Shown: positions 1 through 64,000 of the stretch, piece by piece
How positions within the stretch are numbered: the first letter of the stretch is position 1
Layout of the letters: each line of letters opens with the position of its first letter
Source of the DNA: Staphylococcus debuckii
GTDB lineage: Bacteria > Bacillota > Bacilli > Staphylococcales > Staphylococcaceae
Length of the DNA stretch: 64,000 bases
Assembly: GCF_003718735.1 (NCBI RefSeq)
Contig: NZ_CP033460.1
Coordinates: 1,178,001 to 1,242,000, forward strand
Direction: 5' to 3'
Made by a program: the position numbers and the translations under genes
Notes under the pieces: generated by a model
What the model saw: only the letters and a program-made list of their open reading frames with translations
Database searches by the model: none
What the model was told of the DNA's origin: nothing

Positions 1-492
1 ACAGTAAATTTTAATCATTTAATTGATAAATTAGGACTCATTGATTTGTCCGAAATACGAGTTAAGGGTCAGCTTGATGTCAAATCAAATGAAGTTGTTG
101 CAGACATGCATATCACTGGTGAATATACGATGGAAGATGCGCGTACACTAGAACCGGTCAAAGTACCGATTGACGTTGAAACAACTGAAATTTTTGATTT
201 AGAAGGTCATGAATACAGTGACGATGAAGATGATGAAAATGAACATTATCATCTCGCGTTAAGCGGAATGATTGATTTACGTGATATTGCAGAAGAGCTT
301 GTCATCATAGAAAAGCCTATCCGAGCAGTGGCTGATGACAGCAGTATAGATGATATGCTGCAAGGTGGCCAAGGTTGGGATGTTATTGACGAAGACGAAT
401 TAGAACAAAATGAACAAGCAGAGGAAGAAAGTTCTAAGAAAGTCGATCCAAGGCTTCAAAAATTACAACAATTTTATGATGAAAAGCAATAG
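1..492 (+). CDS. DUF177/YceD family protein (5' end outside window)
   Basis: The frame is open from base 1, so this is the C-terminal part of a longer protein (family length about 180 aa). It ends with a very acidic stretch and a basic tail near KKVDPRLQKLQQF. DUF177 proteins (YceD, plant homologues) are linked to 23S rRNA and ribosome assembly. The gene sits directly upstream of rpmF, the usual arrangement in Firmicutes and proteobacteria. A TTG at 46 could be read as a start, but the codons before it (…DKLGLIDL) continue the family sequence, so the true start lies upstream. Confidence 0.85.
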   Translation, partial: TVNFNHLIDKLGLIDLSEIRVKGQLDVKSNEVVADMHITGEYTMEDARTLEPVKVPIDVETTEIFDLEGHEYSDDEDDENEHYHLALSGMIDLRDIAEELVIIEKPIRAVADDSSIDDMLQGGQGWDVIDEDELEQNEQAEEESSKKVDPRLQKLQQFYDEKQ

Positions 493-577
493 AAATTGAT
501 GTACAATAGAGAGTATTGTAATCATCATTTCCAAAGTAACAAAGATTTTGTGTTTGAATTTTAAGGAGGATTAAATC

Positions 578-751
578 ATGGCAGTACCAAAAAGAAGAAC
601 ATCTAAAACTAGAAAAAATAAACGTCGTACGCACTTCAAATTATCAGTGCCAGGTATGACTGAATGCCCTAACTGCGGTGAATACAAATTATCTCACCGT
701 GTATGTAAAAACTGTGGTTCTTACAATGGCGAAGAAGTCGTTTCAAAATAA
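578..751 (+). CDS. rpmF: 50S ribosomal protein L32
   Basis: A 57-residue basic protein beginning [13 protein letters not shown], with the L32 zinc-ribbon cysteines as CPNCG and CKNCG. It is a component of the large ribosomal subunit. A strong AAGGAGG lies 8 bases before the ATG. It follows the DUF177 gene with an 85-base gap and ends at a strong terminator. The length and both CxxC knuckles match the zinc-binding form of L32. Confidence 0.97.
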
Positions 752-760
752 TGAATGTAT

Positions 761-796
761 AAAATCAGCTGCTTAAATGCGCAGCTGATTTTTTTG
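761..796 (+). terminator. Intrinsic terminator after rpmF
   Basis: A 12-base arm (AAAATCAGCTGC) and its exact complement surround an 8-base loop and are followed by a T-run. Confidence 0.9.
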
Positions 797-888
797 TGCT
801 TTTTTTGTGGGGATATGCCGGTGGATGTGTTGGTTGGACGTGATTTAGGATAGGGAGCGGCGGGATAAGTCTGGTTTGTTTCGTTTTT

Positions 889-1024
889 TAGACACTTCTC
901 AAAAATTAGTGTCTAGATTCATGTGTTTTCTAGACAGTTCTCGGAAAGTAGTGTCTAGATTGAGTGCTTTTCTAGACACTTCACAAAAAGTAGTGTCTAG
1001 ATTATGTGCTTTCTAGACATTTCA
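889..1024. repeat. Tandem 42-bp repeats, TGTCTAG/CTAGACA arms (family 1)
   Basis: Three full units and a shortened one. TGTC arms begin at 910, 952 and 994. Each unit has TGTCTAG, a ~13-base loop, CTAGACA, then a ~15-base spacer ending in AGTAG. The array runs straight into family 2 at 1025. The stretch 797-888 before it holds nothing I recognise. Confidence 0.85.
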
Positions 1025-1155
1025 TGTCCAATGGATAGAGATATTGGCCAAGATTGAGGTCAACGTGTCCAATAAATGGATATATTGGCCAAGATTCGAG
1101 GCAACGTGTCCAATAAACAGATATATCAGTCAAGATAGCGACAAACATGTCCGAT
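1025..1155. repeat. Tandem 41-bp repeats, TGTCCAAT/ATTGGCCA arms (family 2)
   Basis: TGTCC recurs at 1025, 1066, 1107 and 1148, exactly 41 bases apart. The unit is an 8-base arm TGTCCAAT, a 10-base loop, ATTGGCCA, then a 15-base spacer close to AGATTCGAGGCAACG. The third unit has a decayed second arm. Another copy of this family lies at 18561-18591. Confidence 0.88.
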
Positions 1156-1198
1156 ATAACGCGCATCTCATAACGCACGCCACCCGCGGCCCGCCACA

Positions 1199-1362
1199 CC
1201 CACCAATCGAACCACCTCTCCCCATCCCTCCAGCTTTCCAAATCTTTCTTTTCCCAATAGTGTCATCCATCCCCGCGCCATCCGCACGCCGCAAGCACCA
1301 CCCACCAATCGAGCCACTTCTCCCAAATCTTCCTGCACCCCCACAATTCTTTCTTTTCCCAA
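1199..1362. repeat. C-rich degenerate duplication, about 102-105 bp apart
   Basis: Two related segments start with CCCACCAATCGA (1199 and 1301) and end with TCTTTCTTTTCCCAA (1243 and 1348). The strand is strongly C-rich and much higher in GC than its surroundings. ORFs that appear here on both strands are low-complexity and not credible genes. Confidence 0.7.
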
Positions 1363-1416
1363 GTTCGTGAAGCATGATAAAATAGGGTGAAAGTGATGAA
1401 TGAGGAGAGCGGTGCT

Positions 1417-2163
1417 ATGGAGCAGATTACGTCGGCGCAAAATGCGAAGATTAAGCAAGCGAATAAATTGAAGAAGAAGAAGGAACGCGATAAAACGGGT
1501 TTGATTCTAGTGGAAGGGACACATTTGATTGATGAAGCTATTAAGAGTGGCTTAACGATTCAACAGTTGTTTGTGGTAGAAACAGAACGGTTTGCGCCTG
1601 AGTTGGTGGAAGCGGCTGAAGAGCAGTATCAAATTAATTTCAAGGTTGCGGAAGTGTTGTCTGGAACGGTGACACCTCAAGGTATATTTGCGGTGATTGA
1701 AAAGCCGGATGTTTCGAAGCAAGCGGAGGCTTCACAACAAGTGCTATTACTAGATCGTATTCAAGATCCGGGAAATTTGGGCACATTGATCAGAACAGCC
1801 GATGCGGCGGCATTGGATTTAATCGTGATGTCACCTGGGTCAGCGGATCCTTTCCAAGATAAAGTGTTGCGTGCAAGTCAAGGCAGTGTGTTCCATTTGC
1901 CTATTATTTCAAATGATATCAAAGAATTTGTAGAACACTTTGACGGTCCGGTTTACGGCACTGCGTTAGAAGATGCTATCAACTTTAATGATACTGCTGC
2001 ACAAGAAAAGTTCGCTTTATTATTAGGTAATGAAGGCCAAGGTGTCGATCCGGAATTGCTGGAATATACGACTGAGCGCTTAACGATTCCGATGTACGGC
2101 GATGCCGAAAGTTTGAATGTTGCGATAGCTGGCAGTATTTTAATTTATAAATTAAAAGGTTGA
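1417..2163 (+). CDS. SPOUT-class (TrmH/SpoU family) rRNA methyltransferase, YsgA-like
   Basis: A 248-aa 2'-O-ribose RNA methyltransferase of the SpoU family. The N-terminal substrate-binding region (MEQITSAQNAKIK…VEGTHLIDEA) is followed by the SPOUT knot motifs: LLDRIQDPGNLGTLIRTADA (motif 1), LLLGNEGQGVDPELL (motif 2) and IPMYGDAESLNVAIAGSIL (motif 3). I start at the ATG at 1417 because GAGGAG lies 9 bases before it; a GTG at 1387 in frame has no better site. It sits directly upstream of pheST, as ysgA does in Bacillus. The exact target nucleotide cannot be read from the sequence. Confidence 0.93.
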   Translation: MEQITSAQNAKIKQANKLKKKKERDKTGLILVEGTHLIDEAIKSGLTIQQLFVVETERFAPELVEAAEEQYQINFKVAEVLSGTVTPQGIFAVIEKPDVSKQAEASQQVLLLDRIQDPGNLGTLIRTADAAALDLIVMSPGSADPFQDKVLRASQGSVFHLPIISNDIKEFVEHFDGPVYGTALEDAINFNDTAAQEKFALLLGNEGQGVDPELLEYTTERLTIPMYGDAESLNVAIAGSILIYKLKG

Positions 2164-2188
2164 CCGGTAATTTTGGATTACTTATAAT
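2160..2188 (+). promoter_or_regulatory. Promoter of the pheST T-box transcript
   Basis: TTGACC, a 17-base spacer and TATAAT. The -35 box overlaps the stop codon of the preceding methylase gene. Transcription would start near 2195, just before the T-box leader. Confidence 0.8.
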
Positions 2189-2194
2189 AAGATA

Positions 2195-2442
2195 TGATTA
2201 CAAACGCATATGTGCTGATAAAAAGACGTAAACTATAAAAATTGAGTTGAACAGGGAGAATAATCGAGACTGCAAATTATTCCAACTGAATATAGTTTTT
2301 TTCACCTTTTTGGCAACTTAAAGAGATTTAAGTCGGTTAAATACCGTTATAAATTATATAAACAAGTGTATGCGTATGCATAAATTTGGGTGGTACCACG
2401 GAAGACTTCGTCCCATACAAGAGGGGTGAAGTCTTTTTTTAT
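2195..2442 (+). promoter_or_regulatory. T-box leader controlling pheST
   Basis: The T-box core GGGTGGTACCACGG is at 2388-2401. It is followed by the terminator arms AAGACTTC / GAAGTCTT and a seven-T run (to 2440). Stem I lies in 2220-2300. T-box RNAs read uncharged tRNA; here it should be tRNA-Phe, specifier UUC, given the downstream genes. A UUC is present near 2280, but I did not fold the RNA, so that assignment is tentative. Confidence 0.93.
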
Positions 2443-2489
2443 TGGAATAAAAGACCGTTTAAGACCGCAATATCAATAGGAGGGTTAAC

Positions 2490-3548
2490 ATGATCCAAAC
2501 TGAAGAAATGAATCAGTTGAAAGCTGATGCACTTGCTGACGTGACTCAGGCATCTGATGAGAAAGCGCTGCAAGACGTTAAAGTAAAGTATTTAGGGAAA
2601 AAAGGTTCTGTTTCAGGACTGATGAAACAAATGAAAGATTTATCAAATGAAGAAAAGCCGAAATTCGGACAAGCTGTCAATGAGGTTAGACAAGCGATTG
2701 AAGGCGCGATTGCTGACCGCAAAAAGGTATTAGAACAAGAGCGTTTGAACAAGCAGCTTGAAGAAGAAACAATCGATGTGACATTACCAAGCCGTCAAAT
2801 CAAATTAGGCGCAGCACATCCGTTGACGCGTACAATTCAAGAAATTGAAGACTTGTTCTTAGGACTAGGCTTTGAAATCGTGAACGGTTATGAAGTAGAA
2901 CAAGACTACTACAACTTCGAAGCGTTGAATTTACCGAAATCCCACCCAGCGCGTGATATGCAAGACACTTTCTACATCACAGAAGAAACATTAATGCGTA
3001 CGCATACTTCACCAGTACAAGCGAGAACTTTAGAACAACGTAACGGACAAGGACCTGTTAAAATTATTTGTCCTGGTAAAGTATATCGCCGCGACTCAGA
3101 TGATGCGACGCACAGTCACCAATTTACACAAATTGAAGGTTTAGTAGTGGCTGAGAACATTACAATGAGCGACTTGAAAGGAACATTAGAATTATTAGCG
3201 AAAAAACTATTCGGCGAAGACCGCGAAATCCGCTTGCGTCCAAGCTACTTCCCATTCACAGAGCCGTCAGTTGAAGTTGATGTGTCCTGTTTCAAATGCG
3301 GCGGCAAAGGTTGCAACGTCTGCAAACAAACAGGTTGGATTGAAATCTTAGGTGCCGGCATGGTACATCCGAACGTCTTAGAAATGGCAGGATTCGATTC
3401 ATCTCAATACACAGGATTCGCCTTTGGTATGGGACCTGATCGTATTGCGATGTTGAAATACGGTATTGAAGATATTCGTTACTTCTACACTAATGACGTC
3501 CGTTTCCTAGACCAATTTAAAGCTGTTGAAGATAGAGGTGAAGCATAA
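2490..3548 (+). CDS. pheS: Phenylalanyl-tRNA synthetase alpha subunit
   Basis: A 352-aa class II synthetase catalytic subunit that, as an alpha2beta2 enzyme with PheT, charges tRNA-Phe. The N-terminal coiled-coil domain (about 1-90) is followed by the catalytic core. Class II motifs are visible: [12 protein letters not shown] (motif 1 region), [20 protein letters not shown] (motif 2) and [17 protein letters not shown] (motif 3). A zinc-knuckle-like [12 protein letters not shown] lies near residue 268. AGGAGG stands 7 bases before the ATG. The stop overlaps the pheT start (TAATG), consistent with coupled translation. Confidence 0.98.
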
Positions 3549-5953
3549 TGTTTGTATCAAAAGAATGGTTAGAATCCTTAGTTGCTGTCAATGAACCGAT
3601 TAACGATTTAGCAGAACGCATTACACGTACAGGAATCGAAGTCGACGATATCATTGATTACACAGCAGAAATTAAGAAACTCGTAGTCGGTTATGTGGAA
3701 AGTAAAGAACCGCATCCAAATGCAGATAAATTAAATATTTGCAAAGTCAATATCGGTGAAGCAGAGCCCGTACAAATCGTTTGCGGCGCGCCGAACGTAG
3801 ATGCTGGACAATACGTTATTGTTGCTACAGTCGGCGGTCGTCTGCCAGGCGGAATTAAAATCAAACGCGCGAAATTACGCGGCGAACGTTCAGAAGGCAT
3901 GATCTGTTCATTACAAGAAATCGGTCTCTCAAGCAACGTCGTGCCTAAAGCCTATGAAGACGGAATTTACAACTTCCCGACAGCAGTAGAGCCAGGAACT
4001 AACGCATTAGAAGCCCTCTACTTAAACGACCAAGTGATGGAATTCGACTTGACACCGAACCGTGCTGACGCCTTGAGCATGGTAGGGACAGCATACGAAA
4101 CCTCAGCACTCTATGGCGCACCACTGACATTACCAGAGACACAGCCAGATACGACAGACCTTACTACGGAAAAAGAAATCTCTGTGAAAGTGGAAAACCC
4201 TGAAAAGGTACCTTATTACAGTGCACGCGTCGTGAAAAATGTGCAGATTGCACCATCACCAATGTGGATGCAAGCACGTTTAATGAAAGCGGGCATTCGT
4301 CCGATTAATAATGTAGTCGATATTTCAAACTATGTATTATTAGAATACGGTCAACCACTGCATATGTTCGACCAAGACCACATCGGTTCACAAGAAATTG
4401 TAGTTCGCCAAGCTAAAGCAGGTGAACAAATGACAACACTTGACGATACGGAACGTGAATTAAAAGATTCTGATATCGTCATTACTAACGGTCAAGCACC
4501 TATCGCGCTTGGCGGTGTCATGGGCGGTGATTTCTCAGAAGTAACTGAACAAACGCAAAATGTAGTCGTAGAAGGTGCTATTTTCGACCCAGTCAGCATT
4601 CGTCATACTTCACGTCGTTTGAACTTGCGCAGTGAATCATCCAGCCGCTTCGAAAAAGGTATTGCCACTGAATTCGTAGACCAAGCCGTAGACCGTGCTT
4701 GCTATTTATTAGAACATTATGCCAATGGTGAAGTTTCAGAAGGACGCGCAGCAGCAGGAGATTTAGGCGAATTTATCACACCTGTGGAAATTACAGTAGA
4801 TAAAATTAATGGCACAATTGGTTCTGAAATGACCGTTGAAGATATCGTGCAATCATTTGAACAATTAGGGTTCAAAACAGAAAATCAAGACGGTAATTTA
4901 ACTGTGCATGTTCCTTCACGTCGTAAAGATATTAAAATTAAAGAAGACTTGATTGAAGAAGTAGCACGTATTTATGGTTATGATGAAATTCCATCGACAT
5001 TACCTGTATTTGAAGATGTAACGAGCGGCCAATTAACGGATCGCCAAGCTAAGACACGAATTGTTAAACGTACTATCGAAGGTGCAGGCTTAAGCGAAGC
5101 GATTACGTATTCCTTGATTTCTAAAGCGCGTGCTAAAGAATTTTCAGTGAGCGACCGTCCGAACATTGAATTATTGATGCCGATGAGTGAAGCACATGCC
5201 GTTTTACGTCAAAGCCTACTGCCACACTTAATTGATGCTGCAGCTTATAATGTGGCACGTAAAAATGATAATGTCTTCTTATACGAAATCGGCCGTGTCT
5301 TCTTTGCGAATGGCGAAGGCGAATTACCCGATGAAGTAGAATACTTGAGTGGTATTATGACAGGTGAATACAGCGGTAACACTTGGCAAGGTAAGAAAGA
5401 AAACGCAGACTTCTATCTTGCAAAAGGTGTGATTGATGCAGTAGCTGAAAAATTAGCGCTAAACTTTGAATACGAAGCTGCCGAGATGGACGGTTTACAT
5501 CCTGGCCGTACAGCAAATGTCTTGTTAGATGGCGAGATTATCGGGTTCATCGGTGAATTGCATCCGCAATTGGCTGCAGACAATGACTTGAAACAACGTA
5601 CGTATGTATTTGAATTGAATTACGATAAAATCATGAATGTTTCAGTAGGTTACGTTAACTACGAAGCGATTCCAAAATATCCAGGTGTGACACGTGATAT
5701 CGCATTAGAAGTAGATACAGACGTGTCTGCTGCAGAATTAATCCAAACTATTAAAGAACACGGACACAATATCTTGCAAGATGCCCAAGTATTTGACGTC
5801 TATGAAGGTGAACATATGGAAGCAGGCAAGAAATCAGTAGCCATCCGTATTGCTTATCTAGATAGAGAAAATACTTTAACAGATGAACAAGTAACAACTG
5901 TACATGATGAAATTGTAGCAGCCTTGACTGCACAAGGTGCTGTAATCAGATAA
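3548..5953 (+). CDS. pheT: Phenylalanyl-tRNA synthetase beta subunit
   Basis: An 801-aa beta subunit, the normal bacterial length. Domain order: N-terminal OB-fold tRNA-binding domain (about 40-155, VGYVESKEPHPNADKLNICKV), B3/B4 editing domain, B5 domain (about 400-475), the pseudo-catalytic class II core, and a C-terminal ferredoxin-fold anticodon-binding domain (about 708-801, YPGVTRDIALEVD). It edits mischarged Tyr-tRNA-Phe. Its ATG overlaps the pheS stop by one base. The two genes form one operon under the T-box. Confidence 0.98.
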   Translation: MFVSKEWLESLVAVNEPINDLAERITRTGIEVDDIIDYTAEIKKLVVGYVESKEPHPNADKLNICKVNIGEAEPVQIVCGAPNVDAGQYVIVATVGGRLPGGIKIKRAKLRGERSEGMICSLQEIGLSSNVVPKAYEDGIYNFPTAVEPGTNALEALYLNDQVMEFDLTPNRADALSMVGTAYETSALYGAPLTLPETQPDTTDLTTEKEISVKVENPEKVPYYSARVVKNVQIAPSPMWMQARLMKAGIRPINNVVDISNYVLLEYGQPLHMFDQDHIGSQEIVVRQAKAGEQMTTLDDTERELKDSDIVITNGQAPIALGGVMGGDFSEVTEQTQNVVVEGAIFDPVSIRHTSRRLNLRSESSSRFEKGIATEFVDQAVDRACYLLEHYANGEVSEGRAAAGDLGEFITPVEITVDKINGTIGSEMTVEDIVQSFEQLGFKTENQDGNLTVHVPSRRKDIKIKEDLIEEVARIYGYDEIPSTLPVFEDVTSGQLTDRQAKTRIVKRTIEGAGLSEAITYSLISKARAKEFSVSDRPNIELLMPMSEAHAVLRQSLLPHLIDAAAYNVARKNDNVFLYEIGRVFFANGEGELPDEVEYLSGIMTGEYSGNTWQGKKENADFYLAKGVIDAVAEKLALNFEYEAAEMDGLHPGRTANVLLDGEIIGFIGELHPQLAADNDLKQRTYVFELNYDKIMNVSVGYVNYEAIPKYPGVTRDIALEVDTDVSAAELIQTIKEHGHNILQDAQVFDVYEGEHMEAGKKSVAIRIAYLDRENTLTDEQVTTVHDEIVAALTAQGAVIR

Positions 5954-5966
5954 AACGATAAATAAT

Positions 5967-6025
5967 AAAAAACGCTTCCTTCACTAGAGTGCGCAAACAT
6001 TCTAGAGAGGGAAGCGGTTTTTTTG
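5967..6025. terminator. Bidirectional terminator between pheT and rnhC
   Basis: A long hairpin with outer arms AAACGCTTCC / GGAAGCGGTTT, flanked by an A-run on the left and a T-run on the right, so it can serve both convergent genes. Confidence 0.85.
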
Positions 6026-6029
6026 CTAT

Positions 6030-6971
6030 TTAATGCTTTTTCTCATATAAAGCCAATGCTTTATCGCGATTTTTAAAATGTGCTTTCGAAATCGCGTCTA
6101 ATTTAGCGATGCCGTATTGTTCAATCAGCTTTGCGGCAAATAAATCCACTTTATTGCTGGCACCTTTCGGAACAGTAGTGTGCAAATCACGTCCGATGTG
6201 ATCCATGTGTTTCACAAAGGCGTAACGCGAAATAATACTTGCTGCTGCTATAGCAATAGATTTAGATTCGCCCTTAGTTTCAAAGTGCGTTTTGTCAGGG
6301 TGAGGAAGCGGGGAAAGCGCATAATTTTGGTAGACGCCTCGTACTGCAAATTGGTCGATAACGATATAATCTAACGGTTCGTTATTCTGGTCAATTTTAT
6401 TGACGACATTTTGAATCGCTTGATTATGCAGGACGGCTTTCATTTTCACTTGCGACCAGCCCTTACGTTGCTGTTCGTTATATTTAACGTTGTTCATCGT
6501 CAACAGAGAATGTGGAATAAAGGTAATGATTTGTTCAGCAATTTCCACAATCTTTGCATCAGTTAACTTTTTAGAATCATCTACACCTAATGTTTCTAAA
6601 ATTTCAGCATTTTTCTTAGACACGTAAGCGGCACAAACGGTTAATGGTCCGAAGTAATCGCCGCTTCCGGCCTCATCGCTGCCAATACAATTCGCTTGAT
6701 TAAAAGGATAACTCTGCTTAGTCGCAGTAGTTTTTTTAGCGGATGCTTTGCCGGAAACACTTGCATCCTTGTTGCCTAGCAATTGTTGGGCTGCGGTTTC
6801 GGCTTGGTTGCCTTGAAACATCACCTTGCCGGAATTATAAATATTGATAGTTGTGCCTTGATACTTCGTGCGTGCACGCATCCCAGGCGGTAAACTATCT
6901 GTTGAGAACTTTGTTTTCTCCATTAAGTGCTTTATTTCTGTTTCGGTTAATTTAAATACGGCATTTGCCAT
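6030..6971 (-). CDS. rnhC: Ribonuclease HIII
   Basis: A 313-aa type 2 RNase H that cleaves RNA in RNA-DNA hybrids. The N-terminal TBP-like substrate-binding domain (about 1-80) distinguishes HIII from HII. The catalytic domain begins at [16 protein letters not shown], with the D-E-G metal-binding set, followed by VDDSKKL and YIVIDQFA. It is encoded opposite to its neighbours, between pheT and zapA, as in Bacillus and other staphylococci. Confidence 0.96.
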
Positions 6972-7089
6972 GATGAGACTCCTTGCTTATAAAAAATAAT
7001 TTAAATCCATTTTACTACATTGCAATATGAATACCAATTTCCTTAGATTACAATTCGTTTAAGTTATGTTGTAAAAAGACAATCACTAC

Positions 7090-7118
7090 TTACATATTAA
7101 ATATGACTCGTGTATAAT
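7090..7118 (+). promoter_or_regulatory. Promoter for zapA-cvpA and downstream genes
   Basis: TTACAT, 17 bases, TATAAT. It implies a ~140-base 5' untranslated leader before zapA. I see no known riboswitch in that leader. Confidence 0.6.
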
Positions 7119-7262
7119 GGGTCGTGATGACGAGCAGAAACATTTCTTCGATAAGAAGTCAAATTTAAAGAGAAAATCAATCTGCTGAAAAATAATAGCA
7201 ACCAGTTAGATGGATGGATTGCTGAACAGAATTTATAATTTACGCTAGATAGGAGTTATCAT

Positions 7263-7529
7263 ATGGGCGAATTTAAAAATAGAATCAACGTAACGATTAA
7301 TAATAAAAATTATACGATAGTGGGCGAAGATAATCCTGAGCATATTCGTTATGTCGCGCATTTAGTCGATGAAAAAATTCAAGATCTCGGGCGTAAAAGT
7401 GCCGGATTGGATACTACACGCAAAGCAGTGTTGACTGCTGTGAATATTATGCATGAAAAAGTATTATTGGAAGAAGAAAATCGTCGTTTGACACATGAAT
7501 TGAATCGCTTAAAAAATCAAGAACATTAG
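7263..7529 (+). CDS. zapA: Cell division protein ZapA
   Basis: An 88-aa FtsZ-ring-associated protein. The N-terminal half has the ZapA globular fold (NRINVTINNKNYTIVGEDNPEHIRYVAHLVDEKI) and the C-terminal third is a coiled coil (MHEKVLLEEENRRLTHELNRL) used for dimerisation and cross-linking of FtsZ filaments. TAGGAG lies 7 bases before the ATG. The gene is 9 bases upstream of the CvpA-family gene, as in B. subtilis. Confidence 0.92.
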   Translation: MGEFKNRINVTINNKNYTIVGEDNPEHIRYVAHLVDEKIQDLGRKSAGLDTTRKAVLTAVNIMHEKVLLEEENRRLTHELNRLKNQEH

Positions 7530-7538
7530 GTTCTGCCG

Positions 7539-8060
7539 ATGATTTTAAATTTTATTATCTTTTTTGTCTTTTTAATTATTGCTGCGATGGGCTTTCGCAG
7601 AGGAATATGGTTGAGTGCCTTGCATTTCCTTGCAACGTTAGCTTCTTTGTTTATCGCAGCACGTTTCTATCACCCGATTGCAGAACGACTCGAATTATTC
7701 TTGCCGTTTCCTAAAACACAAGCAGCACTAACCCATTATTACATTGAATACTCTGATATACATTTGCGATTTGAAGCGATAGCAGCATTTATTTTCATCT
7801 TTATTATCAGCAAGTTTATTTTATATCTTATTTTGACGGTATTTGATAAAATGACGTATATCAATAACCTGACGCTATTCAGCCGAATTGCCGGAGTGAT
7901 TCTGAGCTTTGTGAGTTCGACTGCCGTGTTGCTGCCGGTATTATATATGTGCAGTCTCTATCCGAGCGTCTGGATACAAAGTCAGTTTGCACATTCAATC
8001 ATTGCGCAGCTGATTTTGTTCCACACCCCATATTTATCAACACTGATAATGGCATTATAA
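7539..8060 (+). CDS. CvpA family membrane protein (YshB-like)
   Basis: A 173-aa integral membrane protein with about four hydrophobic segments (near 2-22, 24-44, 80-103 and 118-140). CvpA was named for colicin V production; in Firmicutes the role of this zapA neighbour is not established. It is cotranscribed with zapA (9-base gap) and precedes polX. The start ATG follows a weak site overlapping the zapA stop, so translation is probably coupled. Confidence 0.85.
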   Translation: MILNFIIFFVFLIIAAMGFRRGIWLSALHFLATLASLFIAARFYHPIAERLELFLPFPKTQAALTHYYIEYSDIHLRFEAIAAFIFIFIISKFILYLILTVFDKMTYINNLTLFSRIAGVILSFVSSTAVLLPVLYMCSLYPSVWIQSQFAHSIIAQLILFHTPYLSTLIMAL

Positions 8061-8166
8061 TTTCATTTTTTAAAGGAAGAAACTAAGAGGAGGCGCCGCT
8101 TTTCGTACATCAATTTTTGATAGCCGAACTGCTTTTTGTCTCTCTTTTTAATTGGAGTGAAAAAAT

Positions 8167-9891
8167 ATGAGTCAGAAGATAACTAAGAAAGATGTTGTCG
8201 GTTTATTAGAGAAAATCGCAACTTACATGGAACTTAATGGTGAAAATACCTTTAAAGTTTCTGCCTATCGTAAAGCAGCGCAAAGTTTAGAAGCAGATGA
8301 GCGTACCTTAGATGAAATTGATGATGTTACAGATTTAAAGGGCATCGGTAAAGGTGTCGGGGAAGTTATCAATGAATATTTAGCGACTGGCCAGTCTGAA
8401 ACTTTAGAAGCCTTGGAAAAAGAAGTGCCTGCAGGATTAGTGCCCTTATTAAAAATTCAAGGTCTAGGCAGTAAAAAAATTGCCAAGTTATATAAAGAAC
8501 TCGGGATCACGAATAAAGAAGCATTACAAGAAGCTTGTGAAAAGAAACAAGTCAGTGCGTTAAGTGGTTTCGGTAAAAAGACAGAAGAGAATATTTTGGC
8601 AGGCGTCAAAGCGCTAAGTGAACGTAAAACACATTTTCCAATTCATCTTCTTATCAAATTAAATAATGAAATTGAAGCTTATTTGACGACGGTAGAAGGC
8701 ATTGATAAATTCCATGTTGCCGGCAGTTTCCGCCGTGTTAAAGAAATGAGTAAAGATTTAGATTATATTATCAGCTCAACAGAACCTGAAAAGGTCCAAA
8801 AAGCATTGCTTGATATTCCTCATAAAGTGAAAGATGTCGCAGTCGGATTGACTAAAGTATCTGTCGAAGTAGAATTTGACGATGAAATTATTGAAATCGA
8901 CTTCCGGATTATTGAGCCGGCAGCTTATTATCATACACTGCAACATTTTACAGGTTCTAAAGATCATAATATTCGTATCCGTCAACTGGCCAAAGAACGT
9001 GATGAAAAGGTCAGTGAATATGGCATTGAACAAGCGGACGGCACTTTATTGCAATTTGACAGTGAAGCTGCTATTTATGAACACTTCGGCAGACCGTGGA
9101 TTGCACCGCCTATGCGTGTAGACGGTTCAGAATTTGATCGTGATTTATCTGACATCATTACGTTAGATGATATTAAAGGTGATGTGCATATGCATACCAC
9201 AATGAGTGACGGTGCCTTCAGTTTGAGAGAAATGGTTGAAGCCAATATTGCTAAAGGCTACGAATATATGGTAGTAACAGATCATTCACGCAGTTTGAGA
9301 GTAGCACACGGGCTAGATATCGACCGTTTATTACGTCAAAATGCTGAAATTAAAAAGCTGAATGCAGAATATGATGAAATAGATATTTATTCTGGAACTG
9401 AAATGGATATTTTAGCAGACGGTACACTGGATTATCCAGACGAGATATTAGCGCAGTTGGATTATGTTATTGCTTCTATCCACCAAAGCTTCGGCCAAAC
9501 AGAAGAAGAAATTATGCACCGTTTAGAGTCTGCATGCCGCAATCCTTATGTACGTCATATTGCACATCCGACAGGCCGCGTGATCGGACGCCGACCAGGT
9601 TATAAAGTTAATCTGCCACGCTTATTTGACTTGGCACGTGAAACGGATACCATTTTAGAAATCAATGCTAGTCCACAACGTTTGGATTTAAGTGCAGAAG
9701 TGTTAAGACCCGTGCATGATATTATGGTAACGATTAATACAGATGCCCACCATATTGATAATTTAGAATTGATGAAATACGGTGTAGCTACTGCTCAAAA
9801 AGCCTTTATCAATAAAGATAGAGTCTTAAATACGATGAGTCGCGCAGACTTTAAATCGTTTATTGAAAATAATAAAAAACTACAGAAATAG
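8167..9891 (+). CDS. polX: DNA polymerase/3'-5' exonuclease PolX
   Basis: A 574-aa family X DNA polymerase for gap filling in base-excision repair. N-terminal helix-hairpin-helix 8-kDa domain (KITKKDVVGLLEKIATYMEL), HhH repeats (DLKGIGKGVGEVI, LLKIQGLGSKKI), palm with AGSFRRVKEMSKDLDYI, and a C-terminal PHP domain from about 335 (GDVHMHTTMSDGAFSL, VTDHSRS, INTDAHH) that carries the Mn-dependent exonuclease activity. The length matches Bacillus PolX (570 aa). mutS2 follows after 9 bases. Confidence 0.96.
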   Translation: MSQKITKKDVVGLLEKIATYMELNGENTFKVSAYRKAAQSLEADERTLDEIDDVTDLKGIGKGVGEVINEYLATGQSETLEALEKEVPAGLVPLLKIQGLGSKKIAKLYKELGITNKEALQEACEKKQVSALSGFGKKTEENILAGVKALSERKTHFPIHLLIKLNNEIEAYLTTVEGIDKFHVAGSFRRVKEMSKDLDYIISSTEPEKVQKALLDIPHKVKDVAVGLTKVSVEVEFDDEIIEIDFRIIEPAAYYHTLQHFTGSKDHNIRIRQLAKERDEKVSEYGIEQADGTLLQFDSEAAIYEHFGRPWIAPPMRVDGSEFDRDLSDIITLDDIKGDVHMHTTMSDGAFSLREMVEANIAKGYEYMVVTDHSRSLRVAHGLDIDRLLRQNAEIKKLNAEYDEIDIYSGTEMDILADGTLDYPDEILAQLDYVIASIHQSFGQTEEEIMHRLESACRNPYVRHIAHPTGRVIGRRPGYKVNLPRLFDLARETDTILEINASPQRLDLSAEVLRPVHDIMVTINTDAHHIDNLELMKYGVATAQKAFINKDRVLNTMSRADFKSFIENNKKLQK

Positions 9892-9900
9892 GGGAATGAA

Positions 9901-12249
9901 ATGAGACAGAAAACCTTAGATGTGCTTGATTTTGAGAAAATCAAAGCAAGCGTTGAAAAAGAAGCAGTCAGTGATTTAGGAAAAGCTAAAGCAGCCCAAA
10001 TGACGCCTGCATCTGATTATGATACTGTCGTTTATCAAATGAATGAGACAGATGAACTTTCCCAAATCTATAATAAGCATCGTTTACCGAGTTTAAGCGG
10101 ATTGACAGAAGTCAAACCGCTGATTCATCGTGCGAAAATCGGCAGTATCTTAAATGTGAGAGAACTGAATCAAATTAAACGTTTAATTCAAGTTCAGAAT
10201 CAATACAAAACTTTTTACAGTCAATTATTAGAAGAAGAGGAAGCCATCAATTATCCTATTTTAGACGAAAGAATGGCGCAATTGCCGATACTCTCAGATT
10301 TATATCAAGAGATTCATCAGAAATGCGATAACTTTGATTTATTTGATGATGCCAGTTATGAATTGCAAAGTATCAGAAGTCGCATTCACAGTACTTCAAA
10401 TCGTATTAAACAGAATTTAGACAGAGTCGTTAAGAGTCAATCGAATCAGAAGAAATTATCTGATGCGATTATCACGGTCAGAAACGACCGTCATGTTATC
10501 CCTGTCAAAGCAGAATACCGTCAAGACTTTAATGGTATCGTGCATGACCAATCTTCTTCAGGACAAACTTTATATATCGAACCATCAGCCGTAGTGGAAA
10601 TGAATAACAAAATCAGCCGTTTGCGTAATGATGAAAAGGTAGAAGTAGAACGTATTCTGAGTGCACTTTCTGCTGAAGTAGCTGCTGAAGCGGATGCATG
10701 TCTAATTGCCGAATCAGTGATGGGTCAAATTGACTTCTTAACAGCGAAAGCACGTTACGGCCAATCTATTAAAGGAACGAAACCTGAATTTACACAAGAA
10801 CGCAATGTCTATCTGCCGAAAGCGTTTCATCCATTATTAGACCGCGAAACAGTAGTAGCGAATACAATTGAATTTGCAGAAGATATTCAAACAGTAATTA
10901 TCACTGGGCCTAATACAGGTGGTAAAACCGTAACCTTGAAAACACTGGGCTTAATTATTGTGATGGCACAATCAGGACTATTGATTCCAGCTTTAGATGG
11001 CAGTAAATTAAACGTCTTCGATAACGTATATTGTGATATCGGAGATGAACAATCTATCGAACAATCACTTTCTACTTTCTCTTCTCATATGAAGAATATT
11101 GTAGAGATATTGAAACACGCAGACCATAACAGCCTGATTCTATTTGATGAATTAGGTGCAGGAACAGACCCGAGTGAAGGGGCTGCACTTGCAATGAGTA
11201 TTCTGGATCATGTGCAACAATTAGGTGCCTTAGTGATGGCCACTACCCACTATCCGGAATTAAAAGCCTATAGCTATAACCGTGAAGGCGTCATGAATGC
11301 CAGCGTGGAATTCGACGTCAACACGTTAAGCCCGACTTATAAATTACTGATGGGTGTGCCTGGACGTTCCAATGCCTTTGAAATTTCCAGCAAACTAGGT
11401 CTGAGTGGCAATATTATCCGCGAAGCGAAATCCTTAATCGGTCAAGATGAACAAGAAATCAACAATATGATTGCTTCTTTAGAAAAGAATGCTAAGAAAG
11501 TAGAAACACAACGTATTGAGCTCGACCAATTATTAAGAGAAGCTAAACAAGTACATGGCGATTTAAATAAAAAATACGAGCAATATCAAAATTACGAGAA
11601 ACAACTTATGGATGATGCTAAAGTCAAAGCGAATCAACGTGTGAAAGCTGCGACGAAAGAAGCGGATGACATTATTCAAGACTTGCGTCAGATGCGCGAT
11701 GAAAAAGATGCTGAAGTCAAAGAACATGAACTGATTGAGAAACGTAAACACCTAGATGAGCAATATGAAGGCACAGATATCAAACAAAATGTTAAGAAAC
11801 AAAAATGGGATGAAATCAAAGCCGGAGACGAAGTCAAAGTTTTGACTTACGGACAAAAAGGCGAAGTGCTTGAGATATTGGATGATGATGAAGCGGTTGT
11901 CCAAATGGGTATCATTAAAATGAAATTACCAATTGCAGATTTAGAGAAGAAAAAGAAAACACAAGAGAAACCAGCTAAGACGATTTCACGTACCAACCGT
12001 TCCAGCGTGAAAATGGAGCTAGATTTGAGAGGCTATCGTTATGAAGAAGCAATCACAGCACTCGACCAATATCTCGACCAAGCAATGCTCAGCAACTACG
12101 AAAACGTTTATATCATTCACGGAAAGGGAACAGGTGCATTGCAAAAGGCAGTACAGCAACATTTGAAAAAGCATAAAAACGTAGCTTCATTCCGTACAGG
12201 TATGCCGAGCGAAGGCGGATTCGGTGTAACGGTTGCCGAATTGAAGTAA
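9901..12249 (+). CDS. mutS2: Endonuclease MutS2
   Basis: A 782-aa MutS-family ATPase without the mismatch-recognition domain. Walker A is GPNTGGKT near residue 336, Walker B is [16 protein letters not shown], and a long coiled coil lies at about 520-630. The C-terminal Smr nuclease domain (about 708-782) has [11 protein letters not shown] and [11 protein letters not shown]. MutS2 suppresses recombination and in Bacillus also rescues collided ribosomes. It is the last gene of the polX-mutS2 pair, before the separately expressed trxA. Confidence 0.96.
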
Positions 12250-12379
12250 CTTTATAAACAATAAAAAAATAGCGAAAACACGCATTATTACACAATTTTC
12301 ATGAGCAAAGCCAGTGCATTTTTAAAATGTATCTGATATACTTTGTTCATCATTAAATTCCGAAGGAGGAACGATATTT

Positions 12380-12694
12380 ATGGCATTAGTAAAAGTAACT
12401 GACTCAAACTTTGATGAAAAAGTTCAAGACGGTGTTAAATTAGTAGATTTCTGGGCAACTTGGTGCGGACCATGTAAAATGATTGCTCCAGTATTAGAAG
12501 AATTAGCACAAGATTTTGAAGGTAAAGCTGACGTCTTAAAATTAGACGTAGACGAAAATCCTAACACTGCTGCTAAATTCGAAGTAATGAGTATTCCAAC
12601 TCTTATCGTTTTCAAAGATGGACAACCTGTAGATAAAGTAGTCGGTTTCCAACCAAAAGAAAACTTAGCAGAAGTTTTAAACAAACACCTATAA
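12380..12694 (+). CDS. trxA: Thioredoxin
   Basis: A 104-aa cytosolic thioredoxin with the redox site WCGPC (residues 28-32) and the cis-proline loop SIPT. It reduces protein disulfides and is recycled by thioredoxin reductase. An AAGGAGG site precedes the ATG. A 130-base gap separates it from mutS2, and a terminator follows, so it is probably monocistronic. Confidence 0.98.
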
Positions 12695-12778
12695 GTTGCA
12701 TAGAATAATGTCTTGTTTCGGCGTTTAAAGTTGAAACTTTGAAAATATCGTCGATATGAAATAGGTTAGTTAAAAAGG

Positions 12779-12813
12779 CTGGATTCACTTTTTAGGGTGA
12801 TCCAGTTTTTTTG
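12779..12813 (+). terminator. Terminator after trxA
   Basis: CTGGAT…ATCCAG hairpin (outer arms, with an inner TCAC/GTGA pairing) followed by eight T residues. Confidence 0.85.
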
Positions 12814-12897
12814 CGTCCGCTAACGCATCAATCAATGTTATAATGACTGACAAATCAAGACATATAAACTTTAATTTTAAAGAAAGGAGGAAGAAAC

Positions 12898-14685
12898 GTG
12901 GAGGCATATCAAGAGAAGATTAAAGAAAAACTTTCAGTAGTGCCTTTTGAACCAGGCTGTTATTTGATGAAAGACCGCAACGATCAAGTGATTTATGTCG
13001 GAAAAGCCAAGCGTTTACGTAATCGGCTGCGCTCTTACTTTACAGGCGCTCACGACGCTAAGACGACGCGTTTAGTCGGTGAAATCCGTAACTTTGAATT
13101 CATTGTCACCGATAGTGAAACAGAATCTTTATTACTAGAACTCAATCTCATCAAGCAATATCAGCCACGTTATAATATTCTGCTGAAAGATGATAAAAGC
13201 TATCCTTTTATTAAAATAACGAAGGAAAAATACCCGCGGTTATTAGTGACTCGTACGGTCAAAAAAGGCACAGGGAAATATTTCGGTCCTTATCCTAATG
13301 CCTATTCTGCTGTAGAAACGAAAAAATTATTGGATCGTATTTATCCTTTTCGTAAGTGTGATAAGATGCCAGATAAACTTTGTTTATATTATCACATCGG
13401 CCAATGCCTAGGTCCATGTGTGTATGATGTGGATCAAGCAGAGTACGATAAAATGACACAAGAAGTCAGCGATTTCCTAAATGGTGAAGATAAAACGATT
13501 ATCAAAAACTTAGAAGCGAAAATGCAAGCAGCCAGTGAAAATTTAGATTTCGAGCAAGCTAAGGAATATCGTGATTTAATTCAACATATCCATAACTTGA
13601 CGAAAAAACAAAATATCATGTCAGCAGATAATACTGCGCGTGATGTTTTCGGTTACTATATTTCCAAAGGCTGGATGTGCATTCAAGTCTTCTTTGTACG
13701 GAACGGGAACATGATTCAGCGTGACACTACCATGATTCCATTACAGCAAACACCAGAAGAAGAGTTTTATACGTTTATCGGTCAATTCTATCGTTTGAAT
13801 CAACATTTATTGCCGAAAGAAGTACACGTACCGAAGAATCTAGATCGTAAAATGATTGAGTCGGTTGTAGATACTAAAATTTTGCAGCCAGTCCGCGGAC
13901 AAAAGAAAGACTTGGTCAATATGGCTAACCATAACGCAGAAGTGTCACTACAAAATAAATTCGAGTTGATCGCAAAAGATGAATCTAGAACCATTAAAGC
14001 GATTGAAGAGTTAGGCGAACAAATGGGAATTCAGACGCCGATTCGTATCGAAGCTTTCGATAACTCTAATATCCAAGGTGTCGATGCTGTATCTGCAATG
14101 GTTACTTTTGTAGATGGCAAACCCGATAAAAAAGGATACCGCAAATACAAAATTAAAACAGTTGAAGGTCCAGATGATTATAAATCAATGCGTGAAGTGA
14201 TTCGCAGACGTTATACACGTGTGTTGAATGATGGTTTGCCATTGCCGGATTTGATTATTGTCGATGGCGGTAAAGGACAAATGTCCGTAGCCATTGATGT
14301 ACTGGAGAATGAGCTAGGGCTAGATATCCCAGTGGCAGGTTTGCGCAAGAATGATAAACACCGTACCTCAGAATTAATTTATGGACCTGCAGCCGAAGTG
14401 GTTCCTTTGAAAAAGAACAGCCAAGCTTTCTATTTACTGCAACGTATTCAAGATGAAGTCCACCGCTTTGCCATTACTTTCCATCGTCAAACGAGACAAA
14501 AACATAGTTTCTCCTCTGTGTTAGATGAGGTAGAAGGAATCGGTCCAAAACGTAAAACGACTTTATTACGTACTTTCGGTTCTATTAAAAAAATGAGAGA
14601 AGCTACATTGAAAGATTTGCAAGAAGCGGGTTTGCCGCAAAAAGTAGCGGAAAGTTTGCAAGCTGAATTGAATAAAGAAGATTAA
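12898..14685 (+). CDS. uvrC: Excinuclease ABC subunit C
   Basis: A 595-aa nuclease that makes both incisions in nucleotide excision repair after UvrAB loads on damage. GIY-YIG domain at 14-95 ([25 protein letters not shown]), UVR motif near 203-238 (binds UvrB), RNase H-like 5'-incision domain ([11 protein letters not shown]…IVDGGKGQ), and C-terminal helix-hairpin-helix ([18 protein letters not shown]). The start is GTG, placed 6 bases after AAAGGAGGAAG. Length is as expected. Confidence 0.97.
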
Positions 14686-14740
14686 GAGTGTGTTGCTGCA
14701 TAAATAGTTATCAATTTGTGCAGTTTTCGCACTCTTTTTG
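14684..14740 (+). terminator. Terminator after uvrC
   Basis: AAGAGTG / CGCACTCTT outer arms and an inner TGCTGCA / TGTGCAG pairing, followed by TTTTTG. Confidence 0.7.
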
Positions 14741-14792
14741 TTAATAAAAGTGTAATATTATTTGAATTAAATACAAAATAGAAAAAAGTGCA

Positions 14793-14809
14793 ATGAGAAT
14801 TATTCTCAT
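14793..14809. promoter_or_regulatory. Fur-box-like palindrome upstream of sdhCAB
   Basis: A perfect 17-base palindrome, ATGAGAAT-T-ATTCTCAT. It resembles staphylococcal Fur/PerR-type operators. SDH contains heme and three Fe-S clusters, so iron control is plausible, but the distance to the sdhC start (365 bases) leaves the target promoter unclear. Confidence 0.45.
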
Positions 14810-14875
14810 GCCCAAAAGACGGTCAAAAAATGTTACAATATCGTTAACAAGGTTTTATATTTTTTTAGGACTGTT

Positions 14876-14889
14876 TGTAAACGCTTTCT
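14876..14889. promoter_or_regulatory. cre-like site (CcpA) in the sdhC upstream region
   Basis: TGTAAACGCTTTCT matches the CcpA consensus TGWAARCGYTWNCW closely. Catabolite repression of the TCA cycle and sdh is established in low-GC Gram-positives. The rest of 14741-15173 is gene-free leader; I identified no clear promoter hexamers in it. Confidence 0.55.
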
Positions 14890-15173
14890 AAATGAAAATG
14901 TTTCTCAATTAGCTCTATATCAAAGTTTTTAACAGAAATTCATCAAGAAGCAAGCGTTCAGAAAAGACAGCTTAGATAGGGGTCAAATACATAGAAATAC
15001 TCTTTCTGAACTTGTGGGTTGCTCGTACAGACTGTGAATTATACAACAGTGTTTTATTTAGATACTTTAAAAATTTTGATTAGGGAAAATTGTGGGACAA
15101 TTTAGGGCTTTTCCAATTCATTTCCTTTGAATAAAACCATAAATACTATTTGTTTCACAGGGGGGACTTCCTT

Positions 15174-15788
15174 TTGGGTTATACTAAGAATCAATTCTAC
15201 TTGCGACGTATTCACTCGTTACTAGGGGTTATTCCGATCGGAGCATTTTTACTTGTGCATTTGACGGTTAACCATCAGGCAACAAAAGGAGCTGGCGCAT
15301 TCGACAAAGCATCTCAGTTCATGGAATCACTACCATTCTTGCTAGCACTTGAGATTTTACTTATTTACTTACCAATTTTATACCATGCATTATACGGTGT
15401 GCATATTGCTTTCACAGCTAAAGAAAATGTCGGGCATTATTCATGGTTCAGAAACTGGATGTTCATGATGCAACGTATTACAGGTGTTTTAGCGTTTATC
15501 TTCATCGCTATCCACTTCTATCAAACTAAAATTGAAATGTGGATGGGTCATAAAACACTTGGTTTCACTATGATGCATGACTTATTAAGCAATCCATTTT
15601 GGTTGGTTTTCTATATTATTTTAACTGTTGCAGTTATTTTCCACTTCGCTAATGGTTTATGGTCATTCGGCGTAACTTGGGGATTCTTGCAATCACCAAA
15701 ATCACAACGTGTATTCACATGGATTTCATTAATTGTATTCATCGTAGTCGCTTATATCGGCGTGAGTGCAATCTTAGCATTTGTTTAA
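15174..15788 (+). CDS. sdhC: Succinate dehydrogenase cytochrome b558 subunit
   Basis: A 204-aa membrane anchor that binds heme b and passes electrons to menaquinone. Five hydrophobic segments are visible, with conserved histidines in the first (VHLTVNHQAT) and in HYSWFRNW and IHFYQ. I choose the TTG at 15174: a GGGGGGA site lies 8 bases before it, and it gives the family length. The longer frame from 15150 has no site. It leads the sdhCAB operon. Confidence 0.95.
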   Translation: MGYTKNQFYLRRIHSLLGVIPIGAFLLVHLTVNHQATKGAGAFDKASQFMESLPFLLALEILLIYLPILYHALYGVHIAFTAKENVGHYSWFRNWMFMMQRITGVLAFIFIAIHFYQTKIEMWMGHKTLGFTMMHDLLSNPFWLVFYIILTVAVIFHFANGLWSFGVTWGFLQSPKSQRVFTWISLIVFIVVAYIGVSAILAFV

Positions 15789-15843
15789 CAGAGCATAGAA
15801 TCAGCGTAAATAAAGGTTATATTTTCAGGGAGTGACATTTAAT

Positions 15844-17637
15844 ATGGCAGAGAAAAAAGTTATTGTTGTCGGCGGCGGATTGGCCGGCATGATGACAACA
15901 ATTAAAATAGCAGAACAAGGTGTACATGTTGATTTATTCTCAGTTGTACCCGTAAAACGTTCGCACTCTGTGTGCGCACAAGGGGGTATTAACGGGGCTG
16001 TTAATACAAAAGGTGAAGGAGACTCACCTTGGATTCACTTCGATGATACGGTTTATGGTGGCGACTTCTTAGCTAACCAACCACCAGTAAAAGCAATGGC
16101 TGATGCAGCACCAAAAATCATTCACTTGCTTGACCGTATGGGTGTAATGTTCAACAGAACACCTGAGGGCTTATTAGACTTCCGTCGTTTCGGTGGTACA
16201 ATGCACCACAGAACAGCTTATGCTGGTGCGACAACAGGTCAACAATTAGTTTATGCACTAGATGAACAAGTTCGTAAATTTGAAGTTGATGGGCTTGTAA
16301 CAAAATATGAAGGATGGGAATTCTTAGGACTTGTTAAAGACCATGATGGTGCTGCACGCGGTATCGTGGCTCAAAACTTAACAGATGCTAAAATCGACTC
16401 ATTCCGTTCAGATGCAGTTGTTATGGCGACTGGTGGTCCTGGTATCATCTTCGGTAAAACAACAAACTCTATGATCAACACAGGTTCAGCAGCATCTATC
16501 GTTTACCAACAAGGTGCGGTATATGCAAACGGTGAATTTATCCAAATCCACCCAACTGCAATTCCTGGTGATGATAAATTACGTTTAATGAGTGAATCAG
16601 CGCGTGGTGAAGGTGGCCGTATTTGGACATACAAAGATGGTAAACCTTGGTATTTCTTAGAAGAAAAATATCCTGACTATGGTAACTTAGTGCCACGTGA
16701 CATCGCTACACGTGAAATCTTCGATGTTTGTGTGAACCAAAAATTAGGTATCAACGGTGAAAACATGGTTTACCTTGACCTTTCACATAAAGATCCGCAT
16801 GAATTAGATGTTAAATTAGGCGGTATCATCGAAATTTATGAAAAATTCACTGGTGACGACCCACGTAAAGTACCAATGAAAATCTTCCCAGCCGTTCACT
16901 ATTCAATGGGTGGATTGTATGTAGACTATGATCAACACACAACTATTAAAGGATTATTTGCAGCAGGAGAATGTGACTTCTCACAACATGGTGGTAACCG
17001 TTTAGGTGCGAACTCATTATTATCTGCAATTTACGGCGGTACTGTAGCGGGCCCTAACGCAGTTAAATACATTGATACAGTTGAACAATCATACACTGAA
17101 TTAGATGACAGCTTGTATCAAGACAGAGTTGACGAAGAACAAAAACGTTTCGACGAATTATTGAATATGAAAGGTACTGAAAATGCCTTCAAACTTCATC
17201 GCGAACTTGGTGAAGTCATGACTAAACATGTAACTGTAGTTCGTGAAAACAAAGCATTACTTGAAACTGACGAAAAAATTCTTGAGTTGATGAGACGTTA
17301 TAAAGACATCGACATGGAAGATACACAAACTTGGAGTAACCAAGCAGTATTCTTCACACGTCAATTATGGAATATGTTAGTGCTTGCACGTGTTATCACT
17401 ATCGGTGCTTATAATCGTAACGAATCACGTGGTGCCCACTATAAACCAGAATTCCCTAATCGTAATGATGAAGAATGGTTGAAAACAACAATGGCACATT
17501 ACAATGGTAAATATGAAGCACCTACATTCACATATGAAGATGTAGATATCAGCTTGATTCCACCGCGTAAACGTGACTACTCAAGTAAATCGAAAACTGC
17601 AGAACATAAGGAAGAAGAAGAAGGGAGCGAATCATAA
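15844..17637 (+). CDS. sdhA: Succinate dehydrogenase flavoprotein subunit
   Basis: A 597-aa FAD protein that oxidises succinate to fumarate in the TCA cycle and respiratory chain. Dinucleotide-binding motif VIVVGGGLAGMM at the N-terminus, the covalent-FAD region SVCAQGGINGA, active-site HPTAIPGDDKLRLMSESARGEGG, and GECDFSQHGGNRLGANSLL. The ATG at 15844 follows AGGGAGTG; an in-frame GTG at 15832 lies inside that site and is rejected. The stop overlaps the sdhB start by one base. Confidence 0.97.
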   Translation: MAEKKVIVVGGGLAGMMTTIKIAEQGVHVDLFSVVPVKRSHSVCAQGGINGAVNTKGEGDSPWIHFDDTVYGGDFLANQPPVKAMADAAPKIIHLLDRMGVMFNRTPEGLLDFRRFGGTMHHRTAYAGATTGQQLVYALDEQVRKFEVDGLVTKYEGWEFLGLVKDHDGAARGIVAQNLTDAKIDSFRSDAVVMATGGPGIIFGKTTNSMINTGSAASIVYQQGAVYANGEFIQIHPTAIPGDDKLRLMSESARGEGGRIWTYKDGKPWYFLEEKYPDYGNLVPRDIATREIFDVCVNQKLGINGENMVYLDLSHKDPHELDVKLGGIIEIYEKFTGDDPRKVPMKIFPAVHYSMGGLYVDYDQHTTIKGLFAAGECDFSQHGGNRLGANSLLSAIYGGTVAGPNAVKYIDTVEQSYTELDDSLYQDRVDEEQKRFDELLNMKGTENAFKLHRELGEVMTKHVTVVRENKALLETDEKILELMRRYKDIDMEDTQTWSNQAVFFTRQLWNMLVLARVITIGAYNRNESRGAHYKPEFPNRNDEEWLKTTMAHYNGKYEAPTFTYEDVDISLIPPRKRDYSSKSKTAEHKEEEEGSES

Positions 17638-18461
17638 TGGCAGAAGAAGTAAAAGACCAAGCTGTTGAGCAACATCATCAACAACAGCAAGCTTCTAATA
17701 AACAAAAAACTGTAACTTTGATTATTAAACGACAAGATACAAGTGACTCTCAGCCATATGAAGAAAAATTCGAGATTCCTTATCGTGAAAACTTGAATGT
17801 TATTGCGTGCTTGATGGAAATCAGACGTAATCCAATCAATACTAAAGGTGAAAAAGTAGCACCTGTAACTTGGGATATGAACTGTTTGGAAGAAGTTTGT
17901 GGTGCTTGTTCAATGGTTATCAACGGCCATGCACGTCAAGCATGTTCAGCAATCGTTGACCAATTAGAACAACCGATTCGCTTAGAACCAATGAAAACTT
18001 TCCCAATCATTCGTGACTTGCAAGTTGATCGTTCACGCATGTTCGACAACTTGAAACGTATGAAAGCTTGGATTCCAATCGATGGTACTTACGATTTAGG
18101 TCCAGGACCTCGTATGCCTGAGAAAAAACGTCAAACTGCTTATGAGTTATCTAAATGTATGACTTGCGGTGTATGTTTAGAAGTTTGTCCTAACGTAACT
18201 AAAAATAATGGTTTCGTTGGTGCACAAGCCATTTCACAAGTACGTTTATTCAACCTACATCCAACAGGTTCAATGACTAAAGATGAACGTCTAGATGCAT
18301 TGATGGGTGCAGGCGGTTTACAAGAATGCGGTAACTCTCAAAACTGTGTAAATGCTTGTCCAAAAGGTATTCCTTTGACAACTTCAATCGCAGCATTAAA
18401 CAGAGAAACTTCATTCTATATGTTTAAATCATTCTTTGGTTCAGATCACCAAGTAAACTAA
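17637..18461 (+). CDS. sdhB: Succinate dehydrogenase iron-sulfur subunit
   Basis: A 274-aa electron-transfer subunit. After a Q/H-rich N-terminal tail (about 1-25, unusual in composition) come the [2Fe-2S] ligands (CLEEVCGACSMVINGHARQAC), the [4Fe-4S] set CMTCGVCLEVCP and a third cluster CGNSQNCVNACPKG. It links the SdhA flavin to SdhC heme. It overlaps sdhA by one base and ends the operon at a terminator. Confidence 0.97.
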   Translation: MAEEVKDQAVEQHHQQQQASNKQKTVTLIIKRQDTSDSQPYEEKFEIPYRENLNVIACLMEIRRNPINTKGEKVAPVTWDMNCLEEVCGACSMVINGHARQACSAIVDQLEQPIRLEPMKTFPIIRDLQVDRSRMFDNLKRMKAWIPIDGTYDLGPGPRMPEKKRQTAYELSKCMTCGVCLEVCPNVTKNNGFVGAQAISQVRLFNLHPTGSMTKDERLDALMGAGGLQECGNSQNCVNACPKGIPLTTSIAALNRETSFYMFKSFFGSDHQVN

Positions 18462-18477
18462 TTAATATTGATATAGA

Positions 18478-18516
18478 ACGGCCTGAGGCATTATTAAATG
18501 TCTCAGGCCTTTTTTG
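18478..18516 (+). terminator. Terminator after sdhB
   Basis: GGCCTGAG and CTCAGGCC arms around a 14-base loop, followed by a T-run. Confidence 0.9.
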
Positions 18517-18554
18517 GTGCGTGCTTGCTAATTGTAGAAAAGGGCGCAAGGGGG

Positions 18555-18597
18555 GGATATATTGGCCAAGATTCGAAGCAACATGTCCAATATATCC
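18555..18597. repeat. Isolated family 2 repeat unit
   Basis: ATTGGCCA, a 15-base spacer (AGATTCGAAGCAACA) and TGTCCAAT reproduce the unit seen at 1025-1155. It shows this is a dispersed element and not only a local tandem. The flanks of this 300-base gap up to murI hold nothing else I recognise. Confidence 0.8.
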
Positions 18598-18760
18598 GCT
18601 CTCCTCTATGGTTAGCCGTCTTTCTTCATTCCATCCTCTCTCCAAAGGTTTCTTTCGGCGGAGCCGGGGAGATAAGGAACACAAATTCTGATTAATTCAA
18701 TGCATTTGGTGATTGTGATAAAATATAGTTTAAGAATGTTTTGCACGAGGATGAGTAGAG

Positions 18761-19561
18761 ATGAACAAACCTATTGGAGTGATTGACTCAGGAGTCGGCG
18801 GCCTCACTGTAGCCAAGGAAATTATGCGTCAGCTGCCGAATGAAACGATTTATTATTTAGGTGATAGTGCACGTTGTCCTTATGGCCCTCGACCTGGTGA
18901 TGAGGTGCGGAAGTTTACGGTGCAGTTAGCGCAGAAGTTAATGGAATTTGATATCAAGATGTTGGTGATTGCGTGTAATACGGCGACTGCAGTGGCTTTG
19001 GAAACGTTGAAGGAATTGTTGCCGATTCCTGTTATCGGAGTGGTTGAACCGGGTTCACGCACGGCGATTATGACGACGAAGAATAATAATGTGATGGTGC
19101 TCGGCACTGAGGGTACGATTAAATCTGAAGCGTATACGAAGCATATTAAAGCGATTAATCCGAATGTTGAAGTGACTGGCGTTGCTTGTCCAGACTTTGT
19201 ACCGTTGGTGGAACAGATGCGTTATCATGACCCGGTCCCAACGAATATTGTGATTCACCAAACGTTGAGAGCGTTTCGTAATAATAAAGCGGATACGGTA
19301 ATATTAGGTTGTACGCATTATCCGTTGTTGTTTGAGCCGATTTATGAATATTTTGGTGGTACGAAAACGGTGATTTCTTCTGGTTTGGAAACTGCGCGTG
19401 AAGTGAGTGCGTTGTTGACGTTCAGTAATGAACATGCGCCTTATACGCCGAATCCGCAACACCGTTTCTTTGCGACAGGAGATACGGAGCATATTGAATA
19501 TATTATTTCGCAATGGTTGAAGTTGGATGATGTCGTAGTCACAATGGTAAAAGTCGATTAA
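18761..19561 (+). CDS. murI: Glutamate racemase
   Basis: A 266-aa enzyme making D-glutamate for peptidoglycan. [17 protein letters not shown] carries the first Asp/Ser; catalytic cysteines lie in VIACNTATA (near 74) and LGCTHYPLL (near 186). Sequence length and motif order are typical. It heads a compact cluster with the inosine/xanthosine triphosphatase and a phosphodiesterase, as racE-ysnA-ysnB in Bacillus. Confidence 0.96.
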
Positions 19562-19576
19562 ATAGAGGTGGAACAG

Positions 19577-20161
19577 ATGGAAGATTTAGTAATAGCAACA
19601 GGAAATAAAGGTAAAATTAATGATTTCAAAGTGATTTTTCCTGAGTATAACGTCATTGGCATCGGTGAATTGATTGAGGGGTTTGATGTGGAAGAAACTG
19701 GCTCAACTTTCGAAGAGAATGCTAAATTGAAATCAGAAGCGGCGGCTCAAGCATTAGGTAAACGGATTATCGCGGATGACAGCGGTCTTGCAGTAGACGC
19801 GTTAAATGGAGAACCTGGTATTTATTCCGCACGTTACGCGGGGACAGATAAAGATGATGAAGCGAATATCGTAAAGTTGTTGAATAATTTAGGTGAAAAT
19901 GACAATCGTCAAGCCCAGTTCGTTTGCGTCATCAGTATGAGTGCGCCGAATGAAGAAACGGTGACTTTCCGAGGCACAGTTGATGGCGAAATTACACATG
20001 CGAAAGAAGGCGACAATGGATTCGGTTATGATCCGATATTCTATGTTCCTGAAAAAGGTAAAACGATGGCACAGCTCTCTGCTGAAGAAAAAGGAGAAAT
20101 CAGTCATAGACGTCGTGCAATTGATAAACTGCGAAACTATTTAAAGGGTGATCAAATTTGA
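19577..20161 (+). CDS. XTP/dITP pyrophosphatase (RdgB/HAM1 family)
   Basis: A 194-aa house-cleaning nucleotidase that hydrolyses ITP, dITP and XTP so they are not built into nucleic acids. Motifs: LVIATGNKGKINDFKVIF at the N-terminus, ETGSTFEENA, IADDSGLAVDALNGEPGIYSARYAG, and NGFGYDPIFYVPE. I choose the ATG at 19577, five bases after GAGGTGG; the GTG at 19568 lies in that site. It overlaps the next gene by four bases. Confidence 0.93.
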   Translation: MEDLVIATGNKGKINDFKVIFPEYNVIGIGELIEGFDVEETGSTFEENAKLKSEAAAQALGKRIIADDSGLAVDALNGEPGIYSARYAGTDKDDEANIVKLLNNLGENDNRQAQFVCVISMSAPNEETVTFRGTVDGEITHAKEGDNGFGYDPIFYVPEKGKTMAQLSAEEKGEISHRRRAIDKLRNYLKGDQI

Positions 20162-20667
20162 ATAGATGGTTAATTGTCAGTGATAATCATACGGAAGCGG
20201 GTATCTTATTTGAAGTGTTTAATCACTACGATGAAGTAGATGTAGCGATTCACTTGGGCGACTCAGAATTTCAATATGATGATACGGAACTCAGTTTATA
20301 TCGACGTGTGAAGGGCAATTGCGATTTTTATCCGGAGTTTCCGGGAGAAGAAGTGGTGGAAGCGGATGGTGTACGTGCGTTTTATACGCATGGCCATATG
20401 TATAATGTCAATACGACACGCATGCAACTAGCTGAAAAAGCAAAATCACTAGCATGCCAATTTGCTTTCTATGGTCACACTCATATTGCACGTTATGAAG
20501 AAATTGCTGGTGTACATGTCATTAATCCTGGCAGTATTTCTCAATCGAGAAGTAGCACTGAGGAAACTTACGCGGAATTGCTGCTTAATGAAAATGAGCA
20601 AACAGCCAAGTTAAATTTCCGTAATCGCCAACATGCAATTATTGATACAGTTGAATTTACGATATAA
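20158..20667 (+). CDS. YfcE/MJ0936-family metallophosphoesterase (YsnB-like)
   Basis: A 169-aa calcineurin-like phosphodiesterase. Metal ligands appear as VSDNHTEA, HLGDSEF, KGNCDF, YTHGHMY and YGHTHIA…INPGSIS. It probably cleaves phosphodiesters, but the substrate is unknown. The TTG start overlaps the stop of the triphosphatase gene (TTGA), implying coupled translation. A terminator follows. Confidence 0.88.
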   Translation: MNRWLIVSDNHTEAGILFEVFNHYDEVDVAIHLGDSEFQYDDTELSLYRRVKGNCDFYPEFPGEEVVEADGVRAFYTHGHMYNVNTTRMQLAEKAKSLACQFAFYGHTHIARYEEIAGVHVINPGSISQSRSSTEETYAELLLNENEQTAKLNFRNRQHAIIDTVEFTI

Positions 20668-20669
20668 AA

Positions 20670-20726
20670 AATTGCCAGCGTATAGGCACCTCTTTGCAGT
20701 GCTGATTGACGCTGGCTTCTTTTTAT
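20670..20726. terminator. Terminator after the phosphodiesterase gene
   Basis: GCCAGCGT and ACGCTGGC arms with a large, partly paired loop, followed by TTCTTTTTATT. Confidence 0.75.
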
Positions 20727-20748
20727 TATTCATGATTAGGAAAATCTA

Positions 20749-20943
20749 TCAGTGACAAAATAAACATAACGGTTGGCGGTATGGTAAAAAAAAGCCTAAC
20801 ATACCGACGATTAAAAACATATGTAGACCGATTATAGTTCCACCTAATGATAAAATACTGATAGATTTAGGGTCTTCGGAAAATATAGATGCCATTGTAT
20901 AGCTTCTACTTATAATATGATTGCTTAACGTTATCAAGGACAC
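20749..20943 (-). CDS. Doubtful 64-aa membrane ORF
   Basis: Reads from a GTG without a ribosome site. It has one hydrophobic stretch (ISILSLGGTIIGLHMFLIVGM) and passes through an A8/T8 run that could be a frameshift site. It may be the remnant of a small membrane protein gene or chance. Nothing else is recognisable in 20727-21041. Confidence 0.2.
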   Translation of the reverse strand: MSLITLSNHIISRSYTMASIFSEDPKSISILSLGGTIIGLHMFLIVGMLGFFLPYRQPLCLFCH

Positions 20944-21041
20944 TATAACATGTATGGACGATAGATAATGTTCTAATTCCTAAGTGACCGGTGTCATTGC
21001 AAAATCGTCTCTGACTTTTCTTACGTGCGGAGGTTCAGAAA

Positions 21042-21419
21042 TTATTTATTTTCTGTCACAGCAAAATAATTATCTTCAGAATCAGCGAAATTGAATACTC
21101 GGCCTTGTGGAGATTCAACCAGTTCTCCTACAAAAATACCTTTGCTTTGAAAATCTTCGTAAAGATGATCGATATCATCTGTGCCGAACATCAAAGAAGG
21201 CGTTTCTGTGCTAATACCCAGCGACATGGCTTCAACCTTGGCTTTATCATGCAAGACAATTTCTGTTTGTGATTGTGCTGAAGGCTTTACAACAATTGTT
21301 CGAATGGCTTGATTGGCCACATCCGAGACTTCTACAAAGCCTAATTTTTCAATCCAAAAGGTCTTCGCAGCTTCTTGGTCGTATACATATAACATAACTT
21401 GATCTAATTGATTAATCAT
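21042..21419 (-). CDS. VOC (glyoxalase/bleomycin-resistance fold) family protein
   Basis: A 125-aa single VOC domain: beta-alpha-beta-beta-beta units begin at DQVMLYVYDQEAAKTFWIEKLGFVE and at PSLMFGTDDIDHLYEDFQSKGI, ending RVFNFADSEDNYFAVTE. The last Glu-type metal ligand region (EDNYF) is typical. Substrate unknown. AGGTGAAAG precedes the ATG. It is divergent from the second VOC gene. Confidence 0.85.
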   Translation of the reverse strand: MINQLDQVMLYVYDQEAAKTFWIEKLGFVEVSDVANQAIRTIVVKPSAQSQTEIVLHDKAKVEAMSLGISTETPSLMFGTDDIDHLYEDFQSKGIFVGELVESPQGRVFNFADSEDNYFAVTENK

Positions 21420-21531
21420 TCTTTCACCTCAAATAAGTTTCATAGTCTCTTACCTTTAACTAAAGTGTTTGAAACATAGTATAATAAGGTAAGTGAAAGT
21501 GCATATTTTTTAAAAAAAGGAGCCTAAACTA

Positions 21532-21981
21532 ATGACTCAATTATATCCATATTTAGCATTTGAGAATACTAAAGAAGCTTTGCAATATTACGAAGAAGTG
21601 TTTGGCGCGACCCACATCAATCGCTTGCCCGTTCAGCGTGAACAAGCTGAAAATCTCGGCATCGATCCTGATAAAGCAGAAGACAGTACGATGCATGCAG
21701 AATTTAAGGTAGCAGACGTAACTTTGTTTGCTTCAGACGCATTTGACAACTCTGAAGATTATACTATCACGCGAGGCATTTCCTTATTAATTGATTACGA
21801 TATTAATGATGCAGAAGACGCTAAACGTGTAGAAGCTTTGTATGAAAAAGTAAAAGACGATGAATCTATTATTGTAGAGATGCCGTTAGCCGATCAATTC
21901 TGGGGAGGCAAGATGGGTGCTTTTTCAGATAAATATAACGTACGTTGGATGCTTCACGGACAAGATCATAGTAAAGAATAA
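21532..21981 (+). CDS. PhnB/YjdN-like VOC family protein
   Basis: A 149-aa protein with the PhnB-type fold: TQLYPYLAFENTKEALQYYEEVFGA at the start, STMHAEFKVADVTLFASDAF in the middle and QFWGGKMGAFSDKYNVRWMLH at the end. Family members are often labelled 3-demethylubiquinone methyltransferase-like, but staphylococci use menaquinone, so that label should not be taken as function. An AAAGGAG site precedes the ATG. Confidence 0.85.
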   Translation: MTQLYPYLAFENTKEALQYYEEVFGATHINRLPVQREQAENLGIDPDKAEDSTMHAEFKVADVTLFASDAFDNSEDYTITRGISLLIDYDINDAEDAKRVEALYEKVKDDESIIVEMPLADQFWGGKMGAFSDKYNVRWMLHGQDHSKE

Positions 21982-22023
21982 TGAGCAGGTTAGTTAAAAT
22001 CGACGTAATGAAAGGACAAGAAT

Positions 22024-22470
22024 ATGGAAAATATCGAAACACTCATTAAAAAAACACCTGAATTAACGCCCGAAGAATTAGTTCAAATTATGATTGAAAG
22101 AGTTAAAGTTTTTGTGGTTGAACAAAATTGTCCTTATCAAGAAATAGATGAGGAAGATTTTAATGCAGAACATGTTATTTTAAAAAAAGATAATCAAATT
22201 GCAGCATATGCTAGATTACTGAAAACTGAAGAAGATTTTAGAATTGGACGCGTGATTGTAGTCAAAGCTTACCGTAAAAATAAATTAGGTTACCAACTTA
22301 TGGAAACTGCTATAGATGCATTAAGAAAATTGGATGCTGAAAAACCAATTAAGATTTCCGCTCAAGAACATTTACTTAAATTCTATGGCTCCTTTGGATT
22401 TAAACGTATTTCAGAAACTTATCTAGAAGATAATATCCCTCATGTTGATATGATTTTAGAGGGTAAATAA
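22024..22470 (+). CDS. ElaA-like GNAT N-acetyltransferase
   Basis: A 148-aa acyltransferase. ElaA hallmarks are VFVVEQNCPYQEIDEEDFNAEH and IGRVIVVKAYRKNKLGYQLME (acetyl-CoA loop R/K-x-x-x-G-Y/L), then SAQEHLLKFYGSFGFK near the end. Substrate unknown. AAAGGAC lies before the ATG. It lies 42 bases downstream of the VOC gene and may be cotranscribed. Confidence 0.88.
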   Translation: MENIETLIKKTPELTPEELVQIMIERVKVFVVEQNCPYQEIDEEDFNAEHVILKKDNQIAAYARLLKTEEDFRIGRVIVVKAYRKNKLGYQLMETAIDALRKLDAEKPIKISAQEHLLKFYGSFGFKRISETYLEDNIPHVDMILEGK

Positions 22471-22487
22471 TTAAATAATATTTATAA

Positions 22488-22533
22488 AGCAAGGCTCCTT
22501 ATCTTATGTTTAGAAAACGTTACGATAAGGAGT
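22488..22533. terminator. Bidirectional terminator
   Basis: AAGGCTCCTTATC pairs with GATAAGGAGTCTT around a ~19-base loop, between two convergent genes. Confidence 0.8.
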
Positions 22534-22543
22534 CTTTTAAGGT

Positions 22544-22798
22544 TTAATATTTAAATTCAACAGAATGCTCAAACATATTATTGTGGAATTTGACTTCATG
22601 CAAGTCTGCTATGACATAATCATAGACCTTGTCATCTAAGACAACATAAAGATTCACACGTCCAACAAATACAGCTCCTTCACCGTGACCTTTGCCGTCG
22701 ATTTTAGGATGCACATTCGCTTCAAATTCAAAGAGTACTTCAATCAAATCTGGTTTTTCTTTAGTTAAAACGTCAACATATTTTTGTTTTGCGTTCAT
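22544..22798 (-). CDS. Conserved-looking small protein of unknown function
   Basis: An 84-aa protein with a good GGAGG site 7 bases before the ATG. It is acidic and beta-rich (IEVLFEFEANVHPKIDGKGH, GRVNLYVVLDDKVYDYVIADLHEV). I do not recognise the family. It has no signal peptide or membrane segment. Convergent with the acetyltransferase gene and separated from it by a terminator. Confidence 0.75.
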   Translation of the reverse strand: MNAKQKYVDVLTKEKPDLIEVLFEFEANVHPKIDGKGHGEGAVFVGRVNLYVVLDDKVYDYVIADLHEVKFHNNMFEHSVEFKY

Positions 22799-22912
22799 TC
22801 TAAAACCTCCATATTAAAAAATATCCTGCTAAATTGTACTCATGTCGTAGTTTATAATTACCCTAAAATTCAAAGTTGATTGATGAGGGGGATAGAAATA
22901 ATATTAGCCATT

Positions 22913-23407
22913 CTATTCAGGGTCAACTTTAACTATACTTACAAAATCAAATTGAGCATCTTGCGGTATTTTCATGATTTCTAAATTTAATGGGTGATTT
23001 GAGTTCTCGGATTTTAAGTTGTAAATGTAAGGTGGTAATTCACTCTCGAATTCTACGGGATACTTTTCCAATGAATCTACTAATAGTCGGAAATAATCTT
23101 GAGGTGAATACTCATTAATTCGCTCAGTCAATAATTTTAAATACGATTTTCCAAATAAAGATTGATGCTTTCTAATTGTTTCAAATGCGCTTTCGTTTTT
23201 TAAGCTAATTAAATTCAAATCATCTTCATTAAAACTAGTGACATCCTTTAATACTACTTGTAATGATTTGAGTTCTGGAATAAAATCTCCTTCGTAAATA
23301 AAATGATTATATTCAAAAATAAGTTTGTAGCGGTTGGAATAATGAGATGTGTTATTACTGATATATTTCAATAGGAAATCTAATTGCTGCATAAATTTTA
23401 TATCCAT
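22913..23407 (-). CDS. Hypothetical protein, 164 aa
   Basis: Start chosen at the ATG at 23407, which has AAAGGGG nine bases upstream; a longer frame to 23494 has no ribosome site. Mixed alpha/beta, soluble, no recognised motif. Sections include LDFLLKYISNNTSHYSNRYK and PLNLEIMKIPQDAQFDFVSI. Its isolated position beside a lipoprotein gene and close to the island suggests accessory DNA, but composition is like the neighbours. Confidence 0.65.
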   Translation of the reverse strand: MDIKFMQQLDFLLKYISNNTSHYSNRYKLIFEYNHFIYEGDFIPELKSLQVVLKDVTSFNEDDLNLISLKNESAFETIRKHQSLFGKSYLKLLTERINEYSPQDYFRLLVDSLEKYPVEFESELPPYIYNLKSENSNHPLNLEIMKIPQDAQFDFVSIVKVDPE

Positions 23408-23591
23408 TTTGGACAACCCCTTTACTGTTTTTAATCCATACCCCAAAACATATGAAATTGTCATTAGAATTTGAGACTTTTTTATTTTCCTCAATATTTT
23501 TGTTCGAAATACAAATTGTTGTATTAATTCATCTAGTAATATATTAAAATAAACTTTAAGGAAATATATTAACCAGACAGGGGACAGTGTA

Positions 23592-24146
23592 ATGAAAAAA
23601 TTATTAATGCTTTTATTGGCCAGCTTTTTAGTATTAGGAGCTTGCGGACAAAAGGAAGAAAGTAAATCTGATGACCAAAAATCAGAAACGACTCAAAAAA
23701 AGGACAAAAAAGAGGATAAGAAAAAATCAGATAGCAAGAAAGAAAGCAAAAAAGAGAGCGAAGAAAACAATCAAAATCAAGAAACAGCTGTGCAAAATGA
23801 CGACCAACAACAAGCAGATCAACAAAACATGAATGTGCAAAATAATGAGCAACAAAATACGCAGCAAGCAACTGCTCCACAAAACAACCAGCAACAAAAT
23901 GCTAATGTACAAAACAATCAGCAAGCCGCTCAACCTCAACAATCTCAAGCTTTAACAAAAGATGAAGTGACTCAGAAATTAAAAAGTGGTCAAAACGTGA
24001 ATGGTGTGGTTGATGCAGAAGGCAACACATGGCATCAAGCTCCAGGTGGCGGTGATGCAGTGGGTATGACTAAACCAGATGGTACGACATGCACTGTAGG
24101 AGGATGTATGACACCTGATGGAAGATCAGTGCCAGATGAGGAATAG
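23592..24146 (+). CDS. Q/N-rich lipoprotein
   Basis: A 184-aa secreted lipoprotein. The signal peptide ends in the lipobox LVLGAC, with the lipidated Cys at position 18. Residues ~22-60 are K/E/S-rich, ~60-120 are Q/N-rich low complexity (QQNMNVQNNEQQNTQQ), and the last ~65 residues form a compact Gly-rich module (GVVDAEGNTWHQAPGGGDAVG, TTCTVGGC) with two cysteines. It is probably held at the outer membrane leaflet with the C-terminal module extended into the wall. Function unknown. Confidence 0.85.
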   Translation: MKKLLMLLLASFLVLGACGQKEESKSDDQKSETTQKKDKKEDKKKSDSKKESKKESEENNQNQETAVQNDDQQQADQQNMNVQNNEQQNTQQATAPQNNQQQNANVQNNQQAAQPQQSQALTKDEVTQKLKSGQNVNGVVDAEGNTWHQAPGGGDAVGMTKPDGTTCTVGGCMTPDGRSVPDEE

Positions 24147-24387
24147 TAAATATTAATAAAAGGTAACGGGAGCTGAGATATTATTATGTCTTAGCTTCTT
24201 CAAATATATACATGTTTAAAAGTTTTATAGAAAAACTATTAATGAAAAATATTGAACAGTGCAGAAAAATAACAGCTAGACGAAAAATTATTAAATAACA
24301 GTATGCATGAATTGAAATCACAAATAGTTTTTTAGGGAACATTCAAGTGACATTTTAATATGTTATTAAATACTAACGAATATTAGA
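24147..24387. other. Gene-free stretch between lipoprotein gene and island
   Basis: AT-rich; a weak self-complementary GAGCTGAG / CTTAGCTTC segment follows the lipoprotein gene and may terminate it. No credible ORF. Confidence 0.5.
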
Positions 24388-24420
24388 CAAAAAAAGAAAC
24401 GTTGAAATATCAACGTTTCT
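24388..24420 (-). terminator. Minus-strand terminator, probably the original tRNA-Arg terminator
   Basis: GAAACGTTGA-AATA-TCAACGTTTC with a seven-T run on the minus strand. It lies 43 bases outside the island's left attachment core. If the island is removed, it falls directly behind the 3' end of tRNA-Arg. Confidence 0.7.
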
Positions 24421-24462
24421 CAAGGGTTGGGCAAAGAATATATAAAATATTCTCCTCTATGG

Positions 24463-24475
24463 ACGTCCTGGGAGG
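24463..24475. repeat. Left attachment core (att)
   Basis: ACGTCCTGGGAGG, identical to 41447-41459 at the tRNA-Arg 3' end. Flanks differ on both sides, so the shared core is 13 bp. Confidence 0.8.
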
Positions 24476-24575
24476 AAGAAATGAGGATATTTCTCATTAT
24501 CCTACATTTTCAAAATCGCACAATATCAAGTTTTTTACAGTTCTCATTGTCTTCCATTATCCCTTAATATCTAAT

Positions 24576-24600
24576 CATTTTCCCTATTTTTTCCCTAAAT
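24576..24600. repeat. Putative left arm-type integrase sites
   Basis: Two TTTCCCTA repeats, 11 bases apart, preceded by CAT. The same paired arrangement occurs at 41379-41403 beside the right core. Tyrosine integrases with an N-terminal arm-binding domain use such paired sites. Confidence 0.5.
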
Positions 24601-24710
24601 ATTTTTCTCGAGAGTTGTCTCAAAAACGGACCGCATGCTTTACATATAGAATTATGTAATTATACATATTCAAGTTTTCTTTTTGTTGAGGGAGTAAGCT
24701 GTGTGAGTAA

Positions 24711-24743
24711 TAAAAAGCCACCATACAAAGTATGATGACCTTA
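24711..24743 (-). terminator. Minus-strand terminator-like hairpin in the cargo zone
   Basis: GCCACCATAC-aaa-GTATGATGACC on the + strand; read on the minus strand it ends in CTTTTTATT. A related hairpin (GCCACCAC…GTGATGACC) stands before the 25-aa ORF at 31788. It suggests a short minus-strand RNA. The rest of 24476-24925 has no credible gene. Confidence 0.45.
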
Positions 24744-24929
24744 AAGTAAATCTAATGTTAACAGTGAATATGCACACCCAAGAGGTGTGGTAGAACTTAA
24801 AAACGCACACAACACAAGTTATATGCCACTACTGAAAAAATGGCACATAAAATATTTTAGCATATATTTAGGAAAAAATCAATTACTTTTAGTTTATCAT
24901 TTCTTTAATAGGTTTTATATAGCATAACG

Positions 24930-25032
24930 CCCCCTTGCTTTCTCATGTAGCAAAGGGGGGTAGCCTTCAAATATATAGGGGTACTACTTATAAAATGAGT
25001 AATATTAGTAAGTCTGGGGCTCGGCTTACTTA
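24930..25032 (+). ncRNA. Putative structured small RNA, copy A
   Basis: A 5' hairpin CCCCCTTGCT-ttctcatgt-AGCAAAGGGGG and a 3' hairpin AGTAAG…CTTACT (25007-25030). The same pair with the same loop (TTCTCATGT) recurs at 26638-26737, while the sequence between has diverged. Conservation of stems over spacer points to RNA. The -10 region (CATAAC) is weak. 25033-25287 shows nothing further. Confidence 0.4.
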
Positions 25033-25287
25033 TTTACTATATCCTTATAATAACTAATTAAACATGTTTTAAGCAAATTTTTAAGATAAAACTATTTTAA
25101 GACATAATCTTTCTGACTAATGAATACTAGGTTAGGTGTCAAATCACTTACTAATGCACATTCTGGTAGCAATAGCATTATTTTTAATAAGGGTACGGTG
25201 GTGTACCCAGTAAATATAGCTTTTGTTTATCGTTCTGTATGACATATATAATTATATGTTATAATTAAAGAAAAAGTAGGTGAGGGT

Positions 25288-25905
25288 TTGGCTCAAGTAA
25301 TTACAAGTTTGATACTTACCGGATTTTTGGGTTATATTCCTTATAAATACTTAGTTTTAATCGGTTTGGTAAGTGAAGATAGGCAAACAATTAATGCCCC
25401 AATATTATTATTATTTTCAGTTGAGACAATAATAATTTGGTGTACAGCATTTGCTTTTGTATATGGAAATATAGACATATCCAATCTATACACGTCTGAA
25501 TTCATTACCCTAACAAAATTATCTATTGTTTTTACCCTATTGTTTATATTAGTAATATTTATTTTTAATCCATTAATTATCAATTCTATAATCAAACTGG
25601 TTAACATCACTCGTATGAAGTTCAATCTAGACAAAATGAGTATTCTTGATAAAAGAGATGAATTATTTAATAACAATCGCAAACCGGTTTTTATAGTCAT
25701 AAGAGATTTTGAAAACAAAATTCTTAATGAAGGAGAGTTAATAACTTATAATTCCTCAGGTAGTGATTTTGATTTACTAGAAATAAAACCTCAAAAATTT
25801 AAAGTTTCTAATTTGCCATATGAAGACGATTACTACACAACTCATACCATTATTGATTTAAAGCAAAAAGTGAAATTAGAGTTGTATTTAATGAAAATAA
25901 GCTAA
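25288..25905 (+). CDS. DUF6338-like membrane protein (island cargo)
   Basis: A 205-aa protein with three membrane segments (about 4-26, 37-60, 77-103) and a ~100-residue soluble C-terminal domain (PVFIVIRDFENKILNEGELI, DFDLLEIKPQKF, LKQKVKLELYLM). The topology and the small beta-rich domain fit DUF6338, whose function is unknown. TTG start after AGGTGAGG. It lies alone in the left accessory zone, where satellites often carry anti-phage or toxin genes. That role is a guess from position only. Confidence 0.7.
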   Translation: MAQVITSLILTGFLGYIPYKYLVLIGLVSEDRQTINAPILLLFSVETIIIWCTAFAFVYGNIDISNLYTSEFITLTKLSIVFTLLFILVIFIFNPLIINSIIKLVNITRMKFNLDKMSILDKRDELFNNNRKPVFIVIRDFENKILNEGELITYNSSGSDFDLLEIKPQKFKVSNLPYEDDYYTTHTIIDLKQKVKLELYLMKIS

Positions 25906-26105
25906 CCTTTATTTTTCATCACTTCTTTTTGTAATGACTTGGGTGCATTAAGGAAGTTGTCTTTTTGAGTGTTTTCTAGATTTGTAGAAAACTGATTTAA
26001 GTTAATATAGTAATAAACTTGATTTCTATCTAAGCCTCCACTTTCATACCATTTAACAAAAACACCATGCTTCATAAAAATTTTCACGGAATAAAAAACC
26101 GCCAA
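25902..26105 (-). CDS. Possible small ORF or gene remnant
   Basis: 67 codons ending in FLNAPKSLQKEVMKNKG. Its first ATG lies inside a terminator hairpin, so an internal ATG (MKHGVFVKWYESGG) would be the real start, without a clear ribosome site. It overlaps the end of the DUF6338-like gene by 4 bases. It may be the tail of a larger decayed gene. Confidence 0.3.
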   Translation of the reverse strand: MAVFYSVKIFMKHGVFVKWYESGGLDRNQVYYYINLNQFSTNLENTQKDNFLNAPKSLQKEVMKNKG

Positions 26106-26117
26106 TTAAGGCGGTTA
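26091..26117. repeat. 27-bp terminator-like hairpin, copy 1
   Basis: ATAAAAAACCGCC-aatta-AGGCGGTTA; identical 27 bases at 27173-27199. On the minus strand it ends in TTTTTTAT and would act as a terminator. Confidence 0.75.
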
Positions 26118-26225
26118 TCACTTTAGTATAAAGGATTTTTACAATGTATAAAAACTTTTCCCGAAACATTGATTGTAATATTTAACATTCTCTTTTTCAA
26201 CCATACTAAATATTAATTTTGGATA

Positions 26226-26263
26226 CAATAAAAGCCCCTTATTCAAACGAGAAAAATAAGGGA
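26226..26263 (-). terminator. Minus-strand terminator-like hairpin
   Basis: CCCTTATT and AATAAGGG arms with a 12-base loop; minus strand continues GGCTTTTATTG. It would end a short leftward transcript such as the one carrying the ORF at 26342-26446 or its opposite leader. Confidence 0.45.
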
Positions 26264-26341
26264 CTAATACAAGGATGCATTTACTAAAAATGCGTGTGTT
26301 TTGTAGTGTAGATTTGGTCAAATATCTACACATTAAATATA

Positions 26342-26446
26342 TTACCGCTTATAACAGGGTTTAAACATAAATAAATGACATATTATTTTTTCACTCGTAA
26401 TAATACCCGCTAAGTTATAGTCAAACGATCTTACATTTGCAGTCAA
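26342..26446 (-). CDS. Putative 34-aa peptide
   Basis: TTG start six bases after a perfect AGGAGG. The peptide begins MTANVRSFDYNLAG and ends in a basic tail (MFKPCYKR). No family recognised. Upstream lies a 28-base module (26505-26532) repeated at 27144-27171. The strong ribosome site is the only real support. Confidence 0.35.
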   Translation of the reverse strand: MTANVRSFDYNLAGIITSEKIICHLFMFKPCYKR

Positions 26447-26504
26447 AAATTACCTCCTCATTTTACATTGTACTAACAATTGTGTAATTATGCGGCAGTT
26501 CTTT

Positions 26505-26532
26505 TATCAATGCAATACAGACGCTCTCTCAG
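26505..26532. repeat. 28-bp module, copy 1 (copy 2 at 27144-27171)
   Basis: TATCAATGCAAYACAGACRC followed by YCTCTCAG; the copies differ at three positions. Copy 2 stands directly before the second 27-bp hairpin. Confidence 0.6.
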
Positions 26533-26637
26533 CACCTATTTATATGCTTTAGCATAAATAGTTAAGGAAATTTCTAATGCTATCAATCTTAAAATTAAAT
26601 GCTCATTTCTCAGAATTTTTTATATAGTATAATAGAA

Positions 26638-26737
26638 ACCCCTTTGCTTTCTCATGTAGCAAAAGGGACAGTATTCAAATAATCAGATAGGAATATTGCT
26701 TATAAAAGCACCTGTAAGTCTGGGACAAGACTTACTT
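26638..26737 (+). ncRNA. Putative structured small RNA, copy B
   Basis: Preceded by TATAAT (26628-26633), so transcription could begin about 26640. 5' hairpin CCCTTTGCT-ttctcatgt-AGCAAAAGGG, 3' hairpin GTAAGTC-tgggacaa-GACTTAC at 26714-26735. Paralogous to copy A at 24930. Could be an antitoxin or copy-control-type RNA; no target is established. 26738-27089 holds no gene I can support. Confidence 0.45.
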
Positions 26738-27089
26738 ATTTATTATCTCCTTATAATGATCAATAAAACATGTTTAAAGATTTTTTAACTTTTCCCTGTT
26801 ACACGTATCAGAATGCACTTTTGCGTTGTGTACTTTTACAAAAACCAATTTTGGTTTCTGTGTCAAAGCTCAAATTTGAGTTATGAATATAGTTACATCA
26901 GCACAAATTTTATACTCGTTTCTAATACATCATTTCAGTGCGTTAAGTTTAGTATATGACTATCCTATCATTTAAGTACCGCAGTTTTTAGAAACCTCTT
27001 ATGCAAATCAGAACTTTCATGTTACTATATATACGTACCTTCAAGGTACATTTTAGTCATACTATGCCTTTTTTTGATGATTTTAGCGA

Positions 27090-27122
27090 GTCACTACACC
27101 GTAATGTAGTGACTTTTTTTGT
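27090..27122 (+). terminator. Strong plus-strand terminator without an assigned gene
   Basis: AGTCACTAC-accgtaat-GTAGTGACT followed by seven T. No ORF precedes it, so it probably ends a short RNA starting in 26980-27040. Confidence 0.7.
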
Positions 27123-27172
27123 ATAACACTCTATAACTGTATATATCAATGCAACACAGACACCCTCTCAGT

Positions 27173-27199
27173 ATAAAAAACCGCCAATTAAGGCGGTTA
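27173..27199. repeat. 27-bp terminator-like hairpin, copy 2
   Basis: Identical to 26091-26117. Confidence 0.75.
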
Positions 27200-27233
27200 G
27201 GGATTGTCAAAATCAATTAAGAGAGTTTTGTTA

Positions 27234-27305
27234 ATGAAAAATGCATTATTTCTATATTGTCTATTTCTTGAAATAACAACAATCCCTAATCAAAATATAC
27301 AATAA
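27234..27305 (+). CDS. Putative 23-aa hydrophobic peptide within a long inverted repeat
   Basis: ATG start 8 bases after AAGAGAG. The N-terminal half is hydrophobic (MKNALFLYCLFLEI). An 11-base perfect inverted repeat (TTAGGGATTGT at 27197-27207; complement at 27279-27289) encloses the start region. Type I toxin mRNAs are often shut by such 5'-3' pairing, but no homology supports this. Confidence 0.3.
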   Translation: MKNALFLYCLFLEITTIPNQNIQ

Positions 27306-27361
27306 ATACATCATCTATACAATAAAAAGCCACTATCTTGTAAAGATAGCAGCTTATCATG
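27304..27361. repeat. 58-bp direct repeat, left copy, flanking the DUF3102 gene
   Basis: Identical to 27995-28052; weaker similarity continues about 70 more bases (to a shared TTTAAAACA-AATTCCT block). Contains CTATCTT-gta-AAGATAG, a hairpin followed on the minus strand by GGCTTTTTATT. Confidence 0.8.
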
Positions 27362-27662
27362 TTAAGGATATAGGAGGTTATACTTAATTATAACCGACTT
27401 TTTGAATTTAAAACACAATTCCTGTCACTCGATCAACTGACATTTAATGTTTCAACTGATAATAACGATTAACCCGTAAAAGGAGGTGGGAAGGTAAAAC
27501 GAATTACAACTCAGTAACGACTTAACCACAATAGAAACAGAAATTAAAAGTTATCAAAACATCGCTGGTCAATCGATTTTTGAAATTGGTCGTAGATTAA
27601 AACATGTAAAAGAGAATGACTTAGCACATGGAGAATTTGGTAAGTGGCTTGAAAAAGTAAAT

Positions 27663-27980
27663 ATGAGCAGAAGTACTGCTAGAAGATTTATGAAGGTGGC
27701 TGAAAATCCAGAATTAAATTCGCCATCGATGGCGAATTTAGGAACTAGTATTTTGTATGAAATAGCAACTCTTCCTGATAAAGAAAGAGAAAAAGAACAT
27801 TTAACTTCAAGCGGAGAAAAGAAAACACCAGATGAAATGACACAAAGAGAATTACAAGATTTAAAAAAACAACTCAAGCAACGCGACGAACAAAACGCTC
27901 AACTTCAATCTCAAGTAGAACAAGCGCAACGTTCCGAAGAGATTGCACGTAAGCAACTAGAAGAAGCAGAGAATAGATAG
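27663..27980 (+). CDS. DUF3102 family protein, start codon apparently lost
   Basis: The reading frame is open from 27498 and reads NELQLSNDLTTIETEIKSYQ…, the expected DUF3102 N-terminus found in staphylococcal phages and islands. No ATG, GTG or TTG occurs before 27663, and a TAA sits where the ATG should follow AGGAGG (27481-27486). From 27663 only 105 aa remain: the end of the DUF3102 domain (MSRSTARRFMKVAENPEL) and a Q/E-rich coiled coil (QDLKKQLKQRDEQNAQLQSQ). It is probably a pseudogene or uses a non-standard start. It is the only + strand phage-type gene in this zone, enclosed by 58-bp repeats. Confidence 0.6.
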   Translation: MSRSTARRFMKVAENPELNSPSMANLGTSILYEIATLPDKEREKEHLTSSGEKKTPDEMTQRELQDLKKQLKQRDEQNAQLQSQVEQAQRSEEIARKQLEEAENR

Positions 27981-27994
27981 CCGGAAGTAATTGA

Positions 27995-28052
27995 GAAATA
28001 CATCATCTATACAATAAAAAGCCACTATCTTGTAAAGATAGCAGCTTATCAT
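27995..28052. repeat. 58-bp direct repeat, right copy
   Basis: Same sequence as 27304-27361. The stretch 28053-28445 that follows has no credible gene. Confidence 0.8.
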
Positions 28053-28445
28053 GATAGTATAGGAACGTATAATTACTATAGCCAACTTTTTTAAATTTAA
28101 AACATAATTCCTACAACTCGTTCTACTAATGTTTGTTATTTGACAATTTAATATTAATCTACCTTTACTAATCCTTCATTTAATTGCAATGAGTCACACA
28201 CTTATCCGCCAATCTTTCTCTCAGTGAAAAATAAAGGCTCTCTCAGCCTGTTAAAATATAGAAAGTCCGTGTTTATAGCAGTGATTGCATTACTTCATTC
28301 AATACTATGATGATCTACTAATTTTAAAGTAGTTACTTCATATATATTTTGACTTTACCAATTGCTACGGGTACTTTAATAACTGCAACTATATTATTAT
28401 ATTTCACTTTAACAACTAGCTTCATTTAAAATAAATGTCTATATA

Positions 28446-28472
28446 GAAAAAGCCACCTCTTAAGGTAGCTTA
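28446..28472 (-). terminator. Terminator of the terS operon
   Basis: AAGCTACCTT-aag… / AGGTGGCTT on the minus strand followed by TTTTCTAT. It overlaps the stop codon region of the last gene. Confidence 0.75.
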
Positions 28473-28786
28473 TCTAGTAATCGGCTAAATATCTGTTGAA
28501 CACGTCCGCTTGTAACCATGAGCATTTCTCCTATTTTTTCATACGACCAACCATGCGCGAGCAAATCAAAAACAACGAACTCTTTTTCTGTACCAATGTT
28601 TTCAATTACTGACGATAATTCATTAAAAAATATATGTTCTTCAAAATTATCGCTCATTTCTATCGATGTTGTAGGTTGATCTAGTGAAAAGAAGTCATCT
28701 ATGTCTTGTTCTACTGGTGGTTCATCGATAGGGCGGCTCTCATAGCTTAATATAAAGGCTCTAACGCTCTCTTTATCATATATCAT
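28460..28786 (-). CDS. Small sigma-region-4-like HTH protein
   Basis: 108 aa. An acidic N-terminal half (IDEPPVEQDIDDFFSLDQP) and a C-terminal helix-turn-helix of sigma-70 region 4/LuxR type: FVVFDLLAHGWSYEKIGEMLMVTSGRVQQIFSRLLDKL. Last gene of the four-gene leftward operon headed by terS; overlaps the preceding gene by 4 bases. Similar small HTH proteins regulate phage late genes (RinA/ArpU types). Whether this one activates island genes or interferes with the helper is unknown. Confidence 0.65.
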   Translation of the reverse strand: MIYDKESVRAFILSYESRPIDEPPVEQDIDDFFSLDQPTTSIEMSDNFEEHIFFNELSSVIENIGTEKEFVVFDLLAHGWSYEKIGEMLMVTSGRVQQIFSRLLDKLP

Positions 28787-29100
28787 ATATAAACACTGGC
28801 TTTTGCAACACGGCCTAATATTACTGCTCTAGCATGTTTGATTGTATTCTCTGTTACCCCTAAAACATCTGCGATAATGTCATAAGGCTGTTTATCCCAC
28901 CATAACATCTTAATTAATTGCTGCTCTTGTAGCGTCGCATTGTTATATACTTCGGTAATTCCTTTTACGATACTTTTAACTCTATTGTATCTCTGTTCTG
29001 TCACTTGGCTAGCTTGTGTTTTGTACTCATCAACTAATATTTGATAGTTTTCCATATATCCACTCAGAATTTTGTAATCGAAACTCTTTAAAGAACTCAT
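28783..29100 (-). CDS. Small sigma-like HTH regulator
   Basis: 105 aa. The C-terminal half (TLQEQQLIKMLWWDKQPYDIIADVLGVTENTIKHARAVILGRVAK) is a sigma-region-4-type helix-turn-helix, as in RinA/ArpU/DUF1492 phage regulators. The N-terminal half is helical. It overlaps both neighbours by four bases (ATGA-type), so the three proteins are made together. Confidence 0.65.
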   Translation of the reverse strand: MSSLKSFDYKILSGYMENYQILVDEYKTQASQVTEQRYNRVKSIVKGITEVYNNATLQEQQLIKMLWWDKQPYDIIADVLGVTENTIKHARAVILGRVAKASVYI

Positions 29101-29630
29101 ATAACTAGCTCCTCTTTTTGCGTTTGCAATGCAGCTCTTACTTTTCCCACTTCTTCATCAAAATATTTTCTTTGGTCTTTCAAGTGGCCTCTCTGGCGCA
29201 TTAGACGGGCTTCATGCGTGTTTTTATATAAATCTTCACATAACTTCTCAATGCTCTTATAAGGCTTATAAACACCGTTTGTACGCATGTAGTGCATTAT
29301 CTCTTGTTGCTCATGATATGGGTAGGCGCTGACAATGCTTTTAAGTAAATTCATGCGTTTCAATGAGTGATTTTTGTAACGTTCCAACTCTTCTTTTTTC
29401 TCAACAATCCATATAACCAACTTCTCTAATGGATAACTGGTGAAAACTACACCTGTTGCTTCATCACAAGCCATATGCGAGATGTTCAGATGATACATTG
29501 CTTTTATTTGTTCTTCGAGCGCTTGGCATTTTCTGTTTATAAATTGAGGATTGTATTTAACCAATAACTCATATTCTGAAATTCTTTCTTCTCTTTCATA
29601 ATTGAAAGTATTTTCACTTTTATTCAGCAA
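29097..29630 (-). CDS. Phage-type regulator-like protein, 177 aa
   Basis: Helical, charged protein with KSIVSAYPYHEQQEIMHYMRTNGVYKPYKSIEKLCEDLYKNTHEARLMRQRG, which looks like a sigma-region-4-type DNA-binding segment, after a helical N-terminal section. No enzymatic motif. Sixty bases downstream of terS and overlapping the next gene. I do not recognise a named family. Confidence 0.6.
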   Translation of the reverse strand: MLNKSENTFNYEREERISEYELLVKYNPQFINRKCQALEEQIKAMYHLNISHMACDEATGVVFTSYPLEKLVIWIVEKKEELERYKNHSLKRMNLLKSIVSAYPYHEQQEIMHYMRTNGVYKPYKSIEKLCEDLYKNTHEARLMRQRGHLKDQRKYFDEEVGKVRAALQTQKEELVI

Positions 29631-29690
29631 CAGCTCTGCACTCCTTTAAACTTTATCTATTTTATTTTCTGATTGGCTTTGTACTTTTGT

Positions 29691-30164
29691 TTAGTCGTTA
29701 TCTGAAATCCCGAATTGGTCATATACAGATTGTTTCTTAGGAGTTTCATTTTTAGGATCTAATATCTTTAGTCTGGATTCTACTGTTAAGCCTAACTTAG
29801 ATGAAATACTATTCAATTGTGCCAGTGCATCGCGCTTAATAGCATGGTTTTGGTTTAATTTAGTGCCTCTTTCAGTAACAACTACTGCTCCTTCTTGCTT
29901 CATACGTTCAGTGGCTTGAATATAATCCGAATAAGCTTGACAGTATGCTGATACTAGCGCTAAATCTAAGCTGGCAATAGGTAACTCTTTTAATAGCGGA
30001 TATATTCTAAACCATTCCTGTTTTGCTCTATCGTCTAACCACTCTGGCGGTTCTGCCTCTAAAGATGTTAGCTTTTTCATTGCTTCTTCTGTCGCTTTCT
30101 TATTTTCTTGTACTTCTCTAGTGAGTCGTGATTTTTGTTGTGATAATAACTTTCTTTGTGCCAA
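29691..30164 (-). CDS. terS: P27-family phage terminase small subunit
   Basis: 157 aa. The P27/Terminase_4 signature is clear: EPPEWLDDRAKQEWFRIYPLLKEL, LDLALVSAYCQAYSDYIQATERM, RGTKLNQNHAIKRDALAQLNSISSKLGLTVESR. It recognises DNA for packaging and recruits the large terminase, which must come from a helper phage. I choose the TTG at 30164, nine bases after AAGGGG; the frame extends to a TTG at 30185. Canonical SaPI TerS proteins are a different family (Terminase_2), so this satellite may redirect another class of helper. Confidence 0.85.
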   Translation of the reverse strand: MAQRKLLSQQKSRLTREVQENKKATEEAMKKLTSLEAEPPEWLDDRAKQEWFRIYPLLKELPIASLDLALVSAYCQAYSDYIQATERMKQEGAVVVTERGTKLNQNHAIKRDALAQLNSISSKLGLTVESRLKILDPKNETPKKQSVYDQFGISDND

Positions 30165-31787
30165 ATACAACCACCCCTTAATCAATGAAGTATTTTAAAT
30201 AATAAAATGTTGAGAATACGTAGTTACAAAATCAAACTGCAGTTTTCTTTTTCTTATACAAGACTAATTAATGACAAAATTTGTGTGGCATCAAATTAAT
30301 ATCCTTATTCAATGCAGCTAATCTAGTTAACTAACAGAATAGTTACAAGATATTAAATTGATATGGTTAACTTTAACCGTGATAGATAAACAGGGCGACT
30401 ATATAGAGTTTTCTTCAAGTTCATCTAGTAAGTAAGCTAACTTACACTTTAAACACTCTCTATAAGCCTATTGAAGCCTTATTTAAAAGGATTTCTTCAC
30501 GAATATTCACCTTTTATTTTCAACTTTTGGTTACGTTTAAGGCCGGCTCGTTTTCAACGTTCTCTCAACACCCACCCGGTTTTTCTTCGCCCCGCAAAAA
30601 AAATTTCCCAAAAAAATAATTTCAAAAAACTTCAAAATTTTATCTGCCGTGAATTTTATTGTGGCAGCTAAAACACACTACCTCTAAATTTTCGGTATCC
30701 AGTCTTTTAATCCAGTCCCTCAGCATTATCTATATTGATATATTTACCTTCACTAATTACCATGCTCTCTAATTGCTTCATATAAGCCTGTCATCAGCTT
30801 TTAACCAGTTCCTTACTCTTTAATCCTATTTGTTCCTATCTTTCTTACAATAAGCCTGAAATTGCAATTCAAACTATTCTATTTATGTTTGTTCTCTCAA
30901 CATTTCTATAATTATTCTTCATTCTTTTTTATTTATAATTTCTTCTCTCTTGATCTAAATATTTTTTTATCTTGAAAGCAAAACTACAAATCGAAATCAC
31001 AAAACAAATTCAAATTATTTTTTTAGTTTCATTTCTCATTTCAAAATTCTATTTCACTTTCTGAATTTCAAAATACTTTCTGACTTCTCATTTACATTTA
31101 AACTTTCATTCTATTATCTTTAATCAAACATCAACTTCACTTTTGTTCAATCAACTAATTATCTTCTTAACTCTTTCGTCTTCTAACATAAAAGATAATT
31201 GTTTCTTCTAATTCATTCTAATTAATATATTCTCAACTCTTTTGATATTGAACACAAACATGATTGTTTCTTCTAATTCATTCTAATTAATATCTTCAAA
31301 ACTTATTTGCTTACTCACATACATTTAAGTATATAATCTATGTGTATTGCCTATACACTTTAGCAAGCAATCACCTTAATGCTATAGGTTAATACCTAGA
31401 CCTTTATACATGCAGTGTATATTTTGATGCAGTTATGCAATCATAGCCCTGTAACTAATATGAGGCTACTAATATATAGCGGCTATTTGCTTGTGCTGTA
31501 GGATAGTTACCTCTACATTGTATGCCTAACCTATAGGCTGTTTGGTTGTATACTGTTGAGTTATCTATACTATACGGTTAATATAATCTGCCGCATATTA
31601 ATTCCAACATAAAGTTTTTGTTTGCCTTTATCTATCTATCTTTGCATAGCTTCCTACTAAGTAACTCACTGTAGCACTCATGCATGAGACCACTTATAAA
31701 AGAAAGGCCACCACATATATTGAAGTGATGACCTTGTAAACGTGCTTTAGAGTTAGAACAGCATTTGCACAAATGAAGGAGTAACTC
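30165..31787. other. 1.6-kb gene-free region upstream of terS
   Basis: No ORF with a ribosome site on either strand. The + strand is strongly pyrimidine-rich from about 30480 to 31330. It contains a 65-66 bp tandem duplication (31169-31300) sharing a 31-base block at 31198 and 31263, and a CTATAG-rich stretch (31330-31570). Its place next to terS makes it a candidate for the packaging (pac/cos) site or a decayed capsid-interference locus. Neither can be shown here. Confidence 0.6.
31169..31300. repeat. 65-66 bp tandem duplication
   Basis: AACTCTTT… begins at 31169 and 31235; ATTGTTTCTTCTAATTCATT and the following 11 bases are identical at 31198-31228 and 31263-31293. Confidence 0.75.
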
Positions 31788-31865
31788 ATGGCTATTTTAG
31801 ACTTTAACAAAAAGCGCTTGTTGTTAAAGATAATTATCATCTTTAATACCTTTATTATAACATAG
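31788..31865 (+). CDS. Putative 25-aa hydrophobic peptide (type I toxin-like)
   Basis: AAGGAG six bases before an ATG. Short basic N-terminus (MAILDFNKKR) then an uninterrupted hydrophobic helix (LLLKIIIIFNTFIIT). Upstream at ~31706-31740 is a GCCACCAC…GTGATGACC hairpin related to the one at 24711. Good ribosome site plus a membrane-peptide profile resembles staphylococcal type I toxins, but I recognise no exact homologue. Convergent with the gene ending at 31885. Confidence 0.45.
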   Translation: MAILDFNKKRLLLKIIIIFNTFIIT

Positions 31866-31884
31866 AAAGCTCAACCGCGCTATT

Positions 31885-32343
31885 TTAAGCACCATTCAAA
31901 TTAATAGAAACTGCTAAGATTTCACCCATGTGACTCACTCTATTATCTTTACCTTCTGCATTTTTTACATACACGTCAACACTATCCACTTTATTACCCT
32001 TGATTTGTTCAAATGCTTTATCTTTTGCATTATCGCCACTCTTCCAAGCATGAACGAGTGTATGATTTTTCTTAACTATAAACTCTCTATTATTTCTCTG
32101 ACTTGAAGCAATGATAAAGTTCAAATTACCATTCATCATCACACAACTGTTTTTATTAAACTTAATCTTTTTAACTGCTTGTGGTTCGATTTCTCCTTCT
32201 TCAAAGTCGCTTACAATATTTAACTTATTATCTGCATCAGCCAGTTCTACAGGCACACTACTTGAACTAGCCAATATCATTAAATCTTCGCCGTTTTCAG
32301 TTACCTTTGCCCTGTTTCCTTTGTATCTAATAGCTGTAATCAT
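31885..32343 (-). CDS. Island protein of unknown function, 152 aa
   Basis: Beta-rich, soluble protein with AAGGAGGT before the ATG. Sections such as VELADADNKLNIVSDFEEGEI, FNKNSCVMMNGNLNFIIASSQ and GEILAVSINLNG are structural-protein-like, but no family is recognised. Twelve bases downstream of the 206-aa gene; last gene before the non-coding region, in the position where SaPIs carry capsid- or packaging-interference genes. Confidence 0.6.
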   Translation of the reverse strand: MITAIRYKGNRAKVTENGEDLMILASSSSVPVELADADNKLNIVSDFEEGEIEPQAVKKIKFNKNSCVMMNGNLNFIIASSQRNNREFIVKKNHTLVHAWKSGDNAKDKAFEQIKGNKVDSVDVYVKNAEGKDNRVSHMGEILAVSINLNGA

Positions 32344-32355
32344 TGCATTACCTCC

Positions 32356-32976
32356 TTACCATTTCTTTTTGCCGGAGTGATATTTCTGAAAGTCTTCTAA
32401 TGACTCCTCTTTCAACATATCTTCAAGCAGCCATGCGTAATCTCTAGGCGTTGTATTACCTCCGATTTCTACTTCATCAGCTAGCATTTGCCCTTTGTAT
32501 TGATTATGAATATTGCTAGGGTGCTGCTGCTCTTGTTTGACATAGCGTAAGCGTGAAATACGTCTGCCGCCTTCATTCTTATTCTCAATCATTTTACGGT
32601 AAGTAGAAGCTACTTCTTGAAGTTGGGCTTTCATCTCTTTGCGGTACTGTTCATGCGCTTTCTTAATGTCTGTCATTTCATCTTCATATGTGCCATAGAA
32701 CTCTGTAAACTCATCATCTGTAATACTGTAATCCGATGTTTTAAGTTGTTCATCTACTTCCAATAACTCTTGTTCCAAATTCGCTTGGTGACGTTTTAAT
32801 TTTGTCGCTTCAGCGTATTCATCTTGATTTTGGCAGTGCGTAATTTTAGCATTGATTTTTTTAATACGATCTACTAGCTGATTATATTTTTGTTGAACCT
32901 CTTTAGCACGTAATCTTTTGCCATAAATTTGTTTATCAAAAATACTGATTGAATTTTCTTTTACTTTTTTACTCAT
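32356..32976 (-). CDS. Coiled-coil island protein, 206 aa
   Basis: Start at ATG 32976, nine bases after AGAGG, and inside the end of the previous gene (8-base overlap). Long charged helices dominate (QQKYNQLVDRIKKINAKITH, LKRHQANLEQELLEVDEQL, AHEQYRKEMKAQLQEVASTY). The C-terminal part has a WLLEDMLKEESLEDF motif. Conserved-looking satellite gene without assigned role; possibly a scaffold or DNA-associated protein. Confidence 0.6.
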   Translation of the reverse strand: MSKKVKENSISIFDKQIYGKRLRAKEVQQKYNQLVDRIKKINAKITHCQNQDEYAEATKLKRHQANLEQELLEVDEQLKTSDYSITDDEFTEFYGTYEDEMTDIKKAHEQYRKEMKAQLQEVASTYRKMIENKNEGGRRISRLRYVKQEQQHPSNIHNQYKGQMLADEVEIGGNTTPRDYAWLLEDMLKEESLEDFQKYHSGKKKW

Positions 32977-33337
32977 AATTAACAACCTCTTTTTCGTTTT
33001 TAATATTAATACTTTTAATCACATCACGACGGCGCACGCTTCCTCTTATCAAGTTGTTTAAACTATTAATAGCTCGCTCTTTTTCTTCTTGAGTTGTAAT
33101 CATAAAATACCCGTTTTGTTTAGGGGAGTAGCTGCAGCCGATAGGATAACCGTAATTTGTTGATAAATCGCGTATAATTCGACGCACCCAACGCTCATTA
33201 GTTGAATTTGCTGCATATCCTAATTGATTTAAAATCTTCTCTTTAGTAATATGTTTGTTTGGTGCATTAATTATCACATTGACTACTTGGCGGTGTTCAT
33301 CTGGTAATTTTTGCACCTCGTCCTTCGTTTTGTCCAT
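32969..33337 (-). CDS. Winged-helix-like DNA-binding protein
   Basis: 122 aa. A winged-helix profile spans about 10-85: EHRQVVNVIINAPNKHITKEKILNQLGYAANSTNERWVRRIIRDL (helices) and GYPIGCSYSPKQNGYFMITT (wing). The tail is basic (GSVRRRDVIKSI). AAGGAG seven bases before the ATG. Related phage and SaPI proteins replace small regulators; no specific partner can be named. Confidence 0.6.
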   Translation of the reverse strand: MDKTKDEVQKLPDEHRQVVNVIINAPNKHITKEKILNQLGYAANSTNERWVRRIIRDLSTNYGYPIGCSYSPKQNGYFMITTQEEKERAINSLNNLIRGSVRRRDVIKSINIKNEKEVVNYE

Positions 33338-33454
33338 TTCATTACTCCTTTTCTTAATTTTATGAACTTATGTTTTTTAAAACTATCACCTCCTTAATTA
33401 ACCTGTATTGATGAAGAATACAACCGCGCGCTCGATTAGGGCAGGGGAAATCGC

Positions 33455-33589
33455 TTATAGAAACGACTTGACCGTCATGTAATTCATAGCCTGCATAATG
33501 TCCTTATACGCTTCTAATAGCCCTGTATAATACCTTAATAACGTACCTGCGCGTGTATCAAGTTGATTAGCTATAGTTTCCATATCCAT
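33455..33589 (-). CDS. Small island peptide, 44 aa
   Basis: MDMETIANQLDTRAGTLLRYYTGLLEAYKDI… a helical peptide of a kind I associate with staphylococcal islands. The 51 bases around its start (33570-33620) are closely repeated at 34459-34509 around the start of another small ORF, so the two genes share leader and first codons. Ribosome site weak (GTAGG). Confidence 0.5.
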   Translation of the reverse strand: MDMETIANQLDTRAGTLLRYYTGLLEAYKDIMQAMNYMTVKSFL

Positions 33590-33711
33590 TGTCCTACTTC
33601 TACATTCATTATTTTTTAGCGAGATTTTTACAATACAATTTTTTAAACTTATAATATTACTTTTGTTTAATAGCATGGTCACACATCAGTACCACACTAG
33701 AGTATATAACG

Positions 33712-34044
33712 CTAGTTGCGGCAAGAGTTTGAATGTTTTACTTCTAATTCTTTGATACTTTTTTCGCTTGCATTAAAATGCCAATTAAGACGTGTTTCAT
33801 CTTTAACCTTGAATCCTGCTTTCATCATTGCACCCTTGAATTGACCGTTTGTGATATAACTACCTTCAAAAGTTCCTGATAATGCTTCACTATATATACG
33901 TTCAAATACATGTTTTAAACCATACGAGGAACGTCTAACATTGAATGTTTTTATTTTATTGATCGAGTAACAAAACTCGAGTAATGCGTTTTTCTTTACC
34001 TTATTCAATTCTTCAAAGTGTTCTGGTTTATTAATATCAGTCAT
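33712..34044 (-). CDS. Conserved small staphylococcal island protein, 110 aa
   Basis: Contains RRSSYGLKHVFERIYSEALSGTFEGSYITNGQFKGAMMKAGFKVKDETRLNWHFNAS. The SYGLKH…YITNGxFKxAMxxAGF…LNWxFN pattern occurs in proteins of staphylococcal cassette and pathogenicity islands; function not established. Lies just downstream of the first iteron array, on the same strand as rep. Confidence 0.65.
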   Translation of the reverse strand: MTDINKPEHFEELNKVKKNALLEFCYSINKIKTFNVRRSSYGLKHVFERIYSEALSGTFEGSYITNGQFKGAMMKAGFKVKDETRLNWHFNASEKSIKELEVKHSNSCRN

Positions 34045-34092
34045 TTAAATTCTCCATTCTATATTTATTGTGTGTGACGAGTATAGGAATAA

Positions 34093-34350
34093 AAGTTACT
34101 ACATTCGACAAAAGTTACTACATACCGCTTTAAAAGATTGATATATAGCTGTTTTAAGGTTATTTCATTGATATATAGACCTACTACAAAAGTTACTTCA
34201 TTTATAAAAAAAGTAGCTACATAAGTTACTACTTCTTATGAATGTCTACTACATTTATTTATATGTAGCTACATAAGTTACTACTTAAAAAGTTGATAAC
34301 AGAGGCGATTAAACACACTTTGTAGTAACTTTCTTAATATGTAGTAACTT
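34093..34350. other. Iteron array A (origin-like), AAGTTACTAC repeats
   Basis: Direct copies at 34093, 34112, 34190 (degenerate), 34223 and 34275; inverted copies GTAGTAACTT at 34322 and 34341. Two GTAGCTAC blocks (34213, 34265) and two TTGATATATAG blocks (about 34138, 34169) lie between. Iterated Rep-binding sites around AT-rich DNA are the plan of SaPI origins. Confidence 0.7.
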
Positions 34351-34356
34351 TTTGTT

Positions 34357-34479
34357 CTACTCTCCATACACAGATTTTATTTTCTTATACAAATTGCTTC
34401 CTTTTCTAGGTTCAATAATATTTGTAGTATCACTGTACTTGTCATCAGTATCATGAGGAGCTATAGTTTCTATATTCAT
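34357..34479 (-). CDS. Small island peptide, 40 aa
   Basis: ATG seven bases after GGAGAAG. Begins MNIETIA like the 33455-33589 peptide, then diverges (SDTTNIIEPRKGSNLYKKI). Located between the two iteron arrays. Longer upstream codons in this frame are translations of iteron DNA and are rejected. Confidence 0.45.
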   Translation of the reverse strand: MNIETIAPHDTDDKYSDTTNIIEPRKGSNLYKKIKSVYGE

Positions 34480-34511
34480 TGATTTACTTCTCCGTTCATT
34501 ATTTTTTAGTA

Positions 34512-34811
34512 GTTCCCCCTCAATTCCCCGTAGTTCCTCTTTTCTTTTAATCATTAGGGAACCGTCTCTGTCTTACTCTCTCAACACTTAAAACTAAATG
34601 GTTCCCTAAGTTCCCCTTTTTTTGAGACCTGTATAACTATTAGTAAATATACAGATATAGATATAAATGATAAGTACGTCTCTAATATTATTTATGGTTA
34701 AAAATTATAGGGAACTTGGGGAACTAATAACATAAAACCATTGGTGTTACAGTGTTTATACGGTTCCCTCTTTAATTAAAAAATGGGGAACCAATAGGGA
34801 ACTTAGGGAAC
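34512..34811. other. Iteron array B (probable replication origin), GGAAC repeats
   Basis: Eleven GGAAC/GTTCC copies: 34512, 34533, 34558, 34601, 34610 on one side (four as GTTCC) and 34711, 34720, 34763, 34787, 34798, 34807 on the other (five as GGAAC). They flank an ~90-bp AT-rich core at 34620-34709. Inverted short-repeat sets around an AT-rich core directly behind rep match the known SaPI ori layout. Confidence 0.75.
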
Positions 34812-34822
34812 TAAGCTCAATT

Positions 34823-36487
34823 TTATTCATAGTCAGAATGATATTGGTTAAAATCAAAATCTAGTTGCTTTATAATTTCTTCTTTAATCGCATAACCTCT
34901 CGGCTTTTTTCCTTTATGCCCAACTCTTTTGGTTAATTTCTGTTTATCTGTTATGAGATAGCTTCTTTCGTTCCACGATTTAGTAATACTGTGTAACTCA
35001 TGCCCTAAAAATTGTTTCAAAGTTTCACCCATTACCAACAGATAATCACGTTTGTATATTGCTTTTACATCACCATTAGTTACAGTGTAATAACCCTCGC
35101 CTTCAATGTGGTTGCGGTTAGCGTCCAAATACTGTAAAAGTTCTTCTAGTAACTGCTTAGGCTTATCAATGTTCTTATTGGTTTCAAGCATTTTATTATA
35201 AGTTCGGTCTAACGTGGTGTATGGATCATGTTGAAACCCTTCAATATCATTGATGATTTCACCAGCAACCTGTAACAAAGCGAAAGCCCTGCCTATTCTT
35301 GCGACAATCTCATTTGTTCCAGCCTTTTCGATGAGACGCTTCTCGTGGCTTTTAAATGAGTTATAGTAGCCTTCTTTGTTTTTGCGGTATTGTTCCATGA
35401 AAGCCATGCCTAACGTGCCGTACTGATTGTTAATGCCTTCGTACAAATCAATAAAAGAAACATCACTGTTAAATGGGTCATCTTGCAATGTAATAACCCT
35501 AGCACCAATACCAGCTTTTTCATTGCCGCTATCCGCTAAAGATGTTTCACCTGTTGAAAGCATAATGTTTTGCCATGTTCTCTCTACTTCAATACTCGAC
35601 TTGTTCCCACGACCCTTTTCACGACCACCACTAAATTGGTATATGACATCTGGTATCATATAAGGGTTCGCTTTTCTTGAGTCGTCTAAAAGAAGTGGAT
35701 AGCTGTTCAAGAATGCAGATTTGCGTTCAATATTGACTCTGGTTGTATTCCATTCACTGATAAGTTTTGAAGTTCCCCACACACTGCTAGCTACCTTTAA
35801 AGCTGTTGTTTTACCTCGTGAACTAGCCCCGCTTAAATCTACAATAAAAGGTTCTACATCAAAATCATGAAGCAATATCGAGCCACAAGACGCATACAAC
35901 ATCATCATGGCAGGGTATGAATTGGATATAAGATTAAAAACATTATCAGCGTAACCTTGCAATGTTCCTTTAGTCTTGAATTGGTTCGCAATGTTTTTAT
36001 AACCCTGTTCATGAATCGTCAACTCAATTTCGCTATCCAACGGATGTACAAAGTATTTACCTACATGGCCTAATCGAGTGACTATATTTGTTATAGGCAA
36101 CGGGTTCAGTCGCATATACATGCTTATATAGTTAACGAGATCAGTACGATTTGTAGTGTTTACATCTAAACCTCTGCTAGCTAGCCCGATTAAATGTGTA
36201 GCGTCTGCTAAGTCACGAGCAAACACGGGAAACTGGTAAGTTCTGCCACCGTTATTAAAGGTCATTTCATAAGTAAACTCGTTTGTTTCAATATCTTTAT
36301 ACTTTTTAGTAATAAATGGCGGTGTCGAAGTGATTAAAATTGGAACAACTTGCTTATCGTCACCTCTACCTTTTTCCACCATTTTATATAACCATCCATT
36401 ATCGCGTACTTGGTAATTAGTTGGTATACTCTCGGCGGCATTACTATCATTGACGATTTCTGTAATTTCTGTGGGTAGTTCGGCCAT
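34823..36487 (-). CDS. rep: SaPI-type Rep (DUF927-like replicative helicase)
   Basis: A 554-aa initiator/helicase. DUF927-like N-terminal region with FTYEMTFNNGGRTYQFPVFARDLAD; Walker A as DLSGASSRGKTTALKVASSVWG (near 218-240); Walker B-like YPLLLDDSRK; sensor-type NIMLSTGETSLAD. The C-terminal domain (about 430-554) should bind the ori iterons. It lies four bases downstream of the primase gene and upstream of iteron array B. AAAGGAG site seven bases before the ATG. Confidence 0.88.
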   Translation of the reverse strand: MAELPTEITEIVNDSNAAESIPTNYQVRDNGWLYKMVEKGRGDDKQVVPILITSTPPFITKKYKDIETNEFTYEMTFNNGGRTYQFPVFARDLADATHLIGLASRGLDVNTTNRTDLVNYISMYMRLNPLPITNIVTRLGHVGKYFVHPLDSEIELTIHEQGYKNIANQFKTKGTLQGYADNVFNLISNSYPAMMMLYASCGSILLHDFDVEPFIVDLSGASSRGKTTALKVASSVWGTSKLISEWNTTRVNIERKSAFLNSYPLLLDDSRKANPYMIPDVIYQFSGGREKGRGNKSSIEVERTWQNIMLSTGETSLADSGNEKAGIGARVITLQDDPFNSDVSFIDLYEGINNQYGTLGMAFMEQYRKNKEGYYNSFKSHEKRLIEKAGTNEIVARIGRAFALLQVAGEIINDIEGFQHDPYTTLDRTYNKMLETNKNIDKPKQLLEELLQYLDANRNHIEGEGYYTVTNGDVKAIYKRDYLLVMGETLKQFLGHELHSITKSWNERSYLITDKQKLTKRVGHKGKKPRGYAIKEEIIKQLDFDFNQYHSDYE

Positions 36488-36491
36488 TTAA

Positions 36492-37349
36492 TCACTCCTT
36501 TCGCGTGTGTCTTAAATAAATACTTTTAAATGTCTTGATAATTTCTTTATCTTCAATAGGCGGCGTACATTGCTTTGCCCAACCATAAGCCAAACCATAT
36601 ACAAGGCTAGGATCTACATATCTACGCAATAAATAACCGATAATTTGTGTTAATACTGTGTTTCGTTCACCAGCACCTACCCCCATAGCGACACTTTGCC
36701 AATGTTCTGCACTATGCTTTTTATGATATGAAACAGTAATAGGCGTATCCTCTTGTTTAAACTCGTTGGCCCAACCTTCTATAGTAGAGCAATCCAATAT
36801 TGGAGCATCATTGTATCTATATACAAACGCGCAGCTTTTATCTTTTATAACGGGTAATGCCATTGCCCGGCTAGGTTGATATGAGCCCTCATCTACTTTA
36901 TGACCAATTTTAGAAGCTAATACCTTTGTGTATTTACGATAATCTTCCCCGTTAATACGTTCATTTAAAGGGATAAATAAGCGTAATCTAGGGGCTTCTG
37001 TGTGGTGGCTATAACTTGTATGCCAAAAGTAAGCAAATGCTCCTAAATGTGCTTTAAACGCTTCATTCAACGCCTTTAAATCAGAAATATCATCATAATC
37101 TAATACCAATACATTTCGATAAATCACATTATTATCTGCACGATATTTTTTACCTTTACCACTATCCGCAAGGTCGCCATAAACGGCTACCCCGCGACTA
37201 TATTTATTGATGTTAATTTGTGGTATAGCTAGTCTATTAACAAGCTCATTCCATTTAGGTTGTGAGAACTGTTTAAATGAACCAGCGTCTAAACTGTCAT
37301 ACCAAACAATGCTTACTTGAACATCATATTCCAAATTAATTTTATTCAT
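36492..37349 (-). CDS. pri: SaPI-type primase
   Basis: 285 aa. The core contains NVLVLDYDDISDLKALNEAF and FWHTSYSHHTEAPRLRLFIPLN, the metal and nucleotide sites of the archaeo-eukaryotic primase-like fold used by phage and island replication proteins. The C-terminal PriCT-like helical part has GAGERNTVLTQIIGYLLRRYVDPSLVYGLAYGWA. AGAGGTG precedes the ATG. pri and rep are adjacent in SaPIs as here. Confidence 0.85.
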   Translation of the reverse strand: MNKINLEYDVQVSIVWYDSLDAGSFKQFSQPKWNELVNRLAIPQININKYSRGVAVYGDLADSGKGKKYRADNNVIYRNVLVLDYDDISDLKALNEAFKAHLGAFAYFWHTSYSHHTEAPRLRLFIPLNERINGEDYRKYTKVLASKIGHKVDEGSYQPSRAMALPVIKDKSCAFVYRYNDAPILDCSTIEGWANEFKQEDTPITVSYHKKHSAEHWQSVAMGVGAGERNTVLTQIIGYLLRRYVDPSLVYGLAYGWAKQCTPPIEDKEIIKTFKSIYLRHTRKE

Positions 37350-37435
37350 TTTGTCACCTCTGAGGAATATCAGAGTGGAATATGCTATAATAAAAATAGA
37401 TTCACTATCCCACTCTGGTGTGTTTTTTATAGTCC

Positions 37436-37735
37436 TTACGCGTCTCTTTCGGTTTGCTCGCCATTAAGAGACGCTTTTTCTATTTCATGGATTTTTTCCA
37501 TAATCTCATTGAATTCTTTCATATACATAATCATTAAATCAATAAGTTGCGTATTTTGGATCCGGCACTCATGATATTTTAAACCGTGCATTTTAATTTC
37601 TTCACGACTTAATTTATGGTTTGGCCCATGCGTGAAATATTTTTCATCAAACCAAACAACAGAGGTTACTACATCGTTAATTTTTTCTTTCACTATATCT
37701 AAATCACAAAATAAATCTCTTAATTCCCAATTCAT
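37436..37735 (-). CDS. DUF1474 family protein
   Basis: 99 aa beginning MNWELRDLFCDLDIVKEKINDV, the DUF1474 signature found almost only in staphylococcal islands, with IQNTQLIDLMIMYMKEFNEIMEKIHEIEKAS near the end. Helical, cytosolic, role unknown. AAAGGAG precedes the ATG. Placed between regulators and primase as in SaPIs. Confidence 0.85.
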   Translation of the reverse strand: MNWELRDLFCDLDIVKEKINDVVTSVVWFDEKYFTHGPNHKLSREEIKMHGLKYHECRIQNTQLIDLMIMYMKEFNEIMEKIHEIEKASLNGEQTERDA

Positions 37736-37829
37736 TATTAATCGTCTCCTTTATGAAATTTAATAATATTATTATTTTCTTCTAAACGGATATTCTCACC
37801 GTACAAGGCACATACATTTTTTAGTTTTT

Positions 37830-38189
37830 TTATTTTTCCTCCAATCCTTCAACAAAGCCCGTCATCTCTTCAATAGCTATCTTTAATTCTTCAATATCGT
37901 CTTCAGTTAAGAATTTACTAATATTTGAATCCATATAATTGAGCGGGAAATTAATAAATATTTCGATCGAATCGATAAGGTTTATATATTCTCTATAATC
38001 ACCAAGAATGTTTACAATCTCGTCATCACTTAAATTTGGGTATTCTTTCTTTATAATTGAAAACTCTCTGTCATGACGTTCTTGTAATAATTCCACCATT
38101 TTTTTAGTAAACAAAGAATTTTTTAAACTTCTGTCAATACTCACAATATTTTTTACATTTTCATAATCTTTACTATTTAATTTTTCCAT
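37830..38189 (-). CDS. Hypothetical island protein, 119 aa
   Basis: Acidic, helical protein (LQERHDREFSIIKKEYPNLSDDEIVNIL; EDDIEELKIAIEEMTGFVEGLEEK). Unrecognised. Starts 2 bases after the preceding stop; the only site is AGGTAATT-like. Probably translated as part of the leftward early operon. Confidence 0.55.
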   Translation of the reverse strand: MEKLNSKDYENVKNIVSIDRSLKNSLFTKKMVELLQERHDREFSIIKKEYPNLSDDEIVNILGDYREYINLIDSIEIFINFPLNYMDSNISKFLTEDDIEELKIAIEEMTGFVEGLEEK

Positions 38190-38191
38190 TC

Positions 38192-38395
38192 TTAATTACC
38201 TACCTTTTTCTTATTTTTAAGTTCTAAAATTCTGCTAATATCCATCTCCAGACATGCGATACAAATATCTTCGCTGACTTCTGGGAAATGCTTTTTAAAT
38301 ACATCGGGTGCTATGTTGAGTAAAAGATTGTGTTGTGTATCTTTTATGTTGTACCAACCGACAATCGACTTCGTAATAATTACTTGTTGTTTCAT
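38192..38395 (-). CDS. Small island protein, 67 aa
   Basis: Reads ITKSIVGWYNIKDTQHNLLLNIAPDVFKKHFPEVSEDICIACLEMDISRILELKNKKK. Mixed alpha/beta, no motif recognised. It lies between the DUF771-like gene and the 119-aa gene in a tight leftward series. Confidence 0.5.
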   Translation of the reverse strand: MKQQVIITKSIVGWYNIKDTQHNLLLNIAPDVFKKHFPEVSEDICIACLEMDISRILELKNKKKVGN

Positions 38396-38411
38396 GTCTG
38401 TTACCTGCTTT

Positions 38412-38657
38412 CTAAAATATTTGATTATGATTTTCTTCGATATATTGCTTCATATACTTTGCGACAAAAGACCAATGGTCATTTTTATGTGCTGGTGCAT
38501 GTGTGAACTCAGCAATTTTTGATTGGTGTTTGGGGTTCAGCAGCAGCTTTTTCAACAATGTATTTCTGCTTTTATTCGTGTGTGCCATTAGATCGTACAT
38601 CGTCCACAGTGTCTTATATTCTAATAATGTTGTTGTGAAATCTTTTTCTTGTAGCAT
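38412..38657 (-). CDS. DUF771-like (excisionase-type) protein, 81 aa
   Basis: Start at ATG 38657, directly after AAGGAGGTGA; the longer frame has no support. LWTMYDLMAHTNKSRNTLLKKLLLNPKHQSKI and the ending HWSFVAKYMKQYIEENHNQIF fit DUF771/helix-turn-helix proteins of staphylococcal phages, small DNA-binding proteins in the place where SaPIs carry xis. A role in excision is inferred from position. Confidence 0.6.
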   Translation of the reverse strand: MLQEKDFTTTLLEYKTLWTMYDLMAHTNKSRNTLLKKLLLNPKHQSKIAEFTHAPAHKNDHWSFVAKYMKQYIEENHNQIF

Positions 38658-38670
38658 ATTTTTCACCTCC

Positions 38671-39312
38671 TTATGCCATTTTCTGATTATTAACGTATTT
38701 ACTATAAATATGTTTGCTGACTGACAAAGGAAGATTATATTTATCAACAAATACCATAAATTCTACCGTGTCATTTAATACTTGTTGTCTTAACGCCAGC
38801 ATGTCTCTTGTCATATCTTCCTTTTGAATCATCTTAGGAAAGCCGAACACATTTGATACTGCTTTGTTACTAATTGTTTGAGCTTTGCAATAATCTTTTT
38901 TAGAAATAGCTTCAATACCATTTTTCAAATTATCCATTGCTTCTTTTTGCTTTTCTTTGTCTAGCATGCGAAAGGCTTCATATCCTTTAAGTCCTGTGGC
39001 TTGTCGTAATTCTTTAATAACCTGCTTAACCCATTTCTTAAATTCTTGAGCTTCGGCACGTCTACTATTCCAAATAGCTTCGTAAATACCATATTCAGAA
39101 ATGATACTCGCTTTCTGTGTCTTTCTTGCAAATTTACTATTAGAGGTGCTATCCACAATGTGAGTAGTCACATCTTCTTTATCTATCATTCTTAGCATAT
39201 GTGGGGTCAAGCTATACCCTAATACCTTCGCTACATCTCCTGCTACTGCCCAATACTCACCGTCTTTTTCAATAAAGCGGATTTCTTTGTTATTGAATAG
39301 TTGTTTAATCAT
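38671..39312 (-). CDS. Bro-N domain phage antirepressor-like protein
   Basis: 213 aa. An N-terminal Bro-N domain (about 3-100: IRFIEKDGEYWAVAGDVAKVLGY, ISEYGIYEAIWNSRRAEAQEFKKWVKQVIKELR) and a C-terminal helical domain (DMTRDMLALRQQVLNDTVEFMVFVDKY). Such antirepressors interfere with phage repressors. First large gene after the Cro-like regulator; AAGGAGG before the ATG. Confidence 0.8.
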   Translation of the reverse strand: MIKQLFNNKEIRFIEKDGEYWAVAGDVAKVLGYSLTPHMLRMIDKEDVTTHIVDSTSNSKFARKTQKASIISEYGIYEAIWNSRRAEAQEFKKWVKQVIKELRQATGLKGYEAFRMLDKEKQKEAMDNLKNGIEAISKKDYCKAQTISNKAVSNVFGFPKMIQKEDMTRDMLALRQQVLNDTVEFMVFVDKYNLPLSVSKHIYSKYVNNQKMA

Positions 39313-39343
39313 TGATTATGCCTCCTTTTAACGATATACAATT

Positions 39344-39559
39344 TTATAAGTCTCTATTTACGTCATCAATACTTAAAAAAATAGGTATGACATTATTAAT
39401 TTTTAACAACACCCTTCCACTCGGAAATGCTTTTCCGTTTTCAATATCCGAAAGGTAACTTCTAGAAATACCTATTTTTCTCGCAACTTCTTCTTGTGTC
39501 ATTTTCAATTCTTTTCTCTTCTTTTTCACTAGGTTACTATAATGTATCTCCTTAATCAT
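39344..39559 (-). CDS. Cro-like HTH regulator (Str-type)
   Basis: 71 aa HTH_3/XRE domain: LVKKKRKELKMTQEEVARKIGISRSYLSDIENGKAFPS. Divergent from the larger repressor gene, as str and stl in SaPIs. The recognition helix is nearly identical to that of the divergent repressor (SRSYLSDIENG in both). AAGGAGGTG before the ATG. Confidence 0.8.
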   Translation of the reverse strand: MIKEIHYSNLVKKKRKELKMTQEEVARKIGISRSYLSDIENGKAFPSGRVLLKINNVIPIFLSIDDVNRDL

Positions 39560-39694
39560 TTAATCACCTCCTTAAACGTCTCTTTCAACGTCTAAATACA
39601 TTATAAACACTCCTACAAACAATGTCAACACAAAATGTCTTTATTAACGTCATACCATTTGGTAATATTATTTATATAGTAAGGAGGTTAACTA
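39560..39694. promoter_or_regulatory. Divergent control region between cro-like and stl-like genes
   Basis: Short repeats of AACGTC/AATGTC occur at about 39588, 39600, 39627, 39639 and 39650, overlapping the presumed divergent promoters. They are likely operator half-sites for the two XRE regulators. TATATAG before AAGGAGG at 39680 is a possible -10 for the rightward gene. Confidence 0.5.
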
Positions 39695-40216
39695 ATGTCT
39701 GTTGGTAAAACAATTAAAGAAATTAGAAAGCAACGCAACTTAACTCAAAAACAATTGGCTGATCAAATCGAAATATCACGTTCTTATTTAAGTGATATTG
39801 AAAACGGAAATAAAAATCCAAGTATAAAAACAACCCAGCGACTTGCAGAAAAACTAGGTGTAACTGTTGCATATTTAACAAGTGGTAAAAAAATGTATGC
39901 AGATTTAACAGATGAAGAAAAAACGCAACAATTTATCAAATTAAATAAAATGCTTAGACATGAGTACACTAGTAAAGAAGAGAAATTGAAAAATGAATTA
40001 TTAGAATTACTTGAAAGAAAATTATCGTTCAATGAAATACACTATCTCAACAACGCGCTTATTTTTTTAAAAGAAGATGAAAGAGACAATATTTTATTTA
40101 TGTCTGTTCTGATCCAGCAGTTATACAATTACAAAGGTTCAAAAAATAAAGCTGTGTATGATGATATGATAAGCGAATTTTCGGAATTTCTTTATAAGTA
40201 TTTCAACATTAAGTAG
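39695..40216 (+). CDS. CI/Stl-like XRE master repressor
   Basis: 173 aa. The N-terminal HTH (KTIKEIRKQRNLTQKQLADQIEISRSYLSDIENGNKNPS) is followed by a helical C-terminal region (LRHEYTSKEEKLKNELLELLERK) without the Ser-Lys LexA-type autoprotease. SaPI Stl proteins likewise lack autocleavage and are lifted by helper phage proteins, so induction here probably needs a phage anti-repressor instead of RecA. Eight bases upstream of int in the same direction. Confidence 0.8.
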   Translation: MSVGKTIKEIRKQRNLTQKQLADQIEISRSYLSDIENGNKNPSIKTTQRLAEKLGVTVAYLTSGKKMYADLTDEEKTQQFIKLNKMLRHEYTSKEEKLKNELLELLERKLSFNEIHYLNNALIFLKEDERDNILFMSVLIQQLYNYKGSKNKAVYDDMISEFSEFLYKYFNIK

Positions 40217-40224
40217 GTGATTAA

Positions 40225-41280
40225 ATGGCTTCATTCGAAAAACAAAAGAATGGTAAAACATGGCGCTACATCATTTCATACAAAGATGATGACGGTAAAT
40301 ATAAGAAATATCAAAAAGGCGGTTTCCGTACTAAACAAGAAGCAAAGGTACATGCTACAGAAATGGAGTATAACTTAAAAAGAGGGTACAATATCGATAA
40401 TAATGTGGTGTTTGTGGAATACTTTAAGCAGTGGTATGAAGTTAATAAGAAACCGCATGTTTCAGTGAGTACATTGAACCGTTATGAGTCGGCATATAAG
40501 CATTTGAAAGACTTCTTTAAGAATACATACATTAGAGAGGTTAAGCCTACGGATTATCAAGAGTTTTTAAATGAGTATGCGAAAACTCACAATAAAGAAA
40601 CTGCACGTAAATTAAACAGTTATGTGAGAAATTGTTTTGAGCAGGCTATACATGAAGGCTTAATATTGCGTAATCCTACTTTTAAGGCCAGTATAACGGG
40701 TTCTGTGCCTAGTAAAAGTGAAGAGCTAAAGTTTATCAGTCACAAAGAATATATACGCTTAAAACATCATTTAGAAAGCAAAGAAAGCACCTCATCACTG
40801 GTGTTGTTAGTTGCACTTGTGACAGGTGCTAGGTTTTCAGAAATTGTAAATATGAAGAGAGAAGATTTCTATGTAGGTGATAATAAAATACACTTGCCCG
40901 GTACGAAAACAAAAACATCAGATCGTACTATTACGATAGATACAAATACACTGAATAAAGTACGCAACTTCATTAAAGGTAATCCAACTAATATAAATGG
41001 TTATGTATTTACTATCAATGGTTCGATTATTTCTAATGCAGCAGTAAATAAAGCGTTGAAATCTGCATGTAAGAAGTTAGGTATAAAGAACATTACTATT
41101 CACGCCTTACGCCACACACACGCCTCTGTTTTAATACACAATGGTTATAGTATACATTATATCTCTAAACGCTTAGGACATGCCTCTGTGCTTGTCACAC
41201 AATCCGTATATCTGCACTTATTAGAAGAAACTTATGAGCGTGAAGATAATAGCTTTATCCAGTTCATGAATAATCTTTAA
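40225..41280 (+). CDS. int: Tyrosine recombinase (island integrase)
   Basis: 351 aa. N-terminal arm-binding AP2-like domain (GKTWRYIISYKDDDGKYKKYQKGGFRTKQEAKVHATEME), core-binding SAM-like domain (about 65-165), and catalytic domain. Catalytic residues: Arg in VTGARFSEI (~203), HALRHTH (His-x-x-Arg, ~293-296), LGHAS (~317) and Tyr in SVYLHL (~328). It inserts the island at the tRNA-Arg 3' end; it lies 167 bases from the right core. Confidence 0.95.
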   Translation: MASFEKQKNGKTWRYIISYKDDDGKYKKYQKGGFRTKQEAKVHATEMEYNLKRGYNIDNNVVFVEYFKQWYEVNKKPHVSVSTLNRYESAYKHLKDFFKNTYIREVKPTDYQEFLNEYAKTHNKETARKLNSYVRNCFEQAIHEGLILRNPTFKASITGSVPSKSEELKFISHKEYIRLKHHLESKESTSSLVLLVALVTGARFSEIVNMKREDFYVGDNKIHLPGTKTKTSDRTITIDTNTLNKVRNFIKGNPTNINGYVFTINGSIISNAAVNKALKSACKKLGIKNITIHALRHTHASVLIHNGYSIHYISKRLGHASVLVTQSVYLHLLEETYEREDNSFIQFMNNL

Positions 41281-41315
41281 GGAAAATATTTTCTCTATCA
41301 ATATATGCTGCATTT

Positions 41316-41345
41316 TAACATCACTATTGAGTGGTGTTTTCTTTA
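41316..41345 (+). terminator. Terminator after int
   Basis: ACATCACT-attg-AGTGGTGT followed by TTTCTTT. Confidence 0.7.
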
Positions 41346-41378
41346 TATCAATATCAATAGAAGAAGACATTTCGAATC

Positions 41379-41403
41379 CATTTTCCCTAAAATTTCCCTA
41401 AAA
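41379..41403. repeat. Putative right arm-type integrase sites
   Basis: CATTTTCCCTA and TTTCCCTA, 11 bases apart, same spacing and orientation as 24576-24600. They lie 44 bases from the right core. Confidence 0.5.
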
Positions 41404-41441
41404 AAATTAAAAAGCCCATAACCGCGAGGGTTAAAGGCTTT
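41400..41441 (-). terminator. Island-supplied terminator behind tRNA-Arg
   Basis: Minus strand: AAAGCC…AACC-ctcgc-GGTT…GGGCTTT followed by TTAATTTTTT. It starts 7 bases after the tRNA 3' end and lies within the island. Confidence 0.75.
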
Positions 41442-41446
41442 AATCA

Positions 41447-41459
41447 ACGTCCTGGGAGG
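41447..41459. repeat. Right attachment core within tRNA-Arg
   Basis: ACGTCCTGGGAGG, identical to 24463-24475. It covers the last 12 bases of the tRNA gene plus one flanking base, so insertion restores the tRNA. Confidence 0.8.
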
Positions 41460-41521
41460 GATTCGAACCCCCGACCGATGGCTTAGAAGGCCATTGCTCT
41501 ATCCAGCTGAGCTACCAGGAC
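41448..41521 (-). tRNA. tRNA-Arg (anticodon TCT)
   Basis: 74 nt. Acceptor arms GTCCTGG / CCAGGAC, D-arm GCTC…GAGC, anticodon loop CTTCTAA with TCT (reads AGA/AGG), T-arm GGGGGTTCGAATCCC, discriminator G; CCA not encoded. It is the integration target of the island. Confidence 0.97.
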
Positions 41522-41541
41522 ACTTTTTTAACACAAGATTA

Positions 41542-41570
41542 ATTATATCTAATTAAATTATAGAAATCAA
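41542..41570 (-). promoter_or_regulatory. Promoter of tRNA-Arg
   Basis: Minus strand TTGATT, 17 bases, TATAAT; the -10 lies ~20 bases before the tRNA 5' end. Confidence 0.75.
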
Positions 41571-41660
41571 TACCGTTCATCATAATTTTCGATATGATTT
41601 TTCACTTTAATAGCTGAATTGCACATAATAATTATAAATAATAAGCTTTTTTGCCAAACA

Positions 41661-41684
41661 GACACTTAGGCATGCCTAAGTGTC
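41661..41684. repeat. Perfect 24-bp palindrome upstream of psm-beta
   Basis: GACACTTAGGCA and its exact complement. It has no T-run, so it looks more like a binding site or dispersed element than a terminator. In the rest of 41571-41859 there is an imperfect TGATA…TATCA inverted repeat at 41715-41741. I could not find a clear AgrA direct-repeat site, although psm genes are AgrA targets in other staphylococci. Confidence 0.5.
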
Positions 41685-41859
41685 GTAAAATAAAATATAT
41701 TGTACAGTAATGAATGATACTCAATGAGTTGAGAATTATCATCCAATTTTTCTATAGAGCATAGTATAGTGAAATTAACAAAGGTCAACGAATTACATAA
41801 GTGGTGTAAACACAATTACCGTTAGTACCTTTTAAATAAAATAATAGGGGTGAAATTTT

Positions 41860-41994
41860 ATGGAAGGCTTATTTAACGCAATTAAAGGGACAGTTGAATC
41901 TGCAATTAATCACGATGGTGGACAATTAGCTGTTAATATCGTTGATATCGTTCAAAATGGTATCCAAATCGCTTCTAAATTATTTGGTGCTTAA
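41860..41994 (+). CDS. Beta-class phenol-soluble modulin 1
   Basis: 44 aa: an acidic N-terminal MEGLFNAIKGTVESAI and an amphipathic helix (VDIVQNGIQIASKLFGA). Beta-PSMs are secreted surfactant peptides exported without a signal sequence by the Pmt ABC transporter; they aid biofilm structuring. GGGGTG precedes the ATG. First of two adjacent psm-beta genes, in the same chromosomal neighbourhood as in S. aureus. Confidence 0.93.
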   Translation: MEGLFNAIKGTVESAINHDGGQLAVNIVDIVQNGIQIASKLFGA

Positions 41995-42052
41995 TTCGAT
42001 TAGTTCAATTTCATAAATGACTATAAAATATATAGAAAAGAGGAAATAGATT

Positions 42053-42190
42053 ATGCTTACAAAATTAGCTCAAGCTATCGTTAACACAGTAAATGCTGCA
42101 CAAGCTCATGATTCTACAAAATTAGGTACAAGCATCGTAGATATCGTACAAAACGGTGTAGGAATTGTAGGTAAATTATTCGGTTTCTAA
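42053..42190 (+). CDS. Beta-class phenol-soluble modulin 2
   Basis: 45 aa, MLTKLAQAIVNTVNAAQ… with the shared helix SIVDIVQNGVGIVGKLFGF. Paralogue of the first (same IVDIVQNG core and KLFG ending), 58 bases downstream, own AGAGGAA site, common terminator. The N-terminal third is divergent and less acidic. Confidence 0.93.
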   Translation: MLTKLAQAIVNTVNAAQAHDSTKLGTSIVDIVQNGVGIVGKLFGF

Positions 42191-42202
42191 TTTTAAAACA
42201 TA

Positions 42203-42253
42203 CTTAGTAAAGCTATAGAGAAATCCATGACGATGGGTTTCTTTATAGCTTTT
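42203..42253 (+). terminator. Terminator of the psm-beta operon
   Basis: AAAGCTATAGAGAAA pairs with TTTCTTTATAGCTTT around CCATGACGATGG, then a T-run. Confidence 0.9.
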
Positions 42254-42274
42254 TTAGTTAGGGAGAGAAGTAAA

Positions 42275-42480
42275 CTGTCTAGGCGCATAACCGCAGCCTA
42301 TACAGATTCGAGCCAAACTGTCTAGGCGCGATATCACCGCTTATACAGATTCGGGCCGAAGTGTCTAGGCGAGCAACTACAGCCTATACAGATCCGAGCC
42401 GAAGTGTCTAGGCGCGCCACCACAGCCTATACAGATTCAAGCCAAAATGTCTAGGCACGCTCCAGTCGCCTAGATACCTT
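42275..42480. repeat. Tandem 43-bp repeats, TGTCTAGG/CCTATACA arms (family 3)
   Basis: TGTCTAGG begins at 42276, 42319, 42362, 42405 and 42448: five copies exactly 43 bases apart. Unit: 8-base arm, 13-base loop, CCTATACA, then GATTCGAGCC-type spacer. The array ends against the stop of the next gene and is unlike CRISPR (no unique spacers, imperfect units). Confidence 0.88.
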
Positions 42481-42494
42481 GGCAATCTTCCTTT

Positions 42495-43457
42495 TTATTT
42501 CTCAAGTTTTACTGTTCCTGATCCTTGGACTAGCACTACATCATCTTTCTTTAAATCGATGTGCATGGATTTTTTCGCGCTTGAGCTATCACTGCCTATA
42601 ATTTCGATTGCTTTTGATTCTCCTTTTGAGGATTGAACATTGAAATTAGCAGAGTATTTATTGCCAGGTTGTACCGTATAACTGCCGGGCGCTATATCGG
42701 CTCCGACTACCCACACACCTGTATTTAAGTTGGTACGATATTTAATAGGCTCAGGAGTGAATTTAACATGCTTCATATCTTTGACTACTACAGTTTGGCC
42801 GTCTACTAAGTAAGTAGTGATTTTACTGGCAATTGACTCAGATTTCGCACTTAAAGCATTACTGAAAACATAGTTGCCATACTCGTTGTCTACTTCGAGA
42901 ATACCTATATTTTTGTTATTGTGCGTAATAGTATAATGGCCTGGCTCTATATCTTTACCAACCTTATATTTTCCTGAATTTTTAGTAGTAGACTGACCTT
43001 TAGCTGCTTTAGGATTAAAATTGGAAGGCAGCAATCTATATTTGCTTTCATAATCACTTGTGGATTGGGAAGTGGATTTTTTAGGTTTATCATGTTTAAT
43101 AGAAGTCGTGTTATCTTCTTTTGAATGATTATCTACGTGTTGATTATCTTTTTTGCTTTGTGAGGAATCTTTATGCTTATCGTCTGCGAAGAGTGCTTTT
43201 AAAGGATTAGGGATTGAAAGGGAAGACTTATTTTTAAAAAAGCTCGACCATTCTTTTTCGAGCGAATGATTTGAGAAAATACCAAAGAAGCACACAATTC
43301 CTAGTATGAAGGAAATGAGAGCAACAGATAGCCTTAATTTGAATCGTGTTTGCCTGCCGAGTGCACTAAGAGTAAGAAAAGTGAAAATTAAGAAAATGAG
43401 TGAGAAAAGAACCCATAGCAATAGATAAACTAGAGGAGAAAAGAACATGCGCGCCAC
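42495..43457 (-). CDS. Membrane protein with duplicated extracellular module
   Basis: 320 aa. Two N-terminal membrane helices (about 5-33 and 41-64), a long polar S/K/D-rich linker (about 70-150), then two related ~75-residue modules, each with a pattern G-x-Y-x-V/T-G-x-D-I-x-P-G-x-Y-T (KYKVGKDIEPGHYTITHN and VWVVGADIAPGSYTVQPG). Probably an extracytoplasmic, membrane-tethered protein; function unknown. Its 3' end abuts the 43-bp repeat array. Confidence 0.75.
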   Translation of the reverse strand: MARMFFSPLVYLLLWVLFSLIFLIFTFLTLSALGRQTRFKLRLSVALISFILGIVCFFGIFSNHSLEKEWSSFFKNKSSLSIPNPLKALFADDKHKDSSQSKKDNQHVDNHSKEDNTTSIKHDKPKKSTSQSTSDYESKYRLLPSNFNPKAAKGQSTTKNSGKYKVGKDIEPGHYTITHNNKNIGILEVDNEYGNYVFSNALSAKSESIASKITTYLVDGQTVVVKDMKHVKFTPEPIKYRTNLNTGVWVVGADIAPGSYTVQPGNKYSANFNVQSSKGESKAIEIIGSDSSSAKKSMHIDLKKDDVVLVQGSGTVKLEK

Positions 43458-43529
43458 CCCTTATTATTTTATTTTTTTGTTATTAAGTTAAGTATATAAA
43501 ATTAATAAGATTGGAACAACAAAAATTGC

Positions 43530-43565
43530 AAAAATAAAAAAACGGCACGTCATCGCACCGTTTTC
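43530..43565 (-). terminator. Minus-strand terminator
   Basis: AAAACGGTGCG-atga-CGTGCCGTTTT read on the minus strand, followed by TTTATTTTT; ends the 60-aa gene. Confidence 0.8.
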
Positions 43566-43572
43566 CATCTAC

Positions 43573-43755
43573 TTATCTTACTGGAGGTTGTTGGCTCCAA
43601 TATTTAATTTGTTCAAAAGGTTTACCGTCTGAAAGGCGTTGTAAGATAGCTTGTTCTTTTTCGTAGTCGCTTAAAGTACTCATAAATGGTGCAGGTGGCA
43701 TTTCTCCGAATTTCTCATAGTATTCTTTATATAATTTAGGTACACGTTTATTCAT
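43573..43755 (-). CDS. Small hypothetical protein, 60 aa
   Basis: Start at ATG 43755, eight bases after AAAGGAAG. Reads MNKRVPKLYKEYYEKFGEMPPAPF… ending WSQQPPVR. Helical, soluble, Pro-rich ends. It has its own terminator, so it is likely a real monocistronic gene; family unknown. Confidence 0.7.
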   Translation of the reverse strand: MNKRVPKLYKEYYEKFGEMPPAPFMSTLSDYEKEQAILQRLSDGKPFEQIKYWSQQPPVR

Positions 43756-43954
43756 AATTTCAACTTCCTTTCGCATCTCTTAATTCAATTGTTCATTTAT
43801 GTATTTACCCGTAAATGAAATGATTTAAATTCAATACGTTATTTTTTAATACACACGAGATTAATTGTACTCCTTTTACCTCTAGTTAGCAATTGGAATT
43901 GAGCACTTGCTTCACTGCATAGTTATTTGCATAATAGACCAAGAGGTGAAATTT

Positions 43955-44635
43955 ATGAAATACGATACGATTTTGCTTGATTTTGATGATACTATCGTAG
44001 ATTTTCATGATGCGGAAGATCAAGCTTTTTATCATTTGGCTGAAAAATATGATATTCCACCTTCTAAAGATAATTTAGCTTTATTTAAAAAGGTGAACCA
44101 AGCTCACTGGGAAGCATTTCAAGAAAATAAGCTGACAAAGGAAGAAGTGTTGACGGAACGCTTTATCAATTATTTTAAGCGGTTCGGGTTGTCAGTAAAT
44201 GGGAAAGAAGCGGATATTGCTTTCAGAGACGGTCTTGCGACTGCGCCAATTAAATATTTTCCTGAGACATTAGAAACGATTCAATATTTAACGCAACATG
44301 CTAAAGTGTATATCGTGACTAATGGAGTAGAAGATACTCAGTTGCGTCGACTGGCTCAAACGCCTCTTAAAAATTCGATTCAAGACATTTTTATCTCAGA
44401 GGTAACAGGTTACCAGAAACCGATGCCTGAATTCTTTAATTATGTCTTTGAACGCATAGATGCTGAGCGTCATCGTTCACTGATTATCGGTGATTCACTG
44501 ACTTCAGATATACTTGGAGGGTTGAATGCGGGTATCGATACATGCTGGTTTAATTTCCGTCATAAAAAGAATGACACAGCAATTCAACCGCATTATGAAA
44601 TTACACAATTAAATGAAGTGAAAAATTTCATTTAA
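43955..44635 (+). CDS. YjjG-like HAD-family 5'-nucleotidase/phosphatase
   Basis: 226 aa. HAD motif I LLDFDDTIVDF (nucleophile Asp), motif II IVTNGV, motif III K in EVTGYQKPMPEFF, motif IV IIGDSLTSDILGG. The closest described relatives are YjjG/YfnB noncanonical pyrimidine nucleotidases. Start ATG 43955 after AAGAGGTG; the upstream in-frame ATG at 43907 has no site. Confidence 0.9.
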   Translation: MKYDTILLDFDDTIVDFHDAEDQAFYHLAEKYDIPPSKDNLALFKKVNQAHWEAFQENKLTKEEVLTERFINYFKRFGLSVNGKEADIAFRDGLATAPIKYFPETLETIQYLTQHAKVYIVTNGVEDTQLRRLAQTPLKNSIQDIFISEVTGYQKPMPEFFNYVFERIDAERHRSLIIGDSLTSDILGGLNAGIDTCWFNFRHKKNDTAIQPHYEITQLNEVKNFI

Positions 44636-44666
44636 AAAACGAGCGAAGTGTTGTTCGCTCGTTTTC
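44634..44666. terminator. Bidirectional terminator
   Basis: AAACGAGCGAA-gtgttg-TTCGCTCGTTT between convergent genes. Confidence 0.9.
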
Positions 44667-44683
44667 ACATTTCAATATTCACT

Positions 44684-45133
44684 TTAATTATTTTGCGGTT
44701 CCCAAATCAACACATCATAGCCTTCGTCATTATTTGAGTGTAAATCTTTGAAGCCATGTTTCACAAAGAAATCACGCGATTTGTTTCTTGCGAGCGCTTT
44801 AATCGGCAACTGTGCTGATTTTGCGTAATCCACAAGTTCAGTTCCTAATCCTCTTGATTGATAACTTGGCAATACTTCTAATTTCCATAAAATTAAATAC
44901 TTATCATAATCAGGGAAGTGTTTTTCTTCGACTTCTCCATTTTCATAAAGTGCCATTCTCGCTCCAATTTTTTCACCAATAAAAATACCATAGAAAGGTG
45001 AATCAGAACTTGCATCTATCATTTCTCCTGCAAGCTCATCAATCATTGCGAGGTTCGGGTTGCTGGTTTCTCTGAAATCTGCAAATAACTCGTCAGTTTT
45101 ATAATTGATATCTAAATGTTTGACGTTGCCCAT
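44684..45133 (-). CDS. GNAT family N-acetyltransferase
   Basis: 149 aa. Acetyl-CoA site LEVLPSYQSRGLGTELVDYA, with a C-terminal FVKHGFKDL. The start at 45133 has GGGGGA eight bases before it; an ATG at 45139 is too close to the site. Substrate not predictable. Monocistronic, convergent with the HAD gene. Confidence 0.85.
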   Translation of the reverse strand: MGNVKHLDINYKTDELFADFRETSNPNLAMIDELAGEMIDASSDSPFYGIFIGEKIGARMALYENGEVEEKHFPDYDKYLILWKLEVLPSYQSRGLGTELVDYAKSAQLPIKALARNKSRDFFVKHGFKDLHSNNDEGYDVLIWEPQNN

Positions 45134-45280
45134 TCTCATTTCCCCCTTCGCTTAGTTATATTAATTGTATAATAAATATTGCTGATATGCATTGAAAACG
45201 ATAAGCCGTTAAATTGTGTTCTGCCACTATAAACATTATACTAATTGTTGAGAAAACACAGTAGTTAAGGAGAAAAGTGT

Positions 45281-46894
45281 ATGGATTGTTTAACCGCAAA
45301 TATCAATGAGCATGATCAATTTCTGGAAAAGTTGAAGGAAAGTGATGCATTGTTGAATAGCTTTTATCAATATGATGCGATGTCTCCTGAAAGCTTTGAA
45401 CAAGCTTTGAATATGCCGAATAACGGCAGAGAACAGGAGTTGGCATCTGTAATCAGTGATTACATGTCAGATTTAGATTTAACAGAGGCACAACAAGTAA
45501 ATATTGATAAATTAAAACAAGGGGCTAAAGTAGTTATCGGAGGACAACAAGCAGGGTTGTTCGGGGGACCGCTGTATACTTTTCATAAAATATTATCCAT
45601 TGTAAATCTGAGTCGCCAATTAAGCGAGGATTATGCTAAAGATGTGGTGCCTGTATTCTGGATTGCAGGAGAAGACCACGATTTTGATGAAGTGAATCAT
45701 ACGTATGTGTTTAATACTGAAAAGGCTAAATTGCATAAAGTAAAATATCATACGATGACACCGCCAGAAAGTAATGTTTCACGCTTTGTACCTGATAAAG
45801 AAGCGATGATGCAAGCGCTAGATGATTTTTTAGTACAGATTCCTGAAACGACGCATACTAATCATCTGCGCCAAGAAATGCAGGACATTATTAAGAATTA
45901 TGCATCTTGGACAGAGATGTTTAAAGCGTTCTTGCATCTTGTATTTAAAGAATATGGTGTTTTACTGTTAGATGCACAATATCAACCCTTGCGCAGATTA
46001 GAACAACCTATCTTAAAGGAAATGTTGAAGCAACACGAGGCGGTAGATCAAGCTTTCAGAAATAGACAATCAGAAACTGTAGAGGCTGGACTGCCAGCTA
46101 TGATTCAGACTGATACGAATGTACATTTATTTATCCATGAAGACGACATGCGTCAACTACTCACCTTTGAAGACGGCAAGTTTTATACGAGCAAATCCCA
46201 AACCGCTTATACTTTAGATGAATTATTAGAAATAGTAGAAACTGCACCAGAGCGTTTTTCTAATAATGTCGTTACACGTCCTATAATGGAAGAATGGCTC
46301 TTTAATACGGTCAGCTTCGTTAGCGGACCTAGTGAAATAAAATATTGGGCTGAATTGAAAGTGGCATTTGAAACTTTAGAAGTAACCATGCCGATTGTCT
46401 TGCCGCGTATGAAGATTACATACGTGTCAAAGCGTATTGAAAAATTATTACGTCGTTACCATTTAGAGGCTGAACAAGTGATAGAAAACGGTATCGAGGA
46501 AGAAAAGGATAAGTTTATCAGAGCACGCGCTTCAGAAAGCTTTTTACAAGAATTAGATGAGCTAGAAGCAAGACAGAAAGCCACTTATGAGAAATTGGCG
46601 GCAGAAGTGAAAGATAACGAAGATAACAAGAATTTAGTAGAAAAGAACAATCAGATTCATCAAACGCAATATGATTACTTGCGCAAACGTTACTTCATTA
46701 ATATAGAACGTGAGAATGCAATTAGCATGAAACACTTCCGAGAATTGAACGAGACTCTCCACCCAATGGGAGGGCTTCAAGAAAGAATTTGGAATGCACT
46801 GCAATTTATGAATGAATTTGGGACAGACATGTTCAGTCCCTCCACTTACCCACCACTTCGTTACACTTTAGACCAAATTATAGTAAAACCTTAG
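45281..46894 (+). CDS. bshC: Bacillithiol biosynthesis cysteine-adding enzyme
   Basis: 537 aa (family about 540). BshC ligates cysteine to glucosaminyl-malate in the last step of bacillithiol synthesis. Rossmann-like core with VVIGGQQAGLFGGPLYTFHKI and VPVFWIAGEDHDFDEVNH, a central region, and a C-terminal coiled coil. The position just upstream of mraZ is conserved in staphylococci. AAGGAG eight bases before ATG; terminator follows. Confidence 0.95.
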   Translation: MDCLTANINEHDQFLEKLKESDALLNSFYQYDAMSPESFEQALNMPNNGREQELASVISDYMSDLDLTEAQQVNIDKLKQGAKVVIGGQQAGLFGGPLYTFHKILSIVNLSRQLSEDYAKDVVPVFWIAGEDHDFDEVNHTYVFNTEKAKLHKVKYHTMTPPESNVSRFVPDKEAMMQALDDFLVQIPETTHTNHLRQEMQDIIKNYASWTEMFKAFLHLVFKEYGVLLLDAQYQPLRRLEQPILKEMLKQHEAVDQAFRNRQSETVEAGLPAMIQTDTNVHLFIHEDDMRQLLTFEDGKFYTSKSQTAYTLDELLEIVETAPERFSNNVVTRPIMEEWLFNTVSFVSGPSEIKYWAELKVAFETLEVTMPIVLPRMKITYVSKRIEKLLRRYHLEAEQVIENGIEEEKDKFIRARASESFLQELDELEARQKATYEKLAAEVKDNEDNKNLVEKNNQIHQTQYDYLRKRYFINIERENAISMKHFRELNETLHPMGGLQERIWNALQFMNEFGTDMFSPSTYPPLRYTLDQIIVKP

Positions 46895-46907
46895 AGAAAC
46901 AAGGCTT

Positions 46908-46948
46908 AGGCCCGTGTTCCCGGTCAGGGAGGCGGGTCTTTTTTTCGT
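46908..46948 (+). terminator. Terminator after bshC
   Basis: GGCCCG…CGGGTC arms with an inner TTCCC/GGGAG pairing, then seven T. Confidence 0.8.
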
Positions 46949-47037
46949 GAAAAATGAATTTTTTTTGATATGTTTATATAAATAGTGGAGGATAGTGGGG
47001 AGTTGTGGTAAATTATAAATAAGGTGAGGTGAGTAGA

Positions 47038-47469
47038 ATGTTCATGGGTGAGTACGAACACCAACTAGACGCAAAAGGCCGCATGATTGTACCATCTAAA
47101 TTCAGATATGAATTAAATGAACGTTTTATTATCACTAGAGGCCTTGATAAGTGTTTATTCGGTTATACTTTAGAAGAATGGCAGACTATCGAAGAGAAGA
47201 TGAAGTCATTACCGATGACTAAGAGAGACGCGCGTAAATTTATGCGCATGTTCTTTTCAGGTGCTACTGAAGTTGAATTGGATAAGCAAGGGCGTATTAA
47301 CATCCCCAAGAATTTACGGGAATACGCAAATTTAACTAAAGAATGTACAGTGATCGGGGTTTCAAACCGCATCGAAATTTGGGACAGAGCGACATGGAAT
47401 GATTTCTATGATGAATCTGAGGATAATTTCGAAGATATCGCTGAAGATTTGATAGATTTTGATTTTTAA
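47038..47469 (+). CDS. mraZ: Transcriptional regulator MraZ
   Basis: 143 aa with two AbrB/SpoVT-like MraZ halves ([23 protein letters not shown] and [20 protein letters not shown]). It forms ring oligomers and binds repeats upstream of the dcw cluster, of which it is the first gene. Start ATG 47038 after AGGTGAG gives the S. aureus length; a TTG/ATG reading earlier at 47029 lies in the ribosome site. Confidence 0.96.
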
Positions 47470-47483
47470 ATGGAGGAATGAAA

Positions 47484-48419
47484 GTGTTTCATCACGTAAG
47501 CGTCATGTTAAAAGAAACCATTGATGAGCTCAATGTGAAAAAAGATGGTGTATATGTTGATTGTACGCTGGGTGGTGCAGGACATGCCCTTTATTTATTA
47601 AATCAACTTGATAAAAATGGACATTTGATTGCAATTGACCAAGATTTAACGGCAATTGAAAATGCTAAGACGGTCTTGAAGGACCACTTAGATCAAGTCA
47701 CGTTTGTACACAGTAATTTCAGACAAATCAATCAAATCCTAGACGACTTGGACATTGACAAAGTAGACGGTATTTACTATGACTTGGGCGTTTCCAGCCC
47801 GCAATTAGATGTACCGGAACGAGGATTTAGCTATCATCAAGATGCGCGTTTAGATATGCGTATGGACCAAACCCAAGATTTATCAGCTTACGAGGTGGTA
47901 AATGATTGGCCCTACGAAGATTTGGTGAGGATTTTTTATCGCTATGGCGAAGAGAAATTTTCCAAACAAATCGCCCGAAGAATTGAAAAAACAAGAGAAA
48001 ACGAACCAATTGAAACCACTTTACAGCTTGTTGACGTGATTAAGGAAGGCATCCCTGCGAAAGCGAGACGTAAGGGCGGACATCCGGCCAAACGTGTTTT
48101 CCAAGCCATCCGAATCGCGGTTAATGATGAATTGAAAGCTTTTGAAGATTCATTAGAACAAGCAATCGAAAGAGTTAAAGTACACGGACGTATTTCTGTC
48201 ATTACTTTCCATTCTTTAGAAGATCGTTTATGCAAACAAATTTTCCAAGAGTATGAGAAAGGCCCAGAAGTTCCCCGTGGCTTACCTATTATTCCAGAAG
48301 AATATACGCCGAAATTGAAACGTGTTAACCGAAAACCGATTACCGCAACCGAAGAAGACTTAGCAGAAAATAACCGAGCGCGCAGTGCCAAATTGCGTGT
48401 CGCCGAAATTTTGAAATAA
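47484..48419 (+). CDS. rsmH: 16S rRNA (cytosine-1402-N4) methyltransferase RsmH
   Basis: 311 aa. SAM site [26 protein letters not shown], and [11 protein letters not shown] near the C-terminus. GTG at 47484 has proper spacing to TGGAGG and yields the 311-aa staphylococcal form; ATG 47478 lies immediately after the site. Second gene of the dcw cluster. Confidence 0.95.
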
Positions 48420-48438
48420 CAGGGAGTGACAAACTGCT

Positions 48439-48843
48439 ATGGCTGTAGAAAAGATCTATGAACCTTACAACGAAAGTTATGAACCCGCTAGACAGACCCC
48501 AGAAGTAAAACCTTCGTCTTCACCAGCCCGTAAAGTGAAGCGTAAAGTTGTTGTGCAACTGACAAAGTTTGAAAAAGTACTATACATATCTTTAATCGCT
48601 GTCATTGCAATGGTAAGTATTTATATCCTATCTTTAAAAATGGACGCCTATGATACTAAAGGCAAGATTGCTGATTTAGATCAAAAAATCGAAACGCAAT
48701 CGAGTCAAAATAGTGCATTAAAGTCTGAAATCAAAAAGAACTCTTCTTATGAACGCATTTACGAAAAAGCTCAAAAACAAGGCATGAGCTTAAAGAACGA
48801 TAATGTAAAGGTAGTGCGTAATAATGCCGAAGCGAAAAATTAA
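48439..48843 (+). CDS. ftsL: Cell division protein FtsL
   Basis: 134 aa bitopic membrane protein: cytosolic basic N-terminus (~1-50), single helix (VLYISLIAVIAMVSIYILSL), then an extracellular coiled coil (IADLDQKIETQSSQNSALKSEIKK). Works with DivIB and DivIC in septal wall synthesis. Its end overlaps pbpA by 20 bases. Confidence 0.93.
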   Translation: MAVEKIYEPYNESYEPARQTPEVKPSSSPARKVKRKVVVQLTKFEKVLYISLIAVIAMVSIYILSLKMDAYDTKGKIADLDQKIETQSSQNSALKSEIKKNSSYERIYEKAQKQGMSLKNDNVKVVRNNAEAKN

Positions 48844-50977
48844 AATTAAAAAAAATAAAATAGGGGCAGTCCTCCTCGTCAGTTTGTTCGGACTGCTCTT
48901 TTTTCTATTGGTTTTAAGATATAGTTATGTCATGCTGACCGGACATTCCTCTGGCCAAGACTTAATTATGAAAGCTAATCAGAAATATCTCGTACAACAA
49001 CAAGAACAACCCGAGCGAGGAAAAATCTATGATAGAAATGGGAAAGTCCTTGCAGAAGATGTAGAAAGATTTAAATTAACTGCCGTAGTCAGTAAAAAAG
49101 CTGACGAAGGTTCAGAGAAACCGCGACATGTCGTCGACAAGAAGAAAACAGCAGAGAAATTAGCTACAGTGATTGATATGAAGCCTAAAGAAATAGAGAA
49201 AATACTTTATAATAAAAAAGCGTTCCAAGTCGAGTTCGGCCGAAAAGGCAGTGATTTGACTTACCAAGAAAAAGATAAGATAGAAAAAATGAAATTACCA
49301 GGTATTACGTTATACCCTGAAACAGAACGATTTTATCCTAATGGTGTTTTCGCTTCTCATTTAATCGGTATGGCACAAAAGAATCCAGACACAGGAGAGC
49401 TGAAAGGCGCTATGGGTGTTGAGAAGATATTTGATAGTTATCTCGCAGGTAAGAAAGGGGCATTATCCTATATTCATGATATATGGGGATATATCGCTCC
49501 AAATTCTAAAAATGAGGTAGCACCGCAACGTGGTGATGATGTACACTTGACCTTGGATTCGAATATTCAAGTATTTGTAGAAGAAGCATTAAACGACCTC
49601 GACAAGCACTTTGAACCTAAAGATGCATTTGCGGTGGTGATGGATGCGCATACGGGTGAAATTTTAGCATTCAGTCAAAGACCAGCCTTCAACCCTGAAA
49701 CAGGTAAAGATTTCGGTAAAACTTGGGCTAATGATTTATATCAAAATACTTATGAACCAGGTTCCACATTCAAAACGTACGGTTTAGCAGCAGCCATTCA
49801 AGAAGGAAAGTTCAAACCTGACGAAAAATATATGTCAGGGCATCGAGACATTATGGGTTCGAAAATTTCCGACTGGAATAGAACAGGTTGGGGTAAAATT
49901 CCAATGAGTTTAGGATTCACTTACTCTTCTAACACCTTGATGATGCATCTGCAAGATTTAGTCGGTGCAGACAAAATGAAATCTTGGTATGAAAAATTCG
50001 GTTTCGGTAAGAAAACAGGCGGTTTGTTTGATGGAGAAGCGCCTGGTGGTATTGCTTGGGATAACGAATTGCAACAAAAAACTTCAGCATTCGGTCAATC
50101 TACAACAGTGACACCAGCTCAAATGCTGCAAGCACAATCAGCAATTTTCAACAAAGGTAATATGGTGAAACCTTGGTATGTCAACAATATTGATAATCCG
50201 GTCAATGATAAATCATTATATAAAGGTAAAAGAGAAATTGCAGGAAAACCTATTACTGCAGCTACAGCTGAAAAGGTAAATAAACAGTTGGACTTAGTAG
50301 TAAATAGTAAACAAAGCCATGCAATGAACTATCGTATTCATGGATACAGAATTGGTGGTAAAACCGGTACAGCACAAGTTGCCGATCCAGATAACGGCGG
50401 CTATGTTGACGGTCCTTTCCCTTATTTTGTAAGCTTTATTGGACATGCGCCAAGTAAAAATCCTAAAGTTATCGTCTATGCAGGTATGAGTTTGGCACAG
50501 AAAAACAAACAAGAAGCTTATGAAATGGGTGCCAGCAAGGCATTTAATCCAATTATGGAAAATACCTTGAAATATCTGAATGTCGGTAAAAACAGCGAAA
50601 CTTCATCTAAAAATACGTTCAGTAAAATTCCAGACGTATCTAATGAAACAGTTCAAAAAGCTGAAGATACTTTGAAATCTAAAGACTTAAAATCAGTAGT
50701 CATTGGACAAGGTGATAAAGTGACACAGCAAGCACCAAGTACGACTGAAAAAATTATTCCTCATAGTAAAGTATTGTTGAAAACAGATGGTGATATGACA
50801 ATGCCTGATATGAACAATTGGAGTAAAGATGATGTGATTGCTTTCGAATCATTGACTGGAATTAATGTTAAAATGAAAGGAAGCGGATTTGTTTCCAAAC
50901 AATCTGTCAGTCCAAACGAGTCACTGCAAGGCAAGAAAGAAATTACAATCGAACTTTCCGCACCAGATGCCAGCTAG
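48824..50977 (+). CDS. pbpA: Penicillin-binding protein 1 (division transpeptidase)
   Basis: 717 aa class B PBP. N-terminal membrane anchor (~12-32), PBP dimerisation domain, transpeptidase with EPGSTFKTYG (catalytic Ser ~315), SSN (~369) and KTGTAQ, then two C-terminal PASTA domains (~600-717). The S. aureus orthologue has ~27 extra hydrophilic C-terminal residues; here the protein stops just after the second PASTA domain. Starts inside ftsL. Confidence 0.95.
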   Translation: MPKRKIKIKKNKIGAVLLVSLFGLLFFLLVLRYSYVMLTGHSSGQDLIMKANQKYLVQQQEQPERGKIYDRNGKVLAEDVERFKLTAVVSKKADEGSEKPRHVVDKKKTAEKLATVIDMKPKEIEKILYNKKAFQVEFGRKGSDLTYQEKDKIEKMKLPGITLYPETERFYPNGVFASHLIGMAQKNPDTGELKGAMGVEKIFDSYLAGKKGALSYIHDIWGYIAPNSKNEVAPQRGDDVHLTLDSNIQVFVEEALNDLDKHFEPKDAFAVVMDAHTGEILAFSQRPAFNPETGKDFGKTWANDLYQNTYEPGSTFKTYGLAAAIQEGKFKPDEKYMSGHRDIMGSKISDWNRTGWGKIPMSLGFTYSSNTLMMHLQDLVGADKMKSWYEKFGFGKKTGGLFDGEAPGGIAWDNELQQKTSAFGQSTTVTPAQMLQAQSAIFNKGNMVKPWYVNNIDNPVNDKSLYKGKREIAGKPITAATAEKVNKQLDLVVNSKQSHAMNYRIHGYRIGGKTGTAQVADPDNGGYVDGPFPYFVSFIGHAPSKNPKVIVYAGMSLAQKNKQEAYEMGASKAFNPIMENTLKYLNVGKNSETSSKNTFSKIPDVSNETVQKAEDTLKSKDLKSVVIGQGDKVTQQAPSTTEKIIPHSKVLLKTDGDMTMPDMNNWSKDDVIAFESLTGINVKMKGSGFVSKQSVSPNESLQGKKEITIELSAPDAS

Positions 50978-51006
50978 CAGTTAATCAATCAGACGAGGGA
51001 AATAAA

Positions 51007-51056
51007 CTGGGAATAGGACGAAATAACAGCGAATAAAATTTCGTCGTCCCAGCCCC
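51007..51056. repeat. Long intergenic hairpin between pbpA and mraY
   Basis: CTGGGA…GGACGAAAT pairs with ATTTCGTCGTCCCAG around AACAGCGAATAAA. A CTGGGACGAAA-type hairpin is a common dispersed intergenic element in staphylococci. No T-run, so read-through within the dcw operon is likely. Confidence 0.7.
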
Positions 51057-51105
51057 TTGCCTGTTATACATAAGGAATAGAATAAGAATAAATGAGGAGA
51101 TAAAT

Positions 51106-52071
51106 ATGGTTTACGTTTTAGCAATTATCGCTTTCTTAATTACATTAATATTGGTGCCTATACTCATTCCAACATTGAAACGAATGAAGTTCGGCCAAAG
51201 CATCCGTGAAGAGGGTCCGCAAAGTCACATGAAGAAAACTGGAACACCGACAATGGGTGGTCTGACATTTTTAATCAGTATCATCATTACGACAATCATC
51301 GCGATTATCTTTTCAGACAATGCCAATCCCTTTATCTTATTGTTGTTTGTCACAGTTGGATTTGGATTGATCGGATTTATAGATGATTACATTATTGTTG
51401 TGAAGAAGAATAACCAAGGCTTAACAAGTAAGCAGAAGTTCTTGGCACAAATTGCAATCGCAGTCATCTTCTTTATCTTAAGTGATGTCTTTAATATGAT
51501 TCATTTTGCTACAGGAATCCATGTGCCATTTACTAATGTAAGCATTCCGTTATCATTCGTATATGTGATTTTCATTGTATTTTGGCAAGTAGGATTTTCT
51601 AACGCAGTAAACTTAACGGATGGTCTAGATGGTTTGGCTACAGGATTGTCTATTATTGCGTTTGCAATGTATGCCATCATGAGTTTCATGTTAGGCAACA
51701 ATGCAATCGGTACTTTCTGTATCATCATGGTATTCGCTCTGCTCGGCTTCCTTTTCTACAATGTCAACCCAGCTAAAGTGTTTATGGGAGATACAGGAAG
51801 TTTAGCACTAGGCGGTATTATTGCTACAGTTTCAATTATGTTGAATGCTGAAGTTTCTTTAATCTTCATCGGATTTGTTTTTGTAGCAGAAACATTGTCA
51901 GTAATCTTGCAAGTCGCTTCGTTTAAATTGACTGGCAAAAGAATCTTCAAAATGAGTCCATTGCATCACCACTTTGAATTAAGCGGTTGGAATGAATGGA
52001 AAGTAGTAAGTGTGTTCTGGATTGTAGGTTTAATTACAGGATTGATAGGTTTATGGATTGGAGTGCATTAA
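51106..52071 (+). CDS. mraY: Phospho-N-acetylmuramoyl-pentapeptide transferase
   Basis: 321 aa polytopic enzyme making lipid I from UDP-MurNAc-pentapeptide and undecaprenyl phosphate. Ten hydrophobic segments; motifs GTPTMGGL, GFIDDYI, NLTDGLDGLATG, FMGDTGSLALGG and SPLHHHFE (catalytic Asp-rich and His loops). Followed after 3 bases by murD. Confidence 0.97.
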   Translation: MVYVLAIIAFLITLILVPILIPTLKRMKFGQSIREEGPQSHMKKTGTPTMGGLTFLISIIITTIIAIIFSDNANPFILLLFVTVGFGLIGFIDDYIIVVKKNNQGLTSKQKFLAQIAIAVIFFILSDVFNMIHFATGIHVPFTNVSIPLSFVYVIFIVFWQVGFSNAVNLTDGLDGLATGLSIIAFAMYAIMSFMLGNNAIGTFCIIMVFALLGFLFYNVNPAKVFMGDTGSLALGGIIATVSIMLNAEVSLIFIGFVFVAETLSVILQVASFKLTGKRIFKMSPLHHHFELSGWNEWKVVSVFWIVGLITGLIGLWIGVH

Positions 52072-52074
52072 TAA

Positions 52075-53424
52075 ATGCTTAAATACAAAGGTTTAGAAGG
52101 AAAAAATGTTTTAGTAGTAGGATTAGCAAAGAGCGGCTACGAAGCAGCTAAGTTATTACATCGTCTCGGAGCAAACGTAACTGTTAATGATGGCGGCGAT
52201 CTTTCTAAAGACCCGCATGCCAAAGACTTAGAAAAAATGGGATTGACAGTAATCGGCGGCCACCATCCACTTTCGTTATTGGACAGCAATCCGATTATTG
52301 TTAAGAATCCGGGTATTCCTTATTCAGTACCGCTCATCAGTGAGGCTGAAAAACGCGGATTGAAAATTTTAACAGAAGTAGAATTAAGTTATTTAATTTC
52401 TGAAGCACCTATTATTGCGGTGACAGGTACTAACGGCAAGACTACCGTAACTTCGTTAATCGGTGATATGTTTGATAAGAGCCGTCAAACAGGATTGTTA
52501 TCAGGAAATATCGGTTTCGTAGCATCGAAAGTAGCACAAGAGGCGAAACCAGAGGATTATTTAATTACAGAATTGTCTTCTTTCCAATTATTAGGAATTG
52601 AACAATATCGTCCGCATATTGCCATTATCACTAATATCTACTCAGCGCATTTAGATTATCATGGCACATTAGAAGATTATCGCAATGCGAAACGTCGCAT
52701 TTATAAGAACCAAACGGCAGATGATTTTCTAATCTGCAATTATAATCAACGTCATCTTATTGAAACAGATACATTAAAAGCGAAAGTTTATTACTTCTCA
52801 ACTACTCAAGAAGTAGACGGCATTTATGTTAAAGACGGCTATATTATGTTGAACGGTCTCAGACTGATTCATAAAGATGATATTGTCTTGCCGGGTGAAC
52901 ATAACTTAGAAAATATCTTAGCCGCAGTATTGGCAGCAGTTTTAGGCGGCGTATCTATAGATGCAAGCATAGCAACCTTGACTTCTTTTTCAGGAATTAA
53001 ACACCGCTTGCAATATATAGGTTCAAATAAAACCAATAAATATTATAACGATTCTAAAGCGACGAATACATTAGCAACACAATTTGCTTTAAATTCCTTT
53101 AATCAACCCATCATTTGGCTATGCGGCGGCTTAGATAGAGGGAATGGCTTTGATGAACTGATTCCTTATATGAAGAATGTCCGTGTGATGATTACCTTTG
53201 GTGAAACTCAAGATAAATTGACTAAATTGGGAGAAAGCCAAGGTAAATATGTTATCCGTGCAACTGATGTGAAAGATGCAGTGAATAAAGTACAAGATGT
53301 GATTGAACCGAATGACGTAGTATTACTTTCACCTGCTTGTGCAAGCTGGGATCAATACAATACCTTTGAAGAGCGCGGTGACATCTTTATTGAAAGTTTC
53401 CGCTCACATCTTCCGTCGAAGTAA
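52075..53424 (+). CDS. murD: UDP-N-acetylmuramoylalanine--D-glutamate ligase
   Basis: 449 aa Mur ligase that adds the D-glutamate supplied by MurI (18761). Rossmann N-terminus ([18 protein letters not shown]), ATP site [13 protein letters not shown], central YSAHLDYHG, and C-terminal domain [10 protein letters not shown] and [11 protein letters not shown]. Typical length. Confidence 0.97.
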
Positions 53425-53438
53425 GGGTGTGAAAATGC

Positions 53439-54359
53439 ATGTCTGATAAAGTACGCAAAATTGATTCAGAATATCTGAAGGAAAAGCGTCGCAAACGTCG
53501 GCAGAAACAACGCCGAATACAGCTGGGTATATTCAGCGGTCTCATCTTACTTATCGTACTCATTGTACTGTACATGTTTACGCCAATCAGCCGAGTGGAT
53601 CAAGTCTACATCAAAGGAAATCACCATGTGAGCCAGAGTGAAATAAAGAAAGCTTTAAATTTGCAAAAGAAAACTAAAATCTATTCTTTTAATAAAGGCA
53701 AAGCCATTGATACCTTGAAAAAGAATCCCTATGTAAAAAATGTTGATATCACCAGAAAGTTTCCTAATGATATCGAAGTTAAAGTCACTGAGTATGAGTT
53801 GGTTGGCCTTATCGAAGAAAAGGATCATTATTATCCAGTGTTAGACAATGATCATATTTTAAAAGATGACAAGCAGCAAGTGCCTGAGGATGCGCCAGTC
53901 GTTTCAGATTTCACTAAGTCGAAACGTGCTCAAATTATTCAAGCACTTTCAGAAATGAAGCCTGACATACGTAATTCTATTTCAGAAGTGACGTATGCAG
54001 ATGATAAAGAAAACCGTAATCAAATCAAGTTGTACATGAAAGATAATATTCAAGTGTTAGGAAGCATCAATACGATTGCTGATAAGTTGAAGTATTATCC
54101 AGAAATGTCTAAAGCACTGGAAAGAGATGAGGATGGCAACCTGAAAAAATCAGGCTATATTGATTTATCAGTAGGTGCTTCATTTATTCCTTATAAAGAT
54201 GGAGAAAAGACGTCTTCAGACAGCAGTGAAAAACTTCAAGAAGGAACAGCCATGGAAGACAAAGCTAAAGACGAACTTCAGAACACCTTAAACAAGATTA
54301 ATCAACAATCCAAAGAAAGTTCTAAAGACAAATCGAAAGCTAATAGTACAAATAATTAA
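53439..54359 (+). CDS. divIB: Cell division protein DivIB/FtsQ
   Basis: 306 aa. Basic cytosolic N-terminus (KRRKRRQKQRR), one membrane helix (~28-48), POTRA domain (ISRVDQVYIKGNHHVSQSEIKKAL), beta domain, and a polar S/K-rich tail. Extracellular part binds FtsL/DivIC and wall. AAGGGTG precedes the ATG; 14 bases after murD. Confidence 0.95.
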   Translation: MSDKVRKIDSEYLKEKRRKRRQKQRRIQLGIFSGLILLIVLIVLYMFTPISRVDQVYIKGNHHVSQSEIKKALNLQKKTKIYSFNKGKAIDTLKKNPYVKNVDITRKFPNDIEVKVTEYELVGLIEEKDHYYPVLDNDHILKDDKQQVPEDAPVVSDFTKSKRAQIIQALSEMKPDIRNSISEVTYADDKENRNQIKLYMKDNIQVLGSINTIADKLKYYPEMSKALERDEDGNLKKSGYIDLSVGASFIPYKDGEKTSSDSSEKLQEGTAMEDKAKDELQNTLNKINQQSKESSKDKSKANSTNN

Positions 54360-54413
54360 AAAAGTCTTGAATATCTTGTGTTTATAGTTCACAACGTAAG
54401 AAACGTATTGTAA

Positions 54414-55877
<1,464 letters not shown>

Positions 55878-55906
55878 TTGCCCATTAAAACTAGGAGGAA
55901 ATTTAA

Positions 55907-57070
55907 ATGTTAGAATTTGAACAAGGATTTAATCATTTAGCGACTTTAAAAGTCATCGGTGTCGGCGGCGGAGGTAACAACGCTGTCAACAGAATGATTG
56001 ACCACGGAATGAACAATGTAGAATTTATTTCTATCAATACAGATGGTCAAGCATTGAACTTATCTAAAGCTGAGTCCAGAATCCAAATCGGTGAAAAATT
56101 AACACGCGGTTTAGGTGCTGGCGCGAACCCAGAAATCGGTAAGAAAGCTGCCGAAGAATCTCGTGAACAAATTGAAGATGCCATTCAAGGCGCAGACATG
56201 GTATTCGTAACTGCAGGAATGGGCGGCGGTACTGGTACAGGTGCTGCACCAGTTGTTGCGAAAATCGCAAAAGAAATGGGTGCATTAACAGTAGGTGTTG
56301 TTACACGTCCATTCAGTTTCGAAGGCCGTAAACGTCAAACACAAGCTGCAGCAGGTGTTGAATCAATGAAAGCAGCGGTGGATACATTAATCGTTATTCC
56401 AAATGACCGCTTATTAGATATCGTTGACAAATCTACACCGATGATGGAAGCATTCAAAGAAGCAGATAACGTATTACGTCAAGGGGTACAAGGTATTTCT
56501 GACTTAATCGCTGTTTCAGGTGAAGTTAACCTTGACTTTGCAGACGTTAAAACAATTATGTCTAACCAAGGTTCAGCATTAATGGGTATCGGTGTTTCAT
56601 CTGGTGAAAACCGCGCAGTTGAAGCAGCTAAAAAAGCAATTTCATCACCATTGCTTGAAACTTCAATTGTTGGGGCACAAGGTGTCTTGATGAACATCAC
56701 AGGCGGAGAATCATTATCATTATTTGAAGCACAAGAAGCGGCTGACATTGTTCAAGACGCAGCTGATGAAGATGTGAATATGATCTTCGGTACTGTAATC
56801 AACCCTGAATTACAAGACGAAATCGTAGTAACAGTAATTGCTACAGGTTTTGAAGATAAACCAGCTACACATGCACGTAAACAATCTAATACTGGTTTCG
56901 GATCAAGTGCTTCTAATACTTCAAGCAGTGATGAAGGTATCGGACATGCACCAAGATCTCATAGTTCAGAATCATCTAGTGAATCAAGAACACACACTAC
57001 TAAAGAAGATGATATCCCAAGCTTTATCAGAAACAGAGAAGAAAGACGTTCAAGAAGAACTAGACGTTAA
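55907..57070 (+). CDS. ftsZ: Cell division protein FtsZ
   Basis: 387 aa tubulin-like GTPase forming the Z-ring. [14 protein letters not shown] at the N-terminus, tubulin signature [10 protein letters not shown] (~107-115), synergy-loop [11 protein letters not shown], then a Ser-rich linker and C-terminal conserved peptide [14 protein letters not shown], which binds FtsA, SepF and ZapA. AGGAGG seven bases before ATG. Confidence 0.98.
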
Positions 57071-57166
57071 TTTCTCTATTAGGTTTGCTTTGAGCAATCA
57101 ATAATAAGTATCACGCAAGATTAGATGCAACAGGTCATCGAGTGGTCTAGTGAGAACAATAACAAA

Positions 57167-57202
57167 GGTGTCATCAGATCGATTGGTCTGATGACATTTT
57201 TA
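57167..57202 (+). terminator. Terminator after ftsZ
   Basis: TGTCATCAGA-tcgattgg-TCTGATGACA then TTTTT. An ORF-like frame at 57125-57361 runs through it and is rejected. Confidence 0.9.
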
Positions 57203-57299
57203 TATTCTAAGTTATTTGAAGAATTATATATTTCGTTTTATTATGAAAGTAAGCACGACTTAAAAATTGGCAGCTACCAAATTACGGGAGAGATGAAAT

Positions 57300-58094
57300 A
57301 TGCCAGAAAAATTTATGAAGAAACCACACTACTTAGAACATACAGGTGCTTCAGAAGATGAGATTATGCTTGGTTTTACTACACGTGAGGATGGAGAGAG
57401 CGCATATCCTGAACATGCTTTTAACATGGCCAGATACATTGATGATACAGATGAAAATGTCACAAAACATCAAGAAATTTTAGCTGAATCCATCGGTTAT
57501 CCAAGAAATAGATGGGTATTTCCAATTCAAACACATGGAACGAATGTGGTAGAAATCACCGCTAAGGATGCCAATACAAATATAGATGCACTTACTGATG
57601 CACTGCATGGTGTGGACGGCATATATACTTACGAATCGGATTTATTGCTTACGATGTGTTACGCAGATTGTGTGCCAGTTTACTTTTACAGTAAGCAACA
57701 TCATTTTATTGCGCTTGCACATGCGGGCTGGCGTGGGACTGTTGGCAGAATTGTAGAAGAAATCTTGACTCATGTCGACTTTGATTTGAACGATTTAAAC
57801 GTAGTCATTGGACCGGCTACTTCCGACAGTTATGAAATTAACGATGATATTAAATCGAAATTTGAAAAGTTGCCTATAGATACTAACAAATTTATTGAAA
57901 CACGCGGTCAGGATACACATGGCATTGATTTGAAAGAAGCGAATAAACAATTATTACTGCAAGCAGGTGTGCCAGAAACACAAATTGATGTCACTGATTA
58001 CGCAACTTCGGAAAATTTAGACTTATTTTTCTCATATAGGGTAGAAAAAAGTAAGACTGGCCGTATGCTTGCATTTATCGGACAGCATAAGTAA
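57300..58094 (+). CDS. pgeF: Polyphenol oxidase/purine nucleosidase family protein (YlmD/PgeF)
   Basis: 264 aa. Family motifs: [45 protein letters not shown] (the Zn/Cu His-Cys ligands), and [20 protein letters not shown]. Relatives act as laccase-like oxidases or purine nucleoside phosphorylases. GGGAGAG before the ATG. First gene of the ylm cluster between ftsZ and divIVA. Confidence 0.9.
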
Positions 58095-58106
58095 GGGGTA
58101 ATAAGC

Positions 58107-58781
58107 ATGAATGTGAAACAAAATTTAGAAGAAATCAACAACAACATCCATAAAAGTATGGAAAGTGCCGAAAACGACACACAACCATGCGTGATTGCGG
58201 TTACGAAATATGTTACAATAGAGCGAGCTAAAGAAGCTTATGATGCGGGTATCAGAAACTTCGGTGAAAACCGTTTAGAAGGTTTCCAAGCTAAAAGAGC
58301 AGCCTTGCCAGAAGACGCAGTCATGCATTTTATCGGAACTTTACAATCTAGAAAGGTTAAAGAAGTCATCGACCAAATTGACTACTTGCATGCTCTTGAT
58401 CGTAAAAGTCTAGCAAAAGAGATTAATAAACGTGCTTCCCATGTGGTCAATTGCTTTGTGCAAGTCAATGTTTCTGGAGAAGCATCTAAACATGGCATTC
58501 CACTTAATGAGGTCAATGAATTTATCGACATGTTAAGTCAATACGAAAACATTCGTATTGTCGGATTAATGACGATGGCACCATTGACTGAAGACGAAAC
58601 GTTGATTAGAGACGTATTTAAACAATTAAGAGAAAAAAGAAATGAAATCCATAAATTGAATCTAGATTATGCGCCATGTACTGAGCTTTCAATGGGAATG
58701 AGCAATGATTATGAAATTGCGACAGAAGAGGGCGCAACTTACGTTCGAATCGGTACAAAATTAGTAGGAAAAGAGGAGTGA
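58107..58781 (+). CDS. PLP homeostasis protein (YggS/YlmE family)
   Basis: 224 aa alanine-racemase-like N-terminal domain protein. PLP lysine in [20 protein letters not shown] (Lys ~34), [51 protein letters not shown]. Binds PLP without racemase activity. Overlaps sepF by 4 bases. Confidence 0.94.
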
Positions 58782-59398
58782 GCCACTTGGCCTTAAAAGA
58801 CCTATTTAGCAACTTTTTTGTTATAGAAGAAGAGGAAGATGAAGTTGCTGATAATCAGCAGCAATCACAGAAAAATAGAGCTCAAGCTGAACCAGAAACA
58901 GAGAGACCGACACAACAAAATGCTTATAATGAGTCAACACAACAACCTACGCAACAAACTAATCATCAATACAACGAAAGACAGCGTGCAATTAAAACAG
59001 TACCAAAGCGTCAAACACAATCAAATCGATTGCAGTCGTCTTCCAATGAAAGGAAGTACCAACCTATGAATGAATCTACTGCAAGGAATGTGGTTAACAT
59101 GAATGCTTCTAATTTACATGAAAGCTCAAAAATGTGTTTATTCGAACCACGCGTATTTTCAGATACTCAAGATATTGCAGACGAATTAAAGAACCGTCGT
59201 GCAGCCTTAGTCAATTTGCAAAGAATTGATAAAGTATCTGCAAAGCGTATTATCGACTTTTTAAGCGGTACAGTATATGCTATTGGCGGAGACATTCAAC
59301 GTGTAGGCAGTGATATATTCTTGTGTACACCAGACAATGTCGAAGTTGCAGGCAGTATCACTGAAGATATGGAAACTACAGAATACGATTATGAATAG
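58778..59398 (+). CDS. sepF: Cell division protein SepF
   Basis: 206 aa. N-terminal amphipathic membrane helix ([14 protein letters not shown]), Q/N-rich linker (~25-100, low complexity), and C-terminal SepF domain ([21 protein letters not shown] … [21 protein letters not shown]). Polymerises into arcs and binds FtsZ. GTG start overlapping the ylmE stop, after AGAGGAG. Confidence 0.95.
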
Positions 59399-59410
59399 AG
59401 GTCACAATCA

Positions 59411-59707
59411 ATGGGTTTAATAGAAGGTTTAAGTATTGTCTTTAAATTCATAATGATTCTATTGCAAGTCTATTACTATGGAATGATTGTATACTTCTTT
59501 ATGTCTTGGATTCCAAATGCGCAAAGCTCGAAATTCGGACGTTTTTTACAAAGTATATATGAACCATTCTTAGCACCATTCCGTAAGATTATACCGCCAA
59601 TCGGTATGATTGATATCTCTAGTCTTGTAGCAATCTTCGTTCTGATCTTTTTCCAAAGAGGTCTCGGAGCGATATTCAATTTGATTTTACAACAATTACT
59701 TAAATAA
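59411..59707 (+). CDS. YggT/YlmG family membrane protein
   Basis: 98 aa with two membrane helices (~10-32 and ~67-90) around a conserved loop (SWIPNAQSSKFGRFLQSIYEPFLAPFRKIIPPIGMIDISSLVA). Family members affect division and nucleoid/chloroplast organisation. Part of the ylm operon. Confidence 0.9.
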   Translation: MGLIEGLSIVFKFIMILLQVYYYGMIVYFFMSWIPNAQSSKFGRFLQSIYEPFLAPFRKIIPPIGMIDISSLVAIFVLIFFQRGLGAIFNLILQQLLK

Positions 59708-59775
59708 ACAATTAGAAGGTACGCCGCTTTTCAAGAGAAGATGCTGGCTTGCCTTTTTCTATTTTAAAGAGGTGG

Positions 59776-60555
59776 ATGAAGATAGATATTTATCAGCATT
59801 TCAGACAAGAAGAACAACCAGTGATTACCATGCTGCTGGATAAGGTCAATCAAGCAGAACGTAATTATGCGCCCGTGTTAACGCACTTTCTAGACCCTCG
59901 TGAACAATACATCTTGGAGGTTATTGCGGGGAGTTATCCGGAGCTCACCTTGACTTTCAATGGCGGCAGTCCAAGTAGTGAACGCAAACGTGCCATGATT
60001 GCGCCCGAGTATTTTTCTCCGCAAGAAGAAGACTTTGAATTGGTCTTGTTAGAAGTAGATTATCCTGAAAAATTTGCGACGATTGACCATCGCAATGTCT
60101 TGGGAACTTTGATGTCCTTGAGCATTGAAAGAGATCAATTAGGGGATATTATTGTAGGCGATAAAATTCAGTTTATTTTGACAAAAAATATTCAATCGTA
60201 TATAATGTTAGAATTAAAACGTATTAAAAATGTGCCGGTCAAACTGCATGAAGTTCCACTAGAAGATATGATACAATCAAAAGAGGATTGGACAACACAT
60301 CAAGCAACAGTAAGCGCATTGCGTTTAGATGTTGTGTTGAAGGAAATGATTCGTAAATCACGTTCAATTGCGAAACAGTATATTGAAAAGAAACGTATCA
60401 AAGTAAATCATACCATTATTGAACGTCCAGATTTCCAACTTGAACCTGGAGATTTGCTGTCGATACAAGGACATGGCCGTGCGAGAATGACTGAAATCGG
60501 TCATAAAACAAAGAAAGACAAACTGCGCATAGTATATGAAACTTTATTCAAATAG
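59776..60555 (+). CDS. S4-domain RNA-binding protein (YlmH)
   Basis: 259 aa with a C-terminal S4 domain (~181-245: LRLDVVLKEMIRKSRSIAKQYIEKKRIKVNHTIIERPDFQLEPGDLLSI). In Bacillus YlmH binds stalled ribosomes with peptidyl-tRNA. Start ATG 59776 follows AAGAGG closely; a TTG at 59749 would add nine residues without a site, so the start is not certain. Confidence 0.88.
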   Translation: MKIDIYQHFRQEEQPVITMLLDKVNQAERNYAPVLTHFLDPREQYILEVIAGSYPELTLTFNGGSPSSERKRAMIAPEYFSPQEEDFELVLLEVDYPEKFATIDHRNVLGTLMSLSIERDQLGDIIVGDKIQFILTKNIQSYIMLELKRIKNVPVKLHEVPLEDMIQSKEDWTTHQATVSALRLDVVLKEMIRKSRSIAKQYIEKKRIKVNHTIIERPDFQLEPGDLLSIQGHGRARMTEIGHKTKKDKLRIVYETLFK

Positions 60556-60579
60556 TGTATGATTAAGGAGGACAATCAA

Positions 60580-61197
60580 ATGTCTTTTACACCGAGTGAA
60601 ATTAAGAACAAAGAATTTTCCCGTATTAAAAACGGTCTTGAACCAAGTGAAGTTGCTGATTATTTAAGCCAGCTCAGTCAAGAAATTGAACACTTGAGAG
60701 AGCAGAACAAACAATTAGAGACAGTAGTTCAAGAAAAAGAAAATAATTTAAAATCTTACAAAGAAGTACAACAATCAGTAAGCGATGCTTTAGTACAAGC
60801 ACAAGCTGCCAGCCAAGAAACAAAAGCTGCAGCTACTAAAGAAGCGGAAGCCATTATCAACAAAGCGCAAGCTGAAGCAGACCGCATTGTAAATGATGGA
60901 GTAGAGAAAGCAAGACGCCTTTCTTTCCAAACTGAAGATATGAAACGTCAATCTAAAATCTTTAGATCACGTTTCCGCATGCTAGTTGAAGCACAATTGG
61001 ATTTATTAAAAAATGACGATTGGGACTATTTGCTAAATTACGATTTAGATGCACAACAAGTGACTGAAGAAAATGTTCAGCATTTGCATCAGAACGATTT
61101 GACAGAAGCTGAAAAACAACAAGCACAACAAGCTGAGCAAGCTAAAGCGCAACAAACAGCTGCTGAGAATGAAGAAGCAAACAAAACGAATAAATAG
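60580..61197 (+). CDS. divIVA: Cell division/polarity protein DivIVA
   Basis: 205 aa. N-terminal lipid-binding domain (MSFTPSEIKNKEFSRIKNGLEPSEVADYL), coiled coil (EIEHLREQNKQLETVVQEKENNLKSY and onwards), then a Q/A-rich tail. Binds curved membranes and recruits partners at septum and poles. Start ATG 60580 after AAGGAGG. Confidence 0.95.
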   Translation: MSFTPSEIKNKEFSRIKNGLEPSEVADYLSQLSQEIEHLREQNKQLETVVQEKENNLKSYKEVQQSVSDALVQAQAASQETKAAATKEAEAIINKAQAEADRIVNDGVEKARRLSFQTEDMKRQSKIFRSRFRMLVEAQLDLLKNDDWDYLLNYDLDAQQVTEENVQHLHQNDLTEAEKQQAQQAEQAKAQQTAAENEEANKTNK

Positions 61198-61200
61198 ATG

Positions 61201-61229
61201 TTGAAATGCAGTATGCACAAGCTTATACG
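61201..61229 (+). promoter_or_regulatory. Putative promoter of the ileS T-box transcript
   Basis: TTGAAA, 17 bases, TATACG, four bases after the divIVA stop. Confidence 0.55.
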
Positions 61230-61234
61230 AACAC

Positions 61235-61435
61235 AGAGACAGACGCGTAAGAATTAGCTGGACATATCAAACACACAGCGAGTTAGGGACGGTGGAAGCC
61301 TAATATATGTTTAATTCTTATATCACTGTCTTTTTAACAATTACAGAACATAGAATGAAGAGAACTCTAAGTTGAGTTAATCAGGGTGGTACCGCGGTTG
61401 TTCGCCCCTGTTAATTGAACTTAGAGTTCTTTTTT
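61235..61435 (+). promoter_or_regulatory. T-box leader controlling ileS
   Basis: Core GGGTGGTACCGCGGT at 61384-61398. Terminator pairs AAGAACTCTAAGTT (61359-) with AACTTAGAGTTCTT (to ~61432) and a T-run. The leader should sense uncharged tRNA-Ile; I did not fold stem I, so the AUC/AUU specifier is not placed. Confidence 0.92.
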
Positions 61436-61457
61436 ATATTTTTAAGGAGTGAAATAC

Positions 61458-64000
61458 ATGAACTACAAAGAAACGTTACTTATGCCAAAAACAGATTTCC
61501 CAATGCGAGGCGGATTACCAAAAAAAGAACCTGAAATCCAAAAACAATGGGACGAACAAGATTTATATCACAAAATTTTAGAAAAAAATAAAGGTCATGA
61601 ATCATATATTTTACATGACGGTCCTCCTTATGCGAATGGTAATTTACACATGGGACATGCACTCAATAAAATCTTAAAGGACTTTATCGTGCGTTATAAA
61701 TCTATGCAAGGTTACTATTCTCCATATGTACCTGGCTGGGATACACATGGTTTGCCTATCGAACAAGCATTGACTAAAAAAGGGGTTAAACGTAAAGAAA
61801 TGCCGATTTCTGAATTCCGTAAACTCTGTGAAGAATTCGCATTAGAACAAATCGACATCCAAAAGAAAGACTTTAAACGTTTAGGTGTAAATGGAGATTT
61901 CAATGATCCATATATCACTTTGAAACCTGAATACGAAGCAGCACAAATCCGTTTGTTCGGTGAAATGGCGGATCGCGGATTAATTTATAAAGGTAAAAAA
62001 CCAGTTTATTGGTCTCCATCAAGTGAATCGTCGTTGGCTGAAGCGGAAATCGAATATCACGACAAACGCTCACCATCTATCTATGTGGCATTTGATGTTA
62101 AAGACGGTAAAGGTGTCGTTGATGAGGATGCGAAATTCATCATCTGGACAACTACACCTTGGACATTGCCTTCAAACGTAGCTATCACTGTACATCCTGA
62201 CTTGAAATACGGTCAATATAATGTCAATGGTGAAAAATATGTCGTAGGCCAAGACTTAGTGGAAGAAGTAGCTGAAGAATTAGGTTGGGACAAAGAAGCA
62301 ATCCAACTTGAAAAAGAATTCACAGGTAAAGAATTAGAATATGTGGAAACACAACATCCATTCATCGACCGTGTATCATTAGTTATCAACGGATTACACG
62401 TTACAACAGATGCAGGTACTGGTGCCGTGCATACAGCTCCTGGACACGGGGAAGATGACTATATTGTCGGCCAAAAATACGGCTTGCCAGTTATCAGCCC
62501 GTTAAATGATAAAGGGGTCTTCACTGAAGAAGGCGGTCAATTTGAAGGTATGTTCTATGACAAAGCCAATAAAGCTGTAACAGACTTACTTAAAGAAAAC
62601 GGCAGTCTCTTAAAATTAAAATTCATCACACATAGTTACCCACATGACTGGCGTACGAAAAAACCAGTGATCTTCCGTGCAACACCACAATGGTTTGCTT
62701 CAATCAGCAAAGTCCGTCAAGATATCTTAGATGCGATTGAAGATACACACTTCAAAGTCGATTGGGGTAAAACACGTATCTACAATATGATTCGTGACCG
62801 TGGTGAATGGGTAATTTCACGTCAACGTGTATGGGGTGTGCCTCTTCCAGTATTCTATGCTGAAAATGGCGACATCATCATGGACAAAGAAGTCATCTAT
62901 CATGTAGCAAACTTATTTGAAAAATATGGTTCAAATGTATGGTTCGATCGTGAAGCGAAAGATTTATTGCCAGAAGGATTTACACATCCAGGCAGCCCTA
63001 ACGGTGAATTTACAAAAGAAGAAGATATCATGGACGTGTGGTTCGACTCAGGTTCATCACACCGCGGTGTATTAGAAACACGCCCTGAATTATCATTCCC
63101 AGCTGACTTGTACTTAGAAGGTAGTGACCAATATCGTGGTTGGTTTAACTCATCTATTACAACTGCTGTAGCAACTCGTGGCCAATCTCCATACAGAATG
63201 TTATTATCACACGGCTTCGTAATGGATGGCGAAGGTAAGAAAATGAGTAAATCATTAGGTAACGTTATCGTTCCAGACCAAATCGTGAAACAAAAAGGTG
63301 CAGATATCGCACGTTTATGGGTAAGTAGTGTTGACTATTTAGCAGACGTTCGTATCTCTGACGAAATCTTGAAACAAACTGCAGATGTCTATCGTAAAAT
63401 CCGTAATACATTACGTTTCATGTTAGGTAACGTGAATGATTTCAATCCTGAAACAGGTGCAGTACCTGAAGCGGAATTATTAGAAGTAGACCGTTATTTA
63501 TTGAACCGTTTACGTGAATTCACAGAAAGTATCATCAACCACTATGATAATTTCGACTACTTGAATATTTATCAAGAAGTTCAAAACTTCATCAACGTGG
63601 AATTAAGTAACTTCTACTTAGACTATGGTAAAGATATCTTGTACATTGAAAAACAAGATTCTCATAAACGCCGCAGTATGCAAACTGTGCTTTATCAAAT
63701 CTTAGTCGATATGACTAAATTATTAGCACCAATTCTTGCACATACTGCTGAAGAAGTTTGGTCATACATTCCTCACGTTAAAGAAGAAAGTGTGCACTTA
63801 GCTAATATGCCGGAAGTAGTTAAACCAGATGAAGAATTACTTGAAAAATGGAATACCTTCATGAAATTACGTGACGATGTGAACCGTGCATTAGAAGAAG
63901 CGCGTAATAACAAAGTAATCGGTAAATCATTAGAAGCGAAAGTAATCATCGGCAGCAACGAAAGCTTTGATGCAGCTGATTTCTTAAAAGACTTCGAGAA
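61458..64000 (+). CDS. ileS: Isoleucyl-tRNA synthetase (3' end outside window)
   Basis: 847 codons are present and the frame is open at the window end; the family has ~915. Class I motifs: HIGH as [17 protein letters not shown] (~54-70) and KMSKS as [12 protein letters not shown] (~593). The editing (CP1) domain has [13 protein letters not shown] and [19 protein letters not shown]. The missing C-terminus would hold the zinc-binding residues. AAGGAG ten bases before the ATG; expressed under the T-box. Confidence 0.98.

What the first reader, a model, noticed from the sequence alone, without database searches (positions are those of the whole stretch)
34093..34811. Two different iteron arrays side by side downstream of rep
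Array B (11 GGAAC/GTTCC copies in inverted sets around an AT core) has the SaPI ori layout. Array A, 160 bases away, is built of a different motif (AAGTTACTAC, five direct and two inverted). Two unrelated origin-like arrays in one satellite suggest either a fossil origin from another Rep type, or that array A binds another island or helper factor.
Basis: partly seen in the sequence, partly recalled or inferred. Interest (0 to 1): 0.75.

Follow-up and report, generated by a model that had tools for sequence, protein, structure and literature searches.

The report
Leftover second origin in a satellite
This phage satellite island carries a normal-looking replication start site and, next to it, the start site of a different initiator whose gene is gone except for its last codons; the same kind of leftover is seen in several related islands and records how such satellites swap replication systems.

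Summary
In detail: two unrelated iteron arrays lie 160 bp apart (11 GGAAC/GTTCC; 6 exact + 1 imperfect AAGTTACTAC); their copy numbers are reached in 0 of 2000 simulated sequences each. Array B is the usual PICI origin just 3' of the resident Rep (DUF927, PDB 8tch-like). Array A is the origin of another Rep class (482-aa P4/D5 primase-helicase, 7ola-like). In two related genomes and one viral contig array A sits directly behind that gene; in the window its last 33 codons plus stop still precede array A, and a whole-genome search finds no more of it. The junction joins the first 7 codons of the PF16560 'SAPI' gene to the rep tail at TATAGCT. It recurs: of 136 non-redundant regions behind a rep, 8 carry displaced Rep 3' tails, nearly all with their own array, behind the live gene; one island has three. 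Array A's iterons have not decayed (1/72 against 40/249 private changes), so recent capture and continued use cannot be separated. Ten paper searches listed no description of such modules.

The parts
34823..36487 (-). Live replication initiator Rep (554 aa, DUF927/Cch-like SaPI Rep class)
   Evidence: PF06048 E 4.8e-42; HTH_56 E 3.4e-4, below its cut-off; PDB 8tch E 1.9e-158; phrog_8841
36492..37349 (-). Primase-like pri gene (PriCT_1)
   Evidence: PF08708 E 2.2e-10
34512..34811 (.). Array B: live origin, 11 GGAAC/GTTCC in inverted sets around an AT-rich core, starting 11 bp 3' of the rep stop
   Evidence: same motif behind 96%, 80% and 78% identical Reps in L059, L168, L169
34459..34479 (-). 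First 7 codons (MNIETIA) of the PF16560 SAPI gene, cut by the junction
   Evidence: aligns with intact gene starts in L059 and L064; position
34459..34465 (-). Junction: TATAGCT, present in both parental types (SAPI gene start in L059; rep482 tail in L058)
   Evidence: alignments; position
34357..34458 (-). Orphan tail: last 33 codons and stop of a 482-aa P4/D5-type Rep, in frame with the SAPI start (ORF65, 34357-34554)
   Evidence: 74% identity to residues 441-482, E 5.3e-13, the only match at E<=0.001 in the genome; private changes 4 synonymous, 0 non-synonymous
34093..34350 (.). Array A: orphan origin of the 482-aa Rep class, starting 7 bp after the orphan stop codon
33712..34044 (-). ORF110, open; also follows array A in L028, L029, L030 and L057, but not in L058 (phrog_9576, unknown function)
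   Evidence: 82-90% aa identity
33438..33589 (-). Decayed second copy of the PF16560 SAPI gene (matches to residues 1-26 and 80-106 only)
   Evidence: PF16560 35.9 bits over residues 1-35; tblastn pieces
32969..33337 (-). ORF122, conserved island gene downstream of the SAPI gene in relatives
   Evidence: phrog_2113
24463..41459 (.). Probable island limits: 13-bp direct repeat ACGTCCTGGGAGG, the right copy being the 3' end of tRNA-Arg(tct); integrase 40225-41280, terS 29691-30185
   Evidence: not tested against an empty site

Best explanation
Array A is the displaced, orphan origin of a replaced replication module. An ancestral island had a P4/D5-type Rep (SaPI5-Rep-like) with array A directly behind it, then ORF110. 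A crossover brought in another island's pri - DUF927 rep - array B - first codons of the SAPI gene. Its right end fell in the last codons of the old rep (shared TATAGCT), so the old rep was lost but its last 33 codons, its origin and ORF110 stayed. Today the resident Rep most likely binds array B through its C-terminal domain and starts replication there; array A is a spare origin without a cognate initiator. Shown by sequence: cognate pairing in relatives, the rep tail, the junction, no more than the tail of that Rep found in the genome, recurrence elsewhere. Inferred: direction and order of events, which array the Rep binds, and that A is passive now.
For: Array A plus flank has nearly full-length homologues (78-81%) at four places in 2 of 83 other genus genomes: three lie directly behind a 482-aa P4-type rep and before ORF110 or its start; the fourth is a tandem copy beside one of them, with 7 codons of rep tail. 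One more is in IMG/VR (L057). The window tail matches the last codons of that rep and its stop is 7 bp from array A; live arrays start a median 9 bp (1-53, n=85) after a rep stop. Relatives of the resident Rep (L059 96%, L168 80%, L169 78%) have array B and no array A. In 20 DUF927 Reps the C-terminal identity tracks the iteron motif (1 of 5000 permutations reaches it; 5 of 5000 after dropping L063, which is identical to L027; motifs set by hand); the five C-termini nearest to the resident one are all of GGGAAC loci and the TACTAC-type ones are the farthest. Recurrence: 8 of 136 regions hold 10 displaced Rep tails, 9 with an array behind (6 by the array scan; L075, L252 and L064's first one by eye or alignment). 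Exact 8-mer clusters beyond 300 bp occur in 7 of 136 regions, 5 of them such modules, against 0 of 134 upstream stretches, which are however mostly coding.
Against: Three DUF927 Reps of the resident class (L174, L176, L181; 43-47% identical) have TACTAC-type iterons, so this motif is not exclusive to the P4-type Rep. Three GGGAAC loci (L173, L180, L062) have C-termini no closer to the resident one than loci of other motifs, and the CTD-motif signal is weaker once whole-protein relatedness is subtracted (78 of 5000; 37 to 111 of 5000 in the variants). L060 (95% identical Rep) has only a sparse array of this motif. Iterons of array A are undecayed (1/72 against 40/249), which fits a recent event but also continued use. 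No binding or replication data.
Confidence: 0.85

Rival explanations
1. Array A is still used: a Rep of the other class, supplied by a co-resident or incoming island, binds it in trans, so the island keeps a second way to be replicated.
For: Iterons intact while spacers diverged; several other islands carry orphan arrays with five or more exact iterons.
Against: No cognate Rep found in this genome beyond the tail; L181 has a tail remnant with no array behind it (by eye); four orphan modules are 98-99.7% identical to live ones elsewhere, i.e. young leftovers.
Confidence: 0.12
2. Array A is kept as the control region of ORF110, which starts 48 bp from the outermost iteron, not as an origin.
For: ORF110 follows array A in L028, L029, L030 and L057 (not in L058, whose array is diverged) and is open in the window with mostly synonymous private change (19 syn, 4 non).
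Against: ORF110 also follows other arrays or other reps (L067-L070, L181); promoter-like sites in 33400-34830 do not exceed shuffles (6 found, mean 7.1). It explains retention, not the iterons.
Confidence: 0.15
3. The resident Rep binds both arrays by one motif.
For: Some Reps of its class pair with TACTAC-type iterons (L174, L176, L181).
Against: The motifs share no core (GGGAAC against GTTACTAC); array A comes with the tail of another Rep; the resident C-terminus is nearest to those of GGGAAC loci.
Confidence: 0.04
4. Array A plus tail plus ORF110 was inserted as a block into an island that already had the DUF927 rep and array B, duplicating the SAPI gene start, rather than the rep-origin module replacing an older one.
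For: The SAPI gene start is present on both sides of the block (34459-34479 and 33512-33589).
Against: ORF110 - SAPI - ORF122 is the order in L067-L070, so the right-hand SAPI copy can be native to the array-A parent; L252 shows a similar SAPI-start-to-rep-tail junction with different neighbours (SAPI start read by eye).
Confidence: 0.2

Closest known systems
SaPI/PICI replication origin (rep followed directly by iterons flanking an AT-rich core)
   Same: Array B fits; array A has the same build and the same spacing to a rep stop codon. Passages of PMC6092414 and PMC7581432 describe the origin immediately 3' of rep and recognition by the Rep C-terminal domain.
   Different: Array A has only the last 33 codons of its Rep in cis, and lies behind a second, unrelated origin.
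Rep class of PDB 7ola/7om0 (called SaPI5 Rep from memory; PDB name 'DNA primase') with its origin
   Same: The array-A Rep matches 7ola (E 9.1e-31) and PF19263, D5_N and the P4-family primase model.
   Different: Only its tail remains in the window. In L028 it sits in an island that also encodes phage portal and capsid proteins.
Orphan C-terminal tips of Rhs/CdiA loci (recalled, not looked up)
   Same: A new 3' module displaces the old one, which stays behind as a truncated orphan.
   Different: Here the module is a Rep tail plus a DNA origin, with no toxin or immunity gene; analogy only.

Membership tests
PICI (SaPI-like phage satellite): the window island | integrase with divergently transcribed regulators | tested here: met
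   int 40225-41280+, HTH repressor-like 39695-40216+ (hits below curated cut-offs), HTH_3 39344-39559-
PICI (SaPI-like phage satellite): the window island | specific attachment sites | tested here: inconclusive
   13-bp repeat at 24463 and at the 3' end of tRNA-Arg 41447; empty site not tested
PICI (SaPI-like phage satellite): the window island | pri-rep followed by ori; terS or interference genes | tested here: met
   PriCT_1, DUF927 rep, TscT PF07342, array B, Terminase_4 at 29691-30185
PICI (SaPI-like phage satellite): the window island | induction by a helper phage and packaging | not testable with these tools
   needs experiment
PICI replication origin: array B | two iteron sets around an AT-rich core directly 3' of a full-length rep | tested here: met
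   85 of 136 regions show an array in this place by a five-copy 8-mer rule
PICI replication origin: array A | iterons directly 3' of a rep stop codon, colinear with a live origin elsewhere | tested here: met
   gap 7 bp; 82% over 386 bp to L028
PICI replication origin: array A | cognate full-length Rep in cis | tested here: not met
   one match in the whole genome, to residues 441-482, of which the last 33 codons are rep-derived; hence 'orphan origin'
PICI replication origin: array A | supports Rep-dependent replication | not testable with these tools
   needs experiment

The most novel reading that the evidence does not exclude
Staphylococcal satellites keep a turnover archive of displaced [Rep C-terminal tail + cognate origin] modules, up to three behind the live one, which are not dead: they let an island be replicated by Reps of other islands and give landing homology for switching its replication specificity.
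Probability: 0.12. Interest if true: 0.85.

Novelty: new variant of a known kind. Interest (0 to 1): 0.6.

Why it matters
It suggests how satellites change initiator and origin: not always by clean replacement but by crossovers whose ends fall just 3' of the incoming origin and near the 3' end of the old rep, leaving the old origin behind. Orphan origins mark past replicon swaps, can be searched for mechanically, and make it testable whether one island can be replicated by another's initiator. They are also a trap for automatic origin annotation.

Tried and rejected
Rejected: chance repeats. Rejected: array A's motif as exclusive to one Rep class (L174, L176 and L181 speak against). Dropped among the 21 sense hits: L279 and the first hit of L343 (judged to be their own frameshifted rep), four hits in an ORF122-like gene (L229, L234, L246, L253), five in an ORF152-like start (L181 second hit, L227, L296, L297, L343 second hit) and one wrong-frame hit in L252; nine kept, in 7 regions. 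L170 was added from the array scan with a 7-codon tail read by eye. My note still counted L343; the counts here replace it. Late clusters of L196 and L240 look like coding or low-complexity sequence. Upstream control for tails: 5 of 130 regions gave weak hits (E 6e-4 to 8e-3, 25-41% identity), taken as background. L029's tandem copy of array A is not in the 136 (removed as redundant) and is not counted.

Led nowhere: no match of window 34050-36487 in the plasmid collection or of 33700-34560 in the phage collection; the wider island matched 14 phage records, the best over 20% of the query at 69% identity (SaPI-like PT1028). The exact junction was not found in IMG/VR, and among 5 proteins found with ORF65 only itself (P0001) spans the junction. 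Pattern scans for the arrays gave 17 and 24 stretches, of which two (L084, L114, both already known contigs) held array A or B with a related rep. Structure prediction of ORF110 did not run. Papers: the listings of searches showed no description of stacked or orphan rep-tail/origin modules; I saw passages of PMC6092414 and PMC7581432 and only listings of the rest; most subscription papers are not held.

Full report
What is there. The window lies in a genome of the genus Staphylococcus (G000, 2.69 Mb; inferred: G036, listed as same genus, has a contig of the same length as the S. intermedius record of L025). The finding sits in a phage satellite of about 17 kb: integrase 40225-41280+, a 13-bp direct repeat at 24463 and 41447, the latter at the 3' end of tRNA-Arg, divergent HTH regulators, TscT, pri, a DUF927 rep at 34823-36487- and a small terminase gene. 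Neither copy number is reached in 2000 first-order Markov sequences.

Array B is an ordinary PICI origin. It begins 11 bp after the rep stop; arrays sit in this place in 85 of 136 non-redundant regions by a five-copy rule (median 9 bp after the stop). The resident Rep matches PDB 8tch. Reps 96%, 80% and 78% identical (L059, L168, L169) have the same motif and no array A; L060 (95%) has a sparse one. That SaPI Reps use the C-terminal domain to recognise iterons just 3' of the gene is stated in PMC7581432 (passages), and the origin layout in PMC6092414 (passages).

Array A belongs to another Rep. The 351-bp array-A region was sought in 84 genomes of the genus; 6 had a match at E<=0.001, of which three (own, G073, G050) are long and three are stretches of 29-56 bp. 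G073 has it at three places in two islands, two of them a tandem pair, G050 at one. In each of these three islands array A follows a 482-aa P4/D5-type Rep, and an ORF110 homologue lies behind it (in the tandem case a copy starts with 7 codons of rep tail, and the ORF110 between the two copies is cut). IMG/VR L057 has the same order; L058 (rep 91%) has a diverged array and no ORF110. That Rep has PF19263 and D5_N and fits the P4-family primase model, and matches 7ola; 7ola was not among the matches of the resident Rep. In the window, ORF65 between the arrays ends with the last 33 codons of this Rep; a search of the whole genome with the 482-aa protein finds only this tail.

The junction. On the minus strand, the sequence from array B into the first seven codons of the PF16560 SAPI gene aligns with L064 and L059, then after TATAGCT with the rep482 tail. 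TATAGCT is present in both parental types (L059 SAPI start, L058 rep tail), so a crossover at a 7-bp microhomology is the simplest reading; the actual parents are not known. A second, decayed SAPI copy (pieces matching residues 1-26 and 80-106) lies beyond ORF110. In L067-L070 the order is ORF110 - SAPI - ORF122, so the right-hand parent probably had rep482 - array A - ORF110 - SAPI.

Age and decay. Private changes on the window lineage are 1 of 72 in iteron columns and 40 of 249 elsewhere (the mask comes from a consensus that includes the window). The four live lineages show 0 to 4 of 72 against 12 to 68 of 249. The tail has 4 synonymous and 0 non-synonymous private changes in 33 codons. Most divergence therefore predates the capture, or array A is still under constraint; the data do not separate these.

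It recurs. I collected 192 rep-bearing loci of four Rep classes, 136 non-redundant by shared 15-mers. The 55-aa ends of these Reps (122 distinct) were sought in the 3 kb behind each live rep stop: 21 sense hits and 0 antisense at E<=0.01. I judge nine to be displaced tails, in 7 regions: WIN, L058, L064 (three), L075, L181, L252, L254; the other 12 are listed under tried and rejected. Separately, exact 8-mer clusters beyond 300 bp were found in 7 of 136 regions, two of them coding or low-complexity; the other five are WIN, L058, L064, L170 and L254; the upstream control gave 0 of 134 but is mostly coding. The union is 8 of 136 regions with 10 displaced tails. Six orphan arrays were measured: they begin -8 to +12 bp from the orphan stop. 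Nearest live origins elsewhere: WIN 82%, L058 70%, L064 third module 99.5% and fourth 99.7% (the latter to the window's own array B), L170 71%, L254 98.4%, L252 99.6%, L075 80% in two short pieces. L064's second module matched only its own record, with 72% to its own live origin. L181 has a tail remnant and no array behind it. So 9 of 10 tails have an array, three of these (L075, L252, L064's first displaced one) seen only by eye or alignment. L064 thus has a live rep539 origin and three displaced modules. L252 resembles the window's event: a SAPI start joined to the 3' part of a different rep class with its origin. In four of four fusions whose left side is a gene start or start codon (WIN, L252, L075, L254) the tail is in frame, which chance would give about once in 80; I cannot explain it.

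Specificity. In 20 DUF927 Reps with an assignable motif, C-terminal identity is higher within than between motif groups (1 of 5000 permutations reaches it; 5 of 5000 without L063, a copy of L027, and 17 of 5000 without L059 as well). Corrected for the rest of the protein the signal is weaker (78 of 5000; 37-111). Motifs were assigned by hand and L061 was left out. The five C-termini nearest to the resident one are of GGGAAC loci, the three TACTAC-type ones are among the farthest, but GGGAAC loci L173, L180 and L062 are no closer than loci of other motifs. L060 (98% body, 80% C-terminus), L170 (75%, 50%) and L171 (45%, 69%) suggest that C-terminus and origin move together. Against exclusivity, L174, L176 and L181 are DUF927 Reps with TACTAC-type arrays.

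Verdict. Array A is best read as an orphan origin left by an incomplete replacement of the replication module, array B as the live one. The building blocks are known; the recurrent displaced modules are, as far as the listings of ten paper searches reach, undescribed.

Noticed in passing
L064 (IMGVR_UViG_2718217992_000001) 532-4440: Four origin modules in one island: live rep539 with GTCACCC-type repeats (by eye), two displaced rep539 tails with arrays, a Prim-Pol gene, then a DUF927 Rep tail with an array nearly identical to the window's array B.
   Followed up: yes
L029 (G073) 7465-8233: Tandem duplication of array A with 7 codons of rep tail and the start of ORF110; a similar AAAATTAAATCT stretch in ORF110 and the rep tail may have mediated it.
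   Followed up: partly
L028 8641-11669; also L029, L030, L057, L058: Islands with the 482-aa Rep encode a phage portal close behind the origin (families run on L028, portal homologues by tblastn in the others) and, in L028, an HK97-type capsid protein, like capsid-forming PICIs (name recalled).
   Followed up: partly
window 34357-34554; L252, L075, L254: All four fusions of a gene start with a displaced Rep tail are in frame; reason unknown.
   Followed up: no
window 24463-24475 and 41447-41459: 13-bp direct repeat, right copy at the 3' end of tRNA-Arg(tct): probable att sites of a 17-kb island.
   Followed up: partly
window 37436-37735: TscT toxin protein family gene (PF07342, E 2.9e-38) upstream of pri.
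   Followed up: no
window 33438-33589 and 34459-34479: PF16560 SAPI gene broken in this island; 14 other genus genomes of 83 have 17 matches, 16 of them nearly full length.
   Followed up: partly
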